In this document: piece by piece, positions 1 to 64,000 of the stretch
How the letters are laid out: every line of letters begins with the position of its first letter
How positions within the stretch are numbered: position 1 is the first letter of the stretch
Source of the DNA: a virus
Direction: 5' to 3' (one strand)
DNA: 64,000 bases
IMG/VR virus record: IMGVR_UViG_3300034071_002576
Location: 1 to 64,000 of that record
Made by a program: the position numbers and the translations under genes
Notes under the pieces: model-generated
The model's input: only the letters and a program-made list of their open reading frames with translations
Databases searched by the model: none
Told to the model about the DNA's origin: nothing

Positions 1-1347
1 ATGCCTCGGGTGCGCCTGCCCGGCGAGGCTCCCGGCCAAATGAGCGTTTTCTCAGCTCCCGAACCTCAATTTAAATACAACATACACACTGCTCCTGAAC
101 CTGAGTTTGGTCCGGGTGCGCGTCCTCTTTCTCTGCGGGAAGCCGACGCCGATACTGCAAACCTGCTTCGGACTCTTGAGCCAGGGACAGCTACGACTCT
201 CGCCCGTCTGGCCGACGATATCGCTTCTGAGTACGGGGTACCAGCCGGGGAAGCTCTTAAAAATATCACCGGTCCGAAGGGCACTGACTACCTCGCCTAT
301 TTGAATACGGCTCGTAAAGGCGAAGGCGGTCAGATGGTTCCCCCCGGCGGCGGCCAAACTATTCCCCCCGGCGGTGGCCAACCCATGCCCGGCAACCGCG
401 GAGGAGAGCTAATTCAATCGCCTGGCGGCGGAGCAGGTCGTCCCGGCCCCCGCGTGGCCGACGACGTCATCGACGTTGACTACCGCCTTATTCGTGAACT
501 GCCTGCTGGACGTCGCGGCGGAGCTCTCGGTCAAGTAAACGTTGATTTAGGTAAAGCGGTACGTGAGTCCGGTCTTACACCCACGCAAATTAAGGCTCTG
601 TTAGCCGGCGGCGGCGCCCTAGGTGTGGGGACACTCCTGGGTGTGATGGGACGCGGCGAGGATACTGAGTCTGTCGCTCCTTTGACAAATGAGCAGGCAT
701 ACCCTCCCCAAGGAGCCGTAACTCCCCCGCCTCGCATGCCGGGCGGAATGCCGCCTTCTATAACCGGACAAGCCGGTAGCGGGCAAGTTTACATCGCCCA
801 AGACGACGGCGATAGTAATTACCGGCAAGCACGTTCTAATGCTCTCCAAGCCGCTAGCCGCGGGGGAGGCGTAATGCCTGGCGCCCCTCGTGCGCCTATT
901 TCAGCCCCTAGTCCTGATCCGAACGCACCAATAGCTGACTATTACCGACAACGGCAGGAGTACGTATCACAGCCTGAGGTTCTCAGGCAAATCATCCGAG
1001 ATGCCTCCGCACTTCCCGGCGTGGCTCCCCAAACTCCCGTTTGGGCGGCTCAAAACCCCGCACTGGCTTATGAAATGCTTCAGCGAGCTAAGGCTCGCCC
1101 TGACTTGTCTCAACAGACACCCCAGCCTGTCACGGTGGAAATTGGTTCTCAACTAGGCGACAACCCAGTCAATAACGCTGCCGGTAACGCAGCCTACGGC
1201 GCCGCTGCCGCAGTAGATCGTTCGGCTGGCGCATCCGATTTAGAAGATGCGACACGTCCTTTAACTCGGCCTAAACTTAATTATGTTCCGCTTGGAGGAC
1301 GTTTTGTTCCTTCGACTGGTTCTATTCCCGCAATCCCCATCGGTTGA
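1..1347 (+). CDS. Pro/Gly-rich putative virion protein, possibly 5'-truncated
   Basis: Open from the first base, so the ATG at position 1 may be internal and the true start may lie outside the window. The 448 visible residues are low in complexity: repeated PPGGGQ blocks at about 112-128, then a small hydrophobic glycine-rich segment at about 196-215 (LLAGGGALGVGTLLGVMG), then a Pro/Ala-rich tail. No enzymatic motif is visible. It is followed after 16 nt by a gene with a good Shine-Dalgarno, in a rightward run that ends in fibre-like proteins, so a structural or internal-virion role is inferred from context only. Confidence 0.6.
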   Translation: MPRVRLPGEAPGQMSVFSAPEPQFKYNIHTAPEPEFGPGARPLSLREADADTANLLRTLEPGTATTLARLADDIASEYGVPAGEALKNITGPKGTDYLAYLNTARKGEGGQMVPPGGGQTIPPGGGQPMPGNRGGELIQSPGGGAGRPGPRVADDVIDVDYRLIRELPAGRRGGALGQVNVDLGKAVRESGLTPTQIKALLAGGGALGVGTLLGVMGRGEDTESVAPLTNEQAYPPQGAVTPPPRMPGGMPPSITGQAGSGQVYIAQDDGDSNYRQARSNALQAASRGGGVMPGAPRAPISAPSPDPNAPIADYYRQRQEYVSQPEVLRQIIRDASALPGVAPQTPVWAAQNPALAYEMLQRAKARPDLSQQTPQPVTVEIGSQLGDNPVNNAAGNAAYGAAAAVDRSAGASDLEDATRPLTRPKLNYVPLGGRFVPSTGSIPAIPIG

Positions 1348-1363
1348 CTTAGGAGACAGTTAA

Positions 1364-1798
1364 ATGGCTGCTACTGACATTTTTACTAATCCTCCGAAAG
1401 TAGGGGGTTATGAGTTTCCTTCTTCGACAAGCTTTAACTACGATGTTTTTCGCCCTGATCTAGGTAATGTTCTCGACCTTAATTCCCTGGGTCTCGGCGG
1501 AGCTTCTGCGCCTAGCCCCGTACAGCCCGGTGCTGAACCCGGCTGGGGTAAACAATTAGAAGATTTCCTAGGCGGTGTAGGCAAATTCGGCGCTGGGTTA
1601 GGCGCAGGCATAGCGGCTGCCCGTGGCGACATGCCGATGGCAGGCCAACTTCTGTCTAATTATTTCCAAGACAAAACTGGAGATACAGACGAAAGTGGTG
1701 AATCTTCCCTGGAGAAAGCTCTCCGCGCTCTTAAGGAGAGTGGCCTTATTTCCTTTAAGCTGAATACGGATGACGAATCCGATAATCTCATGATTTGA
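1364..1798 (+). CDS. hypothetical protein, putative virion component
   Basis: 144 residues, ATG preceded by AGGAGA at a normal distance. A Gly/Ala-rich central segment (about residues 60-90) precedes a charged C-terminal part. I recognise no family. It sits between two presumed structural genes with short gaps, so co-expression with the virion genes is likely. Function unknown. Confidence 0.65.
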   Translation: MAATDIFTNPPKVGGYEFPSSTSFNYDVFRPDLGNVLDLNSLGLGGASAPSPVQPGAEPGWGKQLEDFLGGVGKFGAGLGAGIAAARGDMPMAGQLLSNYFQDKTGDTDESGESSLEKALRALKESGLISFKLNTDDESDNLMI

Positions 1799-1838
1799 GA
1801 CGAAAAATAAATAACACACAACGTACTGAGCTTACCTA

Positions 1839-2393
1839 ATGGCATCGACTTCCACAAACAAGCAGCCCTGTCTTATCGACCGTCCTTTTTTACGGGGCGC
1901 TCGAATTACCAGTGCGACTACCACGTGTAACCCCACCAACCCCAATCTGACTGACCTTATTCAGTTAGTCCGCGTGGGCGACCTCCCTTCGGAGGATGCT
2001 GCTTTGGTTGAAGACATCACCATTGTCAGCAACGAAGGTTATCCCGATAACAGCGGTCGTCGTTCTGTTGACCTGGGGCTCTACGTTTACGCTCCCAACC
2101 AAGCAGCTCCCTCCACGTCGGCTGCCTTAATGGTTGGTCGTGTTGAAGTTGGGCTCAGCGGCTCAACCCGAGGTGTTCCCCAGAGCGTTCAGCTGTTCGC
2201 CTGCAACGCACCGACTCCTCAAGTTGGTGATACAAACCTTCTCGCGCCCATTCAAGTCGGTAAATCCGAGGGTTTGTATCTGGAGAAAGGATACATCCTC
2301 GCTGTAGGTTACATCGGTAATGGAAGCACCGCAGTATCCGGCGGTTTGAGTCCTTCTGGTATCACTATTTGGAGCCAAGGCGGCTTCTACTAA
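1839..2393 (+). CDS. hypothetical virion-type beta-rich protein
   Basis: 184 residues, rich in Ser, Thr, Gly and Val, with alternating hydrophobics that suggest a beta fold and no catalytic motif. It resembles small capsid-decoration or tail proteins only in composition and context. The stop is 3 nt before the next start, so the two genes are probably translationally coupled. Confidence 0.65.
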   Translation: MASTSTNKQPCLIDRPFLRGARITSATTTCNPTNPNLTDLIQLVRVGDLPSEDAALVEDITIVSNEGYPDNSGRRSVDLGLYVYAPNQAAPSTSAALMVGRVEVGLSGSTRGVPQSVQLFACNAPTPQVGDTNLLAPIQVGKSEGLYLEKGYILAVGYIGNGSTAVSGGLSPSGITIWSQGGFY

Positions 2394-2396
2394 ATT

Positions 2397-3929
2397 GTGT
2401 CACGGAGACGCGGGTCAGATAATTTTAACTTGCGGCCGTTTAAGGCAACAAATCCTGCTGAATTACCGAAAACGGTAAAGGGATCCGATAACACAAAGGA
2501 GTTGAATTCTCCTTTACCGTTTAAACGGCGTTTCCGACCTGCGCTTAATACAAAAGATTTCAGCGTAACCAGCGAGTACGATTACGCTTCGCTTTGGGTG
2601 CGTTGGCGCCGTGGCTATGAGCTGAGTATGTATTCTCAGCAGGCTTACGGAGGTTTAACTTATTCTTTTAAGTATTTCGTATCGGGTACTCCTGGACTGG
2701 GTGTCTTTCTACCCGGCATGTGTTTTATGTATCCGACCACACGGACGGATATGCGTATGCACATGGTTGGGATTCGTCCTAGAGATTCGTTTAACTTTCT
2801 TAATTTCGGTTATTCGATCGTTTCTGTCACTGACTATGACGCGGACACCTACGCGGTGCGCTTGAGCTCTAATTTTGGCGCTCCTATTTCTTTCTTCACA
2901 GGCGAAGTTCTGTCTAATAGATTCAGAGCAGACGGTACAGACAAAGAATACGGATTTAATAATTACACAGTAACTGCTGTAGGTATCAACAACGTACCCG
3001 TAAACCCTTCTTACGCTCCTATTTTTAACACCCTGTTTTTATCTCACGGTGAGAACACAAGTTGGGCTGTAGTTGACGAAAATACACTGGCTATACCCGC
3101 TACAGGACCGCCGGCTGTTGGAGAGTACCTAACAACCGAGATGCGCTCACAATGCACTTGCTCTGATTTCTTAGCCAGGGAGAACTTTAATTTATATGAT
3201 GCGTCTATACGTCGCAAGTACCCGCGAACACGTCCACAAAACTTCGATCCCGGTTACTACGATGCCGGTGTCGACGGCTCGCCGCGGTTAGTAGACTCAT
3301 CAGATAATCCAGGTTTTGCTAGAACTTTTGGTTTTATTTACATTAATCAGATATACAATATTCCTAGTTTTTCTGAAGCTACGTATTCCGATCCCAACTT
3401 CTTCTACTACCAACCGAAATGGTGTAAGCATATTTATGCCGCTATGTGGGACATGCAGCGGGCCTACAACCAAGGCGTTGCAACAGGACCGTGGTTACCT
3501 CAGCCGACGGACGAACCTCTTAACGAGTATTACAGAGAGTATTTTGAAAAAGAATTAGCACGCCAAACAACATTTCTCAAACGAGAGAAAGATTTGGTCT
3601 GGTGGCAGCGTTACAGCCCCGCGAAAGATGATATGCCAACACACATGATGTATCCGGATATGTATAACATGATGACTAAGACATTAAATGCAGGAGACTT
3701 AGCTGCGCTGAATACGCTTCAGGGACGCAGTTTTGAGATGTTTACTATTGATGAGTTTAACCCCTTCGATCCTGCATCGTTTGTTGTTAGTACTTACGAC
3801 GGGGGAACGTACGAAAACGGTGTGTTAGTTAATCAACCCACTAATATTTTTGATGGCGGGCAGTACCTGAACGGGGTTATAGTTCCTCCAGCTGGTTTCC
3901 CGTCACTAATAAACGGCGGCGTATATTAA
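2397..3929 (+). CDS. putative virion protein with a SWIM-like zinc motif
   Basis: 510 residues from a GTG start (TTG at 2395 is out of frame). Tyr/Phe/Asn-rich, as is common for phage tail and baseplate proteins. Cysteines and a histidine are arranged CTCSDF (near residue 258) and, about 80 residues later, KWCKHIYA. This matches the CxC...CxH pattern of SWIM-type zinc binding. The C-terminus carries short repeats (DGGTYENGVLVNQPTN and DGGQYLNGVIVPPAG). It abuts the next fibre-like gene with no gap. Structural role inferred from neighbours; the zinc motif is seen, but its function is unknown. Confidence 0.6.
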   Translation: MSRRRGSDNFNLRPFKATNPAELPKTVKGSDNTKELNSPLPFKRRFRPALNTKDFSVTSEYDYASLWVRWRRGYELSMYSQQAYGGLTYSFKYFVSGTPGLGVFLPGMCFMYPTTRTDMRMHMVGIRPRDSFNFLNFGYSIVSVTDYDADTYAVRLSSNFGAPISFFTGEVLSNRFRADGTDKEYGFNNYTVTAVGINNVPVNPSYAPIFNTLFLSHGENTSWAVVDENTLAIPATGPPAVGEYLTTEMRSQCTCSDFLARENFNLYDASIRRKYPRTRPQNFDPGYYDAGVDGSPRLVDSSDNPGFARTFGFIYINQIYNIPSFSEATYSDPNFFYYQPKWCKHIYAAMWDMQRAYNQGVATGPWLPQPTDEPLNEYYREYFEKELARQTTFLKREKDLVWWQRYSPAKDDMPTHMMYPDMYNMMTKTLNAGDLAALNTLQGRSFEMFTIDEFNPFDPASFVVSTYDGGTYENGVLVNQPTNIFDGGQYLNGVIVPPAGFPSLINGGVY

Positions 3930-4559
3930 ATGACCTCGACTCCCGTCATTCTTCTTCTTAAAAGATCCGGCCAGTCATCTGATCGACCTCAGACTAGTGT
4001 TGTTCAAAATGGCGAACTTGCCATCGCCGTGGGCGCAGCCGACCCAGGTCTCTACTTCGAGGATTCTGCCGGAAGTATTCGAAAAATCGGCCCTTCGCAT
4101 TACGGCACGACGGCACCAAACTCAGCTCCTGTCGGGTTAGCGGGTAACTCAGTTGGCGAGCTTTGGGCTGACAGCTCGTCGAGTAGCTATTACCTGAAAG
4201 TCTGGACTGGCGGCGTGTGGCAAAAAGTTGGAGCCGGATTCGCCGATTCTGCAACTACGGCGACTACGGCAACTACGGCAACATTTGCGACCCAAGCCTC
4301 TACGTCTACACTTTCGTCTGGTACTATTCTGGCTTCTGGTGCCATACTGGCTTCTGGTGCCGTTTTTTCTAACACAGCGACGCTAGCTTCCGGAGCCATA
4401 CTGGCTTCTGGTGCCATTCAGAGTTCCACTGTGGTTCTTAGCGGGTTACCGAGTCCGACCGCGAACCCATCTGGAACTCTTATCTACCAAGTTCAATCTT
4501 CCGGCGTGTTTGCCGCCGGACTTTACGTCCGCGCTAGGGACACGTGGCTTCTTGTTTAA
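3930..4559 (+). CDS. short tail-fibre-like repeat protein
   Basis: 209 residues, starting directly after the previous stop. The N-terminal half resembles the conserved head of cyanophage fibre proteins (QNGELAIAVGAADPGLYFED, then GELWADSS and LKVWTGGVWQKVG). The C-terminal half is a Thr/Ala/Ser repeat region with several LASGAI units, expected to form a trimeric beta or collagen-like stalk. The stop overlaps the stop of the convergent Dps-like gene by 4 nt. Probable tail fibre or adhesin subunit. Confidence 0.65.
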   Translation: MTSTPVILLLKRSGQSSDRPQTSVVQNGELAIAVGAADPGLYFEDSAGSIRKIGPSHYGTTAPNSAPVGLAGNSVGELWADSSSSSYYLKVWTGGVWQKVGAGFADSATTATTATTATFATQASTSTLSSGTILASGAILASGAVFSNTATLASGAILASGAIQSSTVVLSGLPSPTANPSGTLIYQVQSSGVFAAGLYVRARDTWLLV

Positions 4560-5095
4560 GGGCGAAGAGTGCTCTTAAGGAACCAAGAAGATTTGAACAT
4601 CGCTCCCACAAGTTCCGCCAGGTAGTTTTCGATGTCCGGAGCGTCGACTTCTTTTGCTACTTTTTGAAGATCTTTGGAGGCCATTCCGCACGCCTCTAAA
4701 TTTTTCAGATATACGGTAAGACCTTCGCGTGTTTCGTATGCTTTAACGTGTTTAAATCCTTTGTACGCGCCCAGTAAACCTCGCTCGCACATAGGCATCA
4801 AGAAGTCCATCGAGCGAATAAATTCGCCGATTTTGTCGAATTGATCGATGTGTGCGTTGTACTGCTTTTTCAGGAACTTGTGGATAGGCAAAAAGAGCGG
4901 ACCCTCGACATTCAGGTGAAGAAGGTGACTCTGAACGTAAAGTTGGTGTAAATAAGACGATAAAGACACCAGTCCAGAAATTAAATCCTGAACTGATGCC
5001 TTGTTCTCCTCGTTCCCCTCCTCCGATTCTTCGAACATCTGCTCGGTAGCTTCCTGCGGAGCAGGCATAGAGTTAAAAGAACCGGAGAACGTCAT
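4556..5095 (-). CDS. Dps-like ferritin-family protein
   Basis: 179 residues. The core resembles Dps/mini-ferritin: a helix containing QSHLLHLNVEGPLFLPIHKF, followed by QYNAHIDQFDKIGEFIR. Spacing of the conserved ferroxidase ligands of Dps is kept for four of five positions: H, H twelve residues later, D fifteen after that, and E four further. The usual Asp four residues after the second His is Lys, so iron oxidation may be weakened. Dps proteins bind DNA and detoxify iron and peroxide. Here the N-terminal extension (about 40 residues) is acidic rather than basic, so DNA binding by that tail is doubtful. It lies 10 nt downstream of an HTH gene on the same strand. Confidence 0.6.
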   Translation of the reverse strand: MTFSGSFNSMPAPQEATEQMFEESEEGNEENKASVQDLISGLVSLSSYLHQLYVQSHLLHLNVEGPLFLPIHKFLKKQYNAHIDQFDKIGEFIRSMDFLMPMCERGLLGAYKGFKHVKAYETREGLTVYLKNLEACGMASKDLQKVAKEVDAPDIENYLAELVGAMFKSSWFLKSTLRP

Positions 5096-5105
5096 TGTTT
5101 ATTTA

Positions 5106-5372
5106 TCAGAAAGAGCAAGCAGCCGCAGTTTCGGGCTCTGCAGTTTCCACTTTAGCTGCGGAGGAAGTCTTCAGGTATTCTTCAAGTGCGTTTTTGTTCA
5201 CGCGATAGAGAGATTTGGCGCCGTTAGGCTGCAGATTTACGAAGATTTGCTTGGGCCAGCCACCGGGCTGGTTGGACTCAGTCAGAGCGATACGCTTGCG
5301 AACGAAACCAGAGCTGCAGTTCAGGAATTCAGCAGTTTCTGCGATTGTCAGGAGATTCTTGTCGTCAGGCAT
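5106..5372 (-). CDS. HTH DNA-binding protein, excisionase/MerR-like
   Basis: 88 residues. Residues 7-30 (LTIAETAEFLNCSSGFVRKR) read as the winged-helix HTH of the helix_turn_helix_17/excisionase class, followed by a wing with YRVNKNALEEYL, the usual ending of this domain. An Ala/Glu/Thr-rich tail follows. It is the first gene of a two-gene leftward unit with the Dps-like gene and may regulate it. Target unknown. Confidence 0.65.
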   Translation of the reverse strand: MPDDKNLLTIAETAEFLNCSSGFVRKRIALTESNQPGGWPKQIFVNLQPNGAKSLYRVNKNALEEYLKTSSAAKVETAEPETAAACSF

Positions 5373-5385
5373 GACGGTATAGAAG

Positions 5386-5553
5386 ATGAGTTACAGAGGG
5401 AACTATAGAGCTTTTTCTGCTCTGCGTGGCGATGTGTGGAGGAGTTTAGGTACTCTTAAGGTTTCTGTTACGGTTGATGACGTGCTTGATTCTTTAGAAT
5501 ATCCTCAGGTTCCATGTATTAATGGCTATCCGCATCGCTGGGGAAATTTTTAA
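5386..5553 (+). CDS. possible small ORF, 55 aa
   Basis: Starts at an ATG 14 nt from the divergent HTH gene and runs 55 codons, overlapping the next gene's start by 32 nt. The translation begins MSYRGNYRAFSALRGDVW. There is no clear Shine-Dalgarno and no recognised family. The interval also holds a TCTTAAGGTT motif seen again near 11783, so it could instead be leader or promoter DNA. Confidence 0.3.
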   Translation: MSYRGNYRAFSALRGDVWRSLGTLKVSVTVDDVLDSLEYPQVPCINGYPHRWGNF

Positions 5554-5770
5554 AAACTATAACGTCCCCAAAAAAGACGTTCAGGGCGGTAAAGAATTCT
5601 CCGTGGCAGCGAAGGAAGGGAATACTGTGCGTTTAGTGCGATTTGGTGATCCGAATATGGAAAACCGTAGCGATAATCCAGATCGCCGGCAAGCTTTTCG
5701 GTCGCGTCACAGCTGCGACGAAAAGAAAAGCAAACTTACTCCTGGGTATTGGTCCTGTAAAGCATGGTAA
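5522..5770 (+). CDS. small conserved phage/virus domain protein, function unknown
   Basis: 82 residues. The second half contains NPDRRQAFRSRHSCDEKK followed by LTPGYWSCKAW. I recognise this as a short module found alone or at the ends of larger proteins in many phages and some algal viruses, typically of the form SFRARHNCD...YWSCKxW. Its biochemical role is not known to me. Conserved Arg, His, Asp and two Cys suggest metal binding or a catalytic site. Confidence 0.65.
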   Translation: MAIRIAGEIFKNYNVPKKDVQGGKEFSVAAKEGNTVRLVRFGDPNMENRSDNPDRRQAFRSRHSCDEKKSKLTPGYWSCKAW

Positions 5771-5880
5771 GCACACTTAGTGTTATTTTTATCTCTAACG
5801 CATAACGAATCGTTTTATTTTCTAGAAGAGTGTGATAAGGAGACGCTAAGAGTTAGACTCTGAGTATCGGCAGCCGGCAC

Positions 5881-6135
5881 ATGGCCTCCAAGCGTGATTC
5901 GGAGCACACAGGGAACTTAGCCTGCGGTTTGACGCTGGAAGACGAGTTTGTACTTACACGCATTCGTACTAAAGCTCACACACTGCATAGTAAGGATCGC
6001 GATAATTATCTCTGGGATAAAGTGTTTAAATTGATCTGTCGAGAAAGAGCCTACAAAACCGTAATGGCTGAAGTCGGAATTGCTGTGGATACAAATATGC
6101 AGTTATTCGACGACGAAGAACTAAAACAAGATTGA
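5881..6135 (+). CDS. hypothetical protein, 84 aa
   Basis: ATG start, with AAGGAG about 40 nt upstream but no close Shine-Dalgarno. Mixed charged, probably helical, with no motif recognised. It lies 110 nt after the YWSCKAW gene and 39 nt before the lytic transglycosylase gene, on the same strand. Confidence 0.5.
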   Translation: MASKRDSEHTGNLACGLTLEDEFVLTRIRTKAHTLHSKDRDNYLWDKVFKLICRERAYKTVMAEVGIAVDTNMQLFDDEELKQD

Positions 6136-6174
6136 TCAGGATTTAAACTACGTTAATAAGCTTATTCTTCGCTG

Positions 6175-7506
6175 ATGTCTTACACGAGCGAACAACTGAA
6201 AGCCATTGCACGGCAAAAAGCTCGTGAATTTGGTGTAAATGAAAATATCTTCTTGCGTTTAATACAAAAGGAGTCAGGCTGGAATCCGCGAGCGCGGAGT
6301 TCTGTTGGCGCGGAAGGACTGGGTCAACTGATGCCTCCCACGGCTAAAGGGCTTGGTGTGTCCAATGCTTACGATCCTGTTCAGAACCTAACAGGAAGTG
6401 CACGTTACTTAGGTCAGCAGCTCAAGCGCTTCGGGTCTTACGAAAAAGCACTAGCGGCGTATAACGCAGGTCCCGGAAACGTGGAACGCTATGGAGGTAT
6501 TCCTCCTTTTAAAGAAACTCAAAATTATGTGAAAACAATCTTAGAGGGAGCGCAGCCGCCGGCTGCTCGGCTGTCCTCACCCTCTGCTCCGCGCCAAGCT
6601 GCTCCTGCTCCGCGCCAAGCCACCCCTGCTCCCGTCGGCGCAGCTTCCCGTATTCAGCTGCCGAAATTTGATTTGCCGGGCGCACTTAAAACTCTGTTGC
6701 TGCGATCCGCCGTTCAAGGAGTCAGTGGTGACGGCGGGACGGCGGAAGCCATGCAGTTGCGCGCTCGGGCTGACGCTTTAGCTGAGGCGGGTTACGAAGA
6801 TGAAGCGGATGTTCTTGAGTCGCAATCCATTAGCAAGCTGGTTCAATCGACTCAACAGGTCGGCCTCGATCCCGCGACACTGGCGAAAAATATTCTCGAA
6901 CTAAGGCAGCAGCAACTTGCGTACAACGCAGAAGCTTCGCGAATCGAGAAAAGCCTTAACGACGTCGCCGTGGGACAGACGGCACAAGCTACTGGTGTTA
7001 ATACGCAAACAGGGGCTAAGCCTTCTCAAGGTTTCGCGCAAACTGGGAGAGGAATCGCGTATCCGAATGCTGTTGTCACCTCTGCCGTCGATGCCACGGG
7101 TGAACCTGGGTTGGATTTTGCGCTCGCGGGAGGTGCTAATGCAGTATTTGCGACGCCTTTCAATGCTCAGGTTCTGAAAGTCGTAAAAGACCCGAATCCT
7201 GCGAATCGCGGAGCTGGTGGCCGTGGTTATGGAAATTATGTGGAATTACGAGGTGTGACACCAGAAGGCAAATCCTTCGACACTCTGATTGCGCACTTTA
7301 ATAAACTCAATCCCAATCTAAAACCTGGCATGCGGTTAGCTGCCGGTACTCCTCTAGGACTTCAAGGCGAAACGGGTCGAGCGACGGGACCTCACATTTC
7401 GATGGACTTTTACGATCCAGGTGCTACAACAAGCAGTCCAGATATCCTGCGGATAAGAGATATTGTTGCTGATAGAATTAAAAAAGGCCAAGCACCTTTC
7501 GGATAA
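6175..7506 (+). CDS. virion-associated lytic transglycosylase (SLT) with degenerate M23 domain
   Basis: 443 residues. Residues 5-125 are a textbook SLT lytic transglycosylase: catalytic Glu in QKESGWNP, then [28 protein letters not shown] and the ETQNYV ending. This domain cleaves the MurNAc-GlcNAc bond in peptidoglycan. A Pro/Ala linker (about 127-160) and a helical region follow. Residues about 305-435 resemble an M23 beta-lytic peptidase ([26 protein letters not shown]), but the HxH zinc motif reads HIS and the first His ligand is missing. This domain probably binds cell wall rather than cuts it. Its length and position suggest a tail-tip enzyme that locally opens the wall at infection. 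TAATG overlap with the next gene. Confidence 0.85.
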
Positions 7507-8039
7507 TGGGTTTATTCGGTCCTAGCGCTGCTGAACGCGCGCAGTCTTCCGTTAATACTGCCCTCGGTATTCAGAAAAAAACCATCAAGGCGCTTCGACG
7601 TCAGAATAAAAAACTTAGGCAGCGAAGCAATAGGCAGCAGGAGACTATTAGTAGTCTCGCCCCTATGGGTTCGCGTGAAGCTACTACACAGCTTTCGCAG
7701 GATTTTTACAAAGCACTGGGAAACATCGGTACGCAATACAGCCGGCAACTCTCTCAGTTTGATCCCAATCTCTTAGCTTCTCAGTCGTCTAAGCGATTTG
7801 CCGGGATGCTGTCTGCGAGTATGAACGATTATACGAATCGTCTAAATCAAGCAAGTCAAGCAGGCAGTGCTCGCTTATACGCAGCTTTATCCGCACCTAT
7901 TACACAGTTCCGTCAGATTTCCGAAGATCCGGCTTTCAATAATCTGCTGAATCAAACCTTCATGGCTTACGCCGCCAATCCCCCCACTGTGACGAGCGAC
8001 GTGGAGTCCATGAAGCCTCTGTACACATACAATGTCTGA
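7506..8039 (+). CDS. putative internal virion or tail protein
   Basis: 177 residues, coupled to the lytic transglycosylase gene by a TAATG overlap. The N-terminus is GLFGPSAAERAQ, then a strongly basic coiled-coil-like stretch (KKTIKALRRQNKKLRQR), then Gln/Ala/Ser-rich helices. No family recognised. Coupling to a virion lysin suggests it is packaged or assembled with it. Confidence 0.6.
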   Translation: MGLFGPSAAERAQSSVNTALGIQKKTIKALRRQNKKLRQRSNRQQETISSLAPMGSREATTQLSQDFYKALGNIGTQYSRQLSQFDPNLLASQSSKRFAGMLSASMNDYTNRLNQASQAGSARLYAALSAPITQFRQISEDPAFNNLLNQTFMAYAANPPTVTSDVESMKPLYTYNV

Positions 8040-8337
8040 GGAAATTCGGCCTTCGGCTCATGAGCGAAAAGTAGGTTTCCACGGGGAAGCTCCTTTCGCT
8101 AAACATGACTATCGATACCGCAGTCGTGATGTTATTCGGATGGCCGGAAAGGTTTGGAGTGAGGGGCCTGCGGAAAGGCGTCGTCGTTTAGAACGGGAAA
8201 GGCTCTCCGGCAAATCTAAGTCTGTGCCAGTCGGTTTAGGTTTCGCGGATCGGGATTCCTACGGCCCTAATGACAGCTTCGAGGCAACCCGCTTTCTCAG
8301 TAATATACGCGCCCCAGAGGACTATAAAAGTCTATAA
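8032..8337 (+). CDS. hypothetical basic protein
   Basis: 101 residues, starting 8 nt inside the preceding gene and ending 41 nt inside the convergent Dam-like gene. Arg-rich centre (AERRRRLERERLSGKSK). No domain recognised. Likely the last gene of the 6175-8337 rightward unit. Confidence 0.55.
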   Translation: MSEEIRPSAHERKVGFHGEAPFAKHDYRYRSRDVIRMAGKVWSEGPAERRRRLERERLSGKSKSVPVGLGFADRDSYGPNDSFEATRFLSNIRAPEDYKSL

Positions 8338-8875
8338 AGTCTTTAATTCTCTTATCAGGGTAGTCTGAGACTGGCATATATAAAATAAATCCGTAGCATC
8401 TTGTGTTGGAAATTTTAGGTAAATCCGGCGTATCTAGGTGAAGAGCCGGTTTTTCTCTAAGAACGCAGAGAGGTAAGTCCAGTCCGATTTTCTGCGTGGT
8501 TATTAAGGCTACCTCCGTAGAGGTTAGAAAAATGATCGCTTCTTCAAATGTGTTCCGTAGATACTGCCGGTAACATTCCTCCAGCCACACACGTTGAGCT
8601 GATTTAACAAACCTTTTTTTGCGGCGAAAAACGCTAGTGTCCGGAGGTTGTTCCTCGTAAGTCAGACGATCCCTCGGGGGGTATAGATAGATATTTTTGG
8701 CTTTCCATGTCTGCTTTAGACCGTTATCTTCGGCGGTGAAGTAACGATCAGCATTCACCAGAGTATTCGCTGACTTACTCGAAGCCGGATCAAGATCTAT
8801 ACGGCCGCCGAAAAAAGCCGAAGTTGTGCCTAAGATTTCCGGCGGAGAAACAAAATCAGTCTCGACTTGCGGCAT
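8297..8875 (-). CDS. Dam-like adenine methyltransferase homologue lacking NPPY
   Basis: 192 residues. The N-terminus follows the phage N6-adenine methyltransferase (Dam, PF05869-type) pattern: SPPEIL, FGGRIDLDPASS, a conserved Asn/Ala pair, then YFTAEDNGLKQTW. The catalytic tetrapeptide that should follow, usually NPPY in the context WLNPPYG, reads YPPR. Enzymes of this family transfer a methyl from SAM to adenine N6 through that Asn and Tyr. Loss of both suggests an inactive or repurposed protein, perhaps a SAM- or DNA-binding decoy. It is the last gene of a leftward run and overlaps the preceding gene by 20 nt. Confidence 0.6.
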   Translation of the reverse strand: MPQVETDFVSPPEILGTTSAFFGGRIDLDPASSKSANTLVNADRYFTAEDNGLKQTWKAKNIYLYPPRDRLTYEEQPPDTSVFRRKKRFVKSAQRVWLEECYRQYLRNTFEEAIIFLTSTEVALITTQKIGLDLPLCVLREKPALHLDTPDLPKISNTRCYGFILYMPVSDYPDKRIKDFIDFYSPLGRVYY

Positions 8876-9278
8876 CGGCTATTCCGTCTATTCGAGAGCT
8901 AGCTTCTTCCAAGTCAATCACGTGGGCACTGAGTCCCTGATTCGACGCCAGCAAAACCAAAGCTTTGTCTTCTTTAGCTCCTACTTTTTGAACCAGTTCA
9001 ATGGTCTTAGCTAGAAACGCAGCTGTTTCGCTGTCGCAAATCTCCTCCGCCAGAGCCATATCCGTTTTTAGGTCGGCTACGCTCATGTAGATGCTTTTAT
9101 CCGGTTTGCTCGGGTTAAAGCACAGCGCGCCGGCTCCCGAAGCTTTTTTAAATTCTTGATACAGGGTCACAATATCGCCTGCAATCATTTTTGCCGCATT
9201 TAAACCTATACGGTTTTTAACTTCGGATTTACCGAACAGATTTTTAGCGAGCGTGTCGAGTTCTTTAGAGTTAGTCAT
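8856..9278 (-). CDS. hypothetical protein, 140 aa
   Basis: The frame is open further upstream, but the ATG at 9278 gives an 8-nt overlap with the upstream gene and avoids a long clash, so I chose it. The protein begins MTNSKELDTLAKNLFGKS and is helical. No motif recognised. It lies in a leftward block of regulators. Confidence 0.6.
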   Translation of the reverse strand: MTNSKELDTLAKNLFGKSEVKNRIGLNAAKMIAGDIVTLYQEFKKASGAGALCFNPSKPDKSIYMSVADLKTDMALAEEICDSETAAFLAKTIELVQKVGAKEDKALVLLASNQGLSAHVIDLEEASSRIDGIADAASRD

Positions 9279-9606
9279 TTTGATAGTTGGTGAAGTTCTG
9301 CCACGCGGATTCCAAGACTTTAGTCGCATCAAAGAGGAATGCGGAGGTATTGGTTTCCGTCGGATCAAGTTTGCAGTAATGAACGCCTTCAACCAGACCA
9401 GCAGTACCGCCGCTCGCAATGCCAGTATGAATAAGTTTATCGATAACCACAGGGGCGACGTTGAGCCTTGAAGCAACAGCTTTCTTACTAACAAACGCCG
9501 TGGTGACCTTGCTCGCTTTTGCATTTGAGATGATTTGAAGACTGGTGTCGATGTTGGTGAGAACTTCTATGAGCTTTTTAAAATCCTTTGTGATGTCAGA
9601 AGTCAT
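9271..9606 (-). CDS. HTH-containing hypothetical protein
   Basis: 111 residues. After a helical N-terminus, residues about 36-62 (VSKKAVASRLNVAPVVIDKL) look like an HTH of the kind found in phage DNA-binding proteins, followed by a loop and LFDATKVLES. Probable regulator. It is translationally linked to the next gene by overlap. Target unknown. Confidence 0.55.
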   Translation of the reverse strand: MTSDITKDFKKLIEVLTNIDTSLQIISNAKASKVTTAFVSKKAVASRLNVAPVVIDKLIHTGIASGGTAGLVEGVHYCKLDPTETNTSAFLFDATKVLESAWQNFTNYQND

Positions 9607-9746
9607 ATGGAATAGTAGGGAGGCCGCCCCATCACCGGGCGCCCGGCAATGCGGTTCGTTTACAAGTCGTAGGAAACGACAAAAACTACGACTACCTCCC
9701 AGGATACTGCGTAAGGGCCGTTCTTACCAGACGCAGCAAGCTGAGT

Positions 9747-10172
9747 CTAGGGAAGTCTCTCCCACTCTGCATTAGATACATCTTCTACAAACCTTAGTTT
9801 GTTGTTAAACCCGCTCTTGACTCTCTGTCGGATGTCCGATGCTTCGAAACGAGATCTGTGGTGATAAGGATTAACACATCCAATCGTGCCGCATGTTCTT
9901 TTTAGAGTGTTATTACCGATATCAGCTTTGAAAAAAGCGTAGTAAACGTTCTCAATCTTTAATCTTTTACCTTCTAACCTCAAGTGCGTAAAAGCTGATT
10001 TCCAGCATGTATAAAGATCCTGATTTTGTAAGGTTAGTTGTGCGAGGACGGCCCGTAATTCCGGTTTGACATCGTCTAGACACGGAAATACGGGCTCTGA
10101 ATCGATTTCTTTTAGGCAGTCTGAGCAAACGGTATCAGTTTTTTTGTGTGATTCTTTTTTGATACAGCTCAT
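9747..10172 (-). CDS. CVNPYH-type zinc protein (HNH-related fold?)
   Basis: 141 residues. An N-terminal CSDC pair and a later CGTIGCVNPYHH motif suggest zinc binding; the latter resembles the second half of some HNH/His-Me finger nucleases. Two more proteins in this window, at 10812 and 28595, share the CxxxxCVNPYH signature. Here no catalytic histidine is obvious, so a DNA-binding role is equally possible. It ends at an amber codon, and the same frame then stays open for 28 more codons to TAA at 9660-9662. It overlaps the upstream gene by 4 nt. Confidence 0.55.
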   Translation of the reverse strand: MSCIKKESHKKTDTVCSDCLKEIDSEPVFPCLDDVKPELRAVLAQLTLQNQDLYTCWKSAFTHLRLEGKRLKIENVYYAFFKADIGNNTLKRTCGTIGCVNPYHHRSRFEASDIRQRVKSGFNNKLRFVEDVSNAEWERLP

Positions 10173-10597
10173 AACAAGCTTTCTAGCTGCGAAACAAAAT
10201 CGTCAGGCTCTTCGATCAAAAGCTCAATCAGTTTTTCTACAGTTTTACGGACGTCTTTCGACGAAGTCTCGGTTGATTTACTTTCGTTAAGCATCAACCA
10301 ATACTTATGAGCATTTAAAAGATACAGATGCGTTTGTTTTGCTCGTAGAGCTTGAGTTTTCCAGCGATCAAACTCAAAACTACTGTTATGCCGACTGCTG
10401 CCTGTCTTTAATTCCAGTTCTCTAATCTCAATCTGTAGTTCGATATCCCGGATTGTGTACTCCGTGGACGAAATTTTAGCTTTGCACTCTTCGATGGACT
10501 CCGGTTGTTTGTTATCTGAGTAGATCCAAGCCGGTAGATTTTCAATAACGTATTTAGTGTCCCAGAGGCTGGGTTTAACGGGCACAGTGACGGTCAT
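10169..10597 (-). CDS. hypothetical coiled-coil protein
   Basis: 142 residues, rich in Glu, Lys, Leu and Ile. A predicted long coiled coil runs at about 35-100 (ECKAKISSTEYTIRDIELQI). No family recognised. Flanked by 4-nt overlaps on both sides, so clearly part of the leftward operon. Confidence 0.6.
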   Translation of the reverse strand: MTVTVPVKPSLWDTKYVIENLPAWIYSDNKQPESIEECKAKISSTEYTIRDIELQIEIRELELKTGSSRHNSSFEFDRWKTQALRAKQTHLYLLNAHKYWLMLNESKSTETSSKDVRKTVEKLIELLIEEPDDFVSQLESLL

Positions 10598-10815
10598 AAA
10601 TCTAAAATCTGCCTAATTAGAGTGTTGAAACGGCCGTTGACGCAGTACAGCACGTGATGTTCAAATGAAGTTTTGATGACCAAATCGTACTTAATAAGTC
10701 GATTTAAATCTCGTAAGATCTTGAGTTTAGAAGCTCCGAGATTGCCGATTAGGTCTGCTGTAGACAACGGTTGGTCTGATGTTAGCAGACCGATTAAGTC
10801 TCCGTAGTGCCTCAC
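10594..10815 (-). CDS. winged-helix-like small protein
   Basis: With the GTG at 10815 the start overlaps the upstream stop as GTGA, the classic coupled arrangement, and gives 73 residues that are essentially one winged helix (LSTADLIGNLGASKLKILRD then LIKYDLVIKT). An ATG at 10926 with a GAGG upstream would add 37 Gln/Pro/Glu-rich residues but overlap the neighbouring gene by 115 nt. I favour the GTG. ArsR/MarR-like topology is inferred; no ligand site is seen. Confidence 0.5.
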   Translation of the reverse strand: MRHYGDLIGLLTSDQPLSTADLIGNLGASKLKILRDLNRLIKYDLVIKTSFEHHVLYCVNGRFNTLIRQILDL

Positions 10816-11471
10816 GCAAGCACAGATTTTTTTATGTTCGTGATCGTTCGAAGAGATAAATTCCGGTTGTATTTGGATTTCAGGAGCTCCTGGATCGTTT
10901 TGTTCCGTATTTTGCGGGCTACCCATGTTTTGACGTCCTCTCTCATTTCAGGTGTGACTTTAGTCGCCGGGCTTGCGGCCAGCATCATGTGATACGGATT
11001 AACACATTCAGCCTCTCCGCATGTAGTCAGAATCTTATCGGCATCAGAAAGGGCGACGCTGTGGAATTTGGCGTAAACAAATCTTCTGGGTCTCATGATG
11101 GTCTTATCCGTAGAATCGACGAGACGCGCGAAAGTGCAGGGCAAGAAAATGTGCTGATCGGGTGTCAAGGCTAGACGGTTTTGCTTGAACCACACGGCGA
11201 CCTTGTCCGATGGGCTGCGGGCGGCGCGCAGCTCCTCTAAGCAGATCGGACAGGCGTAGACCCCGAGAACGGGATGGGACCGCTCTAGGTCGCTTGTCGC
11301 CACGTGGATGGTTTCGTGGCGGCCGCACTTGCAGTCCAGGCTCGAGACGTCACCGCGCTCCGCGACTCGGAATGAGTCCAGGGTGTAGAGCTTTGAGACT
11401 GGGCCTTCGGGGGCTTCGATGGGCGTCTGGACTAGCAAGCCCAGCACTGAGACGAGTATAGGGTTGAACAT
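10812..11471 (-). CDS. CVNPYH-type zinc protein with C-terminal HTH
   Basis: 219 residues from the ATG at 11471; a GTG at 11513 would add 14. Contains CKCGRH, CPICLEEL, then CGEAECVNPYH, and a C-terminal HTH-like tail (TIQELLKSKYNRNLSLRTI). Same architecture as the protein at 28595-29173: a metal-binding CVNPYH core followed by an HTH. The combination suggests sequence-specific DNA binding, possibly a nuclease or an inactive nuclease turned regulator. First gene of the leftward 8297-11471 block. Confidence 0.55.
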   Translation of the reverse strand: MFNPILVSVLGLLVQTPIEAPEGPVSKLYTLDSFRVAERGDVSSLDCKCGRHETIHVATSDLERSHPVLGVYACPICLEELRAARSPSDKVAVWFKQNRLALTPDQHIFLPCTFARLVDSTDKTIMRPRRFVYAKFHSVALSDADKILTTCGEAECVNPYHMMLAASPATKVTPEMREDVKTWVARKIRNKTIQELLKSKYNRNLSLRTITNIKKSVLA

Positions 11472-11831
11472 GGACGTACACCAAGTTGCACGGTGCTCAC
11501 CCAAGGATAGCACGGTGAACCCAGACCCTTCTAATTACTTTTTCTCTTAAGAGGGCTACTTAACGCAACTTGCCTGTCGCACTTGAGTCTCGGTTTAGCG
11601 GCTTAGTTACGTTATTTAATTAGGGTGTCGGTCGCATACGCACACTATTACCTAATTTAATTTTAAATATATTTATAAATCTCCGCAGACACGCAATTCA
11701 CGTTATATCGACCATCCTAAAAACTTTTTTTCGGTCCATTCGAGCACAGATCCAGCGTGGGTTCCGGTGTTTTTGGTAATTCTTAAGGTTCTCTGTTAAT
11801 ATTTGTGCATAACACACCTTAGGTGTTCCCT
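11472..11831 (+). promoter_or_regulatory. intergenic divergent control region
   Basis: About 360 nt between a leftward and a rightward unit. It contains TTAAGAGGGCTACTTAACGC (from 11547); the core GCTACTTAACG is repeated at about 40763 upstream of another leftward gene. It also has an A/T-rich stretch at 11650-11680 (TTTAAATATATTTATAAAT) and a TCTTAAGGTT motif near 11783. I see no tRNA or convincing consensus sigma-70 pair. Divergent promoters are inferred from orientation. Confidence 0.4.
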
Positions 11832-11996
11832 GTGAAGACTCTGACCGACCTGCCTTCTCCTGCGAATGAGAGCCCTGATGCCGAATTCTGGGCTGAGTGC
11901 CGTCGACGTGCTTTAGAGTGGAACATACCCGCCTGGCAGCTTGCTGAGGAGGGTTTTCAACACCCTGCCCTTGACGCGCGCACACGTAGGGGGTAG
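11832..11996 (+). CDS. small hypothetical protein, 54 aa
   Basis: GTG start (another in-frame GTG at 11823). The translation starts MKTLTDLPSPANESPDAEFW and continues ALEWNIPAWQLAEEGF, with balanced, protein-like composition. No obvious Shine-Dalgarno. It lies 32 nt before the double-HTH regulator. Function unknown. Confidence 0.45.
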   Translation: MKTLTDLPSPANESPDAEFWAECRRRALEWNIPAWQLAEEGFQHPALDARTRRG

Positions 11997-12028
11997 GATT
12001 CACATTCACATCAATTTAAGTTTTTAAA

Positions 12029-12373
12029 ATGTCAGAGACTCTGACCCCGGCTCAGCGCGAGTATCGCTTTCAGCAGCTTTATGAGATGTATATGGAGGGC
12101 AAGTCATACCGCGAACTCGCCGTCATTTTCAAAATCAGCGCCGAACGCGTCCGCCAGATTTTACATTCGGGCGTTAACGACACTCAATTAAAAGAACTGC
12201 GTCGTCGAATTGATAACCGGTGTATGAATACCTGGAGGGCAAAAGAAGTTTGTAACTTGCTGGATGCGGGTAACAGCTGCCGCAAGGTTTCTGAGATTTT
12301 AAATATCTCGATCTCAGCAGTTAAACGTGTTTCAGCCCGGCATAAGAAAAATGTTCCTGTACGCTTGGGTTAG
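12029..12373 (+). CDS. double helix-turn-helix regulator, sigma region 4-like
   Basis: 114 residues with two HTH units. Residues about 18-48 (MYMEGKSYRELAVIFKISAE followed by RVRQIL) match the sigma-70 region 4/LuxR-type pattern. Residues about 72-102 (LLDAGNSCRKVSEILNISIS) form a second, Hin/resolvase-like HTH. Likely a phage transcription regulator for the following structural genes. No region 2 is present, so it is not a complete sigma factor. Confidence 0.65.
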   Translation: MSETLTPAQREYRFQQLYEMYMEGKSYRELAVIFKISAERVRQILHSGVNDTQLKELRRRIDNRCMNTWRAKEVCNLLDAGNSCRKVSEILNISISAVKRVSARHKKNVPVRLG

Positions 12374-12438
12374 GTCAGAAACTCAACTTCCTCACGGATA
12401 TGAAGTAGACTCTTAGATTAGGAGGGTTGTTACAACAG

Positions 12439-13308
12439 ATGCCCGCGGAACTTAACAACCCGCCTTGTTTAGTTCACGGGTATCTTCCGCGTGCCCTTCA
12501 CGAAGAGAATTTTTTCGGCATCGTCACCGTTATTGACGAGATTATTTCAACAATCAGTGGCGTCGTGGGAACTACTTCGTTTGCTAGATGCCCTTATGGT
12601 TACGAAGCCAACTTTGGCGGCGTTGTACGTGCGCTGGAAGATCTAAACACTACTATAAGCGGTATCCAGGGCGGCGGAGGCGCAAATATCGCTGCCGGAT
12701 CTGGTATATACACAACTACAAGCGGTGACGTTACTCTTATTAACAGCGCTATTGTTGGCGGTTCTGGTGTTTATATCACTTATAGCGGCAGTTATGTAGA
12801 AGTTAATGCCAGCGTTACCAGTGCTTCCGGCATTGTCTACACCGCAGGTTCTGGTCTTTATCTATCTGACGGCGGCACTCGCTTTAATGCGCTGCGTACC
12901 GGTGGCGGGGTGACGGTATCTGGCAATCCGGCGACGCCTACCGCGAACGGAGATCTTTGGTTTGACACGAATCAGGGTCGTCTATTCGTGTACGCCAGCG
13001 GCAACGGGGTGTCCGATCCTGCGTGGTATCAGACCAATAGTGAAGCCTTCGTCCTTAAAGGGGAGCTTCCGCCGTCTGGGGCTGGCCTTAACGCGCCCCC
13101 TCGGGACGGCGCTGTTTGGTTCAACACTCTTGTCGGCAACCTGTTCGTTTACGACGCTGTGACGTCGGGTTGGTACGAAAGCGGCCCCTCCCGATCGTTT
13201 GCGTACGGATCTACCGCGCCAGCTCCTGCTACTGAAGGCGCTGGATGGTATTCAACGGCAGATAATACACTTAAGGTTTGGAACGGCAGTTCCTGGATTA
13301 CCACTTAG
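12439..13308 (+). CDS. tail-fibre-like protein with three terminal repeats
   Basis: 289 residues from the ATG at 12439, with AGGAGG 13 nt upstream; a TTG at 12427 is too close to that Shine-Dalgarno. The middle is rich in SGIYTTTSG-type beta repeats. The C-terminal half has three related units: GDLWFDTNQGRLFVY, GAVWFNTLVGNLFVY and GAGWYSTADNTLKVW, each ending in an aromatic W/Y segment. Such units are common in phage fibre heads and tips. Expected to be a structural adhesin. Expressed with the following small structural genes. Confidence 0.7.
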   Translation: MPAELNNPPCLVHGYLPRALHEENFFGIVTVIDEIISTISGVVGTTSFARCPYGYEANFGGVVRALEDLNTTISGIQGGGGANIAAGSGIYTTTSGDVTLINSAIVGGSGVYITYSGSYVEVNASVTSASGIVYTAGSGLYLSDGGTRFNALRTGGGVTVSGNPATPTANGDLWFDTNQGRLFVYASGNGVSDPAWYQTNSEAFVLKGELPPSGAGLNAPPRDGAVWFNTLVGNLFVYDAVTSGWYESGPSRSFAYGSTAPAPATEGAGWYSTADNTLKVWNGSSWITT

Positions 13309-13333
13309 ACTCTGATCGCATTTTTAGCTGCCC

Positions 13334-13462
13334 ATGGCTAAACCTAAAGGCGTCCTGAACAAGATTGAGTCCAAGCCCAAGACCACTTCGATCGGGTGTA
13401 GCGTCCTTTCTCGGCCTAAGCGTCGCGGCAAGAAGCGCTATCGCGGTCAGGGTAAGGGCTAA
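13334..13462 (+). CDS. small basic protein, 42 aa
   Basis: Begins MAKPKGVLNKIESKPKTTSI and ends KRRGKKRYRGQGKG; 15 of 42 residues are Lys or Arg. I recognise short basic proteins of this form (KTSIG...RPKxxxKKRYRGQG) beside structural genes in cyanophages. A nucleic-acid-binding or virion role is likely but unproved. Located between two fibre-associated genes. Confidence 0.6.
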   Translation: MAKPKGVLNKIESKPKTTSIGCSVLSRPKRRGKKRYRGQGKG

Positions 13463-13486
13463 ACTGTAATTATCTATAAGGTCGGG

Positions 13487-13876
13487 ATGGCTACGACAAG
13501 TTTTAGAGCTGGCGAATCCATCTCGGCCGGTCAAGCCGTTTATGTGACGGCTTCTGGTTTTTTATATAAAGCTAATGCGAGTAATTACACGCAAGCTTCC
13601 GTTGCCGGCGTGGCCATCGATAACGGCGCGCCTGGTTCTCTTGTGCGTGTGCAGTCTGATGCTGTTTATTCCAGTTTTTCTGGCCTAACACCCGGCGACT
13701 ACCGCTTTTTATCTATCTTAACTTCGGGTCAGCTGGTTTCTTACAGCGGATGGGCGGTTGAGCTAAACAGCACAGCACTGTCTGGTGCATTTCTCACTAA
13801 CGTTGGACGGAGTACGTCAACGACCAGCGTGGGCGTTGAAATCCAACCACCTGTTTTTGTTCGTAATCCTATTTGA
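13487..13876 (+). CDS. short beta-structured virion protein, paralogue of 57152-57655
   Basis: 129 residues. Reads ESISAGQAVYVTASGFLYKA, then GLTPGDYRFL, then VGVEIQPPVFV. The protein at 57152 has the same order (TAGATLLQGAPVYVSGTYAL, QLTPGQYYYL, LQVEIEPPV), so the two are paralogues placed at the head of two separate fibre blocks. Probably a small fibre or decoration subunit. Confidence 0.65.
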   Translation: MATTSFRAGESISAGQAVYVTASGFLYKANASNYTQASVAGVAIDNGAPGSLVRVQSDAVYSSFSGLTPGDYRFLSILTSGQLVSYSGWAVELNSTALSGAFLTNVGRSTSTTSVGVEIQPPVFVRNPI

Positions 13877-13922
13877 TGTCGGCGGTTTTACTGAAATTGT
13901 TTAATTAGTGAGTTGCGTATTT

Positions 13923-13928
13923 TATAAT
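13923..13928 (+). promoter_or_regulatory. TATAAT box upstream of S74 fibre gene
   Basis: Perfect TATAAT 46 nt before the ATG at 13974. No well-spaced consensus -35 is present. The same hexamer occurs just upstream of 20011, 57152 and 57685, all phage late-type genes, which supports a shared -10 element. Confidence 0.45.
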
Positions 13929-13973
13929 GACTTTTAGCGAACTCATTCGGCCCCAAAACGGAGTTTATTGACC

Positions 13974-15251
13974 ATGGGTAAGATTCGTTTAACGGGTGCC
14001 ACTAGCGGATATACCGAAATTCAAGCCGCCAGTGCTGCAGGTAACAACACTATTACTCTGCCCACGACAAACGGAGGTCAGGTAATTGTTAGCGATAGTT
14101 CTGGAAATGTAAATATTGATAGCGGTACTTTTTATGTTGATGCTTCGAATAACCGTGTAGGGATTGGCACTACGAGTCCTAATACGACACTAGAAGTATC
14201 AAGAGCATCAAACAATTTAGGCATAACAGAAGTTCTTCGTATTGGAGGAACTGCAGCAACCACTGGCGATGGCTACAAGCTAACTTTTTATCAAACTGCT
14301 ATAGGAGAATATGGTTACGTAGGATCTTATTACACTGGCGGGGTAAATTGGAATACCGTAGTCAATGGCAGCGCTGGCCTTGAGTTTAGGATTAACAACA
14401 GCGAACGCGCCCGCATTACATCCGATGGGAAGCTTTTAGTTGGCACGTCTACTGGTCCTTCTGACACAACTGTTCTTTTTTCTGGTAACGCGGGTGACGG
14501 TTCTACAGGGGACGGAAGGCTGCATCTAAATCGCGGTTCGACTCCTGGTAACGGGGTTCAGCTTGGAGCGCTTTATTTTTCAAGTAATAACGGAGCCAAC
14601 CAAGGCGCTTCCGTTGTTGCAGTAAGGGATGGCGGCACTTGGACTGCTGGAAGCAGCCATCCAACGCTCTTAAAGTTCTCCACTACCGCCGATGGAGCGA
14701 GCAGTCCGACGGAGCGGATGAGGATTGATAACGCTGGTGGCAGTGCATTTTTTGCCTCTAGCGTTACTGCAGTTGCAGCAAGGAACGCAGCGGCAGCAGG
14801 AACATCAACCTATAACATCGCCGGTCTTCATTCAGCCACAAGCACCACCAACGGAACGCTTTCTTTTGCTGTTTACACAAACGGCAATGTCCAAAACACT
14901 AATAACAGCTACGGCTCGCTTTCTGATGCCAAGCTAAAAGAGAACATCGTTGACGCTACTTCCCAGTGGTCTGACATCAAGGCACTTCAGGTCCGCAAAT
15001 ACAACTTCAAAGAAGAAACCGGCCAAGAGACCCACACCCAAATCGGCCTGATCGCCCAAGAAGCTGAGCTTGTTTCCCCTGGCCTTGTCAGCGAATCCCC
15101 CGACCGCGACGAAGACGGCAACGACCTTGGCACCGTCACCAAGAGCGTCAACTATTCGGTGCTCTACATGAAGGCAGTGAAGGCGCTGCAGGAAGCAATG
15201 GAGCGCATCGAAACCCTTGAGGCCAAAGTTGCAGCCCTTGAAGGCGTGTAG
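13974..15251 (+). CDS. tail fibre with C-terminal S74 intramolecular chaperone
   Basis: 425 residues from the ATG at 13974 (GGAG 10 nt upstream). The body has fibre repeats such as NNRVGIGTTSPNTTLEV and NSERARITSDGKLLVGTST. From about residue 317 the sequence SDAKLKENIV begins an endosialidase-type (peptidase S74) chaperone domain. This domain trimerises the fibre and normally cleaves itself off just before that Ser. It ends in a coiled coil (ALQEAMERIETLEAKVAALE). Sequence blocks are shared with the fibre at 58362 and the inverted fibre at 59747. Likely host-recognition protein. Confidence 0.85.
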   Translation: MGKIRLTGATSGYTEIQAASAAGNNTITLPTTNGGQVIVSDSSGNVNIDSGTFYVDASNNRVGIGTTSPNTTLEVSRASNNLGITEVLRIGGTAATTGDGYKLTFYQTAIGEYGYVGSYYTGGVNWNTVVNGSAGLEFRINNSERARITSDGKLLVGTSTGPSDTTVLFSGNAGDGSTGDGRLHLNRGSTPGNGVQLGALYFSSNNGANQGASVVAVRDGGTWTAGSSHPTLLKFSTTADGASSPTERMRIDNAGGSAFFASSVTAVAARNAAAAGTSTYNIAGLHSATSTTNGTLSFAVYTNGNVQNTNNSYGSLSDAKLKENIVDATSQWSDIKALQVRKYNFKEETGQETHTQIGLIAQEAELVSPGLVSESPDRDEDGNDLGTVTKSVNYSVLYMKAVKALQEAMERIETLEAKVAALEGV

Positions 15252-15260
15252 TCCTACTCT

Positions 15261-15301
15261 CTAGTCAACTTCTAATTTGATTCAAGTTTGAAGTTGGCTA
15301 G
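15261..15301. repeat. inverted repeat between convergent genes
   Basis: CTAG-T-CAACTTC and GAAGTTG-G-CTAG form an 11-bp stem with one mismatch and an 18-nt loop, between the fibre gene and the leftward glycosyltransferase gene. No U tract, so intrinsic termination is uncertain. It occupies the interval between two short sequences that also flank a small gene after the other S74 fibre (59478-59614). Confidence 0.55.
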
Positions 15302-15310
15302 TCACCTTCA

Positions 15311-16237
15311 CTACAACTTCTGAACTAGCTGAACCGTTTGGTGCTGCCAGGCAGTTTTCCATTTATCCCAAAATACTTTACATTCGTCTTGAATTTCTTC
15401 GTATAGATCTTCTTTTTCTATTTGCTTTATGAGATTTAAACAATCTTCCCAGGTGTTTTCGCACACAAAAGGAAGCGTGGACTCTCCGTAAAATACCCCA
15501 TGCCAATAAGAGGGATGTACGTGCCAATAACCCGTATTTTTTAAACACACAGGTATACAACCCGCCTCCAGTGCTTCATAGAGTCTGAACGAATCCATAC
15601 TGTCTTGTCCTGGGGGACAAAGTGCGTACTTACTGTTTTTTAGTAACTCTGCGTATTCTTTTGTACTAAGCCCATCTGCTGCGTTGAAACCGCTGCAAGT
15701 GTGCACTCTATAGGGTTCCAACTCTTTAAATTTCTCTATAACAGTTGCTCGATCTTTGTGCGGGGTTCCTGCGAACGACCACGCCAACTCGCGTTTTTCT
15801 TTTATCTCTAACTTTTTAACTAAACCAATTTTATAACCAAGCCCGAATATCGACACTTTGGGGTGCCCTAATAACATGGGATTTATATAATTTCTCATCA
15901 ACCCCACACAGTGAGGGTCGTGGAGCCACTCGCAAGGCTCTATAAGATTTTCGTCGCTCAATAGAACGATTGCATATTTTTTTCCTTTTTGCCTCAGTCT
16001 ATTTAAAACATCTCTATACGGCACTGAGTGATTACATATCAACACGGTGTTTTCGTCTGTTTTTATTTTATCTTTTTCGAATTCAACTTCTATGTAATCT
16101 TGGACTGGTTTAAATAAAAACCGTAACCAATCTATTTCCCACAGCGAGTGATCTTCCGTCAACCATTGCACTCTGGGTTTAACCATGACTTTTTGTGAGT
16201 CGCTACGAACTTTAGCGGCTATACCAGTGAACCGCAC
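15311..16237 (-). CDS. exostosin-like (GT47-type) glycosyltransferase
   Basis: 308 residues. The C-terminal half contains LKNSKYALCPPGQDSMDSFR followed by LYEALEAGCIPV, the characteristic nucleotide-sugar-binding segment of exostosin-type glycosyltransferases. The middle carries short Asp/His-rich segments. Such enzymes add sugars to glycans or proteins. Lying next to a fibre gene in a more A/T-rich stretch than its flanks, it may glycosylate virion proteins or alter host surface glycans, and looks like a recently gained gene. ATG at 16237 used; ATG at 16186 is an alternative. Neither has a clear Shine-Dalgarno. Confidence 0.7.
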   Translation of the reverse strand: MRFTGIAAKVRSDSQKVMVKPRVQWLTEDHSLWEIDWLRFLFKPVQDYIEVEFEKDKIKTDENTVLICNHSVPYRDVLNRLRQKGKKYAIVLLSDENLIEPCEWLHDPHCVGLMRNYINPMLLGHPKVSIFGLGYKIGLVKKLEIKEKRELAWSFAGTPHKDRATVIEKFKELEPYRVHTCSGFNAADGLSTKEYAELLKNSKYALCPPGQDSMDSFRLYEALEAGCIPVCLKNTGYWHVHPSYWHGVFYGESTLPFVCENTWEDCLNLIKQIEKEDLYEEIQDECKVFWDKWKTAWQHQTVQLVQKL

Positions 16238-16265
16238 TACAATTGAAACAGTTTGGGTGCGTTAG

Positions 16266-16625
16266 ATGGCCTGCGGCAAGCATTGTGTTCTGGAGCTTTA
16301 CCGCGCCTCTGCGCAGAAACTTAACGATGAAGCTTTCATTCGCGATGCCTTGGCTGAAGCTGCCCGCGTGTCTCATGCGACTCTGATCGATATTAGAACT
16401 CACTCTTTTGTGCCTCAGGGCGTCACTGGCTTTGCGTTGCTTGCCGAGTCCCACATCTCCATCCACACGTGGCCAGAACACGGCTACGCCGCCGTTGACG
16501 TTTTTACCTGCGGGGATAAGACTGACCCGGAATTAGCCTGTTCATTTTTAGCTAAGGCTTTCGAGGCGGCGTCTAACCATATTCTTACTCTTGATCGATA
16601 TCTGCCTGATTTAATTCAAGTTTGA
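16266..16625 (+). CDS. speD: S-adenosylmethionine decarboxylase proenzyme
   Basis: 119 residues, the usual length of the short prokaryotic SpeD. The self-cleavage motif LAESHISIHTWPEHGYAAVD is intact: Ser62 becomes the pyruvoyl group, with His67 and Cys82 at the expected catalytic positions. The enzyme makes decarboxylated SAM for spermidine synthesis. speD is a recurrent auxiliary gene in cyanophages. No other polyamine gene is seen here, so the product would feed the host spermidine synthase. It lies between a glycosyltransferase and an HNH endonuclease gene on its own strand segment. Confidence 0.9.
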   Translation: MACGKHCVLELYRASAQKLNDEAFIRDALAEAARVSHATLIDIRTHSFVPQGVTGFALLAESHISIHTWPEHGYAAVDVFTCGDKTDPELACSFLAKAFEAASNHILTLDRYLPDLIQV

Positions 16626-16668
16626 CTCCTTTTAACTAGCTAAACTTTCTTTGAGCCGCACACACTGA

Positions 16669-17064
16669 GTGGGCGAACAAGATTATGTCTTTGAACTCAA
16701 GTGTCTACAACGCAGTAAGGCTCGTAAACGATTCAGGAGAGACATTTTCGACGCTTGGAACTCTTGTGCTTATTGCGGACGTGAGAATCCGGACACTTTA
16801 GATCACGTAGTGCCGAAAGCTCGCGGAGGAACAACCGCTAGGAGTAACCTAATTGCATCATGTGCCTGTTGTAACTTAGCAAAATCTGATTTGCATTGGT
16901 TTACATGGTATCGCGCCCAAGAGTTTTGGACCCTTGAGCGCGAAAGTAAGATTCTTAAGTGGGTTAACGACAGCCACGAAGCCGTCGAATCCGCTAAGAC
17001 TTACACCGAACTGTGTCAAATTCCGTTACTTGAACCTAGTGTCAGTCCTTTGCCAGCCGCGTGA
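16669..17064 (+). CDS. HNH endonuclease
   Basis: 131 residues from a GTG. It shows the full HNH zinc-finger pattern: CAYCG, then LDHVVPKARGGTTARSNLIA, then CACCN and K. The DH pair and the following Asn are the catalytic and metal-binding residues. Related free-standing HNH nucleases in cyanophages act in homing or exclusion between co-infecting phages. Its 3' end overlaps the convergent small membrane-protein gene by 23 nt. Confidence 0.85.
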   Translation: MGEQDYVFELKCLQRSKARKRFRRDIFDAWNSCAYCGRENPDTLDHVVPKARGGTTARSNLIASCACCNLAKSDLHWFTWYRAQEFWTLERESKILKWVNDSHEAVESAKTYTELCQIPLLEPSVSPLPAA

Positions 17065-17218
17065 CGATACCGGCTAAGATCTCTACCACTCGGTAGTACT
17101 TAGCTACTGCTTCGTTATCTTTCTGAGTTGGCGTCAGGTTAACGATCAACAGCGCCACCCCGTGGATGGCGATAAGAATCTCGACCAGACTTTTAACGTT
17201 ACCTAGTAAGTTGTCCAT
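17042..17218 (-). CDS. small single-pass membrane protein, holin-like
   Basis: 58 residues from the ATG at 17218. A hydrophobic helix spans about residues 9-28 (KSLVEILIAIHGVALLIVNL), followed by TPTQKDNEAVAKYYRVVEIL. I recognise this layout (NLTPTxKDxEAV...YRVVEILAGI) as a short protein frequent in phages, often near lysis genes. With the two genes upstream and the endolysin at 18343 it may form the lysis cassette. Holin function is inferred, not shown. Confidence 0.65.
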   Translation of the reverse strand: MDNLLGNVKSLVEILIAIHGVALLIVNLTPTQKDNEAVAKYYRVVEILAGIVTRLAKD

Positions 17219-17246
17219 GTTTCCTGGGACTCTGTACCAAGTTTAC

Positions 17247-17561
17247 TCACTCTTTTATGTAGGTACTGCGGATCCCCATTTCTCCACCTAGTAATTGTTG
17301 AGCTTTTGAACCGTCTGGCGGCAGTTCATAGTACTCACTTTTCTGTTTTTTTGTTTTATCCCATTCTTTATGGAGTAGCTCTATTTGTTTATCTACATCC
17401 GCTAAAGCTGATTCTATTCGCCACAGTACCCAGTCATGTTTGCAATAAATTAATATCATTTTTATAATTTTATTTCTTTTTAAGCTTTTAAATTGTTCTG
17501 TGAGTGCTTTAGTTATTTCGTAGCAGATAGCTAGCCAAAAATTGTAATTAGTTTTTTTCAT
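17247..17561 (-). CDS. hypothetical protein, A/T-rich
   Basis: 104 residues, Lys-rich, with Trp/Cys in the middle (LIYCKHDWVLWRIESALADV) and a helical second half. Noticeably richer in A/T than its neighbours. Overlaps the upstream coiled-coil membrane-protein gene by 14 nt. No family recognised. Confidence 0.55.
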   Translation of the reverse strand: MKKTNYNFWLAICYEITKALTEQFKSLKRNKIIKMILIYCKHDWVLWRIESALADVDKQIELLHKEWDKTKKQKSEYYELPPDGSKAQQLLGGEMGIRSTYIKE

Positions 17562-17817
17562 TGAGCTTGCTCAGTATTAACTGGTCTAACTTATCGTTAA
17601 TATGATTCAAGCGATCTCGAATATCTAATAAGCCCGCATTTAATTCGGATTTCATGGCGTAAATCGCGGGAATTTCGCCAACCTTATTTTCAACATCCTC
17701 TAATCGTTTTTTTATTGAGTTAAATCGATCGTTAATGACGCCCTGTCTCTGTTGATGCGACCATGTCAAGAAACCCAACAGTGTTGCCGCAGCGGCGACT
17801 AGAGCTTCCGGACCCAT
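17548..17817 (-). CDS. short membrane-anchored coiled-coil protein
   Basis: 89 residues: an N-terminal hydrophobic segment (ALVAAAATLLGFLTW) followed by a long amphipathic coiled coil with heptads (FNSIKKRLEDVENKV, LLDIRDRLNHINDKLDQLIL). The topology fits phage holin or spanin-like accessory proteins. It heads a three-gene leftward unit placed back-to-back with the endolysin unit. Confidence 0.6.
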   Translation of the reverse strand: MGPEALVAAAATLLGFLTWSHQQRQGVINDRFNSIKKRLEDVENKVGEIPAIYAMKSELNAGLLDIRDRLNHINDKLDQLILSKLNEKN

Positions 17818-17908
17818 CTGCGTGATTTCACTATTTAAATTTTAAAGGTAGCTGCTCTCGTTACATGCTTAAATTTCTACTAAACTGTGTGTAAACGGCG
17901 GATAGATC

Positions 17909-18346
17909 GTGTCTCAGTTCACTAAGAATCTTGAGCTCAACAATGTAGTTAATAGCGGTCTGACTGATTCTTCTCGACGTACAGGTTCAACTCATTTCGA
18001 TCAACGCCGTATTCTCGACGCGAGCGGCGTGGTTGTTGTTGATTCATCCAGCCGTACTTACGCCGCTGACGGTTCCTACGGCATCTCCGATTACTACCCG
18101 TTAACTGTTAACGCAACCGGTATTCTTCAGGTCGACATTCGGGATCAGAACAGTTGCGGAGATGTGATCATCCTGGATTCCACAGGGACTGAAGTTATGA
18201 CTGCGGCTCCCTCGAAGTTCAGCAGCCGGAATAGCAGTGTCACTCAGCAACGAATTGCTAGCAGCGGCGCTTATTACGCCTATATTCAGCTCAAGGGTCG
18301 CTCTGGTACTGAGTACCGGATCGGTATTGATGTTCAAGTACGGTGA
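17909..18346 (+). CDS. beta-rich putative virion protein
   Basis: 145 residues from a GTG. It looks like a beta-sandwich with the repeats typical of extracellular PPC-type domains (YYPLTVNATGILQVDIRDQ, then AYYAYIQLKGRSGTEYRIGI). No signal peptide. Its stop overlaps the GTG start of the endolysin gene (GTGA), so the two are co-translated. It might be a structural or cell-binding subunit. Confidence 0.6.
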   Translation: MSQFTKNLELNNVVNSGLTDSSRRTGSTHFDQRRILDASGVVVVDSSSRTYAADGSYGISDYYPLTVNATGILQVDIRDQNSCGDVIILDSTGTEVMTAAPSKFSSRNSSVTQQRIASSGAYYAYIQLKGRSGTEYRIGIDVQVR

Positions 18347-19581
18347 GAATCTCAGTCAGAGGTCTAAATTTAATCAAGCGTTTTGAAGGCTGTAAATTAA
18401 CTTCGTATCAGGATATCGGCGGTGTTTGGACGATTGGTTGGGGGACTACAGGTCCTTCCGTAGGCCCCAACTTAACGATTACGCAAGCGCAGGCCGACTC
18501 GTGGTTACAGACTCACGTTAATCAGTTTGCGGCCCAGGTTACTGACCTGTTAAAAGTTTCTGTTAACCAGAATCAATTCGACGCACTTGTAAGTTTTTCT
18601 TACAACATCGGTGTTACGGCTTTTAAAGGTTCTACCCTTTTACGTTTACTCAATAACGGCGCAGATTCCTCTGTTGTCGCATCTGAGTTTCTTCGTTGGA
18701 CGAAAGTAGACGGAAAGATTATCGAAGGCTTAAAAAATCGCCGGGAGGCCGAGCGCGAGCTATTTTTAACCAAGGTTTTGCATCCGCTTTTGTCTGCTTC
18801 TATCCTTGCCCAGCGGGACACCTGGCTTAAGCGCGAGCCGAAACAAGCTTCGGACTTGGCCGCCGAACAAAAGCTTTTCGTTCCTAAGGGCTCTGCGCAC
18901 CGCTGGCAGGCCATCACGATGGTGCCGGGGGAGAAGCACTACAAGCTGGTTTTGGAGGCACAGCCTGACCGCCCGTGGTGGATGTGGCCCAACGATTTCA
19001 AGATCATTAACGATCCCGCCCCCGTTGAGAATGAAACTGTAGTTCACCCAGAGCCGCTGGTTCTCCCTGTCCCTTACTACAGCCAAAGGGATAATCAGAA
19101 AGATCCCATGCGTACCTGCTTTTCTAGCAGTTGTGCGATGCTACTTAAGTTTCTTAAACCTAGTAGTATCTCTGGGGATGATCAGTATATTCAGACTGTT
19201 TTCAAATACGGAGACACTACGGCTGCTCCCGCGCAAATCTCTGCGCTGGCTTCTTACGGTTTGAAGGCCGAGTTTCGGCAAGATTTCGGTTGGAGCGATA
19301 TTGATTCTCAGTTGGTTCGCGGTATTCCTGTACCTATCGGAATTCTTCATCACGGTCCGGTCAGCAAGCCAACTGGGGGCGGACATTGGCTCGTGATTAT
19401 TGGACGTAATGAGGACAACACTCGTTACGTAGTCAATGATCCTTTCGGCGAGCTTGACCTTATTAACGGAGGTTACGTTTCCACCAACGGTAAGGGCCTC
19501 CTGTACTCTAAGAAAAACCTCGGGCCACGATTCCTCGTGGAAGGGCCGGGGACTGGTTGGGCTATCCGAGCTTCCAAATGA
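18343..19581 (+). CDS. two-domain endolysin: GH24 lysozyme plus C39-like peptidase
   Basis: 412 residues. Residues 1-145 are a T4/P21-type lysozyme: IKRFEGCKLTSYQDIGGVWT contains Glu15, Asp24 and Thr30 with the standard E-x8-D-x5-T spacing, then IGWGTT and the FSYNIG motif. After a linker, residues about 243-400 form a C39-type papain-like peptidase: Cys259 in RTCFSSSCAM, His348 in GGHWLVI and Asp366 in NDPFG. The glycosidase would cut the glycan strand, and the peptidase domain perhaps the stem peptide. No signal peptide, so a holin is expected. It starts in a GTGA overlap and ends in an ATGA overlap with its neighbours. Confidence 0.85.
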   Translation: MRISVRGLNLIKRFEGCKLTSYQDIGGVWTIGWGTTGPSVGPNLTITQAQADSWLQTHVNQFAAQVTDLLKVSVNQNQFDALVSFSYNIGVTAFKGSTLLRLLNNGADSSVVASEFLRWTKVDGKIIEGLKNRREAERELFLTKVLHPLLSASILAQRDTWLKREPKQASDLAAEQKLFVPKGSAHRWQAITMVPGEKHYKLVLEAQPDRPWWMWPNDFKIINDPAPVENETVVHPEPLVLPVPYYSQRDNQKDPMRTCFSSSCAMLLKFLKPSSISGDDQYIQTVFKYGDTTAAPAQISALASYGLKAEFRQDFGWSDIDSQLVRGIPVPIGILHHGPVSKPTGGGHWLVIIGRNEDNTRYVVNDPFGELDLINGGYVSTNGKGLLYSKKNLGPRFLVEGPGTGWAIRASK

Positions 19582-19763
19582 ACTCTCTCGATTGGGATAA
19601 CGTCGCACGCTGCGCTGATCAACGCGCTGCGGCCAAAACCTTTAGCTGGGATGAAGAAGACTCTCCGTTAGGAGATTTAACAACCCGAGAAATGGCTCGA
19701 ATGTTAAGCTACAGAGCCGCCCTTATCGCCAACATGCTGGAGTGTTGGTTTCAACCGTTATGA
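19578..19763 (+). CDS. hypothetical protein, 61 aa
   Basis: The ATG lies in an ATGA overlap with the endolysin stop, preferred to a TTG 21 nt upstream. Acidic start (MNSLDWDNVARCADQRAAAK), then a helical segment. The stop overlaps the next start, again as ATGA. No family recognised. Confidence 0.6.
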   Translation: MNSLDWDNVARCADQRAAAKTFSWDEEDSPLGDLTTREMARMLSYRAALIANMLECWFQPL

Positions 19764-19978
19764 CTTTCGAAGGATTTGATTGGCAGGAAGTTTTAGATAA
19801 TTGGGACGTCAAGAAAGAGCAACAGAAAGCGGATTTCCTTGAGTTTTTGTACGATCTATATGAGCCGGGTGACGGGTTGTACACCGGTTTATGGCAGCAG
19901 TTTAAGGATGATATCGCGCGGAGCATGCGCGATACGTTCTTCGAGAAAGAACTGGTGTTCAAGAGGATAGAGCCCTAA
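19760..19978 (+). CDS. hypothetical protein, 72 aa
   Basis: Starts MTFEGFDWQEVLDNWDVKKE in a 4-nt overlap; a longer frame from 19742 is less likely. Charged and aromatic-rich, helical. Function unknown; last gene of the endolysin unit. Confidence 0.6.
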   Translation: MTFEGFDWQEVLDNWDVKKEQQKADFLEFLYDLYEPGDGLYTGLWQQFKDDIARSMRDTFFEKELVFKRIEP

Positions 19979-19984
19979 GCACCT

Positions 19985-19990
19985 TATAAT
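19985..19990 (+). promoter_or_regulatory. TATAAT box upstream of 20011
   Basis: TATAAT ends 21 nt before the ATG of the small HNH-like gene and follows the endolysin unit directly. No clear -35 at 17 nt. It resembles the hexamers at 13923, 57118 and 57659. Confidence 0.4.
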
Positions 19991-20010
19991 TTGTATGTGC
20001 TGAGGTTTGT

Positions 20011-20232
20011 ATGTCCCGCGATTACGACAGGGAATATAGTACTTACCATGCGACCGATGCACAGAAAAAACGCCGTGCTGCTCGCAACAAGGCTCGGCGA
20101 ATGATGGAGAAAAATGGCCGCGTCTCAAAAGGAGACGGCAAAGAAGTTGATCATAAGAACAAAAACCCGTTAGATAATTCACCTGATAATCTTAGAATTA
20201 GGAGTAAGACTGCGAATCGGCGAGATCAGTAA
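20011..20232 (+). CDS. small HNH-like protein
   Basis: 73 residues, very basic N-terminal half (KKRRAARNKARRMMEKNG), then KEVDHKNKNPLDNSPDNLRI and RSKTANRR. The DHKNxNxxDNxxxNLR pattern is the core of small phage HNH proteins that often lie near packaging or structural genes. No zinc-binding CxxC pairs. TAATG junction with the next gene. Confidence 0.65.
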   Translation: MSRDYDREYSTYHATDAQKKRRAARNKARRMMEKNGRVSKGDGKEVDHKNKNPLDNSPDNLRIRSKTANRRDQ

Positions 20233-20729
20233 TGGCGATTGTTCCAGGAACTGGTACAGGCAAGCAGCCCGAGGCCATGCCTCAGATGCAGTTTCCGCCT
20301 GGCTTACTTGGCTACAACCGAGAACCTGACCTGAGTATTCGCCGGGTCACGACGTTGGATACTCCGACCCGTGTGGCAGCTCAGCTTGAGCACGATCGGG
20401 GTGTGTATGTTCGTCCGCCTGTGCAAGCCGTTGAGTATGCGCCAGGCAACATAAAGACCAGTCATTATCCGATGGGCGTAGCTGGGTACAACCCGCGTGT
20501 CGTCGCAGCTCCTGACAGTGCTGACGATATGAGCCAGGCACAGTACATGATGTCTATGGCTCAAAACAAGCCCGAAGAGCGGTTGCGGATGCAGCAGGAA
20601 CTTCTGCTAATGGCCAAGCAGAATTTTCTTAATACGCGTGCTATTTCTACTGATTACGCTCTTAATACACACAATACCGTAAATAATCTTATGTCTTTAG
20701 CTAAGTCTAAAAAGCAAGGTAACGCCTGA
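20232..20729 (+). CDS. hypothetical protein, putative structural
   Basis: 165 residues. Pro/Gly-rich N-terminus with two related stretches (PPGLLGYNREP and YPMGVAGYNPRV), then a Met/Gln-rich helical C-terminus (MSMAQNKPEERLRMQQELLL). No family recognised. Linked by overlaps to both neighbours. Confidence 0.55.
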   Translation: MAIVPGTGTGKQPEAMPQMQFPPGLLGYNREPDLSIRRVTTLDTPTRVAAQLEHDRGVYVRPPVQAVEYAPGNIKTSHYPMGVAGYNPRVVAAPDSADDMSQAQYMMSMAQNKPEERLRMQQELLLMAKQNFLNTRAISTDYALNTHNTVNNLMSLAKSKKQGNA

Positions 20730-20863
20730 TGTATCACACGAACGACTTTCCGATTAGGATGGCCGGGCAGCGCCTGAACCTCGACGCTGTGCGCTTAGCG
20801 GGAACCACTCCTTCTGAGATCACACGTCGGCTTAGGTATCAGGAAGCTTTTCCTAAATCCTGA
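20729..20863 (+). CDS. small hypothetical protein, 44 aa
   Basis: Begins MYHTNDFPIRMAGQRLNLDA at a TGATG junction. Arg-rich and ends in a short helix. Overlap and composition support a real gene; function unknown. Confidence 0.55.
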   Translation: MYHTNDFPIRMAGQRLNLDAVRLAGTTPSEITRRLRYQEAFPKS

Positions 20864-20872
20864 TCACTCCTC

Positions 20873-21595
20873 GTGGATTCAAAATTCAGGGTGGATGTGC
20901 TGAACCAAACAGTGCATCCGCAAACTCTCGTTTGGTTCGCCCTTCATCAAGACTATTCGGAAACTTACGTTTTTACAGAAGATCCGCCGACTGAATCCAG
21001 AGCCGGTGAAGTTATTACTAAGCGGTTGCTCTCCGGTGAACGCGGGCACTACGGTCCGTTAGAGCACCCTTCCATCACATTTAGTTGCGGGTTTTTTCCT
21101 CACTCTGTGATGCAGCAGGCGCGCACACACCGCGTGGCCGTATCCTTCGACGTCCAATCGATGCGCTACACCGGCAATCGAATTTGCCAGGTCGCGGATG
21201 GTCTGCTGGACTTGGAGGATGTTTTCTATCTACGCCCCGTAGGCACCTACTCCGATCGTCAAGGTAAAAAATATACCTATACAGAGGAGCACCGCAGTGA
21301 AGATTTGATCCTTTGTAAAGCTGCCGCTCAGCGGTACTGCCATATGGTTCGGTACCTAGGACTCGCCGAGGAACACGCGCGAGGTATCCTGCCGTTCGAT
21401 TTTCGGCAGCACTTTGTCGTGACGTTCAGCATGCGGTCGTTCCTGCATTTCATGGACCTACGCAGCAAACTCGATGCTCAGGAGGAGATCCGCAATCTGT
21501 GCGACCTGATGTGGCCCCATTTCTCCGCGTGGGCACCCGAGATCGCTGCTTGGTATGAGAAGTCTCGCCTGCACAAAGCGCGTTTAGCTCCCTAA
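20873..21595 (+). CDS. thyX: flavin-dependent thymidylate synthase
   Basis: 240 residues from a GTG. The ThyX signature RHRx7S appears as RTHRVAVSFDVQSMRY. Other family landmarks are HYGPLEHPSITF upstream and FRQHFVVTFSMRSFLHFMDL near the C-terminus. ThyX makes dTMP from dUMP using FAD, NADPH and methylene-THF. Together with the dCMP deaminase at 63018 it would supply thymidylate for phage replication. It ends the rightward 20011-21595 group, followed by a GC-rich hairpin at 21605-21626. Confidence 0.9.
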   Translation: MDSKFRVDVLNQTVHPQTLVWFALHQDYSETYVFTEDPPTESRAGEVITKRLLSGERGHYGPLEHPSITFSCGFFPHSVMQQARTHRVAVSFDVQSMRYTGNRICQVADGLLDLEDVFYLRPVGTYSDRQGKKYTYTEEHRSEDLILCKAAAQRYCHMVRYLGLAEEHARGILPFDFRQHFVVTFSMRSFLHFMDLRSKLDAQEEIRNLCDLMWPHFSAWAPEIAAWYEKSRLHKARLAP

Positions 21596-21649
21596 AGCGA
21601 AAGCCGGGGTTCATGGCCCCAGCTTACTTCGCCTTCGCGCGTTCTTTAA

Positions 21650-22243
21650 TTATAACAGTTTCGTCCAGGGATCTACCGATTCTTGGACGTTTTCTTTTTT
21701 AGGTATTGTCGGTGTCTGCGGTTTAGGCATTGCCGGCATCTGCATGAGGATGCTTTGCATGGTTGCTACCTGCTGTTTGAGAGTCGTATTTTCAGCAACT
21801 AACGCCTCCGCTTGATTGCGTGCCCACGCTGTGGCGTTTGCCGTGAGCTGATCGAGTACATTTTCTGGATGCGGGAACTTGTAGAAAGTCCCCCCTTCCG
21901 TAAGCACCTTCTGCCCGCCTTGGTTTTCGGCCAGCGATTCCAGAAAAGTCTCGATTCGCTCTAGGTCTACGCCTGTTTCAAATGCGAGCTCTTGGGGGAC
22001 AAGCATCCCCATGTTTTTCGCGTAGAGCGCTGTAAATTTTTGAGCTACTCGTAAGCTCTCTGCTCGATCTTCTTTTTCTTTTCGTGTTAGTTCGCTTGCT
22101 GACGCAGCTCCGGCCAACAATCCACCAGCGGCCGCAACCGCCGTGGATAGATGGGCAGGCTGAACCAGGGCGACGGTAAAGGTCAGTACACCGCCGAACA
22201 GCAAGGTTGCGCCGTTAAGCAGACTCGACTGGGAGTTGATCAT
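21650..22243 (-). CDS. membrane-anchored coiled-coil hypothetical protein
   Basis: 197 residues from the ATG at 22243, which still overlaps the primase-helicase gene by 29 nt; a GTG at 22273 is an alternative. The N-terminus has two hydrophobic stretches (LNGATLLFGGVLTFTVALV and AVAAAGGLLAGAASA). A charged helical region follows, ending in a Gln-rich coiled coil and a Pro-rich tail. Function unknown; last gene of the long leftward replication run. Confidence 0.55.
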   Translation of the reverse strand: MINSQSSLLNGATLLFGGVLTFTVALVQPAHLSTAVAAAGGLLAGAASASELTRKEKEDRAESLRVAQKFTALYAKNMGMLVPQELAFETGVDLERIETFLESLAENQGGQKVLTEGGTFYKFPHPENVLDQLTANATAWARNQAEALVAENTTLKQQVATMQSILMQMPAMPKPQTPTIPKKENVQESVDPWTKLL

Positions 22244-24983
22244 GCGCTTCAAAAGCCGGTTTCCAGAGAACACTGTCAGGGTTAGAAGCCCACTCGACCG
22301 GAGACGGTAGGCGGTTTGAACCGGCCGCCGCTCGGTCAGTCGAGGGGTCGTACGGCTTCAATCGTAGTCCGGTGAACACGGCTTTGCCATTCACGAATTT
22401 AGGTCCAACACCTTCAACTTTGAGCACGTTCCTAATAGTTTCCTTGAGTCGATCGACGAAGCGAGGTTTAGCTGAATGCTTGTATCCGTTTGACTTACAG
22501 AAATTGACATAGCTCGCATACAGTTCTGCGTATGCGTTTTTGACGAACATACCTTTTTCCGCTTCGTCGGTGTTCGGCCTGAAAGCACCAGCCCCGATCA
22601 ACGCGTTGCTATTAGGTGCATACATCGTGCACTCCGCCAGCCACGCTACGTAGGGATTGTTAAAGATCAATGCTTCTAGGTTGGTCGCGTTGAGTGAGGG
22701 CACGTGCTTAACGGGGTTGGCTAGCACGTCCCGCATTTCGTCGAAGGGCATGTCGAGAGCCCAAGAGACCACGCCGCTAAGCTCAGGAACTAGGTCGCCT
22801 TCCAGTCGATCCGCGTAAATGTTCAGCAGATCTCGCCGTTGGGAGGGCGGCACTACTTTGTCCATGATGATCGTCAGTCGACGACGCTCCAGACCACTGC
22901 TGATGTCTGAGGAACTGATGTGCTCGTTAGAAGCGATACATACTAATACCTCGGGTTTAAAGTTTATTACTTCTTTGCCATACTTACGCTCTGCTCGTAA
23001 AGTATCTGATGCGGATGTAATCTTTTTAAGAACGTCTAAGCGCTTGTTGAAGTTAGCTTCGTCTGTAAGCAGCAGAAGCTTCTTACCAATCAGGTTATAG
23101 CATTCAAACTTGTTGGTTTCGATTGTTTCCAGGTTGCTGGTGTGCGTGCCGGAGAACCCAGCCAGCGCGATCAGGAGCTGCTGCATTGTCGATTTGCCGG
23201 TTCCGCCCGGACCCACTAGATGCAGAAAACGCTCGCCCGTCGTGTAGCCGGTCAGAAGCGCACGGCAGAATGCCCGGATGATGATTTTCTTGTCCTGCCC
23301 AATGCAGGAATCCAGCCACGCGTGGAAATTCGGGCACTGGGCAGCTTTGTCATACGGGAATGCAAGCTTGCTGCGAAGGTAGAGTTCCTTCTGGCAACCT
23401 TCTTGGAACCCCATCGAATCCCCGTTTAGCACACCGTTTTTAAACGGGATCTTGCCTTTGCTGCTGCTCCAGATGGATACCCGACCGCCGTTAACGGACT
23501 TAAGTAGTTTGCCCTTCAGAATCTGGAAAACTGAGCTAACGGTTGATGCGCTGTAACGCGGCATCACGCCCGCGGTTACGAAAGTATCCAGTGTTTTTAT
23601 AATTCTTCTTTTGATGTGCTGTTCGTCCTGTACGTACCAGATACCCTCATCTAAGTCGTACGTGAAGAACTCGTCCAGAGATGAGTCAAATAGAAATTCA
23701 TTACCGTAGTTATTTACGATGATGTCTGCGACATCGTTCTCGGAAAACTGACGGTTTCCTTGCTGCAGCTGCACCAGCTGAGCCGGAGTTGACGGCGTGG
23801 AAGCCATGGGATCTGGGGGTGTTGATGTTGGTGTTGATGTTGCTGTCGGCTTCGCATCCATCTCTCGAACGAGATCGTCGAAAGTCAGGACGGAGTTGGT
23901 CGGCTTGGGCTTCTTTGATGCAATTTCTGTACGTACTTTTTCCGTACAGGTGGTCTCAAAGATTTCTCGATATGTGCTCTTGAGTCTTTTCCATGCAGCT
24001 AGAGACCCGTCCTCTGATGCCATGACCACGGCCGGCTGCAGAGCGTCTGGATCTGTGATGCTGTTCAGGATCCGATTAAATTTGCCATCCAGCACAGGGT
24101 CGTATTCGTAGATATTCTCGAACACCCGGTGTGCGATTGTCAAGGGGGGTTCGCGTGTTGCAATCCCCTGAGCGTTCAGCCAGTTGCTCCAGCCGATGAT
24201 CTCCTTTAGGGCTATCGCCAAGGCGAAGGAGCGATCCTCCACCTCCTCGCCGTCCAGCATCGACCTGACTGTTCCGCTAACTAAGCGCTCTAGGGCGACC
24301 CCTTCTGAAGACTGCTGAGTGTGCAGGTGCTGCTCCGCGTCTCTCGCGGTCTCTTCCGGCGGAGGAAGCGTGGCGTAGACCGCATAAGCTTCGTCGATTT
24401 TTGAAGCTGGTATGAATCTATCTGTGACTACCAGTAAGCTAGAAGTTCCCTTTCCACCGTAAAATAAATTGACGGCTTGGGTAGCACGTCGATCTGATCC
24501 TGGTATTTGCTGCGCAATATGCCTGGTGAACCACTGGTAGAAGCCAGCATCAATAATTGGCTTCTCTAAACCAAACACCAGTCGGAATCTGGGCCACGTC
24601 TCTGTGTGAGACGGAGATAAATAAGCAAGACTCAGATATTTGTTACATATATCCAGCTCTAGTGCTTGAGCTACGTCCAGTTCTTGTTTTTGTATCTTGT
24701 TGCCGTCTTTATCTTTCCCGTCTGCTTGGTTGTCAATGTCGATGATTATGACACCGGCTTTGATTGCGCCCGTGTTTCCTTCACGTCTTCGTCCATCGAC
24801 CAGATGCCAGGCACATAAACCAGCCTGCTGCGTGGTGACAGCGTCGGCTAGAGCCGCAATGTCCTTCTCTTGGGGAAGCCAATTGTTGTTGAAAGCGGCA
24901 AAGTTCCCTCCTGCCGCAATCTTACCCGTCGCAGGGTTGACGTACTCAGAGACTGCGTAGTTGATCGAGAAGAAAAAGTCCAT
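22215..24983 (-). CDS. primase-helicase (AEP/PrimPol-like N-terminus, D5-type SF3 helicase)
   Basis: 922 residues. Residues about 75-180 resemble archaeo-eukaryotic primases (VIIIDIDN, then YLSPSHTETWPRFRLVFGLE). A linker with Pro/Thr repeats follows (near 395). From about residue 430 come a D5 N-terminal-like segment and an SF3 helicase: Walker A GPGGTGKST (near 590), Walker B-like LLLLTDEANF, sensor-type VCIASNEH and SGLERRRL. SF3 helicases of this type unwind and prime phage DNA as a single polypeptide. It groups with the nuclease, SSB-like and PolA genes on the same strand. Confidence 0.85.
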   Translation of the reverse strand: MDFFFSINYAVSEYVNPATGKIAAGGNFAAFNNNWLPQEKDIAALADAVTTQQAGLCAWHLVDGRRREGNTGAIKAGVIIIDIDNQADGKDKDGNKIQKQELDVAQALELDICNKYLSLAYLSPSHTETWPRFRLVFGLEKPIIDAGFYQWFTRHIAQQIPGSDRRATQAVNLFYGGKGTSSLLVVTDRFIPASKIDEAYAVYATLPPPEETARDAEQHLHTQQSSEGVALERLVSGTVRSMLDGEEVEDRSFALAIALKEIIGWSNWLNAQGIATREPPLTIAHRVFENIYEYDPVLDGKFNRILNSITDPDALQPAVVMASEDGSLAAWKRLKSTYREIFETTCTEKVRTEIASKKPKPTNSVLTFDDLVREMDAKPTATSTPTSTPPDPMASTPSTPAQLVQLQQGNRQFSENDVADIIVNNYGNEFLFDSSLDEFFTYDLDEGIWYVQDEQHIKRRIIKTLDTFVTAGVMPRYSASTVSSVFQILKGKLLKSVNGGRVSIWSSSKGKIPFKNGVLNGDSMGFQEGCQKELYLRSKLAFPYDKAAQCPNFHAWLDSCIGQDKKIIIRAFCRALLTGYTTGERFLHLVGPGGTGKSTMQQLLIALAGFSGTHTSNLETIETNKFECYNLIGKKLLLLTDEANFNKRLDVLKKITSASDTLRAERKYGKEVINFKPEVLVCIASNEHISSSDISSGLERRRLTIIMDKVVPPSQRRDLLNIYADRLEGDLVPELSGVVSWALDMPFDEMRDVLANPVKHVPSLNATNLEALIFNNPYVAWLAECTMYAPNSNALIGAGAFRPNTDEAEKGMFVKNAYAELYASYVNFCKSNGYKHSAKPRFVDRLKETIRNVLKVEGVGPKFVNGKAVFTGLRLKPYDPSTDRAAAGSNRLPSPVEWASNPDSVLWKPAFEAHDQLPVESA

Positions 24984-25056
24984 GGTCTCCTGACGTCAGG
25001 TCATTCTGCCATGAAACCCCTTGCGGCGCAGTGGAAGGCGCCCTTAAGAAGGTGTT

Positions 25057-25833
25057 TCACTTGTTGACAGATTCATAAAATTGCCGCAGGACCTGCAGCC
25101 ATTGTTCGATATGTTTTTCGACTTGAGCCCTGCTGAAAGTGAAAACTTGAACAGGATATTCCGGTAATGGCGTCGACACGATTATCTGAGTTTTGTCTAC
25201 TTTTAGGTCCAGACAAGTTTCAGCTGCCAGTGTGTATGCAGCTAATTGTAGTTGTGTTTTCTTTAACTTAAACACTCCGCTTGTTAAGGCTTTTTTGACA
25301 TTATCTGGAAGGTTATCTTTAGCTTTTGGGAAGTTAGCTGAATAAGGACCTACTGAAGTTTTAAAGTCTCCCAGTATTATTTCTCCGTTTACATCCCTGT
25401 AGATAATGTCGCAACAACCGGCATATCCGTGCCCCGTACTCTCGTTGTAATAATGGATTCTGCCTACACCGTCCTCTCCGACGTACCGAGACCATTGCGG
25501 CTGGTTGTACGGTTTTTCGCTCCAGAGGACAGTTCCTTCGTTCAGCAGATCGTCCAGTTTTTCTGGCATACCCTTCCAGTATGCGAGAACGTCATCTCCA
25601 GGGTGGACGGCAAGCCCCCTGATGTAATTCTCTACCGCGTTGTGAATAAATGAACCTCTTGCAGCTGCGTTTTCTAGCGCACCAGGATTCATTAGATTCC
25701 AGTGCGCTAGTTTTTTCCGCGTTTCCTCGGTTTGCGTGGCCGAGAGGACACTCGTAACAGATGGAAGAGGTTTGGGTACTCCTGCGCAGTTGTAGTGCCG
25801 TAAACCGTTTAGAGTAACTCGTGTTTGGGACAC
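25057..25833 (-). CDS. PD-(D/E)XK nuclease, RecB/Cas4-like
   Basis: 258 residues. The motif order matches RecB-family exonucleases: RGSFIHNAVENYI near residue 60, GYAGCCDIIY with the first Asp, GEIILGDFKTS (the DxK core), and KKTQLQLAAYTLAAE (QxxxY). Related single-domain proteins process DNA ends in phages. Likely a recombination or host-DNA-degradation exonuclease for replication. Intact catalytic residues. Confidence 0.8.
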   Translation of the reverse strand: MSQTRVTLNGLRHYNCAGVPKPLPSVTSVLSATQTEETRKKLAHWNLMNPGALENAAARGSFIHNAVENYIRGLAVHPGDDVLAYWKGMPEKLDDLLNEGTVLWSEKPYNQPQWSRYVGEDGVGRIHYYNESTGHGYAGCCDIIYRDVNGEIILGDFKTSVGPYSANFPKAKDNLPDNVKKALTSGVFKLKKTQLQLAAYTLAAETCLDLKVDKTQIIVSTPLPEYPVQVFTFSRAQVEKHIEQWLQVLRQFYESVNK

Positions 25834-25871
25834 ACTTTCGTGTCGATTAACCTTTAGTTTACTATTTGAAG

Positions 25872-26237
25872 TCAGAACGACATCTGAAATGGTCGAGAGT
25901 CTGTATCTTCATCATCGTCGTCATCTTCTTCGTCGTTTCCCACACTGTCTTCATCTTCGTCGGAATCCAAAAAGAATTCAGATTTTTGGTAGTCGAAGTC
26001 GCGGTTGTGGCTGCTCAGCTCTTCGGCGAGGCAAAGACCTGCGCAATAAGAGTCGGTAATAATCTCCGCGCACTCAGCGGCAGATCTAGCGGTTCCCTCC
26101 GGTGAGACACACTCCTGGAGAAGTTGGTCGGACACCAGTAGGGCTGTGACTTTTTCGAGAAGTGTATTTGTTTTTGTGAGTTGATCCAGAACATCGCGTT
26201 GGAACTTGTCAAATTTTTGCCGCCGAGTCATTGTCAT
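25872..26237 (-). CDS. acidic-tailed hypothetical protein
   Basis: 121 residues from an ATG in an ATGA overlap with the upstream gene. A helical, coiled-coil-like N-terminal half is followed by a run of Asp and Glu (DSVGNDEEDDDDDEDTDSRP) and the ending FQMSF. An acidic tail ending in aromatic residues is reminiscent of SSB proteins, which recruit partners that way. No OB-fold is recognisable, so this is only analogy. Confidence 0.55.
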   Translation of the reverse strand: MTMTRRQKFDKFQRDVLDQLTKTNTLLEKVTALLVSDQLLQECVSPEGTARSAAECAEIITDSYCAGLCLAEELSSHNRDFDYQKSEFFLDSDEDEDSVGNDEEDDDDDEDTDSRPFQMSF

Positions 26238-26776
26238 GTTAAAGAAGGCAGAGGGTCTACACGATCCCAGTCCAGACCAAAGGTTATCTGAGTTCCGTCG
26301 TGCCACTGCTCGGGGCGTTGGAAGACAAACCAGCAGCTGGTGACGGAATCCCGCGTGGAACCAATGGCGCGAAATTTGGGACGCGGATTAAGGACAATCA
26401 TATTGCTGATCTTGTTTGCTAACAGAAAGCTTTTACGTTTGGCTACTGGTTCTATGAACGACAGTCGGTCTAGTACAGCTATGCCTTGTGTTGCAATTTG
26501 GATGCCGTATTCAAGTATATACTCTGTGTAGTCTCCTAAGCCTGTTGTTGCTGCTATGACCCAATCAAACTTTTTCTCTTTCTGACCGACCCACCAGACG
26601 GGATCCATTAAGTTTGTTTCATCCTTGTTTTCAACGACGTTAAAGTTATGACGTCGCAGTTGGTCACTCAGTATCGACAACGGATCAAATGGGACTAAGA
26701 CTGAGCCTGTGATAAAACTGTGTTTTATGAGAGCGTGGGTGACCCCGTTTGGGAGTTGATAAAAAGAATCTGCCAT
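26234..26776 (-). CDS. N6-adenine methyltransferase-like protein without NPPF motif
   Basis: 180 residues. The chain tracks phage SAM-dependent adenine methyltransferases: LPNGVTHALIK, then SVLVPFDP at the SAM-binding position (usually VLEPxxGxG), DWVIAATTG where the catalytic xNPPF should be, then GIAVLDRLSFIEPVAKR, LNPRPKF and SCWFVFQRP. Both the SAM glycine loop and the catalytic tetrapeptide are altered, so methyl transfer is unlikely. It is conserved enough elsewhere to suggest a retained non-catalytic role. It is the second such protein here (see 8297-8875). Confidence 0.55.
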   Translation of the reverse strand: MADSFYQLPNGVTHALIKHSFITGSVLVPFDPLSILSDQLRRHNFNVVENKDETNLMDPVWWVGQKEKKFDWVIAATTGLGDYTEYILEYGIQIATQGIAVLDRLSFIEPVAKRKSFLLANKISNMIVLNPRPKFRAIGSTRDSVTSCWFVFQRPEQWHDGTQITFGLDWDRVDPLPSLT

Positions 26777-26868
26777 TGGTCGGGTTGTAGGACTGTCAGA
26801 GTTTAACCAAAATTTCCGGTCTACCCGGTAAATGCTGCCTATTATGACGTCAGTGCATTCTGTAGATT

Positions 26869-27117
26869 ATGTTAAATCTGGAATGGCTGAACACGGAACA
26901 AGAGTTTTTACATAAGCGAGTTTGCGGAGATTTTGCTAAGCTCGACCGAGAACAAATGAAAGATGTTTTTGAATCGGTGCATAAACAGTATTTAATCAGG
27001 AACAGCTTGTTTTCTCGTTTGGCCTCTTGGTGCGCCCGCAACGGAGTGGTCTTGCCTGCCTTTGAGGAGTTGCTTTCCCCGAAAGAAGTTCAGCATCCGA
27101 CTCCCTTGGAGGAATAA
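26869..27117 (+). CDS. nblA: NblA-like phycobilisome degradation protein
   Basis: 82 residues on the opposite strand to the surrounding replication genes. Residues 4-52 align without gaps to NblA by eye: TEQEF (consensus EQQF), then DREQMKDVFESVHKQYLIRN and LFSRL (consensus S/DRExxxDxFxxxxxQxxxR/E...F). NblA is a small two-helix adaptor that brings phycobilisomes to the Clp protease, freeing amino acids. Phage copies are known in freshwater cyanophages and in uncultured marine ones. The protein is about 20 residues longer than usual at the C-terminus. No close Shine-Dalgarno is seen. Confidence 0.68.
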   Translation: MLNLEWLNTEQEFLHKRVCGDFAKLDREQMKDVFESVHKQYLIRNSLFSRLASWCARNGVVLPAFEELLSPKEVQHPTPLEE

Positions 27118-27141
27118 AAAAAGCGGTCGTGAGACCGCTTT
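27113..27141 (-). terminator. intrinsic terminator, leftward
   Basis: AAAGCGGTC and GACCGCTTT form a perfect 9-bp stem with a 4-nt loop. On the minus strand it is followed by a run of T. It lies 27 nt beyond the stop of the 27168-27983 gene, so it ends that leftward transcript just before it would run antisense into nblA. Confidence 0.85.
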
Positions 27142-27167
27142 GTACCTTGGCTTTCCTTAACGTTAGC

Positions 27168-27983
27168 TCAAAAGTCGATACCTAGAGCTTTTGCTTGTTC
27201 CGCCGTAAGTTCGATTGGTTTTTTCGCCTTCGCACTAGGTGGTTCGTTCTCGACTTTTTCGTCCGCTTCCGCAGACTTCAGAGCCTTTGCTGGCCCTGCG
27301 CTAGCGAATGAACGTTCCGGGGGCGCGCCTCGCTCGGCAGCAAATCGAGCTTTGATTTCAGTATGATCTGCACCCAAGGGCAATTCGACCAAATCTGAGC
27401 CGGGGATGTGGGACTTGAGTGCCGACGCACACAGAGTGCCTCCCTTGTCGACAAGCCAACTGTTAACGTCTTCAATCAATTTGATTTCCTCCTCGTTCGC
27501 CGGCGGTCTGTCGGAGAATTCGAGAGCATTAAAATTGATCTTCGCGCCATCGGCGCCGGTCATTGGATCCCGCTCATTAAAGCTGCGAGTCACGAATTTC
27601 GTCGTGGTGATCACCGACGCGCAGTTGATTCGATTGTTGTAGAGCGTCTGGAAGTAACTGATGAAGTTCTTCTGAGAAGACTTGCCTGAAATCATCGAAG
27701 TCGTTACGCAACGCGGAGGCAACAACCTGTGATTTGGGCTGACTCCGATGTAAGCAATGCGCAGAAATTCTTCTTGGTTGCGCATACCTAGGTTGCCGAA
27801 GTAAGGAGTAAATCCCACCAGGACAAACTCAATAGGGATTCCGTTGTCGTTCCTATCGACAATCGCAGAGTCTGGGTCGACATCAGATTTCCAACGTCGA
27901 GCCTGTAGATCTATTCGAAGTGTGTGCGGCGGTACATTACACAGAATTTCGTCTTGGGAGAATTGACCAGCAATGAAAACCAT
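27168..27983 (-). CDS. hypothetical protein in replication cluster
   Basis: 271 residues. The first 200 look globular (QFSQDEILCNVPPHTLRIDL; VLVGFTPYFGNLGM). The rest is a low-complexity Ala/Lys/Glu tail ending in AEQAKALGIDF. I do not recognise the fold. Its place directly after the SSB-like gene and before a strong terminator suggests an accessory role in replication or recombination. Confidence 0.6.
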   Translation of the reverse strand: MVFIAGQFSQDEILCNVPPHTLRIDLQARRWKSDVDPDSAIVDRNDNGIPIEFVLVGFTPYFGNLGMRNQEEFLRIAYIGVSPNHRLLPPRCVTTSMISGKSSQKNFISYFQTLYNNRINCASVITTTKFVTRSFNERDPMTGADGAKINFNALEFSDRPPANEEEIKLIEDVNSWLVDKGGTLCASALKSHIPGSDLVELPLGADHTEIKARFAAERGAPPERSFASAGPAKALKSAEADEKVENEPPSAKAKKPIELTAEQAKALGIDF

Positions 27984-27996
27984 GGTTAGTACTTAA

Positions 27997-28641
27997 TCAG
28001 AGGGAGAAGTCAATAGAACCGATAGCAGCAGCAGCTACTTTACCTTTTTCAGGGTCGACAGCTTTCTTTGGAGCTTGTTTAGAGGACTTGGGGAGGTAGA
28101 GGATCTTATCTACAGTGTAATTGAGATAATTCCTATCATCCTTTTCACTTGTTGAGACCTTGCCTACTGCGATAGTAGGTGTGCCCGGTGCGAGTTCAGA
28201 AAGCTGTTTAGACAGTTCACCCCAGGCTGTCATCTTGAACCAAGCTGTTTCGTTTTCTTCCGTTTGCCATGCAAGTGAACGATTAGTTACCGTCGTATCT
28301 GAAAGTTCTACTTCATCGGCTTTAGGGCCAAGACCGCCCGTCGCCATGAAAACGTTGATGGCGAGGAGATCTTCGAAGTTATCTTCTGTCACAATCAACA
28401 TGGGTTGCATTTTCAACACACCATCAATTGTTGGTTTAGTAGGTCCGAGTGCGAGAACGGTTTGTCCTACTTCGAGTTTTTTAAGTAGTTTTCCTACATA
28501 GTGACTCGCTTGTTGGAGGAGTTGAAATTTTGTTTCGACTCTTTTGTCATTTGACGGAAGGGATTCGGCTAGAACATTTACGATGCCGTCGTTATCATCC
28601 GCCGCGGCGGTGATTTTCAGGCCCATTAGAAACAGATTCAT
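27997..28641 (-). CDS. single-stranded DNA-binding (OB-fold) protein, SSB-like
   Basis: 214 residues. The C-terminal half carries an SSB-like OB signature: SLAWQTEENETAWFKMTAWG, then ELSKQL, IAVGKVST and LNYTVDKILYLP. This is the order of strands seen in bacterial SSB (ETxWFxVxxWG...xYxVxxIxxL). A Lys/Pro/Ala-rich tail ends in IGSIDFSL, a hydrophobic tip like those SSBs use for partner binding. Expected to coat ssDNA for PolA and the primase-helicase. Overlaps the upstream regulator gene by 47 nt. Confidence 0.6.
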   Translation of the reverse strand: MNLFLMGLKITAAADDNDGIVNVLAESLPSNDKRVETKFQLLQQASHYVGKLLKKLEVGQTVLALGPTKPTIDGVLKMQPMLIVTEDNFEDLLAINVFMATGGLGPKADEVELSDTTVTNRSLAWQTEENETAWFKMTAWGELSKQLSELAPGTPTIAVGKVSTSEKDDRNYLNYTVDKILYLPKSSKQAPKKAVDPEKGKVAAAAIGSIDFSL

Positions 28642-29173
28642 TGCTTAGCTGTCTGTAGATGGTTGATCGGTGGACTTTGAGAGCCGCGGCGATCTGGGTG
28701 ACCCCGACGCCTTGGCCCCGGTAGGCTACTACCAATTTTCTGTCACCGCATGAGATTTTCTCGTTTTTGCCCTGAACGTACGTAAAGTGATACGGATTTA
28801 CACATTGTTTGCAGAAACACTTCGGTTTTGCTGTGACACCGTCTTTGGGTATATCTAAGTATTTGAGAATTATTGTTCGGATGTACTGTCTGGAACCCAG
28901 TACGTAGGTGCACGGAACCCCATTTGTAAATTTTCCTCCCCACTTGCAACATTCACCGTGGGTGAAATTGTTTTCAGCTAAGTCTTTGAAAAGCTGCGCC
29001 AACAGATTTTGTTCGCAGCTTCCATAGCTGAGATTGTACCTCTCTGCTCCTAGAGCTTTCGATATATCGCCCGCCTGTGCCTGCGCGTGTCCGCTGTCTT
29101 TTGCTGTTATCTGTAGCTCTAATTTTTTGTCTTCTTTTACCAGGGACAGTATGTAATTATCTTTAAAGACCAT
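28595..29173 (-). CDS. CVNPYH-type zinc protein with resolvase-like HTH
   Basis: 192 residues from the ATG at 29173 (the frame extends to a TTG at 29191). Contains ECCKWGG, then KCFCKQCVNPYHFTYVQGKN, and a C-terminal HTH (GVGVTQIAAALKVHRSTIYR) of the Hin/resolvase type. Third member of the CVNPYH family in the window (9747, 10812). The zinc-plus-HTH layout suggests a DNA-binding regulator or nuclease. Not assigned to a named family. Confidence 0.55.
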   Translation of the reverse strand: MVFKDNYILSLVKEDKKLELQITAKDSGHAQAQAGDISKALGAERYNLSYGSCEQNLLAQLFKDLAENNFTHGECCKWGGKFTNGVPCTYVLGSRQYIRTIILKYLDIPKDGVTAKPKCFCKQCVNPYHFTYVQGKNEKISCGDRKLVVAYRGQGVGVTQIAAALKVHRSTIYRQLSNESVSNGPENHRRGG

Positions 29174-29193
29174 AAGGCGAGTTTTTAGCAAGC

Positions 29194-30423
29194 TTACTTT
29201 CGCTTGCCGCCACCGCCACCTCCGCCGCCTCCGCCGCCGCCACCTCCGCCGCCGCCACCTCCGCCGCCGCCACCTCCGCCGCCGCCACCTCCGCCGCCGC
29301 CACCTCCGCCGCCGCCGCCACCTCCGCCGCCGCCACCTCCGCCGCCGCCGCCACCTCCGCCGCCTCCGCCGCCGCCTCCGCCACCGCCGCCACCGCCACG
29401 GTTGCCGCCACCGCCACCTCCGCCGCCACCGCTAGGTGCAGGAGAAGGAGCAGGTGCCGGAGCAGGTGCCGGAGCAGGCGCTGGTCTTGCTGCCGGTGCG
29501 GCTGCTGGTGCCGGGCGTGCTGCAGGAGCTTGACGAGCAGGTTCTTGTTGTTTCGGTACATTAAATTCTTTGTTTTGTTGCGCTGCTTTGTTTTGCGGAG
29601 CTTTAGCTGCTGAAGGAGAGGCGAAGAGCGTGGGAGCTTTATTACTTTGTTGTTGGCCTCCGCCAGCGGGTTTGACGGTGAACCCACCGTCTGCAGCTGG
29701 TTTAACCTTGATGCCGAGTTCTTTTTGCGCTGCGGCTGAGGGGGCTATTGCTGATCTCGATGCAGCTTTGATTATCTGATTCTCGGATAAACCCTGCTTC
29801 TGTAAGTATTTAATATCTTGTGTGTTGAATCCCGCTCCACCTCTTTTAGCTAAATCAAATGTTTGGCCTGCGACTTTAACAATATTTGTTTTTTTAGCAG
29901 GAGTCGTTTGCGTTTGCGTTTGCGTTTGAGTTACTTCGGGGGCGGCTTCTTCCGCACCTAAATAATCGTTTAAATAATCATCCAAGTAAGACTGAAAGTC
30001 AAACTCTTCGTAGCCTCCGTCCCCTCCTGCGCCAGTATCTCCGTAGTCTCCAAAACCGCCAGAGTCTCCGAAATCGAAAAAAGATGTGTCAAACTCACCG
30101 CCGGTTAAATCTGAGTATTGTTGACCCTGCAAGCTTTGCAGCAAATCATCAATACCTAGTTGCTTACGTAAATCAGCCATTTTCGCAGCCGTGGCCTCAG
30201 TCGCCGCCGCTTTTTGTTTCGCTATAGCTTCTTCCAGCGCTTTTCGCGCTGATTCGCGTACGGCAAATCCTTCCTGCCTTTCCGTCTCTGACGAGGGACC
30301 TATTCGCCGACTTCCTTGGAGTTTGAATACTCCGGTGTACGCTTTTTCTTGAACTGCCTTAGTTAAGTCCGTCCCTGTTGTTCCTGGCAGTGTTCTGGGC
30401 GCAGATGCTAGTCGCCGAGCCAT
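29194..30423 (-). CDS. polyglycine-tailed putative virion protein
   Basis: 409 residues. The N-terminal 110 are helical, residues about 110-150 are Gly/Asp/Phe-rich, and about 180-225 form a small domain (GQTFDLAKRGGAGFNTQDIK then YLQKQGLSENQII) shared with the next gene upstream. A Pro/Ala tract precedes the tail, where 73 glycines in two runs (9 and 64, broken by Asn-Arg) lead to GKRK. The glycine codons form a nearly pure GCC/ACC/TCC-type microsatellite at 29206-29430. Function unknown; the length of the tract probably varies between isolates. Confidence 0.6.
   Translation of the reverse strand: MARRLASAPRTLPGTTGTDLTKAVQEKAYTGVFKLQGSRRIGPSSETERQEGFAVRESARKALEEAIAKQKAAATEATAAKMADLRKQLGIDDLLQSLQGQQYSDLTGGEFDTSFFDFGDSGGFGDYGDTGAGGDGGYEEFDFQSYLDDYLNDYLGAEEAAPEVTQTQTQTQTTPAKKTNIVKVAGQTFDLAKRGGAGFNTQDIKYLQKQGLSENQIIKAASRSAIAPSAAAQKELGIKVKPAADGGFTVKPAGGGQQQSNKAPTLFASPSAAKAPQNKAAQQNKEFNVPKQQEPARQAPAARPAPAAAPAARPAPAPAPAPAPAPSPAPSGGGGGGGGGNRGGGGGGGGGGGGGGGGGGGGGGGGGGGGGGGGGGGGGGGGGGGGGGGGGGGGGGGGGGGGGGGGKRK
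29206..29430. repeat. GGN-codon microsatellite encoding polyglycine
   Basis: 225 nt built on the plus strand from CCGCCGCCACCT-like units, interrupted only by ACGGTT at 29398-29403. Strong strand bias and extreme local GC in an otherwise roughly 50% GC genome. It should be prone to slippage in steps of 3 or 15 nt. The minus strand is G-rich with many GG runs. Confidence 0.9.
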
Positions 30424-30425
30424 AT

Positions 30426-31277
30426 TTATTTCCTCTTACCGCCTCTTGCTGCTGGACGTGCTGCTGGACGTGCTGCTGGACGTGCAATTGGTGCCGATGC
30501 TGTGCGAGCAATGGTTTTTCGCGCCGTTGTGGTTAATGTCTGCGCCTGGTTTGTTGCAGTTGGTTTGGTGCTGCTGGCTCTGGGCTTCAGTTGATCAATT
30601 AGTTTTTGTGCTGATGTGGAAATCCTCTGACCACCCGCAGCAGCTTTTTTCGAAAGGTTTTTTATTTGCGAAGCAGTCCAACCTTGCTTTTGTAGATACC
30701 GGATGTCGTCTCCGCCTAAAGCCGCACCTCCTTTAGTGCCTAGGTTGTAGTTTTTACCGCCGACGTTTAATGTTGCTCCTTTTTTAGGTCTAGGTTGAGC
30801 GGGGCCGCTCACCGCCGCATTCACCGTATCCTCCGCCGTTCCCTCCGCGGCTTGCTGCGGCATGTATTGACTCAACAGATTCTCCCAATCCGGCATCTCG
30901 AACTGAGGCGTCTCGAATTCAGGCATCTCGAATTGCGGCATTTCAAATTTAGGCATCTCCATCTGAGATCCGTACATGCCTGCGTTCCCTAATGCCGACA
31001 TCAACTGATCGATACCTAAAGCGGATCTCAGCCCCGCGATGTCAGTAGCAGGGGCTTGTTGTGTTGTTGTTACAGGAGTTGTTGATGCGGTTGGTAGCGC
31101 GGGCACAGCTTTAGCGCCTTCGTCTCTTTCTGCCTGCGTCCCACCCCCGAGTCGGCCGCCTCGAGAACCTTTTAGGGAAGCTTGAGCTTGTTTTAGCGCT
31201 TCCGTGGCGGCAGCCAGCGTATCCGCGGGCAGCGCCGCTCCCTCACCTAAAGCTTGCCCCGCAAAGCGCCGCCGCAT
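30426..31277 (-). CDS. paralogue of the polyglycine protein, Arg/Ala/Pro tail
   Basis: 283 residues, 2 nt upstream of its paralogue. Shared parts are a helical start, the stretch LRSALGIDQLMSAL (LRKQLGIDDLLQSL in the paralogue), the GKNYNLGTKGGAALGGDDIR-YLQKQG domain at about 170-215, and the ending GGKRK. It also has a repeat of EMPKFEMPQFEMPEFETPQF type (about 105-130). The tail is a PAARPAAR repeat instead of polyglycine. Tandem duplication with divergent low-complexity tails. Structural or nucleic-acid-associated role inferred. Confidence 0.6.
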   Translation of the reverse strand: MRRRFAGQALGEGAALPADTLAAATEALKQAQASLKGSRGGRLGGGTQAERDEGAKAVPALPTASTTPVTTTQQAPATDIAGLRSALGIDQLMSALGNAGMYGSQMEMPKFEMPQFEMPEFETPQFEMPDWENLLSQYMPQQAAEGTAEDTVNAAVSGPAQPRPKKGATLNVGGKNYNLGTKGGAALGGDDIRYLQKQGWTASQIKNLSKKAAAGGQRISTSAQKLIDQLKPRASSTKPTATNQAQTLTTTARKTIARTASAPIARPAARPAARPAARGGKRK

Positions 31278-31303
31278 CGTACTTTAAGCCGTATGCTTCA
31301 ATG

Positions 31304-31807
31304 TTAACTGGTCTGCTGGGAATCTGTTCGGGTGAAGTATCTACGTAAACTATGCCCTTTTTTTACAACCATATCTAAGGTTTTTACATAGTCTGCTGCA
31401 TCTTCGTATGATTTAAACGACTTAGCTTCCTTGTTATTGTCAGTATATTCTACTACTTTATTATCCTGCATTACTTTTTTTACATAACCGCCCTTTGGCG
31501 CGCAGATCAACCAAGTCTCACGAAACCTTAAATGGGCGAGCTTGGCCACTTCAGCCTCGGTGTATAAAACACATTTTGGTTGCAGTTTACTTTGTGCGGC
31601 AGGTTTCTTTGTCTTTTTTAGATTTACTTGAATTTTGTGTTGCCGCTTCAGAGCTCTGGCTTTGTTGCTCGCTACCAGAGGAGACTCGAAAGATTCCTCT
31701 AACAGAAATATATCTTCTTCTCCTGTGATGAACGCGAAGTATCGGTCTCCCGCCCGGACTGTGAAAATTTCCTTTTCCGGCCCCCGTGGGATTCGTACCA
31801 GTTCCAT
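31304..31807 (-). CDS. hypothetical protein, 167 aa
   Basis: Begins MELVRIPRGPEKEIFTVRAG, mixed beta/alpha, Lys-rich centre (KIQVNLKKTKKPAAQSK). No motif recognised. Located 24 nt after the PolA gene in the same leftward direction, so probably co-transcribed with it. Confidence 0.6.
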   Translation of the reverse strand: MELVRIPRGPEKEIFTVRAGDRYFAFITGEEDIFLLEESFESPLVASNKARALKRQHKIQVNLKKTKKPAAQSKLQPKCVLYTEAEVAKLAHLRFRETWLICAPKGGYVKKVMQDNKVVEYTDNNKEAKSFKSYEDAADYVKTLDMVVKKGHSLRRYFTRTDSQQTS

Positions 31808-31831
31808 TTTGTGTGCCTTGCTGGGGGAACT

Positions 31832-33730
31832 TTACTTCGCCGACCAGTCATCGCCTATGCCCGGTTCCGCTACTAATCTCGTTTTTTCGAACACAGACGC
31901 ACCAGCATTTACCATGATTTCGGCAAGCTTATCTTTCCAGAAATTCTCCAATCCTTCTCGGACTTCTAGTACGCATTCATCGTGTACCACTGCGATTAAA
32001 CGCACATCGTTGTTTAGATGGTCATTAAGCTCGCCGAGCGCTACTTTTAAAATGTCCGCACCTGTCCCCTGGATTAGTGTGTTAGCTGCGATTGTCATTC
32101 GAGCATCGTCGTACGACAGCAACCGACGCCGCCCCAGAGCGGTTCGCGTGTAACACCAGCCGTCTTGGACTAAAGCGCCGCGTTGACGGTGCCATTCCCT
32201 CAGGCGCGGGTACGCACTGTGGAATTTACTGTGCAGTATCTTGCTCTCCGACAGACTTAGCTGTACGCCGAACGAAGCCGCTGCGTATGTTTTGAACTTA
32301 CGGAACCCAATTCCATAAATAAACCCGAAGTTGGCTCCTTTAGCCATCTGCCTCTGTTGCTTTGTGACGTCTGATATATCGCAGTCATTTACTAAGCTTG
32401 CTGTGAGTGTGTGCAAATCTATGTCGGTATTGTACGCTTCTTGCATTTGAGGGATGTTAGCTAACTCCGCGAGTAGGCGTAATTCCATCTGCGAGTAGTC
32501 CGCGATGATCAGTTTGTACCCAGGAGACGCTACAAAGGCTTCCCGAAATAGTTTTGATCGCGGAACCTGCTGAAGATTCACAGCGAACGTTGTTTTTGTT
32601 TTAGTCTTAGCCGTTTTCGGCGCCCCTGCGCACGTAAACCGACCACTGTTGGCGCCCACTTGATTGTAGAAGCTGTGGATCCTGTGAGTTACTGGGTTTA
32701 TGTTCTGAATCAGCTTTTCAGCATGCTCTAGACTTGTTTCAATTTTTACGCGTTCTCGGTACAGCAGAAGCACTGCATCTTTGCTATCAAACTCCGCCAG
32801 CGATATTTGGTTCAGTGTGCTTTTTCCTGTCTCTTCGTTCTGAGGCAACGCGATACCGCACAGGTCAAAAGCCTTTGCCACTTGCGTGGTCGAACCGGGG
32901 TTAAATTCCTTGTTTGCCTTCTTGCCCACGGCTACCGCGCCGTCCACTGTCCGAGGCAGTTTGTTTTCTGCGGGGAGTTTCGCGTCTAATGCTTCTACAA
33001 ATTCTGTTGTTTTTTCGTTTAATTGTGTCTCCAAACTTACCTTAAGTTTATGTAAACGTTCAGTATTAACGTTGAATCCTGTGTAACTCATTTTTGCTAC
33101 GGGGCGTATGCACTTTGATTCAATACTGTAGACTCCTATTAAAGCTTCCTCGTTCAGTTCTTTTAGCTGCTCCGCTGCGATTTTTGGAAGAATATCGACG
33201 TCTGTCGCCGCATACTCGACTTGGTCGAGTGTCAAAGTTTCTGCGCTCCAGTCCGTTTTGCGTTGTTCTTTATCTAGTTCTATTTCTAGTCGACGTTCAG
33301 CGACTGCCTTGAGCGAGCAGGATACGTCGGCGAAATAAGGTTTGTTGGATTTAGGTGAGTATTTTTTCTCTTGAAATCCCGCCCTTAAAACTCTTTCGGC
33401 TATATACGTGTCAAATATTTTATTCTTGTAGTCGATACCTAAAGAGTAGAAAAACTGTAAATCGAAGCCTAAGTTGTGCCCTAGGAGTAGTTCTCGACTC
33501 TCGATTAAAATTTTTAACTCATCTAGAACAGATGTTTTGAAGATATCAATTACGTGAATCGTTCGGTCTTCGACAGCGGGGGAGGCGTCGCAGAGCTGAA
33601 CCAACCGACATTTTGACACCGTGGCCTGAAGCCCTGTTGTTTCTGTATCAGCACATAGTTTGCTGAACTTGTCCAACTCGTTTATCGCCTTTAGTGCTTC
33701 TGCGTCTTCGGTGATGTAATTGATTTTCAT
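31832..33730 (-). CDS. polA: DNA polymerase, family A, with 3'-5' exonuclease
   Basis: 632 residues. Exonuclease domain: ADTETTGL (DxE, residues about 28-34), GHNLGFDLQFF and the YAATDVDILPKI end motif, so proofreading residues are present. Polymerase domain: motif A LIIADYSQMELRLL, motif B RQMAKGANFGFIYG, and motif C VHDECVLEV. It lacks a 5' nuclease domain, as is usual for phage enzymes. This is the replicative polymerase of the module that includes the D5-type primase-helicase. It begins just after a terminator, so it probably has its own promoter or depends on readthrough. Confidence 0.92.
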   Translation of the reverse strand: MKINYITEDAEALKAINELDKFSKLCADTETTGLQATVSKCRLVQLCDASPAVEDRTIHVIDIFKTSVLDELKILIESRELLLGHNLGFDLQFFYSLGIDYKNKIFDTYIAERVLRAGFQEKKYSPKSNKPYFADVSCSLKAVAERRLEIELDKEQRKTDWSAETLTLDQVEYAATDVDILPKIAAEQLKELNEEALIGVYSIESKCIRPVAKMSYTGFNVNTERLHKLKVSLETQLNEKTTEFVEALDAKLPAENKLPRTVDGAVAVGKKANKEFNPGSTTQVAKAFDLCGIALPQNEETGKSTLNQISLAEFDSKDAVLLLYRERVKIETSLEHAEKLIQNINPVTHRIHSFYNQVGANSGRFTCAGAPKTAKTKTKTTFAVNLQQVPRSKLFREAFVASPGYKLIIADYSQMELRLLAELANIPQMQEAYNTDIDLHTLTASLVNDCDISDVTKQQRQMAKGANFGFIYGIGFRKFKTYAAASFGVQLSLSESKILHSKFHSAYPRLREWHRQRGALVQDGWCYTRTALGRRRLLSYDDARMTIAANTLIQGTGADILKVALGELNDHLNNDVRLIAVVHDECVLEVREGLENFWKDKLAEIMVNAGASVFEKTRLVAEPGIGDDWSAK

Positions 33731-33740
33731 GAGAGGAAAA

Positions 33741-33765
33741 GAAAAAACCCCAGCATGCTGGGGTT
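33741..33765 (-). terminator. intrinsic terminator, leftward
   Basis: AACCCCAGCATGCTGGGGTT is a perfect palindrome; on the minus strand TTTTTT follows. It lies between the stop of 33797-34609 and the start of polA, ending the transcript of the upstream gene or attenuating polA. Confidence 0.8.
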
Positions 33766-33796
33766 TGATGATAGGACCTTTTTTGTTTCCTGGTCG

Positions 33797-34609
33797 TCAG
33801 CTGTTGTGACTCGCAAAGACACGGTCGATGTAGTCGTCGATGTCTCCCCATGAATCAACCATGGAGCTTCCTTTTTCTGTCGCGCGGACCTTGTAGTACA
33901 CGCGCTGCATGTACTCCGCCTTTGTGTGTGCGTCGTCCCTCAGGCTGCCAACCGAGACGGCTTTCTCCTGCTCGACCAAGCCGTGATTCCGGCACCAGAT
34001 CAGCCCCTCGCGCATACCGATATACACCGGTGACACGTGGAACGTACGCTTCCGATCCGCACTGCCTGCAGTATCTACAGGTTCCCACTCCCCTACGTTT
34101 AAATTTCGTTCGAACCCTTTGAAAGCCAGACAGGTTTCTCGGACGCTTGTATTACGCCAGAGCATGTTGACGTAATCAGTAGCTGCTTCTCGGAGGGTCA
34201 CCCAATCGCTTGAGCAACTGCGTAGTAACAACGCAGCTCCTGCAGACCAATAGCTGCTGTGGGCGTTGAGCTTTTCGATCAGCTCTTCAGTAGTTGCTCC
34301 TTCCTTAAGAACTTTTGCGTGAGCTCCGTTCCTTACGACAGGTGCTGAGCGTCTGTTGCTTAAGTTACCTTGTCCCTCTCCAGACTTTTGGATAGATATT
34401 TTCCAGGCCAAGGAAGCGAGATCTTGATTCTGTTCTCTGACTGAGAGCTCGAAGAGTCGCTGACTGTCGAGCTTCCTCAAGTCGAAGATCTTGGTCAATT
34501 CAATCTCGATAGGACCTTGACCGTATTCCCCCGTGGCAGCCAGGAGCGCCACCGCTTCGGTCTGTTTGATTGGGGTATTCCCCAGCAAGAATTGGAAAGG
34601 CATGTTCAT
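33797..34609 (-). CDS. hypothetical protein, early region
   Basis: 270 residues from the ATG at 34609 (TTG at 34627 and ATG at 34603 are alternatives). Well-folded composition with Trp and Cys scattered (LAFKGFERNLNVGEWEPVDT), no motif recognised. Ends 32 nt before a strong terminator. Replication or regulation role inferred only from place. Confidence 0.6.
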   Translation of the reverse strand: MNMPFQFLLGNTPIKQTEAVALLAATGEYGQGPIEIELTKIFDLRKLDSQRLFELSVREQNQDLASLAWKISIQKSGEGQGNLSNRRSAPVVRNGAHAKVLKEGATTEELIEKLNAHSSYWSAGAALLLRSCSSDWVTLREAATDYVNMLWRNTSVRETCLAFKGFERNLNVGEWEPVDTAGSADRKRTFHVSPVYIGMREGLIWCRNHGLVEQEKAVSVGSLRDDAHTKAEYMQRVYYKVRATEKGSSMVDSWGDIDDYIDRVFASHNS

Positions 34610-34672
34610 GTGAGTGGAACGTTGCAAGAGTAAGCAAATACAGGTCAGTATACAAGCCCTTTGAGATTTTTT

Positions 34673-35080
34673 TCAGATTTCAGCGCCGAATCCTTCCAGC
34701 CTCGTCACCCAGATACAGATATCATCCGTAATTCTTTCCGCCATTTGCATGACGTCGACATAACTGATGTCAATAGACATTAATAAATCATCCGTGATCG
34801 GTACTCCGAATTCTTCCATAACATACGTAGCTAACGGCATACACACGTCTACACACTCTCCGTCAGCACTGTTTTTATAAATGCAGAACATTTTTTTAAC
34901 GTCTATAAAATCTATGTAAGCTTCTTGGTACCTAACCGATCTGTTTAATGTGTTGGTCGGATGACCAGACATACACTCACATAATCGGTCCCGTATCCAA
35001 GAACATAGTTCTACATCTGTTATGCCGTTTGATTTATATTCGTTGTATACCGATCGTATGATGTACGCTATTTCTTTCAT
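34673..35080 (-). CDS. hypothetical protein, Cys/Asp-rich
   Basis: 135 residues, nine cysteines and many Asp/Ile (IRDRLCECMSG, ADGECVDVCMPLATYVM). No known zinc motif spacing. Overlaps the upstream gene by 4 nt, so part of the VWA-containing operon. Confidence 0.6.
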   Translation of the reverse strand: MKEIAYIIRSVYNEYKSNGITDVELCSWIRDRLCECMSGHPTNTLNRSVRYQEAYIDFIDVKKMFCIYKNSADGECVDVCMPLATYVMEEFGVPITDDLLMSIDISYVDVMQMAERITDDICIWVTRLEGFGAEI

Positions 35081-35301
35081 GTAGGTCTAGCCCTGCTCCA
35101 ACGTGCTTGTCCGTGAATGTGCCCAACGCACACCCACAGTTCGTTGTTGGTGGTGTCGTACCAGATATGTCCCACCCTAGGTCTGGGAGGTTGAGCCGCT
35201 GTGGAAATCAGCTCACCCTGTTCGAGATCGACTTCGGTTTCCTCAGTGCCACAGTACTCCTCTTTAACTCTAGAGATTTCATCAGCAGGGTTGCTTTTCA
35301 T
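35077..35301 (-). CDS. small acidic protein with WxD-type ending
   Basis: 74 residues. Acidic N-terminal half, then PRPRVGHIWYDTTNNELWVC, which resembles the small beta units GxxWYDTxxNxLxV also used in fibre proteins of this phage. Function unknown. 9 nt from the VWA gene. Confidence 0.55.
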   Translation of the reverse strand: MKSNPADEISRVKEEYCGTEETEVDLEQGELISTAAQPPRPRVGHIWYDTTNNELWVCVGHIHGQARWSRARPT

Positions 35302-35310
35302 GGCGTCAAC

Positions 35311-36861
35311 TTAGCGGAGACACTTTTGAATCGCATCCACAGCTTTCTCTGTGTTGTAAACGTTCACGGAATACACCTCATCGCTAAATCCTCGGCACAC
35401 ATCCGGGATGTCCGTGTTTATGCAGACAGTTGACCACTGGGTACCTGTTGCTGCTTTGAACGTGTTTACCTTTCGTTTGAGGGTTTCGTTGATGTCCGAG
35501 TGACCGTCCGTAATCATCAGAATGTCTGCTCGCGAATCTCGACAGCCTTTGTCGACCGCGTGGCTTAGTACGGCATTGAAGCTCGTCCCTCCGCCGAGAA
35601 TCCAGGTTCCTATGAAATCCAGCATCGTCGAGAGGTTGTTGCTCTTAGGGATTAGTTCGACTGTGTGCTCTATGCGCGTATCGAACAAGTTTATGAAAAC
35701 TTTTCGGTTTTCTTTCAGTGCTTCTTCCGCGACCACAAATGCGATGGCCTTGCTCCAGAGCTCAGGTTCTCCGCTCATAGAACCGGAGACATCGATATAC
35801 ATAACAACAGGACCTTTGCCTAGATTTTTTTGCTGAGCTGTGTAGTCTTTTGTGAGTATAGTCTTTTGGGAGAATTTCAGGGCAAATAATGCGCGCCCCT
35901 GGGGGGTTCCTGCCAGCGCGAGCTCTGCTGGAAAAGCTTTGGTGACATCGTTGCTGAAGGTTGCTCCTGTGATTGCCTCGTAGTTTGCCGAAGCGCTCTT
36001 AGCCCTCTTTCGTTGAAGCCACACGCGACGCAGAGCCCCGAGTTTTTTTGTCAGTGCGCGAAGCTGTTTACTGTTCTTGAGCCTGTTAGCTAATTCTTTT
36101 TTCTCCTTGAGGTCGTTTGTTTGCCTGCCTTGACCGGGCTGCAACCCGTGGAGAGTAGACAATGCCTCTTCCGTTTCGTCGCTTTCCTTTATTACTTGAT
36201 CGATAATCTGGCTCGCTTGCGGTTGGAGTCTTTCCGCAGCTTGTTGGATAGCGTCGTTGATTGCCTGATTCAGTGCCTTGCCTGCTCGCCGCGCTTCGTT
36301 TGCTTTTTGAGTGTCTCCCTCTTTCTGGGCTTTTTGAAACTGCTCCCTGAGTTCCTGCAGTTTTTTGTCTGCTGCTGTAAGGAGCTCGACGTCGAATTGA
36401 TTCTCCTCTATCGCTTTCTGAATAACTTCAGATAGTTTGTTGAGGATATTTACGGAGTTGTTCCCAGAGTTGAACTGGTTACCCACGCAACGCGTGAGTA
36501 GCTCTGTCCAGCCAGCAGCTTGGGATAAGTCAGCCATGATTGCATACCATATTCCATTCTCTGGTTTATACCCTTCTGGTATTGCCGCGCTATCGCCGTC
36601 GCAAACCTTTCGGAAATACTGTTCGTAGGCGTCTTCCGTGACGAGCCAGTTGACGTTGTCACCGTTATAGAGTCTGTCAAATAGCTCCTTCCCGAAGCGA
36701 GACAGTTGTTTGATGTTGTGATGGTCGATTAGGTAGGTAACAACAGGACGGCTTTCTCTGATGAAGTCATCCCATAGAAAATCCGCCAGCGCAGAACAAG
36801 CGAGCGTTAGAGGCTCGTTGTTGACGAGACGAACGAATTCTGAGTGCGTGTCAAAGTTCAT
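35311..36861 (-). CDS. von Willebrand A-domain protein, CobT/ViaA-like
   Basis: 516 residues from the ATG at 36861; the frame runs further up, but a small gene overlaps there. Residues about 170-300 are coiled-coil and Lys/Gln/Ala-rich. The VWA domain begins near 355 with a complete MIDAS: YIDVSGSMSG (DxSxS), GGGTSFN (Thr) and MITDGHSD (Asp). Paired with the MoxR-type ATPase upstream, it fits the MoxR/VWA systems (RavA-ViaA, CobS-CobT), in which the ATPase remodels or inserts metal into a target recognised by the VWA protein. Target in phage infection unknown. Confidence 0.8.
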   Translation of the reverse strand: MNFDTHSEFVRLVNNEPLTLACSALADFLWDDFIRESRPVVTYLIDHHNIKQLSRFGKELFDRLYNGDNVNWLVTEDAYEQYFRKVCDGDSAAIPEGYKPENGIWYAIMADLSQAAGWTELLTRCVGNQFNSGNNSVNILNKLSEVIQKAIEENQFDVELLTAADKKLQELREQFQKAQKEGDTQKANEARRAGKALNQAINDAIQQAAERLQPQASQIIDQVIKESDETEEALSTLHGLQPGQGRQTNDLKEKKELANRLKNSKQLRALTKKLGALRRVWLQRKRAKSASANYEAITGATFSNDVTKAFPAELALAGTPQGRALFALKFSQKTILTKDYTAQQKNLGKGPVVMYIDVSGSMSGEPELWSKAIAFVVAEEALKENRKVFINLFDTRIEHTVELIPKSNNLSTMLDFIGTWILGGGTSFNAVLSHAVDKGCRDSRADILMITDGHSDINETLKRKVNTFKAATGTQWSTVCINTDIPDVCRGFSDEVYSVNVYNTEKAVDAIQKCLR

Positions 36862-37081
36862 TTGATGGTTTGCTTGTGTCGGTGCTGGTTTCCGAGAGTT
36901 CATCCGTAATAGCTTTCCGATAACCCCAGGCTGCCGCCGTGGCCGCCAACCTATGGATCGGGTCCTCACAATCCGGATGCCGAGAGTCCTGCAGGATCGA
37001 AACCCACCAGGACTCTACGAGCTCTGCTGAAAGTTCCTTACGTAATCCTTTACTTACTGATGTCACTGATAGCTCGCGCAA
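36851..37081 (-). CDS. small protein related to the 43361-44572 family
   Basis: 76 residues bridging the MoxR and VWA genes, overlapping them by 32 and 11 nt. Contains WWVSILQDSR and HRLAATAAAWGYRKAITDEL. The AAxAAxWGY core recurs in the tandem family at 43361-44572 (AARAAQWGYEQ). Codon overlap with both partners suggests co-translation. Function unknown. Confidence 0.5.
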   Translation of the reverse strand: MRELSVTSVSKGLRKELSAELVESWWVSILQDSRHPDCEDPIHRLAATAAAWGYRKAITDELSETSTDTSKPSNEL

Positions 37082-38237
37082 GGGTATCGCAGTGATTTTG
37101 GAGAGTTTGCTGAAGTTTAACTCCGGAGCTGCGTGTGCTCGCAGACATTCTCAGCTTGGACCCGTCCAACAGTTCTGAGACTTTATCCCTTACTGTTGTC
37201 ATGTCTTTAGCGTATTTACGTAGTTGAACAACAAAATCATTAAGCTCACTCAAACCTTTGACTCGGTAGCGATGGCTGTGTGTGCTGTACTCGGCCATGA
37301 TTCCTGCAGCAGCTCTCTTCGCGTCTGAAAACACTTTGTCCGCTGTGGGGACCTCCTGCTCTAGAACCTCCTTAATGATGTCTTGATCCTCCCCTGATTG
37401 GTAGACAATGTGAATCAAACTACCGTGCATATGTTCAGGGAATAACTCGTCGTCACCTTGGACAACAGCCCATGCTTTGAGAAACTTGAGGATTTGAACG
37501 CGGCGTCTATCGCTGATCGTGATCGCTCGGGTGCCCAGCATCTCCCAGACCGAACTGAACTTATCTAAGAATTCCGCTGATACCGAGATTTGCTCGGCTT
37601 CAGTCTGCAGTTCAGCTAGTTCGTTGAGGGTTAAGTGCTCGCCCACCGCGGGGCGCTTTTCCATACCCAGACCCCATGCGTCCAGCTTCCTCTTAGATAC
37701 GGGTTTTTGCAAGAGGTTAACTGTAGGGCGAAATAAGAAACGATCGGCAAAAGCCTGCAGTGACTCTTCGTCTGGCCAGCTGTTCGTCGCAGCGATGATC
37801 GATTGGATGGGTGTCTCGATATTCTCTTTACCGTTGTTAAACGTCCTCTCGTTCAACAGAGTGAGTAGTGAATTAAGGATCGCAGAGGATCCACGAAACA
37901 ACTCGTCTAAGAATCCGATGTGAGCTGTAGGCAGATAACCTTCTGTGTCGCGGGTGTACTCGTCGGCCAGCAGTTTGGTCACTGCAACAGGACCGAACAC
38001 CTCGGATGGATCCGTCGTGGGGGTGAGCAGGTATCCGAAGTAGTTTGCTCCGCTTATCCCTCCGCAAACGCTCCGCACTAGATCTGACTTACCTGTACCG
38101 GGTAGACCTAAGAGGAACGCGTTTTGCTTGCTCAACAGCGACGCAAGCAATCCGTCAATAACTGGACCGCGTTCCAGATGTGCTGCGCTGAGTGCGCCGC
38201 GGAAGTTTTGAAGCTTGGTGAAGAGTTGATCGTTCAT
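37050..38237 (-). CDS. MoxR-family AAA+ ATPase, RavA/CobS-like
   Basis: 395 residues from the ATG at 38237. AAA+ motifs: Walker A LLGLPGTGKS (near 45), the MoxR-type TTDPSEVFGP loop, Walker B HIGFLDELFRGSSAILNSLL, sensor 1 IIAATNSW, and arginine finger FADRFLFRP. The C-terminal 200 residues are helical. MoxR ATPases work with VWA proteins to mature or remodel complexes; CobS-type forms chelate cobalt in cobalamin synthesis. No chelatase large subunit is present, so a chaperone role is more likely. In an operon with VWA and DUF3150-like genes. Confidence 0.85.
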   Translation of the reverse strand: MNDQLFTKLQNFRGALSAAHLERGPVIDGLLASLLSKQNAFLLGLPGTGKSDLVRSVCGGISGANYFGYLLTPTTDPSEVFGPVAVTKLLADEYTRDTEGYLPTAHIGFLDELFRGSSAILNSLLTLLNERTFNNGKENIETPIQSIIAATNSWPDEESLQAFADRFLFRPTVNLLQKPVSKRKLDAWGLGMEKRPAVGEHLTLNELAELQTEAEQISVSAEFLDKFSSVWEMLGTRAITISDRRRVQILKFLKAWAVVQGDDELFPEHMHGSLIHIVYQSGEDQDIIKEVLEQEVPTADKVFSDAKRAAAGIMAEYSTHSHRYRVKGLSELNDFVVQLRKYAKDMTTVRDKVSELLDGSKLRMSASTRSSGVKLQQTLQNHCDTLARAISDISK

Positions 38238-38458
38238 GGTTTGATTGTGAGTGGTTGGTAGCCGATTGGGTGCGGAAAAGGAATGCAGTGCATGTTCACT
38301 CTGCACTCTGTTACTAAAGACTTTGTTAGTGTCGCTAGCTTTTTAACGGCAGTGTCATACTCGACAAAAGTGACAGCTTCGAAAATGTTTGATGTGTACT
38401 TTTCGATGTCACACAAATAGCCTTTCGACGATTCGATGACATAAACGAGTCGATCCAT
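38234..38458 (-). CDS. hypothetical protein between ATPase and DUF3150-like genes
   Basis: 74 residues, MDRLVYVIESSKGYLCDIEK at the N-terminus. Overlaps the ATPase gene by 4 nt and the preceding stop by 1 nt, so certainly in the operon. No motif recognised. Confidence 0.6.
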   Translation of the reverse strand: MDRLVYVIESSKGYLCDIEKYTSNIFEAVTFVEYDTAVKKLATLTKSLVTECRVNMHCIPFPHPIGYQPLTIKP

Positions 38459-39684
38459 TAAAAGTCAACCTCAGCTTCAGCAGTCTCGGTTTGTTTTGTT
38501 TCGGGTTCCTGGGGGCGAGTGGCGAGTTCGGTCAGAAGCTCATCCAAGTTTTCGCCAGCTTCTCCGATAAGTTCTTTACGCTGGTTGATCAGTTTCTTAA
38601 GCTGTTTGGACCTTTGAGCGTAGATATCGAGTTCTAAGTTTGCGTCCTTCACTAGGAGATTGAGGGCTCCGACATTTTCGGCGGCAGTGATTCGTTCGCA
38701 TAGAGTTTTGTACTGAGAGGAGAGCGCAAGAGATTTTTTGAGTTTCTCCAAACCTTTAGAGGCATCTCTGTCATCGCAAATACTTTCTAACTCGTCACGT
38801 ATAGTTTGCTGAACGTTGATGAAATCCTCCGTTGCTTTTTGCCTGGTGGCGCGATCATCCGCTTGAATTCGCGTACCTGTGCTCAAGAGTTCAGCTGCAA
38901 GGTCAGCCAATTTTTCGAAGCCAGGGACAGAGTCGCTTATCAGCTTCAGCTTTTCTGCCGTCAGCTGCCACGAGCCCCGCTTTTTAGTGGAGCCCGTTTG
39001 CTGTCTGCCGATCTTGTGTGAACCACGAACGTCCAGGTCATCCAGCAGCTCCGCGCTTATCTGAAGAGCTTTATCGGCGGCATTGCCCCTTGCGGCTTCG
39101 AGAACTTGCTGCGTATTGATCTGGTTTTCGTAGGCGAGGAGGGATGCTAGGTCTCCGTCGATTGGTTTGTCGACTTTTTCAAGAGAGATAGGCAGCGGCC
39201 CGAGAACCGACACGCGGATAGGTGCTTGGTATTCCTCCCTCGTGGGGAAGAGCTTCAGGTAAGCTTCGTGTGCTAAACGGAACTCATCATCTTCCCTGAA
39301 CAGAGGGCGCAGGATGTTGTAAGCAGTTTGGTGCCAGGCATCGTATTCCTCTTGCCACAGATCCTTTAGCCTCTCGTTAGCTTCTTTGGCAGCTTTACGG
39401 ATGTCCTTGATCAGAGCATTAGCGCACTGAAAATAGTTAGAAGTGACAAAGTGAGAATCGCCATAGTGAATGCAATAGCTGTCATACAGTTCACGCTGAA
39501 TGACACGAAGTGCATCCAATTCTGCTTTGAGGGAATTCGAAAGATTCGGGCGAAGGCTGACAGTGTTGTTTTGTTCAAGGGTTTCAATCACCGACTGCGG
39601 CAGCTTGAGATCATCGAACTTAATTTGAACCGACTGCCTTACATCGGCAGAGATCGAACAAGCGAGCAAATAATGCGAAGTCAT
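38458..39684 (-). CDS. DUF3150-like protein of the MoxR-VWA module
   Basis: 408 residues, mainly helical with long charged coiled-coil stretches and an acidic Glu/Thr-rich tail ending EAEVDF. Length and linkage to a MoxR/VWA pair match the DUF3150 family, whose function is unknown. Recognition rests on context and architecture more than on a sharp motif. It heads the operon that continues through 35311. The terminator at 39727 lies upstream. Confidence 0.5.
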   Translation of the reverse strand: MTSHYLLACSISADVRQSVQIKFDDLKLPQSVIETLEQNNTVSLRPNLSNSLKAELDALRVIQRELYDSYCIHYGDSHFVTSNYFQCANALIKDIRKAAKEANERLKDLWQEEYDAWHQTAYNILRPLFREDDEFRLAHEAYLKLFPTREEYQAPIRVSVLGPLPISLEKVDKPIDGDLASLLAYENQINTQQVLEAARGNAADKALQISAELLDDLDVRGSHKIGRQQTGSTKKRGSWQLTAEKLKLISDSVPGFEKLADLAAELLSTGTRIQADDRATRQKATEDFINVQQTIRDELESICDDRDASKGLEKLKKSLALSSQYKTLCERITAAENVGALNLLVKDANLELDIYAQRSKQLKKLINQRKELIGEAGENLDELLTELATRPQEPETKQTETAEAEVDF

Positions 39685-39726
39685 TTGTTTTAGTTACAGA
39701 GTGTTGATGTTGCGGCTAAGAAGTAA

Positions 39727-39745
39727 CCCCCTCGCTGGGAGGGGG
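39727..39745 (-). terminator. GC-rich hairpin, probable terminator of 39836-40261
   Basis: CCCCCTC and GAGGGGG form a perfect 7-bp stem with a 5-nt loop between two leftward genes. The U tract is weak on both strands, TTACTTCTT on the minus and CTTTTT a few bases on in the plus, so efficiency is uncertain. Confidence 0.5.
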
Positions 39746-39835
39746 CTCAGCTTTTTAGCTCCAGGAAACCCTAGCCCGATTGACAAGGAAATGCAAGCAG
39801 TTCACACAGGCTGCAGATCTGCTCTGTACTGCCCG

Positions 39836-40261
39836 CTACTTTTTAAGCCGCGTAAACGCGAGGACGATTTTGTCGGTCATTTCGTCGCACTCGCCTGTCA
39901 GCACAAGAGCCTCGGCGGCGTGCTTGAGTTGCATCTTCGCGACCTTCAGCTCCTGCTCCAGCTTGCTGACTTTTGCAGAGAGCTTCTCCAGTTTGTCGTG
40001 CGACGTGGGAACTCGGCTGACGCGCACCACAATGTTCGTGTTGTGCTGCGGGAATCGGAATCGACTTTTGTCACCCGAGAACACTGACAGATCTATACCT
40101 GCACTTTCTGCAGCGGTTACATCCCGGAGCAGGTTGTCTTTTGCAGCTTCGTACGGTGCGCCGAATGATTCGTTCAGGTTTTTCAGTGCCGTGTCGCACT
40201 CATCGTACGCTTCGGCGGCGATGGCGCCGAGCTCCACAAGGTCTTTTGTCTTTAGGGTCAT
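39836..40261 (-). CDS. hypothetical coiled-coil protein
   Basis: 141 residues. Helical throughout, with a clear coiled coil at about 90-120 (HDKLEKLSAKVSKLEQELKV) and a central basic segment. No family recognised. First of the large leftward early run after a 170-nt gap. Confidence 0.6.
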   Translation of the reverse strand: MTLKTKDLVELGAIAAEAYDECDTALKNLNESFGAPYEAAKDNLLRDVTAAESAGIDLSVFSGDKSRFRFPQHNTNIVVRVSRVPTSHDKLEKLSAKVSKLEQELKVAKMQLKHAAEALVLTGECDEMTDKIVLAFTRLKK

Positions 40262-40433
40262 GTTGGTAGTGATGTTGATGTGAGCACCACGTTTGGTTCG
40301 GTCGGTGCCACCGAGAGCATGCTAGCACACTCAGTGCCTTTATGATCCTAGAATCCTCGCTGAGAGAATCGAACTCCGCACATGCCCACAGAGTAAGACC
40401 AGGACAGCCACCAGGCGCGAGGGGGATGGAGGA

Positions 40434-40613
40434 TCAGCGTTTCAGGTAAACGGCGACGCTATTAGGGTTTGCGATCTGGTTCATCTGCATGAAAACGTAC
40501 TTAGCGTCACGTGGGCTGTGAGCCTCTACACAACCGCTGAATTTCCACTCTTTCCGATGAGCTCTGGAGAACACATCAAAGGTCTGGAGTTTGGTTTCAC
40601 CGGGGTTTGGCAT
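40434..40613 (-). CDS. small hypothetical protein, 59 aa
   Basis: ATG at 40613. Starts MPNPGETKLQTFDVFSRAHR and continues KEWKFSGCVEAHSPRDAKYV. Protein-like, with a possible beta-alpha pattern. An isolated gene downstream of the GCTACTTAACG-type element at about 40763. Function unknown. Confidence 0.55.
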   Translation of the reverse strand: MPNPGETKLQTFDVFSRAHRKEWKFSGCVEAHSPRDAKYVFMQMNQIANPNSVAVYLKR

Positions 40614-40794
40614 CAGCTCTCGTTTTGGTCTTTCCGCACTATAGCGACCTTTTTGTATCCGCCGCTACGTCATCTCTTTACTTAGGTTTGTTTCTAGCTC
40701 TTGTACGTTTTTATGCGCTAGTTTGGTTAACTTGCACTTAATAAAAAGTTTTTATTTAATTGAGCTACTTAACGTAATTTGCGCCTCCTATCAT
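40614..40794 (-). promoter_or_regulatory. intergenic control region with shared element
   Basis: About 180 nt, A/T-rich in its second half. It holds GAGCTACTTAACGTAATTTG (from 40762), matching GGGCTACTTAACGCAACTTG (from 11553) at 17 of 20 positions. Both copies lie upstream of a leftward gene. A promoter or operator function is inferred from the repeat and position. Confidence 0.4.
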
Positions 40795-40819
40795 CAAAAA
40801 AGCCCGAGCGAACTCGGGC
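40795..40819 (-). terminator. intrinsic terminator of the YkuD operon
   Basis: GCCCGAG and CTCGGGC form a perfect 7-bp stem with a CGAA loop; TTTTTT follows on the minus strand. It lies 19 nt beyond the stop of the L,D-transpeptidase-like gene and closes the leftward small-gene array. Confidence 0.85.
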
Positions 40820-40837
40820 CTTCTGCTAACCTCACGC

Positions 40838-41587
40838 TTAACTTTCTACGACAAGTTTCGTAATGTTATAGTGCTTGATCCAAGTGACTAGCTTTGTCGT
40901 TGCTTCTGCTGATTGCAGTCCGATACATCCGCTAGTCCCTGATTCTCCATTAAGCTTGCCCCAACTTGGATCCTGATGAAAACCAAGAGCTGATCGCCCC
41001 GTGGCGAATAGAGGAGTTACAGGAATCCAATAACCTTTGCCTAATTCAGGGTCATCGAAAGGAGCGGCCGCCATGCCGAGTCGATCAACCCTGTAAGTTC
41101 CCTTAGGTAAAGGAGATTTATTTCCTGCTGTATTTCGATCGGCTGTTTGTCGGTACGCCCGTCCGGTCAGCGCCGGCAGAGTTTCGAGAACGATATTTTG
41201 ATTGTTGACTAGATCGAGCGACCATATGGGGTCCTTCGTTTCCTTCACCGTCTTATCTGTTTTCTTCAGAATCAAGAACGCCTGCGAACTCGTAGTTATC
41301 CGCGGCGGGTTTGAGCCTGGCTTTAGTTGAATCGTAGGACGTGAGGATCCTGGTTCTTCGGGAACGCCAGGCATCGGACTTGCGTCTAAGGGCAGCACAC
41401 CTTCGGGGACTCCAGTTCCCTGCTGCCCTGGTCCCTGCTCTAACGGAGAGACTTGTGCGTACATCATCTGCTTTAGATGCTCTTCCTGCGCTGCATGATG
41501 CGCCATTAGTTGGGAGCCTTGGTGCAGCGCAACAGCTGCAGCAACGCCGGACACGGTCCCGATGATTGCAAACATTCTGATTTTCAT
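40838..41587 (-). CDS. L,D-transpeptidase-like (YkuD) exported protein
   Basis: 249 residues. An N-terminal hydrophobic segment (MFAIIGTVSGVAAAVAL) indicates export or membrane anchoring, then a Pro/Gly-rich linker. The C-terminal domain shows the YkuD pattern: PLPKGTYRVDRLG, a His in ALGFHQDPSWG, and the catalytic Cys in GTSGCIGL. In canonical enzymes the motif is HxxS/THGCIR; here His and Arg next to the Cys are replaced by Ser and Gly. YkuD enzymes crosslink peptidoglycan through meso-DAP. TAATG overlap with the upstream membrane protein gene. Confidence 0.7.
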   Translation of the reverse strand: MKIRMFAIIGTVSGVAAAVALHQGSQLMAHHAAQEEHLKQMMYAQVSPLEQGPGQQGTGVPEGVLPLDASPMPGVPEEPGSSRPTIQLKPGSNPPRITTSSQAFLILKKTDKTVKETKDPIWSLDLVNNQNIVLETLPALTGRAYRQTADRNTAGNKSPLPKGTYRVDRLGMAAAPFDDPELGKGYWIPVTPLFATGRSALGFHQDPSWGKLNGESGTSGCIGLQSAEATTKLVTWIKHYNITKLVVES

Positions 41588-42009
41588 TAGAGGTTACCTG
41601 GGCCGACTTGAGGAGCCGGCGGGGCGGAAGGGTAGCGCGGAGCGTCGAAGTCACCTGGACCTGTCGCCGCCCTCGGGGGCGTGGGAGGAGCCACAGGGAG
41701 AGGAGCTGATCTCTCGGGCTCTACAGGCTGAGGCTCTGGTTGAGACTCCTCAGGTGTGTTTTCTGGTTCTTTAGGTTTCTCTAGAGCCTCCGTTGATTGT
41801 GTTGAAGGTTGAGTCTCTTGAGACTCGCCCATCTGCTTTAGCCATTCAGCTTTCGCCTTCTCTTCGGGAGAGGGGTCCATCTTGCCTTCTTTATCCGGTG
41901 AAGCACCGGGCATCAAGGCAGACACGACCATGCCCGCTAGGTTAACACCGACAGATGCTACTAGAAACGCAGCAACGCCTACGCCAACCCAAACTATCTT
42001 ACGTAACAT
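41587..42009 (-). CDS. single-pass membrane protein with Pro/Glu-rich tail
   Basis: 140 residues from the ATG at 42009; upstream codons overlap the SH3b gene and are unlikely. A TM helix at about 4-30 (IVWVGVGVAAFLVASVGVNL) is followed by a charged, Pro/Glu/Gln-rich extended region, as in TonB-like or spanin-like proteins that span the periplasm. It sits between two exported cell-wall-related proteins, so a periplasmic scaffold role is plausible. Confidence 0.6.
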   Translation of the reverse strand: MLRKIVWVGVGVAAFLVASVGVNLAGMVVSALMPGASPDKEGKMDPSPEEKAKAEWLKQMGESQETQPSTQSTEALEKPKEPENTPEESQPEPQPVEPERSAPLPVAPPTPPRAATGPGDFDAPRYPSAPPAPQVGPGNL

Positions 42010-42011
42010 GG

Positions 42012-42287
42012 TCAGCGACAGAGGTAATCTGCGCGTTGCCACCCGACTAAGCCGTTGTATTCGACTTTGTACCATCGCATATTGTCTCCTCCCCACACCC
42101 AAGTGAGCACGCGAACGTAGACTTCTGCGGGGATTGATGCAATCACATAGTTGCTGCGGCTCGGGCCGTTGCGTAGGTTGACTGAACTGTTTGGATCTCG
42201 AGTGCACGTCATCGCGTACGATTGTGCATCAGCCGAGGGTGCCCACGTGGTGAACATGAGCGCTGCGATTGCTAGCAGTTTGTTCAT
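42012..42287 (-). CDS. secreted SH3b-domain protein
   Basis: 91 residues. Signal peptide MNKLLAIAALMFTTWAPSADA with a likely cut after ADA. The mature part is one bacterial SH3 domain (SVNLRNGPSRSNYVIASIPA ... WYKVEYNGLVGWQRADYL) with two cysteines near its ends that could form a disulfide. SH3b domains bind peptidoglycan or peptides. Part of a cell-wall cluster with the YkuD-like and Pro-rich membrane proteins. Confidence 0.7.
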   Translation of the reverse strand: MNKLLAIAALMFTTWAPSADAQSYAMTCTRDPNSSVNLRNGPSRSNYVIASIPAEVYVRVLTWVWGGDNMRWYKVEYNGLVGWQRADYLCR

Positions 42288-42311
42288 TGGTTTAGTTATT
42301 TGATTTTGAGT

Positions 42312-42491
42312 TTAGTCTTCGTCAGGGAAGATAAAGTTTTCATGGAGGTTACCCATGGTGCAGTTAACGATTGATTCGATTACTGCCTCCTCTGAAGGAT
42401 TTTCTGTGTGTTTGTGTGCACGGTGGTACCCTCGGCGTACGCCAGCTTCGATTGTCTCTTCGAAAAGTTTGTAGAAACGAGGAGTGAGCAC
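42312..42491 (-). CDS. small hypothetical protein, 59 aa
   Basis: GTG at 42491 chosen because GGGAGG lies 9-10 nt upstream; a TTG further up would start inside the neighbour. Helical, His/Glu-rich (FEETIEAGVRRGYHRAHKHT). No family recognised. Confidence 0.55.
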   Translation of the reverse strand: MLTPRFYKLFEETIEAGVRRGYHRAHKHTENPSEEAVIESIVNCTMGNLHENFIFPDED

Positions 42492-42493
42492 GG

Positions 42494-42703
42494 TCAGCGT
42501 CCCTCCCAAAGTTTGTCAGTAAATTGCCAGATGTAAGCTACGAGAAGTTCGTCAACTTCCAGGCCAGCGTACTCGGCTTCCCTTTTAAACTTGTCGTCGA
42601 ATAGAAGATGAATGAGTTTGGGTGAGATTTGAAGAGCCACCTCATCTCTGAAGGCTACTTTGTACTCGTCTGCAGTTAGTTCAATTGCCGGGAACATGGT
42701 CAT
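42494..42703 (-). CDS. small hypothetical protein, 69 aa
   Basis: Begins MTMFPAIELTADEYKVAFRD; acidic, helical. ATGA overlap with the upstream membrane-peptide gene. Function unknown. Confidence 0.55.
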   Translation of the reverse strand: MTMFPAIELTADEYKVAFRDEVALQISPKLIHLLFDDKFKREAEYAGLEVDELLVAYIWQFTDKLWEGR

Positions 42704-42852
42704 CTGTGTTTGAAAAAAACGTCAGCGTACAGGCAGAGAATCCCTGAGATCGTGAAGATAAGATTCCAGGGAAAGACTGGTGTGCATGCTGTGAGCACAA
42801 AGCATACAGCAGCCAGCACCAGGCAGAGATTAAATTGTGTTCGGTGAGACAT
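42700..42852 (-). CDS. 50-aa membrane protein with lipobox-like LTAC
   Basis: ATG at 42852. Two hydrophobic helices: LCLVLAAVCFVLTAC and NLIFTISGILCLYADVFF. LTAC at residues 20-23 fits a lipoprotein signal, but the second helix is also long enough to span the membrane, so either a lipoprotein or a two-pass protein is possible. Overlaps the next gene by 4 nt (ATGA). Confidence 0.55.
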   Translation of the reverse strand: MSHRTQFNLCLVLAAVCFVLTACTPVFPWNLIFTISGILCLYADVFFKHR

Positions 42853-42858
42853 TTAGTG

Positions 42859-43095
42859 TTACAACCTTCTGTTTTCGATTTGGTCTGCGATGAGCGCGAG
42901 CTGACTGTGGATCAGTGCGACCCTGTGGCGATAACCTCTGTCGTACTCGGTGTTTGTTTTAGATTCTGGTTTAGGTAGCGTTTGAAGCAAGGCTCTCAGA
43001 GCATCGGCTAGCGCTGTTTCCGGCGTAGTCGCATCCTCGAAAGCTACGTAAATAGAATGTGCGGCTTGTTTGACAAGTCGATCGTAGGGAGACAT
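42859..43095 (-). CDS. hypothetical helical protein, 78 aa
   Basis: ATG at 43095 (another at 43113). Helical, His- and Ala-rich (LVKQAAHSIYVAFEDATTPE). Members of small cyanophage gene arrays often look like this. No function known. Confidence 0.5.
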   Translation of the reverse strand: MSPYDRLVKQAAHSIYVAFEDATTPETALADALRALLQTLPKPESKTNTEYDRGYRHRVALIHSQLALIADQIENRRL

Positions 43096-43188
43096 GCTAT
43101 GTGCGGGGTGCATGTTTTTAGTAGTTGGCTTTAGCTGGATTCCTAATAAACAACTTTTATTGAGAATCCTTATGGCTTATGTAGTGTC

Positions 43189-43368
43189 TCACTGGGCTTC
43201 AAGTTCGTTGGCTATGGCAAGTGAGGGACCAAGGGTTTCAAGCCAACACAACATGCACCAGTGCCCTTCGTGGCCTTCGATGTCGCTGCTGATGTAGTGC
43301 CTGTGCGTACCGTGCTTGGGGCAGACAATTTGCTTCTGAGAAATTTTGAGATTCATAAAGTCAGTCAT
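43189..43368 (-). CDS. small zinc-finger-like protein, 59 aa
   Basis: ATG at 43368, 8-nt overlap with the next gene. Contains CPKHGTHRHYISSDIEGHEG followed by HWCMLC, giving C-x2-H and C-x2-C pairs expected to bind one zinc. Possible regulator or structural zinc protein. Confidence 0.55.
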   Translation of the reverse strand: MTDFMNLKISQKQIVCPKHGTHRHYISSDIEGHEGHWCMLCWLETLGPSLAIANELEAQ

Positions 43369-43699
43369 CGAGTTGCTCCAGTGCGCGGCGGATGGTGTCG
43401 AAACGTTGAGACCACTCCGCTTCCGTTGAACCAAGGTCAGCTTCGGCAAGGGCCTGCAGCGCCTGCTCCTTCAAGCTCGGCGGCTTGGGGCGGCGTGCGG
43501 CGCGGAGTGCGTTTGCACCAATATTGGGATAGTCATGCTGTAGCCACTCACAGCACGCCTCCAGCTCCTGATTAGCTCCCCAACGTGCAGCTAATGTTGC
43601 AAACTCGCCTGGGTTGGGTGGTCGCTGAGGCAGCGGCTTGGCCAACTCAATCCAGTCTTCCACCAGCTCCGGCGGTGGGGTAATGGGGTGATCAGTCAT
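43361..43699 (-). CDS. tandem family member 1 (AARWGANQELEACCEW)
   Basis: 112 residues from the ATG at 43699. First of four tandem paralogues sharing ITPPPELVxxW at the start, a central AAxWGAxQELEACCEWL, then LRAARRPKPPSLKEQAL and IRRALEQLDD. I know this as an unannotated family that is often repeated in cyanophages. No enzymatic motif; the two adjacent Cys may bind metal or form disulfides. Confidence 0.65.
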   Translation of the reverse strand: MTDHPITPPPELVEDWIELAKPLPQRPPNPGEFATLAARWGANQELEACCEWLQHDYPNIGANALRAARRPKPPSLKEQALQALAEADLGSTEAEWSQRFDTIRRALEQLDD

Positions 43700-44036
43700 C
43701 GAGTTGCTCCAGTGCGCGGCGAATGGTGTCGCACACGAGATCGCCACCGTGAGACATTCGGAATACGGCTGCAATTCCATCCAACTGCTCTAACGCCTGC
43801 TTCTTCAAGCTCGGCGGTTTAGGCCGGCGTGCGGCGCGGAGTTCGTCGTGCGCCCAGTACGTTTGTTTGCTTTTAACCCACTCACAGCACGCCTCCAGCT
43901 CTTGATCTGCGCCCCATTGGGCGGCGCGGGTGGCAATAAGTTCTGGGCCGGTGCAGCTCGGCTTGGCCTTGATGTACTCGTCCGTCCACTTCTGCACCAG
44001 CTCCAGTGATGGGGTAATGGGATGTTGTTGTGTCAT
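43692..44036 (-). CDS. tandem family member 2
   Basis: 114 residues, overlapping member 1 by 8 nt. Same plan (ITPSLELVQKW; RAAQWGADQELEACCEWV; LRAARRPKPPSLKKQAL; IRRALEQLDD), diverging in the linkers, where an FRMSHGGDLV insert is unique. Duplication followed by drift. Confidence 0.65.
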   Translation of the reverse strand: MTQQHPITPSLELVQKWTDEYIKAKPSCTGPELIATRAAQWGADQELEACCEWVKSKQTYWAHDELRAARRPKPPSLKKQALEQLDGIAAVFRMSHGGDLVCDTIRRALEQLDD

Positions 44037-44055
44037 GGGTGATTAGTGGTAATGG

Positions 44056-44250
44056 CTACTCGGCTTCTGGTTCGTAAGGCTGCGGCACTACGGCGTGCAT
44101 CGCGTCGAGCAACATCTTTTCGTGCTGCTCGTAACCCCATTGGGCAGCGCGGGCGGCTAGCTGCTGCTTCCACGATGTGGATTCATCGTCTATCGCGTCA
44201 TACCACTGCTCAACCAGCTCCGGCGGTGGGGTAATGGGGTGATCAGTCAT
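44056..44250 (-). CDS. tandem family member 3, short form
   Basis: 64 residues: MTDHPITPPPELVEQWYDAI, then ARAAQWGYEQHEKMLLDAMH and an Pro/Glu ending. It lacks the ACCEW segment and the whole RRPKPPSLKEQAL half, so it is a truncated or specialised copy. Its N-terminus is nearly identical to member 1, which suggests recent duplication or gene conversion. Confidence 0.6.
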   Translation of the reverse strand: MTDHPITPPPELVEQWYDAIDDESTSWKQQLAARAAQWGYEQHEKMLLDAMHAVVPQPYEPEAE

Positions 44251-44572
44251 TGAGCTGCTCCAGTGCGCGGCGGATGGTGGCGAGATCTTTCATACCGTCA
44301 GAGAAAAACTCGCCGGTTGATTCAATACGACTTAACCCCATCAGCGCCTGCTCCTTCAAGCTCGGCGGCTTGGGGCGGCGGCTGGCGCGGAGTTCCCTGC
44401 TCTTGATTCCCGACCACTTCGAATCCACCCACTCACAGCACGCCTCTAGCTCTTGGTCTGCACCCCACTGGGCAATAAGGAAGGCAACCGTATTCCAGTC
44501 GGCAGGCAAATGTGCCCACTGCTGCACCAGCTCCGGCGGAGGATTAATCGGGTTGTTGTTGTTGGCAGTCAT
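44243..44572 (-). CDS. tandem family member 4
   Basis: 109 residues. INPPPELVQQW, IAQWGADQELEACCEWV, LRASRRPKPPSLKEQAL and IRRALEQLND. Overlaps the short form by 8 nt. Upstream-most copy of the tandem array. Confidence 0.65.
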   Translation of the reverse strand: MTANNNNPINPPPELVQQWAHLPADWNTVAFLIAQWGADQELEACCEWVDSKWSGIKSRELRASRRPKPPSLKEQALMGLSRIESTGEFFSDGMKDLATIRRALEQLND

Positions 44573-44593
44573 GAGAAAGAGAAGTGTGTAGAG

Positions 44594-44767
44594 CTAATCG
44601 GCGTGCTTCCAAGCTGTTCCTGGCTGGTGTCTACGCAAAAACTCAACTAGCAGATAGTGAGCCTCGCCAGCATCTTCAATGAACTGGCCGAGATAGTGAA
44701 ATCCTTTGCCGTCAATGCGGATTATTTCGGATGTGCCGTCGCCAAGCACGATGTTGTTGTCATTCAT
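44594..44767 (-). CDS. small hypothetical protein, 57 aa
   Basis: ATG at 44767. Starts MNDNNIVLGDGTSEIIRIDG and continues KGFHYLGQFIEDAGEAHYLL; looks like a small alpha/beta fold. Overlaps the upstream zinc-ribbon gene by 8 nt. Function unknown. Confidence 0.55.
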   Translation of the reverse strand: MNDNNIVLGDGTSEIIRIDGKGFHYLGQFIEDAGEAHYLLVEFLRRHQPGTAWKHAD

Positions 44768-45098
44768 TGTTTGAAAGTTTGTCGTCGAGGGCTTTGATTA
44801 CCTTAGTTACACATTCCCACGGATCTGGATAGTCTGCAGACACGGGGATGTGCGTCACGGTATCGCGTAAATGATACAGCAAGCCGAGCCAGGTTTCCTC
44901 ATCGAGAGTGACTGTGATTTTCTGAATGGGTTTGTCGACTAAAAGCCATTCGTACTTAGGGACTGCAGCTCTGCAGTTTTGGCATACAAGCCCCTGCCAA
45001 GAGAAGTGAAAAACTCTAAATTCGCTGTTGCAGTGAGGGCATTGAAGTAGTCTGCCGCGGGATCCGGCCCGCGTGGTTTTAGTGACAGAGGCTTGCAT
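44760..45098 (-). CDS. zinc-ribbon protein, 112 aa
   Basis: ATG at 45098; the frame is open further but runs into the neighbour. Zinc ribbon CPHCNSEFRVFHFSWQGLVC followed by QNC, then PKYEWLLVDK, which matches a small cyanophage zinc-ribbon family by eye. The C-terminal half (KITVTLDEETWLGLLYHLRD) is a separate helical segment. Possible nucleic-acid-binding protein. Confidence 0.6.
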   Translation of the reverse strand: MQASVTKTTRAGSRGRLLQCPHCNSEFRVFHFSWQGLVCQNCRAAVPKYEWLLVDKPIQKITVTLDEETWLGLLYHLRDTVTHIPVSADYPDPWECVTKVIKALDDKLSNNE

Positions 45099-45102
45099 GG
45101 CT

Positions 45103-45297
45103 TTACTTAAAAGGGTTTGTCCAATTGTTGATTTGTGAGTCGCTGATGTGCCGTTGCTTATGCAGGAAATCGATGTAGTCATTAAAGGCACAACATTTGG
45201 CGGTTCGATCTCCTCGCAGCGTGGGGTTGTGGTCTAGCCGATCATGCCACAGATCACGGAAGTTAGAAACCACTTGCTGTTTAGTTAGGGTGTGCAT
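45103..45297 (-). CDS. small hypothetical protein, 64 aa
   Basis: Begins MHTLTKQQVVSNFRDLWHDR. Mixed polar, helical. Known to me only as the kind of short protein seen in cyanophage arrays. Ends 4 nt before the next start. Confidence 0.55.
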   Translation of the reverse strand: MHTLTKQQVVSNFRDLWHDRLDHNPTLRGDRTAKCCAFNDYIDFLHKQRHISDSQINNWTNPFK

Positions 45298-45372
45298 TGT
45301 GTTGTGTGATGTTCAAGTTAAGTTGTACGGCGCCCGCAGTGAGGGAAGCGAGCGCGTATGATAGGTTTCTAA

Positions 45373-45741
45373 TTAGCTGACGGGTTGCGCTACATCCGTG
45401 CGCTCGAATATGTAAGGAGTGTTTGATTCAAATTCGAAGTCAGGTGCATTAACAGGTAAGCCATACCATTTGTAGTTGCGCTGATAAATGCCGGAGCCGC
45501 AAAACTTACGCAGGATTGCGTTGATGCGCGATTTCGTCGTTGCTGTCGGATAACCGCAGTCACTTACAGTGACGCTGTCGGGTGTGATCTGTGCGATGGG
45601 GCTGTTGTGTAGGTATACAGTCGCGCGGTCGATGATCTTGTCACCGTGGGCGAAGTAAGTAACAGCCACCCGTGTGTTGTCGCAGCTCCAATCTTTACGG
45701 GATGCAACTGCAATCAGCATCTGTGCTTCAATCTTCCTCAT
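45373..45741 (-). CDS. conserved small cyanophage protein (MRKIE... type)
   Basis: 122 residues from the ATG at 45741. Opens MRKIEAQMLIAVASRKDWSC and includes TATTKSRINAILRKFC and GIYQRNYKWYGLPV. This matches a recurring cyanophage protein (MRKIExxMxxAIxxxKDW...TTKSRLNAL...YQxNYxWY) of unknown function. The pattern suggests a small beta-rich fold. 14-nt overlap with the upstream gene. Confidence 0.65.
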   Translation of the reverse strand: MRKIEAQMLIAVASRKDWSCDNTRVAVTYFAHGDKIIDRATVYLHNSPIAQITPDSVTVSDCGYPTATTKSRINAILRKFCGSGIYQRNYKWYGLPVNAPDFEFESNTPYIFERTDVAQPVS

Positions 45742-45937
45742 TGGTCTGCTCCTGTTCATTGATAAGTTCTCTGAGTTGGGCGATTGCATCCTGCAGCCGA
45801 TAAGATCGTGCGGCTGATGATGAATCGTCGAGTGCACACTCTAAATTCCATAGCGCATCCTTTGCGTCTTCGATTGTTAGGAACGTATCGGTTGCGTAGT
45901 GCACACCGTATTCGTCAGTTTGAATTAGTGAGATCAT
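45728..45937 (-). CDS. small hypothetical protein, 69 aa
   Basis: ATG at 45937 at a TGATG junction; longer readings run into the neighbour. MISLIQTDEYGVHYATDTFL, then an acidic helix ending EQEQTNEED. Function unknown. Confidence 0.55.
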   Translation of the reverse strand: MISLIQTDEYGVHYATDTFLTIEDAKDALWNLECALDDSSSAARSYRLQDAIAQLRELINEQEQTNEED

Positions 45938-46161
45938 CAGATCATTCCGTGAGAGTCTACGTAAGCTTGGATGTCCGCATCTGATGGTTCCCATCCTTCG
46001 ATGTACTCAAGTGCGGGAATGACTTCGTCTTCGATTTTGTCGACAATGTCAGGCGGAAGTGTGCAGTCATTCTGCACTAATTGCTTGAACCGAGCGAGCG
46101 CGTGGTAAGTGAGGGAGTAACAGTCCAAAGCGTACAGATCGAAAGGGATGTGATTAGGCAT
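45937..46161 (-). CDS. small acidic protein, 74 aa
   Basis: Begins MPNHIPFDLYALDCYSLTYH; acidic and helical (IVDKIEDEVIPALEYIEGWE). No motif. A stem-loop repeat lies just upstream at about 46187-46203. Confidence 0.55.
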   Translation of the reverse strand: MPNHIPFDLYALDCYSLTYHALARFKQLVQNDCTLPPDIVDKIEDEVIPALEYIEGWEPSDADIQAYVDSHGMI

Positions 46162-46186
46162 GATGTTGGTGTAACTGTGTGAGTTG

Positions 46187-46203
46187 GCCCCGCGTTAGCG
46201 GAG
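46187..46203 (-). repeat. stem-loop repeat copy 1 (CCGCTAACGCGG)
   Basis: On the minus strand CTCCGCTAACGCGGGGCC overlaps the stop codon of 46195-46392; CCGC and GCGG flank a TAAC loop. Two more copies follow stops at about 46972-46986 and 47507-47521. Likely an mRNA stability or processing element. Confidence 0.6.
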
Positions 46204-46392
46204 AGAGTTACAGGCTGCTGGTGTGATGTTGACTGCGGTGATGTTGCCTTCAATAGACAACAACACATCGTCAATTCTGTTGATGGTTGCATCGCAATCT
46301 CTGAACTGATCGGGATACTTAGTGGCGAGACTCAGTAGTTCTCCGCGGTAGGTAATGAGTGCGGTGCGGACTGTAGTTGCGGCGATCATCAT
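46195..46392 (-). CDS. small hypothetical protein, 65 aa
   Basis: Begins MMIAATTVRTALITYRGELL. Helical. Its stop codon is the TAA inside the CCGCTAACGCGG stem-loop, so termination of translation and the hairpin coincide. Function unknown. Confidence 0.5.
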   Translation of the reverse strand: MMIAATTVRTALITYRGELLSLATKYPDQFRDCDATINRIDDVLLSIEGNITAVNITPAACNSLR

Positions 46393-46448
46393 GGCTGTTG
46401 TTTGTGTTGTTTGATCTCTTCAATCAAGTCGCTTGTCTGTTGATCGTT

Positions 46449-46616
46449 TCATTGGTCGCGCCAAGCTTTGCAACAACGTGAGCTCACATAATACTCTGCA
46501 GAGTAGTCTGCGAGTTTGTATTCGTGAAGCATAGTGTTAGCTTCCCTGCGAGATTCGAACTCGTCGATGGTCTCCAGGTAGTTGTGATTGATGGAGCGGC
46601 GTTGAATGTAGAACAT
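46449..46616 (-). CDS. conserved small cyanophage protein, 55 aa
   Basis: ATG at 46616. NYLETIDEFESRREANTMLH then EYKLADYSAEYYVSSRCCKA. I recognise the pattern WETVDEFxxxxEAxxxxxEYxxxDxSAxYxVSSRxCKAW from small proteins in cyanophage arrays. Function unknown; the fold is probably a compact alpha/beta unit. Confidence 0.65.
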   Translation of the reverse strand: MFYIQRRSINHNYLETIDEFESRREANTMLHEYKLADYSAEYYVSSRCCKAWRDQ

Positions 46617-46625
46617 GTCTCTGGG

Positions 46626-46943
46626 TTAGTAGCTGATTGAAACTGTTGCGATGCCGTCGATTGGTACACCCAAGCGATAGGCTGCGCCTGCAGATAGATC
46701 AATGCTGTTGCAGTCGCAGCGGTCAGTAATAGGTACAGTGAGCACTCTGCCGCCGTGACGTACGCGAACTTGTGTGCCACACGGTAACCACGGGTGCGCA
46801 GCAGACACGCCCCAATGTTGGTATGTTTGCCCACAGTATGTCTCTCTGGCGTGATACCACTCGTGGTATACAGTTGCAGTCACTGGGCGAGCACTAACTG
46901 GGTTAGTGAGCAGCAAAGGAAACAACAATAGCAATCGTTTCAT
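46626..46943 (-). CDS. secreted RlpA-like double-psi beta-barrel protein
   Basis: 105 residues: signal peptide MKRLLLLFPLLLTNPVSARP, then a compact DPBB domain. Landmarks match RlpA: ATVYHEWYHARETYCGQTYQ, GVSAAHPWLPCGTQVRVRHG, VPITDRCDC with the catalytic-type Asp, and SIDLSAGAAYRLGVPIDGIA. RlpA proteins are lytic transglycosylases acting on denuded peptidoglycan. Four cysteines may form disulfides outside the cytoplasm. No SPOR domain. An exported cell-wall enzyme separate from the endolysin is unusual for an early-type gene array. Confidence 0.75.
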   Translation of the reverse strand: MKRLLLLFPLLLTNPVSARPVTATVYHEWYHARETYCGQTYQHWGVSAAHPWLPCGTQVRVRHGGRVLTVPITDRCDCNSIDLSAGAAYRLGVPIDGIATVSISY

Positions 46944-46971
46944 GTGAAGTTGAAGTGGTTGTGTGCGTCGG

Positions 46972-46986
46972 CCCCGCGTTAGCGGG
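46972..46986 (-). repeat. stem-loop repeat copy 2 (CCCGCTAACGCGGG)
   Basis: Minus strand CCCGC-TAAC-GCGGG followed by GCC, a few bases after the stop of 46993-47196. Same element as at 46187 and 47507. Sits between two genes of one leftward array, so it is not a simple operon end. Confidence 0.65.
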
Positions 46987-46992
46987 AAGGAA

Positions 46993-47196
46993 TTAGTTAA
47001 CGAGATTGACGAATGTGATTGCGTTAATGCACCATCCAGTTTCGTCTGTGATGCTTTCGATTAAGTCATCATCATCGTCGGCGTCCCAATCTCCAGACAT
47101 GACACTGTTTACGATGTCCTGCTGTTCCTCCAGCGTGGGGGAGTAGTCATCGTCTGTTGTGAAGTCGAAGTCAATCGAGAGAACTTTAAATAGCAT
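46993..47196 (-). CDS. conserved small acidic protein, 67 aa
   Basis: ATG at 47196. MLFKVLSIDFDFTTDDDYSP then LEEQQDIVNSVMSGDWDADD and ITDETGWCINAITF. A recurrent cyanophage protein of unknown function; strongly acidic. Longer readings overlap the neighbour. Confidence 0.65.
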   Translation of the reverse strand: MLFKVLSIDFDFTTDDDYSPTLEEQQDIVNSVMSGDWDADDDDDLIESITDETGWCINAITFVNLVN

Positions 47197-47204
47197 TGTT
47201 GTGC

Positions 47205-47489
47205 TCACTGTTCGGGCCATTCGTGACCATCGGGAACTTCCCACAAATCCCCATCTTGATGTAGCCTCCAGATTACACCTCGTTTATCCTTGCATTCGTA
47301 GTTAGTTAGGATTGCATCCCAAGCTTCCCAATACCACTCGTGATCAGGGCCTGCCTGACACACCTGCACATCGTCGAAGCTGATGTTAGCTTGCTTGGCG
47401 CATTCTTCATCTGCACTATTGCAGAACAGTTGCGGGATGTAGACACCATTTGTGTCTAACAGTAAGAGATGAGGTTCGTTCATGTTCAA
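47205..47489 (-). CDS. conserved small cyanophage protein (LLLLDTxGVYIPQxF)
   Basis: 94 residues (ATG at 47483 also possible). LLLLDTNGVYIPQLFCNSAD, then AGPDHEWYWEAWDAILTNYE and LHQDGDLWEVPDGHEWPE. I recognise the pattern LLDTxGxYIPQxF...GPDxExYWExW...LxQDGDLWxxP from cyanophage small-gene arrays. No known activity. Acidic. Confidence 0.7.
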   Translation of the reverse strand: MNMNEPHLLLLDTNGVYIPQLFCNSADEECAKQANISFDDVQVCQAGPDHEWYWEAWDAILTNYECKDKRGVIWRLHQDGDLWEVPDGHEWPEQ

Positions 47490-47506
47490 GAGATAACTAG
47501 ATGAAT

Positions 47507-47521
47507 TGGCCCCGCGTTAGC
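47507..47521 (-). repeat. stem-loop repeat copy 3 (CCCGCTAACGCGGG)
   Basis: Minus strand CCCGC-TAAC-GCGGGGCC, 8 nt after the stop of 47530-47763. With copies 1 and 2 it shows a repeated intercistronic hairpin in the array. Confidence 0.65.
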
Positions 47522-47529
47522 GGGAGAGG

Positions 47530-47763
47530 TTACTTGAAATTGTCCGGTACAGCGTGGGCGAGGGTAGACCAAAAGCTTTCACGTTCGCGCTTCCAGATCT
47601 CGAACCATCCCGCACCGTTACCCGAACAATGCGCATCGGACATACGTTGTCTTGCACATTGTGCGATGTTGTACCTGCGCAGGCTGCAGATACCTGGCGG
47701 CGGAGTGTATGTGTACTCGCAACCGTCAGTGTCTATGTAGGTAGGATCTTGCATTGTGTACAT
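47530..47763 (-). CDS. small hypothetical protein, 77 aa
   Basis: ATG at 47763; a GTG at 47772 overlaps the upstream stop as GTGA. MYTMQD, then DGCEYTYTPPPGICSLRRYN and CARQRMSDAHCSG; three Cys with an N-terminal Tyr-rich part. Function unknown. Confidence 0.5.
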   Translation of the reverse strand: MYTMQDPTYIDTDGCEYTYTPPPGICSLRRYNIAQCARQRMSDAHCSGNGAGWFEIWKRERESFWSTLAHAVPDNFK

Positions 47764-47768
47764 GGTGA

Positions 47769-48080
47769 TCACCAGAAGTTACCTAGACGAAACTCAGAAA
47801 CGAAAGCGTGGGCAATAGACTCTGCGGCTGCGAGTCTCTCAGGTTTGGGGAATGCAGTGTTCCAAGCTGTTGTCATGGAACCGACTTCGCGTTGATAATC
47901 TTTGGCGGCTGGCACTAACAAGTAGCGCTCAACATACGCAATCGCGCGGTCTAGATTGAAAGTACCTTTCTGGTAGAACTTAGACAAAGTTTTGCCCACA
48001 CTGTTGTAGTGAGCCTCTGAGAAGTTGAGCGCGTAAAGTTCCAACTCACGCGCAGCGATTGTGCAGATTGTGGTGGCCAT
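47769..48080 (-). CDS. small hypothetical protein, 103 aa
   Basis: Begins MATTICTIAARELELYALNF; helical, with FNLDRAIAYVERYLLVPAAK in the middle. Recurrent type in cyanophage arrays. Function unknown. Confidence 0.6.
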   Translation of the reverse strand: MATTICTIAARELELYALNFSEAHYNSVGKTLSKFYQKGTFNLDRAIAYVERYLLVPAAKDYQREVGSMTTAWNTAFPKPERLAAAESIAHAFVSEFRLGNFW

Positions 48081-48096
48081 GATGATAGGAGTTTGA

Positions 48097-48267
48097 TCAG
48101 TAGTTGTAGGAAGGGAAGTTAGGCTCAGACTCGATAAGCTCTAGGTATGTGTACACGTTCTGCATACTCCAAGACTTATAGAACTCGTGTTGATTGTTGT
48201 CGCGACGATCACACCAGTTGAGTGAGTCGTAATCAATAGCGATCACGTCGATGTAGTAGTTAGTCAT
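48097..48267 (-). CDS. small hypothetical protein, 56 aa
   Basis: ATG at 48267. MTNYYIDVIAIDYDSLNWCD then YKSWSMQNVYTYLELIESEP; Tyr/Asp-rich. The stop of the upstream gene lies 3 nt away. Function unknown. Confidence 0.55.
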   Translation of the reverse strand: MTNYYIDVIAIDYDSLNWCDRRDNNQHEFYKSWSMQNVYTYLELIESEPNFPSYNY

Positions 48268-48269
48268 GA

Positions 48270-48431
48270 TCAGATCTGCAGGGCGAATGTTTGGAATGCG
48301 TCAAGGAAGTTGTAGAAGTCTTCCTGCTCTATAGGATCAATCTCGCCAGACTCAGCGAGTCGATTAAGTGCAGCGAGAGTAAACTCAACCTCACGGCGAT
48401 TGACGAAGTTAAATAGTGGAATGGATTGCAT
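48270..48431 (-). CDS. small hypothetical protein, 53 aa
   Basis: ATG at 48431. MQSIPLFNFVNRREVEFTLA then LNRLAESGEIDPIEQEDFYN. Acidic helical peptide; no motif. Closely spaced on both sides. Confidence 0.55.
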   Translation of the reverse strand: MQSIPLFNFVNRREVEFTLAALNRLAESGEIDPIEQEDFYNFLDAFQTFALQI

Positions 48432-48433
48432 GA

Positions 48434-48694
48434 TCAATCAAGGTAAAGGCTTACGATACGTTCGTTGTATGCGTCACGATTCTTGTCGTCGTCATACCAA
48501 TCGTCCATAGCTTGCATGTCAGCTTCGAACTGCAATCGTTGCGTGATGTTGTCTTGCTCTTGCTCAAGTGGCCGCATCGTTAGATACAACTCGTTTACAA
48601 GATCCCAATCCTCAGCCTTGCGAGCGTTGAGTTGCCGCGTGGCCAACACGTCGAGCTGATCAGTAAGTTCATCTAGGCGAGCTTGAATGTTCAC
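48434..48694 (-). CDS. hypothetical coiled-coil protein, 86 aa
   Basis: GTG at 48694 in a GTGA overlap with the upstream stop. Heptad-like helix LDELTDQLDVLATRQLNARK, then an acidic DDWYDDDKNRD segment. Function unknown. Confidence 0.6.
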   Translation of the reverse strand: MNIQARLDELTDQLDVLATRQLNARKAEDWDLVNELYLTMRPLEQEQDNITQRLQFEADMQAMDDWYDDDKNRDAYNERIVSLYLD

Positions 48695-48945
48695 TTAATG
48701 CCTCCGTTGTTGATGAAGTCTTTGCACTCGGAAACTGAATCGAACTTAGCCGCAAGGCTGACAAGATCTACATAGCCATCGGCAACTTTAAAGGGAACGT
48801 ACTTACCGACTCTGTAGATTCTGTGTGCAGCTGTGGAGTCGGTGGGCTCACTGATCTCGCCGACAATCTCACCATCAAGGTGTACAAGCTCTCGATACCA
48901 ACTAACAGTGTTAGGGAAGTGTGCAGGAGTGTAGGTGTAATCCAT
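48691..48945 (-). CDS. small hypothetical protein, 84 aa
   Basis: Begins MDYTYTPAHFPNTVSWYREL; beta-rich with VGEISEPTDSTAAHRIYRVG. No family recognised. Confidence 0.55.
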   Translation of the reverse strand: MDYTYTPAHFPNTVSWYRELVHLDGEIVGEISEPTDSTAAHRIYRVGKYVPFKVADGYVDLVSLAAKFDSVSECKDFINNGGIK

Positions 48946-48976
48946 TGGGGATAAGTTGCGATGGTGTTAGTTACAG

Positions 48977-49180
48977 TCAGAAGTTGCGATTAACCCAGTC
49001 CATAAACTCAGTCTTGCCATGATGTTTAAAACCACCGCCATAGCAAAGGCCGCCACGGAAGTTAGTTACGTTGTAACCCTGGCCGGTAACCTTACGATCC
49101 ATGCAATACCAGCGGAAGCCTTGGACATAGAAACCTTGCGCAGTAAGTAACTCGCGGGCCTGTTTAACTGTTGTGATCAT
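48977..49180 (-). CDS. small hypothetical protein, 67 aa
   Basis: MITTVKQARELLTAQGFYVQ then NFRGGLCYGGGFKHHGKTEF. A short HTH-like helix pair at the start and a Gly/aromatic loop. Function unknown. Confidence 0.55.
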   Translation of the reverse strand: MITTVKQARELLTAQGFYVQGFRWYCMDRKVTGQGYNVTNFRGGLCYGGGFKHHGKTEFMDWVNRNF

Positions 49181-49216
49181 GATCAGATAGCAATGGGATT
49201 GGGTTGGTTACAGTTA

Positions 49217-49522
49217 TCAGCAGGAGTAGCGGCCGACGACAACATCGTTGCCGCACAGTTTGATCAACAAACCGCTAAAGCATGAGTCGCTAGTGATACC
49301 GTGCCAACCCTTAAAGACTCCGTCAGGGTTAGTGTTCCGCATGAAGTCAGACAAACTGTGATACTGTCCGCGATACTTAAAGAATGAACAGCTATGATCA
49401 AACTCATTAGCATCCATCCAGTCGTATTCTTGGCGGAGTTTGGCACGCTCAGGCTGCGATAGTTCGCAAGCAAAGAACAGCCGGCGCGGTTGGTTGTTGG
49501 TCTTAATAGTCAGTTCAGTCAT
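49217..49522 (-). CDS. small hypothetical protein, 101 aa
   Basis: First gene of the leftward array after the 1.25-kb noncoding stretch. MTELTIKTNNQPRRLFFACE, then YDWMDANEFDHSCSFFKYRG and SDSCFSGLLIKLCG. Six Cys overall; no motif known. Confidence 0.55.
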   Translation of the reverse strand: MTELTIKTNNQPRRLFFACELSQPERAKLRQEYDWMDANEFDHSCSFFKYRGQYHSLSDFMRNTNPDGVFKGWHGITSDSCFSGLLIKLCGNDVVVGRYSC

Positions 49523-49997
49523 ACTATGTACCTGTTGAAACTGTTAGACATGAGGGAAGAATCCCTCACCAAACTGTAAGCTTGGGGAGAGAATCGTTAC
49601 AGCTTCATGATCAATTGTGATCACATCTGATCCTTAATTGATCCGCCCCGCTGACAAGTTAATGACATTCAGGGATCTCTCAAACAACAACTCTCCGGAG
49701 AAAGTTGAAACATAATGCCTAGCATGTAGTTAGTTACAGCGTACAGAATGATCATTGGCTGATAACTGGCCCCGCCATCCTACGGATCGACGCCGTGGTG
49801 AGGGGTCAATGTCCAATGGCCAGCGTACCTGCATCAGAGACAGATACGCTGGACAAGATCTGTACGTTGTAACTAGCTACAGCCTGACAAGTTAGGTTGT
49901 ATTCAGCTGCAACCTGACAAGGGTTGCTGACATTTAGTGTCACTAGTTGTCTTAGTTACAGACAAGATACCCGCTGACAAGTCGCGATATAGGGGGA
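49523..49997. promoter_or_regulatory. noncoding region with CTGACAAG direct repeats
   Basis: No supported ORF. CTGACAAG occurs at 49651, 49884, 49914 and 49974, the last three spaced 30 and 60 nt apart, with a partial CTGACAT at 49927. GTTACAG/CTACAG also recurs between them. Ordered direct repeats next to the start of a long leftward array suggest a replication origin or a regulator-binding array. A hairpin element also found at 59684 lies at 49820-49852. Confidence 0.45.
49820..49852. repeat. dispersed hairpin element, copy 1
   Basis: CCAGCGTACCTG and CAGATACGCTGG form a stem around a 9-nt loop. The 12-mer CCAGCGTACCTG recurs, on the other strand, in a hairpin at 59684-59722. Both copies are intergenic. 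Confidence 0.5.
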
Positions 49998-50447
49998 GAA
50001 CGTGAGCGGGTAGGGTTCGCCTACCGGATAATGCCCACGTGGCACCGCTTGTGGGGGAACTTCCGCGCCCACTTCATCGCTTAAGTATTGAACAGTTAGC
50101 TAACCGATCGGCTACCCGTGCTAACCCGCACCGGTTTAGCTAACTATTCTGTTGTCGAGGTTCTTTCACCTAGATACCTTTAAGATCCCGCCGCTCACGT
50201 TCGGTCACACTATGCCTGCCCTTGCCTACACTTCGGGGATGTACTCCCTACCATCGGCAGCAGTGCGCGGAGACCGTTCGGCCTGGCGCGGGTTCTCTCG
50301 GGTTGTCTAGGTGCCCTGGCGGCGTGGCTTGCGCCCCGTTCCTCCAGTGACACCAAGATCGCCCATAACCGGTTCGCCTGTCAACCACCTAGGGCTAGTT
50401 CTCAGCCGGTCTGAGGATTGGCACACAATGCCAGGGTCCGCACCTAG
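49998..50447. ncRNA. candidate large structured RNA region
   Basis: No ORF, but several long complementary segments. GAACGTGAGCGG (49998) pairs with CCGCTCACGTTC (50191), 12 bp. Inside it, GGTAGG/CCTACC closes a GTTCG loop (50009-50025), and AGTTAGCTAA pairs with TTAGCTAACT (50094/50136). A second domain has CTAGGTGCCCTGGC (50307) pairing with GCCAGGG-tccg-CACCTAG (50430-50447), 14 bp with one bulge, enclosing GGCG/CGCC (50321) and CTCAG/CTGAG (50401). Strand not determined. The size and nesting recall large phage-linked RNAs such as GOLLD and ROOL, but I see no specific homology. Confidence 0.45.
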
Positions 50448-50732
50448 TTAAAAGACGAAACGCGCGGCGCACGCGCAACTACCACGCCAGCGGCCCGGCC
50501 GTCAAGCGTTCGAAACGACAGATGATAGGACCACCACCCAGTACAGATGAACTATAACTACGTTCACAAAGTTAAATATACAACTTCACATCACTAAATG
50601 ATACTTAGTGCGGCGCTACTCATCACATAGGCCGGCGCTATGTATACACAATTGTCCGCAATCCGCCCTTTTTTTTATATATAGGCTTACACGACGGCGC
50701 CGGCGAGAACCCAAAAATAATCTTGCGGGGAA
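50448..50732. other. noncoding remainder with small hairpins
   Basis: No supported gene. Small hairpins: GCGCG/CGCGC (50461-50476), CGTT/AACG (about 50508), ACATAG/CTATGT around GCCGGCG (50625-50643). A run of eight T follows CCGCCC at about 50669, possibly the 3' end of a rightward transcript, though the preceding stem is weak. Confidence 0.35.
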
Positions 50733-50734
50733 AA

Positions 50735-50752
50735 CGGGGTGAAACCTCCCCG
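50735..50752 (-). terminator. probable terminator of 50776-51102
   Basis: CGGGG and CCCCG close an 8-nt loop, and TTTT follows on the minus strand. Placed 24 nt beyond the stop of the leftward gene. Confidence 0.6.
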
Positions 50753-50775
50753 AATATCAGCATAATAACAGCTTT

Positions 50776-51102
50776 TTACTCGAAGCGAACGAATAATTCG
50801 TCTGGATGTTCGTCAAAAAACTGTAATGTTGCCGGACAGAGCCACCCTTTCATGGAATTTTCGTAGGAATACCAGGCTCCTCCCTGTTCCATTTCAGTTT
50901 TTACGAGTTTTCCGTGCGAATGAGGAAAATTTCTTGCTGAAAAAATAATTCTGTGCGACTCTTTTGCTGGATCACTGAAGTTTTTAATCAAAAAGTCAAT
51001 CATTTCAGGCATTCCGCAAACGAATGGTTCATCTCTGAGCCCTCTGGAGAGATCTGTAAAGGCCCACGTATCGCAATAGCGATAAATTTTGATTGACATC
51101 AT
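50776..51102 (-). CDS. hypothetical protein, DUF6717-like
   Basis: 108 residues from the ATG at 51102 (ATG at 51099 and GTG at 51114 possible). IYRYCDTWAFTDLSRGLRDE then PFVCGMPEMI, SARNFPHSHGKLV and WLCPATLQFFDEHPDELFVR. This arrangement resembles a small uncharacterised family found in phages and cyanobacteria (YxxxTWVFDDxxxGLxxEPFV...GWLCPAL). Monocistronic, with its own terminator. Confidence 0.55.
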   Translation of the reverse strand: MMSIKIYRYCDTWAFTDLSRGLRDEPFVCGMPEMIDFLIKNFSDPAKESHRIIFSARNFPHSHGKLVKTEMEQGGAWYSYENSMKGWLCPATLQFFDEHPDELFVRFE

Positions 51103-51223
51103 GGCGTTTGACACAGGGTACGGTGTTTTTGTGATTGCTTATCGAGTATACAGTATCGCGAGAGGCCGCCTACCCGGCTTTTTTTGTTTTTTGTTTTAGG
51201 ATGTAGCAAGGGTTTTCAGGCGC
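51103..51223. promoter_or_regulatory. divergent intergenic region
   Basis: About 120 nt between divergent genes. On the plus strand GCCG-CCTACC-CGGC followed by seven T (51168-51187) looks like a small terminator or attenuator upstream of 51224. No clear promoter hexamers. Confidence 0.35.
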
Positions 51224-53491
51224 ATGTACTCGTACGGATATAAAGTTCCCGAGGTGCAAAGTCGCGTTGCGCGTCAGAGACAACCTGTAGAACCTGACAA
51301 CGTCATTCCCGACCCCTCCGCGGAAGACGTTATTGCTACAGAAAATACGCTTCCTCCCGCTCCGCCTAATTCGTTGAGTCCTAGAGAATTTTTTGAGTCC
51401 CAGATTCTTCCGCAAGTTAGAAGTGTTATAGGTGACTCTGGCGTTGATGATGCTTATCTGCGCACTATACGCGAAGATACTCGGCAAAGTTTTCTACGCG
51501 ATATAGAGGAATCTGACCGGAGAAATCTTGAGCAACTTCGAGGAACTCCTGTTTCTATACCCATTCAGTTCCCCCAGCCTATTTCTCTAACAGGACTCGG
51601 TTCTGCTCATACGCAACCTGGTATTCCCGGTCTTTTTGCCCAAGTTGAGGCTTCGAACGAGGGGGTGGAAGCGCTACGTAAACAAAGAGTCGCGGATGCT
51701 TTTGGCGATCTTCTTTCAAAATATCCAGAACTTAATCGAGTTTTATATGCGGCACCTGCTACGCAGAATAAAGCTCTGCGTGTTAAGAAGTCAGGTTTTG
51801 AACCTTATTTAGATTATGTAGACAAAACACAAGTATTTTCTTCTCCGGAGTCTCGCGCTGGTGTTTATAACGAAATTATCGGTGAATACGCTTCTTTAGA
51901 AGACAACCCAGATAAGCGTTCTTTGCTTGCTGAGGCACTTAGAGAGACTGAACAAGACTATACGAGTGGCGATCCAGAGCGTCAGAGTAGAGCTCGAAAG
52001 TTTTTACAAAATGTGTTGGACGACCCCGCGACACTCGAACGCATAGAAACGCCTTCGTTTCGTGAAAACCGACCCGTTATTGGCGGCGGTGGCTACGAAC
52101 CTGTAAAGGATAATCCGTTGGTTAAGAGGATTAATCAGCGAGCTAAAGCTTTTAATAATTTATACAGTCAATTAGATCTTCAAGATCGGCTAAATATAAC
52201 TGATGTTTATCCTGGTTTGCGATTTTCCGGGATCAAACAAGGTGATCAAGCCGGTTTTTATTTAGATCCGGACACTAAAGAAGTTTCCGGTGTTGATTTC
52301 AATGATCCCGAGGCTTATGGGGTCAATGTGACTATGAGCGCCCCCGGAAGTATCTCTCTCGAGGAGTTTGATAACTATAACGTAGGTTCTGAGGTCTCTA
52401 AAAATGCTCTGCGTTTCTTAGCCGATTATCCTGTTACGACTCAAACAAGCGTAAGTTTTACCACGCGTGAACCCGGTTACAGCGAAAGCAGCTACGGCGC
52501 TAAGTTGTTGCCGTCCGAGCTTGTCGGTCCTGTAACGTCTTTTGTTTCAGATACAGCTTTCCGAGGACTTCGTCCTGGAACACTCGTTGTTAATAGTCCG
52601 CTTAGCTCTAATGATTTATACGACAAACGAATAGAGACGGGTAAATCGGGAAATGAAAGCAATACTTTACGCCGCTTACAACCTTTCATAGATTCGAATA
52701 GCCCACTACCTAATCTGCGTGGAATAGCTTATACCTCAGCAGGTTTCGGTCCCGTAAGCGAGGACAAGACGCAGCTTTCATATGTAGATGACAAAGGTCA
52801 AGCCATACCGATTCAGTTAGGACGTGCTGAAGTTCCTTTAAAAGGCAGGGTTGCTGTTCGCGATGCTGGAGGTGCTTCTGTTTTTACTCCCGCACTTCCT
52901 GCTTCTTCTACTCCGCGTTACTACGGACTGGATCCTGTTTCGGGAGCAGCGTTAGGTGGAGCCGAAGTATTACGTAATCTTCGGCGCGTTCCTTCTGCTT
53001 TACTCCCCGGTGCCGCTGATTTGATTCCGAGTCCCGAAGCTGTACGTACTGGTTATCAACAAGGTCCTGTAGCTATGGGTAAGCAGATGGCGCAGGAGTT
53101 TGTACAGAGTTTACCTACTGCCGCAGCTGCTGCTGGTGTTCTGTCCACGCCGCTAGCCGCGCCCTTGGCCCCAGGTATCGGTGCTGGCCTCGTGGGAACT
53201 GCCGGAGCACGGGCGTTGAATGAGGTTGTTCGGCAGGAAACTGGCGAAGGTATAGTTCCCAAGCTGCGCCAGGCTATCGGGACTGCACCGCGCACAGGTG
53301 CTGCTAGTCCTTCCCGTGCCAAATCACGTCCTTTAACTGCACAGGTTCGCCCTTTGACTACTGCGCAGCGGGCGGAGGTGACTCGGCAGCAGAACCGGAA
53401 TGAACTTCAGCGTCGTATTGAGTTGGCCCAGCAGCGGTTCAACCCTGGCAAACTTGAGTTTGGCTTGTCTGAGTTGTTGCGCGGTCGTTGA
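51224..53491 (+). CDS. large putative virion protein
   Basis: 755 residues. Extended Pro-rich start, long charged helical part (about 65-300), then beta-rich segments. From about 590 there is a hydrophobic Ala/Gly/Pro-rich stretch (LPTAAAAAGVLSTPLAAPLA) followed by a basic Gln/Arg tail. No catalytic motif. It could be an internal virion or ejection protein, judged by size, the membrane-active-looking segment and the following small structural gene. Not recognised as a tape measure. Confidence 0.55.
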   Translation: MYSYGYKVPEVQSRVARQRQPVEPDNVIPDPSAEDVIATENTLPPAPPNSLSPREFFESQILPQVRSVIGDSGVDDAYLRTIREDTRQSFLRDIEESDRRNLEQLRGTPVSIPIQFPQPISLTGLGSAHTQPGIPGLFAQVEASNEGVEALRKQRVADAFGDLLSKYPELNRVLYAAPATQNKALRVKKSGFEPYLDYVDKTQVFSSPESRAGVYNEIIGEYASLEDNPDKRSLLAEALRETEQDYTSGDPERQSRARKFLQNVLDDPATLERIETPSFRENRPVIGGGGYEPVKDNPLVKRINQRAKAFNNLYSQLDLQDRLNITDVYPGLRFSGIKQGDQAGFYLDPDTKEVSGVDFNDPEAYGVNVTMSAPGSISLEEFDNYNVGSEVSKNALRFLADYPVTTQTSVSFTTREPGYSESSYGAKLLPSELVGPVTSFVSDTAFRGLRPGTLVVNSPLSSNDLYDKRIETGKSGNESNTLRRLQPFIDSNSPLPNLRGIAYTSAGFGPVSEDKTQLSYVDDKGQAIPIQLGRAEVPLKGRVAVRDAGGASVFTPALPASSTPRYYGLDPVSGAALGGAEVLRNLRRVPSALLPGAADLIPSPEAVRTGYQQGPVAMGKQMAQEFVQSLPTAAAAAGVLSTPLAAPLAPGIGAGLVGTAGARALNEVVRQETGEGIVPKLRQAIGTAPRTGAASPSRAKSRPLTAQVRPLTTAQRAEVTRQQNRNELQRRIELAQQRFNPGKLEFGLSELLRGR

Positions 53492-53530
53492 TTGCTTTAG
53501 AATCAATTACGTAGAACACCATCTGTTGAC

Positions 53531-53902
53531 GTGGCGTACGAAAGTAACTTGCAGTATCGCCCGTCTATGGATAAGTCTCGTTATGAGACTATGCCTTACA
53601 ATCCGCGCAGCAACCCTCCGCGGTATGAAAACCTCCCTTATCGGCTGCGCGATGACCAGCGTCGCGACCCCGTGGACGCCAGCGGGCTGATGGAGGAGTT
53701 TATACAGAATATTATGTTGACTCCGCTTGAAGGAGTCGCACAGGGTATTCCCGTTGGCGAGGATCCTAATCTGCCGATGAGTCAATCCCAATTCCGTGAC
53801 TGGGTTAACCGCAGTCGCGATTTGCGCGGTGGGCGCCTAGAAGACTTCCTTAAGCAACACGGGAGCATGCGAAATTTCATCAACCAGACTCGCGGCGTTT
53901 GA
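53531..53902 (+). CDS. hypothetical structural protein
   Basis: 123 residues from a GTG. Tyr/Pro/Arg-rich start with two related units (RYETMPYNPRSNPP and RYENLPYRLRDDQ), then helices ending FLKQHGSMRNFINQ. Likely follows the large virion gene in one transcript. Confidence 0.55.
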   Translation: MAYESNLQYRPSMDKSRYETMPYNPRSNPPRYENLPYRLRDDQRRDPVDASGLMEEFIQNIMLTPLEGVAQGIPVGEDPNLPMSQSQFRDWVNRSRDLRGGRLEDFLKQHGSMRNFINQTRGV

Positions 53903-53926
53903 TTCTTGGGTTGTTCTTGGTATAGT
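53899..53926 (+). promoter_or_regulatory. sigma-70-type promoter for the 53933 RNA
   Basis: TTGATT, 16-nt spacer, TATAGT. Matches to the consensus at 4 of 6 and 5 of 6. The predicted start is near 53933, and no ORF follows before the terminator at 54141. Confidence 0.5.
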
Positions 53927-53932
53927 GTGTGA

Positions 53933-54176
53933 GTTCCCGCTCTGCTTTGGCATCGGGCTGCGGGGGATAACCATGGATTGCGGTTGTCTTAAATAAAGCT
54001 CACCCCTAAGAGTGTGTTTGCCCCAAAACGTGCTTCCGGTTGTACGGAGGGGTTGCGTTTGTTGGCCTTACTGACAAACCCAGCGGGGACGGGACCCGCC
54101 GGTTCAGGAGGCGTCCGATAACGTCTCCCCGACTTTAAGTGACCATATTGTTGACTCCAACAAAATGGTCTTTTAT
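53933..54176 (+). ncRNA. candidate ncRNA with own promoter and terminator
   Basis: No credible ORF. Hairpins in order: CCCGC/GCGGG (about 53938-53964), CTTCCG/CGGAGG (about 54032-54049), GTTTGT/ACAAAC (about 54057-54082), GCGGG/CCCGC (about 54086-54101), GGAGGCGT/ACGTCTCC (about 54107-54128, one G-U pair). It ends in a 12-bp terminator hairpin with one internal mismatch. It lies between virion genes and a tRNA-like element. Not recognised as 6S, tmRNA or RNase P. Confidence 0.5.
54141..54176 (+). terminator. intrinsic terminator
   Basis: GACCATaTTGTTG pairs with CAACAAaATGGTC around ACTC (12 bp, one A-A mismatch), followed by TTTTATTG. Strong rightward terminator. Confidence 0.85.
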
Positions 54177-54239
54177 TGTTGAGTCGATAGAGCCCAAGCC
54201 TCTGTCCGATCCTTGAGGTCGGTTACGCTTGGTCCATCC

Positions 54240-54340
54240 CACCCAGTGCGAGCCAACGGATAGGACGGCCCCTCACTCGGTACCGGACGCGGTGCTTTGA
54301 CGTGAGACCGGCGATGCGGGTTCGAATCCTGCCTGGGTGA
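54240..54340 (+). tRNA. aberrant tRNA-like element
   Basis: The acceptor strands CACCCAG and CTGGGTG pair fully, and the T arm GCGGG-TTCGAAT-CCTGC is canonical, followed by an unpaired A; CCA is not encoded. The element is 101 nt, too long. CTCAC pairs with GTGAG at the place of the anticodon stem but encloses 25 nt rather than 7. Removing 18 of these would leave CTTTGAC, a glutamine (UUG)-like loop. The D arm is poor (GCC/GGC). Functional tRNA, pseudogene or tRNA-like regulatory RNA cannot be told apart. Confidence 0.45.
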
Positions 54341-54369
54341 TTCATATCAGGCACATCCAACTTTATTAC

Positions 54370-55005
54370 ATGAGTTATCTAAATCACAATCTGCCTACAT
54401 TTACCTGCTATATCCGCAACGAATTTCTATATAATCATAAGAAGGGCCACGGTGAAGTGACGCTATGTGACGTCCATTCAGTCGCCTCTTTGGAGAAACG
54501 CGTTCCCTTATTTGAAGTCTTTTTAGAGAACGGTGTTAACTGGACGAGGCGTCCGATACATGCCCTTTGCTGGAAGCCCGACGCGCCTAAGCCTGAGCTT
54601 AATGAATGTATGTGGTGGGACTGTTTCTCTCCGTATATCGACGTACAGGTTCGGTCGCGCCTCTCGAATTTACGCGCCCAGCTGATTACGTTTAAGGGGG
54701 AGAAAAAGGGCGGTATCTACATGTTCACCCTTGACTGGTCGTGGGAGTCTAAATCGACCTTGAATACAAACTTCAGCGAAACCCCGGAGCACAAGTGTGC
54801 GCACTTCTTCCGAATGGATGATGGCAACTTTTACGCGTACCCTAATAACCGAATTATTTGGTACGACGACGCATGGCTTAAGAATCGAATTGAAAAAAAT
54901 CCTGGGTATGAGATTGACTTGACAGAGTACAGCGTAGAGAATTCAAGAATGCTTGAAACGTCTGATCACTTTATGTATGAGACAGTAAACACAGGCGACC
55001 AGTAG
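54370..55005 (+). CDS. conserved hypothetical phage protein
   Basis: 211 residues from the ATG at 54370; a GTG at 54337 would overlap the tRNA-like element. Begins MSYLNHNLPTFTCYIRNEFL then HGEVTLCDVHSVASLEKRVP. I recognise PTFTCYIRNEFLY...GHGE as a widespread phage protein of unknown function. Rich in Trp, Tyr, Phe and His. Possibly involved in takeover or structure. Confidence 0.6.
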   Translation: MSYLNHNLPTFTCYIRNEFLYNHKKGHGEVTLCDVHSVASLEKRVPLFEVFLENGVNWTRRPIHALCWKPDAPKPELNECMWWDCFSPYIDVQVRSRLSNLRAQLITFKGEKKGGIYMFTLDWSWESKSTLNTNFSETPEHKCAHFFRMDDGNFYAYPNNRIIWYDDAWLKNRIEKNPGYEIDLTEYSVENSRMLETSDHFMYETVNTGDQ

Positions 55006-55017
55006 GTTATTGCAACA

Positions 55018-55194
55018 ATGTTTAACAGCAGGGTTTGGCGCGGTTGGGCTAAGGCGTTGGGCGAGAAAGCGTCTCCACGCAAACGCGAGGCTGACCTTGT
55101 GGCGATTATCCGCACGTTTATATTTGTGTCTTACTTAACGACGAACATCTTTATAGTTGCAGGCGTCATTCGGCATTGGAACGACGCCTTGTAA
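55018..55194 (+). CDS. small membrane protein, 58 aa
   Basis: ATG at 55018. A basic N-terminus (KALGEKASPRKREADLVAII) precedes one TM helix (TFIFVSYLTTNIFIVAGVI). Located 12 nt after the previous gene. Could be a holin-like or envelope protein; function unknown. Confidence 0.55.
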   Translation: MFNSRVWRGWAKALGEKASPRKREADLVAIIRTFIFVSYLTTNIFIVAGVIRHWNDAL

Positions 55195-55205
55195 CAATTG
55201 GCAGA

Positions 55206-55823
55206 CTACTTTTTAACGCACCAGAGCTGCCAGCCAGTTTTGAATGCGCTTTCGATCTCGCCGAATGCGGTGAGTGCGCCGTCGATACCACGCTGAACAT
55301 CCTCGTGACCGTAGTCATCGAGAATTAAAGCGCCCCCTGATCGCAGGAGTGGGTAATAAAGTGCGAGGTCGCGGCACACGGCGTTCGAAGTGTGCTCTCC
55401 GTCAATGTACAGGATGTCGATCGGCTGCCTAAGTTCGGCGTTTAGGGCTGGAAATAGGTCCCAAGAACAGCCTTTGCGGATGTCGATCTTGCCTGCGTTC
55501 TTACTTTTGGATGCGTTGGTACGTGCGATGAGCTCGATGCTGTCCAACGTGGGGAATTTTTCCCTGTTTTCGCGGTATTCATCGTTTCCGGTGAACGGAT
55601 CGATGGAAATTAGGCGGCTTGAGGGGTGATCCAGGAAATTATCGGACCACCAACAGGTTGATGCGCCTTCGTAAACGCCGATTTCGACGATCAGACGGGG
55701 TTCGTCGGGTTTGAAGTGCAGTTTTTCGGCTCGGGGCTCGCTAAACAGGAGCTGAGCAGAGCCCAAAAGCTCTCGGTACCATGCGTGTGTGATCTGGTAC
55801 TTTTTATCTAGCTCGAAAAGCAT
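55206..55823 (-). CDS. class I SAM methyltransferase (Methyltransf_24-like)
   Basis: 205 residues. Motif I is LIVEIGVYEGASTCWWSD, the acidic motif II end is LISIDPFTG, followed by DILYIDGEHTSNAV (motif for the catalytic metal/substrate pocket in this group) and GGALILDDYG. Such enzymes often methylate sugars or cephalosporin-like or glycan substrates. Possible role in modifying host or virion glycans together with the GT47-like and FkbM-like genes. Flanked by convergent and divergent genes, so monocistronic. Confidence 0.75.
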   Translation of the reverse strand: MLFELDKKYQITHAWYRELLGSAQLLFSEPRAEKLHFKPDEPRLIVEIGVYEGASTCWWSDNFLDHPSSRLISIDPFTGNDEYRENREKFPTLDSIELIARTNASKSKNAGKIDIRKGCSWDLFPALNAELRQPIDILYIDGEHTSNAVCRDLALYYPLLRSGGALILDDYGHEDVQRGIDGALTAFGEIESAFKTGWQLWCVKK

Positions 55824-55944
55824 GGACCGGGATCTAGAGTCACCATAGTACCAGCGCCGTCTTGTCTCGGCATGCGGAATTTTGAGGCTTGCCTCGTTTC
55901 CTGCGTAAGGTGTGCTACCATAAGCATGGAGTTACCTCCCCCAC

Positions 55945-56259
55945 ATGGCTAACAACATCAAAATCAATCTCGATTCCAAGCACCTTCCTCTAGCCGCCGC
56001 AGCTTGGCAGTCCTGGAAAATCGTTGCTGTTGTTTTTGTTTGCGGGTTTATCGGTGTTGGTGTAACGCTCTCGGCTGTCACAGCGGTTGCTTTGCTGCAC
56101 AACAGTCTCCCTAAGACCGATACGGACCGAGCCCGCCTCGCATACCAGCGTCAGTGTCAGGCTCAGTTTGCGCTGGACAACGACGGCATGCGTGGCGACA
56201 CTGGGTTGCTTCTCTGTCAAGCCCAAGCTGAGCAAGCGTATCCCAAAGAATTCAATTGA
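55945..56259 (+). CDS. small membrane protein
   Basis: 104 residues with one long TM segment (about 27-52, VVFVCGFIGVGVTLSAVTAV) and a polar C-terminal domain with two Cys and many Gln/Ala. Function unknown; could act in lysis or superinfection exclusion. Confidence 0.55.
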   Translation: MANNIKINLDSKHLPLAAAAWQSWKIVAVVFVCGFIGVGVTLSAVTAVALLHNSLPKTDTDRARLAYQRQCQAQFALDNDGMRGDTGLLLCQAQAEQAYPKEFN

Positions 56260-56339
56260 GTCTCACGTTAGACTGTGCGCGTTAGCGCTTGCATCGTTTA
56301 CTTTCTTTTGCTTTACTCATTAAGCACACCCCTGTATCC

Positions 56340-56549
56340 GTGTCACATCAACTTCTGCACGCTTTTTGTCCTGTTTGTTCCACGGGTTTCGTTTTGAAAG
56401 GTTCTCGACTACGTACGTGGCTGAAGGCTAAAGAGAAGAATCCGGCACGTAAGGGTCCCTACTGCACGTATCACTGTTCGTCACGGGCTAACGTCGCTTG
56501 CGCCCCGACCAATCGCAAGGCCGCTGCTCTGGCTTTGACTGTTAGCTGA
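56340..56549 (+). CDS. small zinc-finger-like protein, 69 aa
   Basis: GTG at 56340; the frame is open to a TTG at 56289. CPVCSTGF and, 35 residues later, YCTYHCS give two Cys pairs; the second half is Ala/Lys-rich. The start is uncertain because no Shine-Dalgarno is visible. Possibly DNA-binding. Confidence 0.45.
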   Translation: MSHQLLHAFCPVCSTGFVLKGSRLRTWLKAKEKNPARKGPYCTYHCSSRANVACAPTNRKAAALALTVS

Positions 56550-56604
56550 TTGTTACAAGGCTCGCTTCTCTGGGCATTTTCGCCTAGTCTTAGCGAGCCC
56601 TTTC

Positions 56605-56680
56605 GCGCATCTAGCAATCTGGTGAATGCAGTCGACTCATAATCGACCTTAGGTGAGTTCAATTCTCACGATGCGCACCA
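56605..56680 (+). tRNA. tRNA with CAU anticodon (Met or Ile2)
   Basis: Clean cloverleaf: acceptor GCGCATC/GATGCGC, D stem GCA/TGC, anticodon arm GTCGA-CTCATAA-TCGAC, T arm GTGAG-TTCAATT-CTCAC, and CCA encoded at 56678-56680. The loop CTCATAA fits both elongator Met and Ile2 (CAU read as AUA after lysidine). The GTCGA stem looks more like Ile2, but identity cannot be settled here. Confidence 0.9.
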
Positions 56681-56681
56681 C

Positions 56682-56688
56682 GCCCCTG
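56682..56688 (+). other. possible 5' acceptor strand of a split tRNA-like element
   Basis: GCCCCTG is fully complementary to CAGGGGC at 56859-56865. Between them lies the complete tRNA-Leu. The match could be chance; see the finding on nested tRNA-like sequence. Confidence 0.25.
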
Positions 56689-56737
56689 TGAAGGACACAG
56701 AGGACCCTTTTGTTCTCGTTCTTGCGCAGGTAAAGCT

Positions 56738-56813
56738 GGCCGAGTAGTCCAACGGCAGAGACAAGCGACTTAAAATCGCTCCAGTGTGGGTTCGAATCCC
56801 ACCTCGGCTACCA
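56738..56813 (+). tRNA. tRNA-Leu (UAA), short variable loop
   Basis: Acceptor GGCCGAG/CTCGGCT (first pair G-U), D arm GTC/GAC, anticodon arm AGCGA-CTTAAAA-TCGCT with anticodon TAA, T arm GTGGG-TTCGAAT-CCCAC, discriminator A, and encoded CCA. It decodes TTA. Leu tRNAs normally have a long variable arm; here only CCAGT (5 nt) separates the anticodon and T stems. Charging by host LeuRS is therefore less certain. Confidence 0.85.
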
Positions 56814-56840
56814 ATTACTGTGCGGGCGGCACGGGCTTGC

Positions 56841-56868
56841 GAGTTCGAATCTCGCCAGGGGCACCTCT
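56841..56868 (+). pseudogene. isolated tRNA 3' half (T arm and acceptor)
   Basis: GCGAG-TTCGAAT-CTCGC-CAGGGGC-ACC: a perfect 5-bp T stem and canonical loop, then an acceptor strand without full CCA. No matching D or anticodon arm directly upstream; its partner strand may be GCCCCTG at 56682. Either a tRNA remnant or part of a tRNA-like element. Confidence 0.5.
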
Positions 56869-56883
56869 TCACCTTTTAGTCGG

Positions 56884-57045
56884 ATGACTGACGAACAACT
56901 GAACGATCTCTTTACTGAGTTCTGGGCGGAAAGCTACCCGAATGTTAAGCCGGGTGTGCACGCCATCAGCACGCATCTTGCCTTTGCGCGCCAAGTGCTT
57001 GATGTTTACAAACTCATGCAAGTTTCCGACGCCGTTAGCGAATAA
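56884..57045 (+). CDS. small hypothetical protein, 53 aa
   Basis: ATG at 56884. MTDEQLNDLFTEFWAESYPN then VHAISTHLAFARQVLDVYKL. Acidic start, then a helix. Placed between the tRNAs and the second fibre block. Function unknown. Confidence 0.55.
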   Translation: MTDEQLNDLFTEFWAESYPNVKPGVHAISTHLAFARQVLDVYKLMQVSDAVSE

Positions 57046-57117
57046 GACACAGCACAGAGTTGTGGTATCGGTTACGTGGGATTTTAAGTCTCACGTAACT
57101 GTATTTCAGTAAGCCCT

Positions 57118-57123
57118 TATAAT
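57118..57123 (+). promoter_or_regulatory. TATAAT box before the second fibre block
   Basis: TATAAT ends 29 nt before the GTG at 57152. No good -35. Equivalent hexamers precede 13974, 20011 and 57685. Confidence 0.4.
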
Positions 57124-57151
57124 TGATCTAAGAGTGTTGCTGTAACGGTTC

Positions 57152-57655
57152 GTGACCGATAGAGCTATTTTTAATCGCCGGTACACGAGCTTCACGCCTG
57201 GCGGCCAACAGGTTTGGTTGGTTAACGGCACAAGCGTAACGACAAGCGCATCCACAACTCAGACTTTTACAGCGGGCGCTACCTTACTGCAAGGCGCTCC
57301 TGTGTATGTCAGCGGCACATATGCGTTACCTGCTTCGGCGGCTAGCGGCATTGCAGCTGTGAACTACAACGTGATCGGTTTTGCGACCGAGTCCGTGTCG
57401 AGCGGAAGCGGCGTGGCCGTAGTGCTGGACGATACTGCGATCATCGGATCGGCCAATTTGGTTGGCGAAACGCAGCTCACTCCCGGCCAGTACTACTATT
57501 TAGCTAAGTACACCGGGCAGATCACACAGTACGCCACAGCGTCAGGTACTGTCACAGCCTCGGGTGGTTACGGTGCGTTGGTGAATGTTGGTTTAGCTTT
57601 AAGTACGACGGAACTTCAAGTTGAGATTGAACCTCCCGTCACTCTCACAGCTTGA
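57152..57655 (+). CDS. short beta-structured virion protein, paralogue of 13487-13876
   Basis: 167 residues from a GTG. Shares the order AGxxxxxGxPVYVxxxxxL, QLTPGQYYYLAKYTGQITQY and VEIEPPV with the 129-residue protein at 13487, but has an extra N-terminal segment and an internal ASSGIAAVNYNVIGFAT-type insertion region. Lies first in the second fibre operon. Confidence 0.65.
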   Translation: MTDRAIFNRRYTSFTPGGQQVWLVNGTSVTTSASTTQTFTAGATLLQGAPVYVSGTYALPASAASGIAAVNYNVIGFATESVSSGSGVAVVLDDTAIIGSANLVGETQLTPGQYYYLAKYTGQITQYATASGTVTASGGYGALVNVGLALSTTELQVEIEPPVTLTA

Positions 57656-57658
57656 CTG

Positions 57659-57664
57659 TATAAT
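57659..57664 (+). promoter_or_regulatory. TATAAT box before 57685
   Basis: TATAAT 20 nt upstream of the ATG, just after the preceding stop. A GGGGG run near 57674 serves as Shine-Dalgarno-like sequence. Confidence 0.4.
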
Positions 57665-57684
57665 TAACATACGGGGGTAATGCT

Positions 57685-58362
57685 ATGGCAACACGTCGTC
57701 CACTAGTACTTGTTAACGGCGTTACCTCGGAGCTGCCTGCTGGCGACGTTGTTGTAGATCCCTCGGGGATTGCGCCAGGCTCAGCTAATCAGGTTCTTCA
57801 AACCAATGCTGGCGGCACTGCGACTGAGTGGCGCAGCAACGTTGTTGTACCTGGCACACTCAATACCGCTGGTGTAGCTGTTTTTGCTAGCGGTGTCGGG
57901 ATTTCTGGCGCGGCGCAGTTCGGCGGCACTGCCACTGTGGCTGGGGCGGTTACTCTGCAGGGGGCCGCCACCGTTGCTGGGACGGCCACTCTTCAAGGGG
58001 CTGTAACCGTTTCCGGTGCTGCGACGTTTGGCGGCGCGGTTATAGTTAATACTTCTGGTGCTCTGACGCTGCCTGAGGGTACGACGGCAGAACGGCCTGC
58101 GGTTCCTGCGTCTGGTGATATTCGGTTTAATACCACTCTTACTCAGTTCGAGGGTTATAACGGTACTGCTTGGGGTGCGTTAGGTGGCGGCGGCGGCGCC
58201 GTGGGCTCAGGCACAAACGCAGTTTTTTATGAGAATGATACGACCGTTACAGGTAGCTACACTATAACTACGGGTAAAAACGCAATGACCGCTGGTCCCA
58301 TCACGGTTCTCAGCGGTGTCACCGTTACTGTTCCCTCCGGTTCTAGCTGGACTGTTGTCTAA
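57685..58362 (+). CDS. tail-fibre-like repeat protein
   Basis: 225 residues. PLVLVNGVTSELPAGDVVVD at the start, then repeated units around AGAVTLQGAATVAGTATLQG, followed by a GDIRFNTTLTQFEGYNGTAW unit and a beta-rich tail. Typical of fibre proximal segments. Stop overlaps the start of the S74 fibre gene (TAATG), so the two are co-translated. Confidence 0.7.
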   Translation: MATRRPLVLVNGVTSELPAGDVVVDPSGIAPGSANQVLQTNAGGTATEWRSNVVVPGTLNTAGVAVFASGVGISGAAQFGGTATVAGAVTLQGAATVAGTATLQGAVTVSGAATFGGAVIVNTSGALTLPEGTTAERPAVPASGDIRFNTTLTQFEGYNGTAWGALGGGGGAVGSGTNAVFYENDTTVTGSYTITTGKNAMTAGPITVLSGVTVTVPSGSSWTVV

Positions 58363-59477
58363 TGTCTATCGAAATTAATGGCGCTGGTGTTATCACCGGT
58401 GTAGATAGCCTCAGCACTCCTGCTGTTACTAACGCGGCGGGTTCGGCTTCCGCTCCCAGTATTACGTTTACTGGTGACAGTAATACTGGTATATATTCTC
58501 CGGCAGCGGATACTATTGCTTTTACAGAGGGTGGCGTCGAATCTTTAAGGATTGATTCTTCAGGAAGAGTAGGGATTGGCTCTACTGCGCCTGATGCTCC
58601 ACTACAAGTAAACTCCGCTGCCGTTGGTGGCGCTGTAAATGATGGCATCAAGATTCACATGCCCGCCAGTTTTGGCGGCGGTGGGACGGGGAACAGCTTG
58701 TTATTTACGGCCTTAAATGGATCATTTGCTCAAGTAAACTATTCATCTATTGCAAGTTTAATCGAAACAAACACTGCAGGATCTCATTCTGGTATTCTAA
58801 CCTTCAGAACTGCTTCAGGTGGCACTAATACCGAACGCGCCCGCATCGACAGCTCGGGACGCCTGTTAGTTGGCACGTCTACAGGTGTTGACGGAGCCTT
58901 GGTGCGCATAGAAGGTGGCATTTCTATCAACGGAGTAAACAATACATCTGCTGTTAACTCTGCTGGCCATTACATCTCACCTGTCGTCAACAGTGCTGGT
59001 CAGAATACATGTAAATCAGCGACTAATGATACAAGTGGGTCGGGAGACCTGTGGCAATACTCGCGAATCAATACGGATGGAGTTATCTTCAGATTCCATA
59101 GAGGAACAACATCGGTCGGAACTGTTTCAATCACATCTAGCTCTACTTCTTATAACACATCTTCCGACTACCGTCTAAAGGAAAACGTTGTTCCACTAAC
59201 TGGTGCTGTTGACCGCATCAATCAGCTTCAGGTTCACCGCTTTAACTTCATCACAGAGCCCGACAAGACAGTTGACGGTTTCATTGCTCACGAAGCCCAA
59301 GCCGTTGTCCCCGAGTGCGTTACTGGAACAAAGGATGAAGTTGATGCTGACGGCAACCCCGTCTACCAAGGCATTGACCAGTCCAAGCTAGTGCCTTTGC
59401 TGACGGCTGCATTGCAGGAAGCACTTCAGAAGATCGAAACCCTTGAGCAGCGTCTAAATGATGCTGGCATTGCCTAG
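58362..59477 (+). CDS. tail fibre with S74 chaperone, second copy
   Basis: 371 residues. Body units include GDSNTGIYSPAADTIAFTEG, SSGRVGIGSTAPDAPLQV and TERARIDSSGRLLVGTST. An S74 domain starts near residue 268 with SDYRLKENVV and ends in a coiled coil (ALQKIETLEQRLNDAGIA). The Ser-Asp pair at the cleavage site is present. It shares DNA blocks with the fibre at 13974 and is followed by the same 15-nt sequence TAGTCCTACTCNCTA. Probable alternative or additional receptor-binding protein. Confidence 0.85.
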   Translation: MSIEINGAGVITGVDSLSTPAVTNAAGSASAPSITFTGDSNTGIYSPAADTIAFTEGGVESLRIDSSGRVGIGSTAPDAPLQVNSAAVGGAVNDGIKIHMPASFGGGGTGNSLLFTALNGSFAQVNYSSIASLIETNTAGSHSGILTFRTASGGTNTERARIDSSGRLLVGTSTGVDGALVRIEGGISINGVNNTSAVNSAGHYISPVVNSAGQNTCKSATNDTSGSGDLWQYSRINTDGVIFRFHRGTTSVGTVSITSSSTSYNTSSDYRLKENVVPLTGAVDRINQLQVHRFNFITEPDKTVDGFIAHEAQAVVPECVTGTKDEVDADGNPVYQGIDQSKLVPLLTAALQEALQKIETLEQRLNDAGIA

Positions 59478-59493
59478 TAGTCCTACTCACTAA

Positions 59494-59598
59494 ATGAGCT
59501 ACCCCTCTTACTACTGCCAGCACTGCGGTCAACAAATCGGTTGGGTCGGTCGGTTCTTCCAACTGATCCGCCTTCCATTGCATCGTTGCCTGGCGTAG
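59494..59598 (+). CDS. 34-aa zinc-knuckle-like peptide
   Basis: ATG at 59494. MSYPSYYCQHCGQQIGWVGR ... LHRCLA, with CxxC and a later HRC, so a zinc site is possible. I have the impression this short form recurs next to fibre genes in cyanophages. It is bracketed by two short sequences that also occur in the same order, without a gene between them, after the S74 fibre at 13974. Confidence 0.5.
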   Translation: MSYPSYYCQHCGQQIGWVGRFFQLIRLPLHRCLA

Positions 59599-59621
59599 TA
59601 GTCACCTTCACTACTAATTCC

Positions 59622-59649
59622 AGCTCGGTTTCTCGACCGAGCTTTTTTT
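59622..59649 (+). terminator. intrinsic terminator of the second fibre block
   Basis: AGCTCGGT and ACCGAGCT form a perfect 8-bp stem with a TTCTCG loop, then seven T. Ends the rightward unit that begins near 57118. Confidence 0.9.
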
Positions 59650-59683
59650 ATGTTTGTAAATTTCCCACGTGGGCACGGCTCTG

Positions 59684-59722
59684 TGTCCAGAGCACCTGCG
59701 TAAGGCACAGGTACGCTGGACA
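59684..59722. repeat. dispersed hairpin element, copy 2
   Basis: TGTCCAG and CTGGACA form the outer stem, CCTG and CAGG the inner one. The reverse strand reads CCAGCGTACCTG, identical to 12 nt of the element at 49820. Located between the fibre terminator and the inverted third fibre gene. Confidence 0.5.
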
Positions 59723-59746
59723 GATTAGCGGGCGGGGCTACGCGGC

Positions 59747-61342
59747 TCAGCAAGCCAGCAGCACGCAAGGCACGCAGTAGCTGCCATCGTCGTAGGTGCA
59801 GGTGATGTGGTTGGAAGTCACCTTGGCGATGGTTTTGCTGCGAACGATGTCATCGTCTTGGGGCTTGGCGGTGCCGTCACCAGCAGACATCAGCAGTTGA
59901 CCGCGATGCACTGGAATTCCCGCTGAGATACGGATGATGAAGTCACCCGTCATTGCGCAGTAGAAATCATCGGTGTAGGTGTCATCGTCATCGTCCCAGC
60001 ACTGGAACACGCCGGCCACGTTTGGGTCGCCTTCAACGTCACTCACCTGGGTACGGTTGAGTTGCTCATTATCTTCTTCACCCCATGCACACATCTCGTC
60101 AATGTTTTTCAGCACAGTACCGCGCAAAATTTCAGTGCGTTCCGCTCCACCAGGGAGCTGGGACCAGCGACTTAGGTGAGCACCGTTGTAGCTGACGGTT
60201 GTGCCCGAAACGGAAATAGAACCTTCCGATGTTTGTGCTTGTTGAAAATCAATAAGCGTTCCATCGCTTGCTGGTCTATTTATGAGCTGTCCACCAACGC
60301 TGTTTACCTGCCAAATGCGCTGAGTAGTTGAGTTACTAATATTGCTAAATGCTTGAATGAGTGCCCCGCCAGTGCCTCCTGCTGGGTTGGCGTTGTCAAT
60401 CCGCAAAGCAGCAGAAGTTTCCCCGTTAGCGTCAACGTTTTGCGAAATCCTTAGCGCGTAAGTATTTGCGCCGCTGCTATTACCATTATGGCCTTGGATA
60501 TGTGCTAAACACTGCCCAGATGAGCTGTTATTGTAAACACCAAATAGCAAAGGTTGTTGACCGGAATAGCTGCCAGACGTTCCACCGGGGATGTCAACTA
60601 AACCAGTGGAGGAAATCCTCATCCGCTCCGTCGGGCTGCTCGCTCCGTCGGCGGTAGTGGAGAACACTAAGCGGCCTGGATAATCACCTGATCCAGCATT
60701 TGCATCGGCGGTGCATCGAATCTGTGCGAATGAATTGCCGGACGAGTCGTTAAACTTTATGTAGCCAATGTCCTCGCCCGAGGTGATTGAGGTTGCAGCC
60801 TCTCCACGTTGTATTGAAATAGATCCATGTCCAGTTGGGCCAGTGGTATTTCCTTGAACAACCGCTAAGTCAAACTGGCCATCACCTGCGCTAGGCGCAG
60901 TAGACGTGCCAACTAAGAGGCGTCCCGATGTATCAATACGAGCTCGTTCTGAATCACTCGTCCAAAGGGTTAGAGGTAAGTTGGCCCCCGTTTGGCCTTG
61001 AATACGAAAAGTGCTGCCAATTGAACCAAGTTGGCCAACGCCTGCTCCTGAAGAGTCTCTGATGGCTAGTACGCCTTGGACTGTTAAGGCTTGATCTGGG
61101 CTAGTAGTGCCAATCCCTACTTGCCCTGAAGAGCTAATATAAAGTCGTGCGGAACCCCCCGTGGTGAGCGCAACCTGATCCCCACCAGGACTATAAATAC
61201 CTGTATTCGCGTCGCCAGTTACATAAATAGAAGGGGCGGATGCCGAGCCGGTTTGAATCGCTACGTTGCCGGACGCATCTAGAGCAAGGTTTGTGCTTGC
61301 CGAATCAGGGCTCTTGAGATTGTAGGTATTCAGGGTGCTCAT
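59747..61342 (-). CDS. third fibre-type protein, inverted, with a different C-terminal domain
   Basis: 531 residues. The N-terminal 260 residues use the same unit set as the S74 fibres (GDANTGIYSPGGDQVALTTG, SSSGQVGIGTTSPDQALTVQ, TTADGASSPTERMRI). The C-terminal 150 residues differ: YNGAHLSRWSQLPGG, then LKNIDEMCAWGEEDNEQLN, DFYCAMTGDFIIRISAGIPV and HRGQLLMSAGDGTAKPQDDD. This layout resembles self-cleaving fibre chaperones of the G2 type rather than S74. Lying opposite to the other fibres, it may be an alternative adhesin. Confidence 0.7.
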   Translation of the reverse strand: MSTLNTYNLKSPDSASTNLALDASGNVAIQTGSASAPSIYVTGDANTGIYSPGGDQVALTTGGSARLYISSSGQVGIGTTSPDQALTVQGVLAIRDSSGAGVGQLGSIGSTFRIQGQTGANLPLTLWTSDSERARIDTSGRLLVGTSTAPSAGDGQFDLAVVQGNTTGPTGHGSISIQRGEAATSITSGEDIGYIKFNDSSGNSFAQIRCTADANAGSGDYPGRLVFSTTADGASSPTERMRISSTGLVDIPGGTSGSYSGQQPLLFGVYNNSSSGQCLAHIQGHNGNSSGANTYALRISQNVDANGETSAALRIDNANPAGGTGGALIQAFSNISNSTTQRIWQVNSVGGQLINRPASDGTLIDFQQAQTSEGSISVSGTTVSYNGAHLSRWSQLPGGAERTEILRGTVLKNIDEMCAWGEEDNEQLNRTQVSDVEGDPNVAGVFQCWDDDDDTYTDDFYCAMTGDFIIRISAGIPVHRGQLLMSAGDGTAKPQDDDIVRSKTIAKVTSNHITCTYDDGSYCVPCVLLAC

Positions 61343-61496
61343 GATCTGCGAGCCTTAATCGCAAAGGACTGAGTAGCGGCTAGCGTAGGAACGCAGTCCA
61401 CTGGGCTACTTATAACTTTAGCAACGCTGACGCAATAAATCGCCGCTGTTTTTACGACGGTCTTTGCTAATCTTAGAAAACAGTCACCGCAGCCCC
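61343..61496. promoter_or_regulatory. divergent intergenic region
   Basis: About 150 nt between the inverted fibre and the next rightward gene. GGACTG/CAGTCC could form a hairpin at about 61364-61397. No promoter hexamers stand out. Confidence 0.3.
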
Positions 61497-61817
61497 GTGG
61501 CAACCACTTTTACTTGGCACATTGCTCAACTTGAGCGCAAGACCGACGACGGTTTTGTTTTCACTGCACACTATACAATCGACGCTAAAGACGACACGTA
61601 TAGCTCTGGTGCATACGGCAGTATCGGATTCGAACGTCCGGAAAATCTGATTCCTTATTCTGATTTAACTGAGGAGCTTTGCATTCAGTGGGTGCAGGAA
61701 GCTCTGGGTGCTGAAAAAGTAACTGAGATTGAAGCGGCCCTTCAGACTCAGCTGGACCAGCAGCGCCACCCCACGACTGCCGCCGGTGTTCCTTGGGCGA
61801 GCGCGCCTGTTTCCTGA
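61497..61817 (+). CDS. conserved cyanophage protein (DUF7936-like)
   Basis: 106 residues from the GTG at 61497. ATTFTWHIAQLERKTDDGFV, then YTIDAKDDTYSSGAYGSIGF, LTEELCIQWVQEALGAEKVT and AAGVPW at the end. I recognise this as a small family common beside fibre genes in cyanophages; no activity known. The longer TTG reading from 61464 is less likely. Confidence 0.65.
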   Translation: MATTFTWHIAQLERKTDDGFVFTAHYTIDAKDDTYSSGAYGSIGFERPENLIPYSDLTEELCIQWVQEALGAEKVTEIEAALQTQLDQQRHPTTAAGVPWASAPVS

Positions 61818-61847
61818 CAACCCGGACCGTTGTACTGCTAGTCGGGT

Positions 61848-61922
61848 CTCGGTTCGCCGCGCGACTTGGGTTGCGAAGTCTTGAGATTGCCTTAAAAGCC
61901 GACCTTGCGTCGTCGAACCGAG
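61848..61922. ncRNA. structured leader-like region upstream of AP2 gene
   Basis: CTCGGTTCG (61848-61856) pairs perfectly with CGAACCGAG (61914-61922), enclosing GACTT/AAGTC (61863-61880). The 166-nt gap at 61818-61983 has no ORF. It may be a 5' leader controlling the AP2 gene or a remnant of an intron or structured RNA. No known riboswitch recognised. Confidence 0.4.
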
Positions 61923-61983
61923 CCTTGGGCTAATAGCTTCAACAAGCCATTGACCGGCTCTAGACAAGGGCCGACCTTTCTTC

Positions 61984-62265
61984 GTGTCTAGTTATCTGTT
62001 CAGCAATCGGCCTGACCGCGAGGTTTATTTGAGTCTCGCTAATAGACCTCGCAAGCGAGATGCGACAAGTCAATACCGCGGGGTTTCAAAAAACACAAAC
62101 CCGAACAAACCCTTTCGTGCGGCACTAAAGCACAAAGGGCGGAATTATTACCTTGGGTCTTATAAGACTGAGCTTGAAGCCGCAAAGGCTTACAACAAAG
62201 CCGCACTGCGGATCGTGGGAGAGTACGCTGTGATCAACGATCTGTCAGACGCTACAGATCGCTAA
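61984..62265 (+). CDS. AP2-domain DNA-binding protein
   Basis: 93 residues from a GTG. One AP2/ERF domain: SQYRGVSKNTNPNKPFRAAL, KHKGRNYYLGSYKTELEAAK and AYNKAALRIVGEYAVIND. In phages this domain is usually fused to an HNH homing nuclease; here it stands alone. Expected to bind GC-rich DNA through the three-stranded sheet. Possible regulator, or the remaining half of a homing endonuclease. Confidence 0.8.
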   Translation: MSSYLFSNRPDREVYLSLANRPRKRDATSQYRGVSKNTNPNKPFRAALKHKGRNYYLGSYKTELEAAKAYNKAALRIVGEYAVINDLSDATDR

Positions 62266-62275
62266 AAACAACAAC

Positions 62276-62638
62276 ATGTTTAACGAGCAACGGTGTCCCA
62301 AGTGCAACGAGTACGGGTTTGCGACCCAAGAATCGCGCAAAACACGTGAAGCTACCCGGCGCCGTCGGGTTTGTTCAAGCTGTGACTACCGGCAAACGAC
62401 CTACGAGGTGTCTCAGGTTTGGTATCGCGAGGCTCAGAAAAATCGTGACATTGTCTCGAAACTAGAAGAAGTTATGGGTCTGCATTCCCAAGGAGGAGCA
62501 GACAAAACTAAATCTTTTAAAGCGTTCTGTTCGATGTGTACTTTTATGACCGACCGCGGGTGCTCCTTTGGTTTCCCTGAAGCCGGCGGGGATTTTGCGA
62601 CAGAATGCAGTCAGTACACCCCCTCGGAACATGGCTGA
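62276..62638 (+). CDS. NrdR-like zinc-ribbon protein, no ATP-cone
   Basis: 120 residues. CPKCNEYGFATQESRKTREA then TRRRRVCSSCDYRQTTYEVS match the zinc ribbon and RRRR...C..C..RxTTYE signature of NrdR, the repressor of ribonucleotide reductase genes. The usual ATP-cone is missing; instead a second Cys cluster follows (CSMCTFMTDRGCSFGFPEAG, C). So it may bind NrdR-box-like DNA without nucleotide control. Overlaps the next gene by 8 nt. Confidence 0.65.
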   Translation: MFNEQRCPKCNEYGFATQESRKTREATRRRRVCSSCDYRQTTYEVSQVWYREAQKNRDIVSKLEEVMGLHSQGGADKTKSFKAFCSMCTFMTDRGCSFGFPEAGGDFATECSQYTPSEHG

Positions 62639-62852
62639 CATCGCGAAATGTGCCAGCGGGGAAAATTGTCCTCTGCGCACACGGTGCTACCGTTACCTTG
62701 TTACGCCGGGATCTCGTCAGAGTTACGCGTACTTTCCCGAAATCGGGTCGAAGTGTACTTATTTTATTCCTGACAACAGTGAGTTTGAAGTTTCCGATCG
62801 GAACCCACGTGGGCAAGAAAAAGCCCTCAGCCAATCTGTCGCTGCCGAATAA
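62631..62852 (+). CDS. small Cys-rich protein, 73 aa
   Basis: ATG at 62631. ADIAKCASGENCPLRTRCYR then SRQSYAYFPEIGSKCTYFIP. The spacing C-x6-C-x5-C ... C and the following aromatic residues match a small cyanophage zinc-binding protein by eye (ITxCxGxGCPxxxxCYRY...). Function unknown. Confidence 0.6.
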   Translation: MADIAKCASGENCPLRTRCYRYLVTPGSRQSYAYFPEIGSKCTYFIPDNSEFEVSDRNPRGQEKALSQSVAAE

Positions 62853-62904
62853 GCATGGTGTTGTTATCGGACACGGCGAACGCCGTAATGCGAAAGGTGC
62901 GATC

Positions 62905-63015
62905 ATGCGTTTCTACATTGTCGAGACTACGCACTCGTCCCGTCCTGAAGAGTGGGCTCCTGGGATTACTTATCCCTTGGACGCTGATATCAAAGACAAC
63001 GTTGCATTCGTTTGA
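62905..63015 (+). CDS. small peptide, 36 aa
   Basis: ATG at 62905 in the frame that is open up to the deaminase start; it reads MRFYIVETTHSSRPEEWAPG and ends KDNVAFV. Its stop overlaps a possible TTG start of the deaminase. The composition supports coding, but no Shine-Dalgarno is seen. Confidence 0.45.
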   Translation: MRFYIVETTHSSRPEEWAPGITYPLDADIKDNVAFV

Positions 63016-63017
63016 AC

Positions 63018-63455
63018 GTGTCCTGGGATCATCGCTTTTTAGACCTTGCGAAGAGCCTCGCAGCATGGAGCAAGGATCCATCGACGCCTGTCGGCGCTGT
63101 GGCGGTGCGAGATCGCCGCATCTTAGGAACTGGATACAACGGCTTTCCCCACGGTATTGCCGACCTTCCAGGCCGCCTGTCGAATAGGAACGAGAAGCTT
63201 CTGCGCACTGTGCACGCAGAGGCCAACATCGTTGCTCACGCGGCACGTAATGGAGTCGCTTTGGACGGCGCCACGGTTTATGTCTGGCCTTTTCTACCTT
63301 GCAGCAACTGCTGCACGCTGTTGATTCAAGCCGGAATCGAACGCGTGGTCGCGCCGGATTTTCCGATTCCGGACCGCTGGGCTGAGAGTTTTAAAATGTC
63401 TCAGTCCATGTTTGACGAAGCTAAAGTTGATTTGACCCTTTTAGAGGTGTCTTAA
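63018..63455 (+). CDS. dCMP/cytidine deaminase-family protein
   Basis: 145 residues from the GTG at 63018 (TTG at 63012 possible). SKDPSTPVGAVAVRDRRILG, GYNGFPHG, then the zinc site HAEANIV (His and proton-donor Glu) and PCSNCCTLLIQAGI (PCxxC). This is the dCMP deaminase pattern; it converts dCMP to dUMP, the substrate of the ThyX encoded at 20873. Length is typical. TAATG junction with the next gene. Confidence 0.85.
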   Translation: MSWDHRFLDLAKSLAAWSKDPSTPVGAVAVRDRRILGTGYNGFPHGIADLPGRLSNRNEKLLRTVHAEANIVAHAARNGVALDGATVYVWPFLPCSNCCTLLIQAGIERVVAPDFPIPDRWAESFKMSQSMFDEAKVDLTLLEVS

Positions 63456-63559
63456 TGGAACTCGTTGGAGATCCGCTAAGTCTATTTATAAAATTCTCTA
63501 TTTTATATATTTGCGTTTGCGTTTTGTTACTCTGGGTTGCTTCTAAAATTCTTCCGTAG
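63455..63559 (+). CDS. 34-aa membrane peptide
   Basis: Starts in a TAATG overlap with the deaminase. MELVGDPLSLFIKFSILYIC then VCVLLLWVASKILP: one TM helix over nearly its whole length. Overlaps the 3' end of the convergent FkbM gene by 17 nt. Possibly a small membrane effector. Confidence 0.5.
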   Translation: MELVGDPLSLFIKFSILYICVCVLLLWVASKILP

Positions 63560-64000
63560 ATCCGTGCACTGCGACGTACATATTGTCGTACGGACGGATC
63601 TCGGCCACGTTGTAACCCAAGCCCCGCAGGTGATCGAACAATTGTTTTTTCTGCGGGGCGAACCAATCGTCGTTGTTGGCTTCGAAGATGATCGGCGGGT
63701 AGTCGCTGCGTTTTAGGGTTAGGGCGGCGCCCCGCAGTGCGGCCAGCTCGTTGCCCTCGATGTCCAGCTTGATCAGGCCGACATCTTCGATATGGTAGTT
63801 ATCTAAGTTCATGGCCTCCACCCGCTCCGTGTGCAGCACAGGCTCACGAGGGATTAGCAGGGTTGAGCCGCCTCCATCCTCGGACACGACCGATAGGGTC
63901 ACGGTTTGATGCGCGTGGACCTTATCTGTGATGGCGATGTGCTTGGGGATGATGTTGGTTTTTTCGTTAATGAAGATGTTGCCGCACAGCTGGTAGAACG
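63543..64000 (-). CDS. FkbM-family methyltransferase, truncated at window edge
   Basis: The frame remains open to the right edge, so the N-terminus lies outside. Visible parts are TLSVVSEDGGGSTLLIPREP, then VGLIKLDIEGNELAALRGAA and PPIIFEANNDDWF. These are the FkbM landmarks (DxExNE-type motif and IxFEAN). FkbM enzymes O-methylate sugars on lipopolysaccharide or other glycans. With the GT47-like and Methyltransf_24-like genes it suggests glycan modification by this phage. Confidence 0.8.
   Translation of the reverse strand, partial: FYQLCGNIFINEKTNIIPKHIAITDKVHAHQTVTLSVVSEDGGGSTLLIPREPVLHTERVEAMNLDNYHIEDVGLIKLDIEGNELAALRGAALTLKRSDYPPIIFEANNDDWFAPQKKQLFDHLRGLGYNVAEIRPYDNMYVAVHGSTEEF

Follow-up and report, generated by a model that had tools for sequence, protein, structure and literature searches.

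A phage-encoded Dps-family mini-ferritin with an altered ferroxidase motif from an uncultured phage related to cyanophage S-EIV1

In canonical Dps proteins, iron site A is held by the first His of the ferroxidase motif, from which positions are counted here, together with the residues at +27 and +31 of the neighboring subunit. The residue at +16 helps to hold the metal of site B through a water molecule (PMC6675082). NpDps4, a His-type cyanobacterial Dps, has a non-coordinating Asn (Asn67) at +16 and binds two Fe; its Fe oxidation proceeds with O2, and none was detectable with H2O2 (PMC6675082). Metal-free class Ie RNR R2, a protein built on a ferritin-type four-helix bundle, carries a Lys where a metal-ligating Glu would stand (PMC11846895). 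It is known that phage-encoded Dps proteins are common, and they are already documented: examples are phiEco32 gp67, Aeromonas LAh_8, Proteus 3H10_20, and Streptomyces NootNoot, several of them beside nucleotide-metabolism genes, and one canonical phage Dps query matches 233 phage records. Gut ‘Gratiaviridae’ phages also encode Dps, and for gut phages in which Mn-catalase accompanies Dps, a role in handling iron and oxygen species while they infect has been proposed (PMC8008677). The closest described protein is the ‘DNA-binding ferritin-like protein’ of Synechococcus phage S-EIV1 (AHV82153.1, in KJ410740), whose ferritin-like annotation predates the present work. It is 56% identical to the protein described here over residues 35-178.

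We analyzed a stretch of 64,000 nucleotides (the window), which is part of an 86,340-base IMG/VR virus record. The record matches S-EIV1 at 52% for the terminase, 46% for a portal-like protein, and 68% for the major head protein (phrog_1357), and on these sequence matches the window phage is an uncultured relative of this cyanophage. The Dps gene and its neighbors are as follows.

4556..5095 (stop included), minus strand: Dps-like mini-ferritin gene, 179 aa, identified by PF00210, phrog_3636, the AlphaFold2 model, and a match to MrgA
4994..5095, minus strand: its N-terminal tail (residues 1-34), acidic by charge count and of low confidence by pLDDT
5106..5372, minus strand: small HTH_17/excisionase-like DNA-binding protein (PF12728, E = 5e-5, just below the cut-off)
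3930..4559, plus strand: convergent minor-tail-like gene (phrog_356, E = 1e-17), the stop of which overlaps the Dps stop

The Dps open reading frame starts with ATG. Its product matches the Pfam Ferritin profile PF00210 with 39.6 bits (cut-off 24.5, E = 6e-10) and PHROG 3636 (phage ‘DNA binding protein’, Dps-like) with an E value of 8e-25; the latter is also matched by 50 of the 50 aligned members of its clade. The match to the cyanobacterial equivalog NCBIfam DpsA (NF052461) is weak, with 24 bits over residues 32-95, and lies below the curated cut-off of 300 bits. An AlphaFold2 monomer model built with 50 relatives has a mean pLDDT of 86 and contains helices A (35-62), B (68-95), C (122-149), and D (153-176) and a short BC helix (104-110). 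The N-terminal tail has a net charge of −7, and residues 1-29, mostly with pLDDT below 50, are predicted to be disordered. Among the solved structures found by Foldseek, the best are all Dps, and the top VIA-align rows are nearly all Dps, with B. subtilis MrgA superimposing at Z = 22.1 and an rmsd of 1.5 Å over 145 residues. The protein thus has a ferritin-like profile and a four-helix bundle with a short BC helix and no helix E. A 24-mer ferritin or bacterioferritin is ruled out by the helix count, and the protein stops three residues past helix D. The profile, the predicted fold, and the alignment establish this product of an S-EIV1-like phage as a mini-ferritin of the Dps family. The sequence-only reading had proposed a phage ferritin resembling Dps in which one ferroxidase ligand is altered, and both things on which it had been staked, similarity to a family profile and a predicted four-helix bundle, were found. 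As a separate observation, the BFVD matches A0A6J7WPK9, A0A6J7XDU5, and A0A6J7WIS1 are Dps-like domains within larger phage ‘prohead protease’ proteins, so that some uncultured phages may encode a Dps-protease fusion.

The residues of the putative ferroxidase site and its surroundings are listed below.

4916..4918, minus strand: H60, ferroxidase ligand (+0), invariant in 100/100 relatives
4913..4915, minus strand: L61 (+1), Leu in 92 and Phe in 8 clade members; Trp in 30/30 cellular Dps
4880..4882, minus strand: H72, ferroxidase ligand (+12), invariant in 100/100 relatives
4868..4870, minus strand: K76 (+16), in place of the site-B Asp/Glu, compared between the clade and 30 cellular Dps
4835..4837, minus strand: D87, ferroxidase ligand (+27), invariant in the clade
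4823..4825, minus strand: E91, ferroxidase ligand (+31), invariant in the clade
4820..4822, minus strand: F92 (+32), Phe in 50, Leu in 30, Tyr in 15, Gln in 2, Ile in 2, and Met in 1 clade member; Arg in 30/30 cellular Dps
4787..4789, minus strand: C103, just ahead of the BC helix, Cys in 100/100 clade members

The initial observation that four of the five ferroxidase residues are kept at exact spacing (H60, H72, D87, and E91) with a Lys at +16 is borne out. The canonical pattern H, H(+12), D/E(+16), D(+27), E(+31) is broken at K76. Among 100 distinct clade proteins, this position is Lys in 93, Gly in 3, Asn in 2, Gln in 1, and Arg in 1, and it is never acidic. The 30 cellular Dps have Asp (15), Glu (14), or Met (1), which makes 29 of them acidic, and the six other phage Dps aligned all have Asp. 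In an alignment with solved Dps structures, residue 76 aligns with the canonical Glu of PA0962, C. jejuni Dps, HP-NAP, and CAIP and with the Asn of NpDps4. A sequencing or frame error is ruled out by the Lys in 93 of 100 distinct relatives. A shift of the acid to +15 or +17 is also ruled out, because the alignments have no gap between H72 and D87 and +17 is variable (Lys 56, Glu 19, Asp 14, Gly 11, Thr 1). At +1 and +32, the clade and the cellular proteins are fully separated, and the Trp and Arg present in all 30 controls are both absent from the window protein. The proposal of a single altered ligand therefore holds for the Lys at +16 and falls short in two respects: +1 and +32 are also changed, and the Lys, far from being peculiar to this phage, is fixed in a large phage subfamily.

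The Lys count was checked for search bias. The search peptide of the first of two IMG/VR scans, HKFLKKQY, includes position 76, whereas the patterns of the second scan leave it uncovered. Lys was therefore recounted on the rows of the second scan separately, where it occupies position 76 in 36 of 41 new distinct rows. In a PF00210 sample of 60 genomes, the fetched loci contained no Dps motif except in two clade members, and for this reason the cellular control consists of 30 Dps drawn from whole genomes through the NCBIfam Dps sample.

The window protein was also compared with the known groups. Canonical Dps (MrgA 2chp, PA0962 8ff9, and L. innocua Dps 1qgh) share with the window protein the BC-helix fold, the lack of a fifth helix, and the H, H, D, and E ligands at identical spacing, but where they have Asp/Glu at +16, Trp at +1, and Arg at +32, it has other residues at all three positions. 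The His-type cyanobacterial Dps (NpDps4 5hjf and TeDpsA 2vxx) resemble it in the non-acidic +16 and in a similar motif, LY.Q...H..VEG..F...H.F. Their residue at +27 is, however, a His (His78), whereas the clade has the invariant Asp, D87. The third-subunit His164 of NpDps4 corresponds in position to about F172, mostly Met or Phe in the clade, as placed by an approximate residue offset only (model 31-179 to chain 22-171). The S-EIV1 protein belongs to the same phage lineage and has the same four ligands and a non-acidic +16, which is Gly instead of Lys, and a Lys/Pro tail instead of an acidic one. Unlike the clade, the six other aligned phage Dps retain Trp(+1) and Asp(+16). A search of open papers found no description of a consistently non-acidic +16 with two linked changes, and this ferroxidase variant appears to be undescribed.

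The sequence-only reading could not judge how rare such a protein is in cyanophages; the variant proved to be common. The second IMG/VR scan gave 363 confirmed loci, the best 80 of which were used, so that the clade comprises at least 363 loci there. Capsid genes 93-100% identical to that of the window phage occur on 27 contigs with a length of 19 kb or more; 23 of these contigs carry the Dps gene, and in the remaining four the coordinates place the capsid gene too close to the contig end for the Dps position. The gene was thus found wherever an S-EIV1-like capsid contig extends far enough to include its position, indicating that it is consistently present in the lineage. In 80 contigs, the major head protein is 93-100% identical, and the Dps proteins of the same phages go down to about 55%. 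The major head gene lies at positions 1707-2822 of segment L162 (81707-82822 of the genome); the S-EIV1 record splits this region into two genes on opposite strands, which is probably an annotation error.

Degenerate patterns searched against 84,980 bacterial and archaeal species of GTDB found two contigs only (L079 and L080), both from metagenome-assembled genomes, and a recent acquisition from a host is thus unsupported. The neighbors in L079 are S-EIV1-type phage genes. The member in L080 (6001-6459) is 40% identical and has Lys at +16; its contig, 48 kb long, was assigned to a Euryarchaeota bin, and its neighbors are unlike those of S-EIV1-type phages. A maximum-likelihood tree was built from one canonical phage Dps, 32 clade members, and 30 cellular Dps, all of the latter non-cyanobacterial. 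In this tree, the clade forms one branch with a support of 100/100, and its stem measures 5.1 changes per column. The Dps of Aeromonas phage BUCT695, one of the six other phage proteins, falls outside it on a long branch. The weak NCBIfam DpsA match and the likeness of the motif to that of NpDps4 hint at a cyanobacterial origin. Against relatives at 85-98% protein identity, dN/dS is about 0.06 (0.03-0.08), with dS near saturation in remoter pairs, which shows that the gene is under purifying selection. A chance motif match is ruled out by the profile, the predicted fold, and conservation: four ligands invariant in 100 distinct relatives and a dN/dS of ~0.06 exclude a chance origin. The acidic N-terminal tail noted initially is real in the window protein and is characteristic of only part of the subfamily. 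Tails in the window's branch are acidic (−2 to −8), whereas those in the S-EIV1/marine branch tend to be Lys/Pro-rich.

The HTH gene lies 10 bp upstream of the Dps gene on the same strand, and the two are likely co-transcribed; 76 loci have an HTH homologue directly upstream in the same orientation, and in 77 the minor-tail-like gene is a conserved convergent neighbor. The Dps gene shares the minus strand with the primase and DNA polymerase genes, and the tail and lysis genes lie on the opposite strand. In S-EIV1, it is likewise on the primase/polymerase strand, adjoining sulfate adenylyltransferase, whereas the window gene adjoins the tail module. In S-EIV1 and a marine branch, the genes close to it encode sulfate adenylyltransferase, exonuclease, or primase. 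A promoter-like site or timing evidence for the Dps gene was looked for and not found. The strand and the neighbors of the gene favor an intracellular, non-virion role. Within the minor-tail-like gene, the region at 4280-4420 (plus strand) contains the short repeats ASGAILASGA and TATTATTAT, like variable tail-fibre-like regions.

The reading that we favor, with our confidence about evenly divided, is an intracellular Dps cage in which the iron site holds one metal or is altered in some other way, and which manages iron and peroxide during infection. The published view of gut phages with Dps and Mn-catalase agrees with such a role. The window Dps would assemble as a dodecamer, in which site A, formed at each two-fold interface by H60 with D87’ and E91’ (primes denote the neighboring subunit), would still bind Fe(II). 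Site B (H72 and E91’) would lack its acid, and the ammonium group of Lys76 may occupy the place of the second metal or point away. Because an acid is lost and a positive side chain is gained, site B should weaken or vanish. With site B altered, each site would hold one iron, which would be oxidized more slowly or with another oxidant preference than in canonical Dps. Expressed from the strand of the replication genes, the protein would be produced within the infected cell, and the cage would sequester ferrous iron and lower hydroxyl-radical damage to replicating phage DNA. Tight DNA binding by the window Dps is unlikely because of its acidic tail; clade members with Lys/Pro-rich tails may bind DNA. 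NpDps4 and class Ie RNR R2 bracket the possible outcomes, and on these precedents we favor the altered-site cage over three rivals. The swap at +16 probably changes how, or whether, the Dps oxidizes iron during infection.

A more specific version is a ‘Lys-type’ center, in which the Lys ammonium would be a built-in cation in place of the site-B metal, Arg(+32) and Trp(+1) would have been lost together with the gain of Lys, and a mononuclear site would bind iron without the usual two-iron peroxide chemistry. We put this forward tentatively, as less likely than not. If true, such a center would be a Dps analogue of metal-free class Ie RNR R2, and replacement of the metal by Lys would be a natural example of a di-iron site turning mononuclear. 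The few members with Gly, Asn, Gln, or Arg at position 76, S-EIV1 itself having Gly, indicate that the Lys is not strictly required. Because the other four ligands are invariant, including H72 of site B, this site may still hold a metal, as in NpDps4.

This last point leads to the strongest rival, in which both metals bind, site B through H72 and E91, oxidation is normal, and Lys76 points away, comparable to the non-coordinating Asn67 of NpDps4. The two Fe and the O2-dependent oxidation of NpDps4 without the acid, the Met at +16 in one cellular control, and the invariance of the four ligands all speak for ordinary chemistry. Lys in 93 of 100 proteins is, however, far above the conservation of a free position, and the swap is accompanied by the fixed changes at +1 and +32. 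Furthermore, NpDps4 compensates through its third-subunit His, which the window clade appears to lack by the approximate offset given above. We therefore regard ordinary chemistry as rather unlikely.

A structural dodecamer on DNA or the particle that does not oxidize iron, acting in nucleoid compaction or as a virion component, is distinctly improbable. The position beside the tail module in 76-77 loci and the basic tails of the S-EIV1/marine branch would suit it, and Dps roles vary, with Agrobacterium Dps reported to protect DNA without binding it. The gene is, however, on the replication strand opposite the tail genes, the S-EIV1 and marine genes adjoin primase/exonuclease genes instead of the tail, and the acidic tail of the window's branch disfavors DNA binding. 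Metal ligands that are 100% invariant are also unexpected for a purely structural protein. A site for another metal (for example Zn or Mn) or a redox/sensor role involving H57, H82, and C103 is very doubtful, since no partner enzyme is linked to the gene, although H57 and C103 do not vary within the clade, H82 is kept in 97 of 101 aligned rows, and neither H82 nor C103 is present in the aligned canonical Dps of phages and cells (Thr, Arg, Asp, Lys, Ala, or Ser at the position of C103).

What matters is that a widespread S-EIV1-type lineage carries a consistently placed Dps with a systematically rebuilt ferroxidase site. This raises the question of whether an iron cage with altered oxidation chemistry is needed when a phage replicates in an oxygen-evolving host.

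Several other genes of the window deserve mention. S-adenosylmethionine decarboxylase (16266-16625, plus strand) and thymidylate synthase (20873-21595, plus strand; S-EIV1 homologue annotated as FAD-dependent), both PHROG matches, are auxiliary genes that S-EIV1 also has. A MoxR-type AAA ATPase (bpMoxR, E = 7e-54) lies beside a VWA-domain protein at 35311-38306 (minus strand), a pair that resembles the cellular MoxR-VWA chaperone pairs. The gene at 54337-55005 (plus strand) matches phrog_3704 ‘ferredoxin’ (E = 3e-49), whereas its S-EIV1 homologue is labeled ‘PurM’; the two labels clash, and one is probably wrong.

Follow-up and report, generated by a model that had tools for sequence, protein, structure and literature searches.

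A divergent, C-terminally extended NblA-like gene in a conserved antisense slot of a phage lineage related to S-EIV1

The locus and its genes

The virus record (IMGVR_UViG_3300034071_002576) is 86,340 bases long, and the window analyzed here covers its first 64,000. Two of its genes concern us: the gene at 26869-27117, which we term A, and the gene at 5881-6135, which we term B. A is an open reading frame on the plus strand that runs from ATG to TAA and encodes 82 amino acids, set antisense among the replication genes; B lies ≈21 kb from A, between virion genes and a lysis enzyme. The features to which we refer throughout are the following.

26869-27117, plus strand: A, the NblA-like gene; product of 82 aa, with the NblA core in residues 6-53 and a conserved C-terminal extension in residues ≈54-72
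26234-26776, minus strand: left neighbor of A, encoding 180 aa and pointing away from A, with 92 nt between the two genes; weakly matched to DNA methyltransferase in PHROGs (E 2.8e-6)
27168-27983, minus strand: right neighbor of A, 271 aa, no function assigned; end of the leftward operon
27113-27141, minus strand: intrinsic terminator that closes the leftward operon, directly next to the 3' end of A
26840-26845, plus strand: TATTAT, a weak candidate for a -10 hexamer, with 23 nt between it and the start codon of A
27997-28641, minus strand: SSB-like protein (Pfam SSB, E 3e-4, under the cut-off)
22215-24983, minus strand: D5-type primase/helicase (DUF5906, D5_N)
31832-33730, minus strand: DNA polymerase, family A type, to the right of the SSB-like gene and further unassigned genes
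5881-6135, plus strand: B, the second NblA-like gene, in the virion/lysis module; product of 84 aa whose residues 16-64 form the NblA-like core
6175-7506, plus strand: transglycosylase/endolysin-domain protein, downstream of B

The replication region also encodes a protein with a very long terminal poly-glycine run (29194-30423, minus strand), next to low-complexity neighbors. A MoxR-type AAA ATPase and a von Willebrand A domain protein adjoin one another at 35311-36969 and 37050-38306, both on the minus strand. Three related tail-fiber-like proteins are encoded at 13968-15251 (plus), 58362-59477 (plus), and 59747-61342 (minus); the ends of the first two products are alike and resemble an intramolecular chaperone.

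A codes for protein, and the selection acting on it is purifying. Relatives occur at 43 viral loci and represent 16 distinct proteins, and searches with the Pfam NblA model (PF04485) and with a profile of the A family recovered more distant ones, down to 38% identity (L117). Between A of the window and one relative (L018), dN is 0.061 and dS is 1.94; for most other pairs dS is saturated and dN stays below 0.61. Summed over pairs, the differences at codon positions 1, 2, and 3 number 1416, 977, and 2481, a pattern that fits the plus frame and leads us to reject a spurious ORF. The antisense ORF at 26850-27041 was also set aside, since most A relatives have stops in the region of its frame. A tblastn search of A against 50,697 phage records returned short matches only (best E 0.3), all of them in non-cyanophages.

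A is a divergent homolog of NblA

The initial annotation, made from the letters of the DNA, read A as an nblA-like gene on the strength of a gapless alignment over about 47 residues, and both the reading and the alignment are borne out here. In a Pfam search of the protein, NblA (PF04485) is the best of 24,736 families (E 5e-5, 24.1 bits), with residues 10-51 of A matching profile positions 5-46 of 50 without a gap, although the score falls 0.9 bit below the curated cut-off of 25 bits. Two relatives of the window phage (G007 and G009) score 25.4 bits each and exceed this cut-off, and in both the matching gene is an A gene in the same slot; across the 34 records scanned with PF04485, the third to pass is Ma-LMM01 with its known nblA (52 bits). 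Because the window protein lies just under the cut-off and two of its slot relatives lie over it, we file A as a divergent NblA homolog and not as a formal Pfam member. Among the 18 members of an alignment of the family (A4), 15 match NblA at E ≤ 0.1; DUF4158, the next family, is matched by four (best E 0.0029).

Comparison of profiles gives the same assignment. Our NblA reference profile holds 10 sequences, namely three PDB stretches, Ma-LMM01, PaV-LD, and five from IMG/VR; seven of the 10 come from phages, six of these being Ma-LMM01-like, and host NblAs are compared through PDB sequences and Pfam only. The profile of the A family (23 sequences) aligns with it without a gap over 48 columns, with a probability of 94.1 and a score of 40.7, against at most 16.2 in 200 column shuffles and 8.5 for the reversed profile. 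The full record of 86,340 bases has 232 ORFs of 70 aa or more; of these, scored one by one against the NblA profile, A ranks first (31.5) and B second (26.8), and the third reaches 20.5. A chance resemblance of A to NblA is rejected by the shuffles, the reversed profile, and this ranking. A search of 177,635 PDB sequences with an A-family profile (A2) placed NblA 3cs5 first, again without a gap (E 0.017). The motif EQxF, in the form EQDF, EQEF, EQNF, or EQSF, is present in all 23 A sequences examined. According to one source (PMC4103541), a conserved motif near the N terminus of NblA binds ClpC; EQxF may correspond to it.

AlphaFold2, run on the monomer, predicts helices at residues 5-22, 27-58, and 65-69 (mean pLDDT 67; residues 1-15 below 50), which with moderate confidence describes a helical hairpin followed by a short C-terminal helix. 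Foldseek searches of the model (PDB and BFVD) and VIA returned no NblA, a result that is undecisive for so small a helical model. NCBIfam has no match for A or B, and its cut-off of 100 is far out of reach for the NblAs of Ma-LMM01 and PaV-LD as well; PHROGs gave nothing for A at E ≤ 0.1 (best E 0.24). The A2 profile found no match in nine known phage records, among them the nblA carriers Ma-LMM01 and PaV-LD. PF04485 in turn has no match in S-TIM5, S-SCSM1, P-SSP7, or Syn5; since S-SCSM1 and S-TIM5 are published nblA carriers, absence by PF04485 means little. Overall, the family search and the profile comparisons identify A as a conserved, divergent NblA homolog.

A conserved C-terminal extension

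The 20 or so additional C-terminal residues remarked on in the initial annotation are real, and they are conserved. Twelve columns of A4 are invariant (E10, Q11, F13, H15, K24, L47, F48, W54, C55, L62, P63, and L68), of which the last five fall outside the NblA core. Among 13 non-redundant members, mean pairwise identity is 0.54 in the core, 0.59 across residues 54-72, and 0.25 over the last 10 residues. That the extension is as conserved as the core itself argues for a functional element rather than a ragged tail. Cyanobacterial NblA has its described phycobilisome-binding residues at the C-terminal side, where A carries this conserved block of its own. We infer that it probably selects the phycobiliprotein target or a partner.

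An antisense slot and its transcription signals

Between 22215 and 33730 the genes lie on the minus strand, and on our reading of the ORF list A is the one plausible exception, as its first description as a lone plus-strand gene had it. That description overlooked both the conservation of the antisense placement and the second NblA-like gene, B. Gene order was examined at 39 loci, consisting of 29 of the 43 A loci (14 were left out), L112, and L114-L122. At all 39, A is opposite in strand to its neighbors wherever these are present, and the 180-aa and 271-aa genes are each found at 38. The antisense single-gene slot of A is a feature of the lineage.

One of these loci, L112 (JAURMN010000017.1), is the only contig that a scan of genome contigs turned up and is titled as a Balneolales MAG. 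It carries the A slot together with the phage neighbors, and its gene order indicates that it is probably a mis-binned piece of a related phage.

The terminator that the initial annotation had placed at the end of the leftward operon, beside A, was found on the minus strand, with a stem of nine pairs (27141-27120), a loop of four, a T-rich tail, and a folding z of -3.5. Placed just beyond the 3' end of A, it would halt leftward transcription before this could enter the gene in the antisense direction. A GC-rich stem beside a run of adenines is visible by eye 3' of A in nine of 16 relatives. On the upstream side, a sigma-70 scan found no promoter; in 10 of 16 relatives the best TATAAT-like hexamer (at least four of six matches) ends 21 to 23 nt ahead of the start codon, a count made without a chance control. 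The antisense slot, the stem after A, and this hexamer together make it likely that A is separately transcribed.

A second NblA-like gene in the virion and lysis module

The PF04485 scan of the window's own record gave a further match at 5929-6066 (14.5 bits, E 0.005), which lies inside B; the B protein scores 14.2 bits (E 0.06) against Pfam NblA. NblA is hit at E ≤ 0.1 by 19 of 28 B members, the strongest of them at 0.0012; one other family is matched, by a single member. In profile-profile comparison, B aligns with NblA without a gap over 49 columns (probability 80.0, score 30.7), with 200 shuffles reaching at most 21.4. In a PDB search with the B profile, NblA 1ojh ranks third (E 0.93). The predicted helices of B span residues 19-34 and 37-65 (mean pLDDT 66), and Foldseek on this model returned no NblA. 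PHROGs gave one unrelated weak family only, and tblastn of B against the 50,697 phage records gave no match. Where NblA and A have EQxF, all 28 B members have EDEF. Direct paralogy of A and B was rejected, as their profiles score 12.8 against one another, no more than shuffled profiles can reach (up to 18.5 in 200 runs). A single B-profile match in S-SCSM1 (E 0.025) lies within a lectin gene but out of frame with it, and was dismissed as chance.

Relatives of B occur at 53 viral loci. Upstream of B, on the opposite strand, a ferritin-like gene and an 88-aa gene are present at 53 of 53; an 82-aa virion-region gene occurs at 42 of the loci. The ferritin/Dps-like gene thus stands antisense inside the virion module with the 88-aa gene, which is helix-turn-helix-like, at every B locus; its product in the window (4556-5095, minus strand) is 52% identical to that of S-EIV1.

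Co-occurrence of A and B was examined in 28 records, comprising the window's own, 26 picked among B relatives, and S-EIV1. A is present in 14, all of which carry B, an association that is partly built in, as 26 of the 28 records were picked for carrying B. The same does not hold for the 271-aa neighbor, which is present in 13 of the 28 records, with A in all 13. The 13 lineage records that lack A also lack this neighbor; since both are missing, these contigs probably end before the region.

A cyanophage lineage related to S-EIV1

Comparison of the record's ORFs by tblastn with S-EIV1 (KJ410740), a phage of Synechococcus sp. PCCC-A2c, gave identities of 68% for the capsid, 43% for the portal, 51-52% for the terminase, and 52% for the ferritin-like protein, along with many weaker matches that include the primase and polymerase. 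These matches place the window phage as a distant relative of S-EIV1, a kinship that makes a cyanobacterial host likely. An S-adenosylmethionine decarboxylase (16266-16625, plus strand) and ThyX (20873-21595, plus strand) both have S-EIV1 counterparts.

No psbA-type gene was detected in eight lineage records, with two matches in the S-TIM5 control; Ma-LMM01, which carries nblA, is also without psbA. No hli-type gene was found in the same eight records, with two matches in S-TIM5 and one in S-EIV1, the latter in a region interrupted by stops.

S-EIV1 itself encodes a hypothetical protein, AHV82245.1 (73902-74222; L136:34902-35222), that is NblA-like and lies beside a second lysozyme gene. It scores 17.4 bits (E 5.9e-4) against PF04485 and, against the NblA profile, gives a probability of 68% and a score of 28.7, with 100 shuffles reaching at most 20.1. 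No match to the A profile or the B profile was found in S-EIV1, and we classify this ORF as a third, separate NblA-like sequence. In one survey (PMC5332604), the S-EIV1 group makes up 3.3% of cyanophage abundance in the marine samples, and hli and ptoX, not nblA, are listed for it.

A probable role in phycobilisome degradation

Most work on photosynthesis in marine cyanophages has dealt with psbA-type genes, which keep photosystem II running. A lineage in which eight records lack psbA and which carries two NblA-like genes points to an opposite strategy, the dismantling of the antenna. We think it probable that A is a phage-borne, divergent NblA, a proteolysis adaptor that would dismantle host phycobilisomes through ClpC and the Clp protease. 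Transcription of A would start from a plus-strand promoter of its own, early or midway through infection, with the replication operon active on the opposite strand. The protein would dimerize, bind host phycobiliproteins by one face, and present them to the host ClpC chaperone, and the host Clp protease would then take the phycobilisomes apart. For a phage that lacks psbA, the gain would be released amino acids and a lower excitation pressure. The location of B in the late module would suit a two-step action or a mixed dimer with A. Among phages of other lineages, nblA genes are expressed during infection and cause phycobilin loss when expressed in model cyanobacteria (PMC9602691).

Two other readings of A must be weighed against this one. 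A could descend from NblA and still dock on ClpC, yet use its extended C-terminus to hand a different host protein, such as one of defense or replication, to the Clp protease in place of phycobilisomes. The invariant EQxF beside a new C-terminal block (W54, C55, L62, P63, and L68) that is as conserved as the core (0.59 versus 0.54 mean pairwise identity) would suit such retargeting, as would the position of A beside replication genes at 39 of 39 loci examined. We consider it unlikely, however, as the NblA match spans both helices, including the face thought to contact phycobiliproteins, and the NblAs of other cyanophage lineages act on phycobilisomes (PMC9602691). Alternatively, A may belong to the replication module as a small helical-hairpin protein with no kinship to NblA, perhaps one that binds DNA or has a regulatory task, and its likeness to NblA may have arisen by convergence. 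Short helical proteins are prone to spurious matches, the Pfam score of the single protein is under the curated cut-off, Foldseek did not return NblA, and the gene sits in the replication region. Shuffled and reversed profiles of the same composition nevertheless score far lower, no other ORF of the record comes near A except B (31.5 and 26.8; next 20.5 of 232), and the phage belongs to a cyanophage lineage, all of which leaves convergence improbable, to our minds distinctly so. A divergent NblA that acts on phycobilisomes is the reading we retain for A.

The second gene, ≈21 kb off, suggests that removal of the host antenna may have two parts. We propose tentatively, as a possibility short of an expectation, that this uncultured S-EIV1-related lineage carries a two-component NblA system made of the extended A and a separately derived B. 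The two might form an obligate heterodimer, by analogy with that described for Synechocystis NblA1/NblA2, or they might be staged, with A acting first and B late or even delivered with the virion, in two timed or two-target steps. B may, on the other hand, be no NblA but a protein with a comparable hairpin and a late role in the virion or in lysis, leaving the genome with one NblA-like gene. Its low Pfam score (14.2 bits, E 0.06), its position between virion genes and a lysis enzyme, the third-ranked PDB match to NblA (E 0.93), and the S-EIV1 protein that matches the NblA profile and not the B profile all speak for this. We find it possible but doubtful, given the gapless profile alignment over 49 columns (probability 80.0; 30.7 versus at most 21.4 in 200 shuffles), the NblA matches of 19 of 28 members at E ≤ 0.1, against one other family hit by a single member, and the NblA-like ORF of S-EIV1 that adjoins its own lysozyme gene.

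Comparison with known NblA systems

Phage nblA genes are known from freshwater phages, marine podoviruses and myoviruses, and marine metagenomes (PMC9602691). The literature searched, some of it accessible only in part, contains no report of nblA in S-EIV1, of a phage with two nblA genes, or of an extended, paired form; the data of Nadel et al. 2019 may include the lineage.

With cyanobacterial NblA (PF04485; 1ojh, 2q8v, 2qdo, and 3cs5), A shares gapless homology across both helices, the EQxF motif, and the predicted helix-loop-helix. It differs in its conserved C-terminal extension, in its length of 82 aa, about one-third more than is typical, and in its score of 24.1 bits. The freshwater cyanophages Ma-LMM01, MaMV-DC, and PaV-LD likewise encode an NblA, and Ma-LMM01 likewise lacks psbA. 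The NblAs of Ma-LMM01 and PaV-LD are short, score 52 and 45.4 bits with PF04485, and occur as one match per record, whereas A is diverged and extended, sits antisense among the replication genes, and has B alongside it in the genome. Among marine cyanophages, S-SCSM1 ORF237 and the NblA-like proteins of S-TIM5 and of cyanopodoviruses are likewise distant homologs from picocyanobacterial phages recognized by profile (PMC9602691). The S-SCSM1 protein has 54 aa and scores 24.2, with gaps, against the NblA profile (31.5 for A and 26.8 for B, as single sequences), and it matches neither the A nor the B profile.

Just as the window phage has two NblA-like genes, Synechocystis has two NblAs, NblA1 and NblA2, which form an essential heterodimer according to the title of Baier et al. 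2014, as cited in PMC7966870. Unlike that pair, A and B are phage-borne, lie ≈21 kb apart in different modules, and have no direct mutual similarity. The conserved extension and the pairing of A with B could reveal how NblA picks its phycobiliprotein target. S-EIV1 belongs to the same broad lineage and has an NblA-like ORF of its own, but one that matches neither the A nor the B profile; because S-EIV1 has a cultured host, that ORF makes the idea directly testable.
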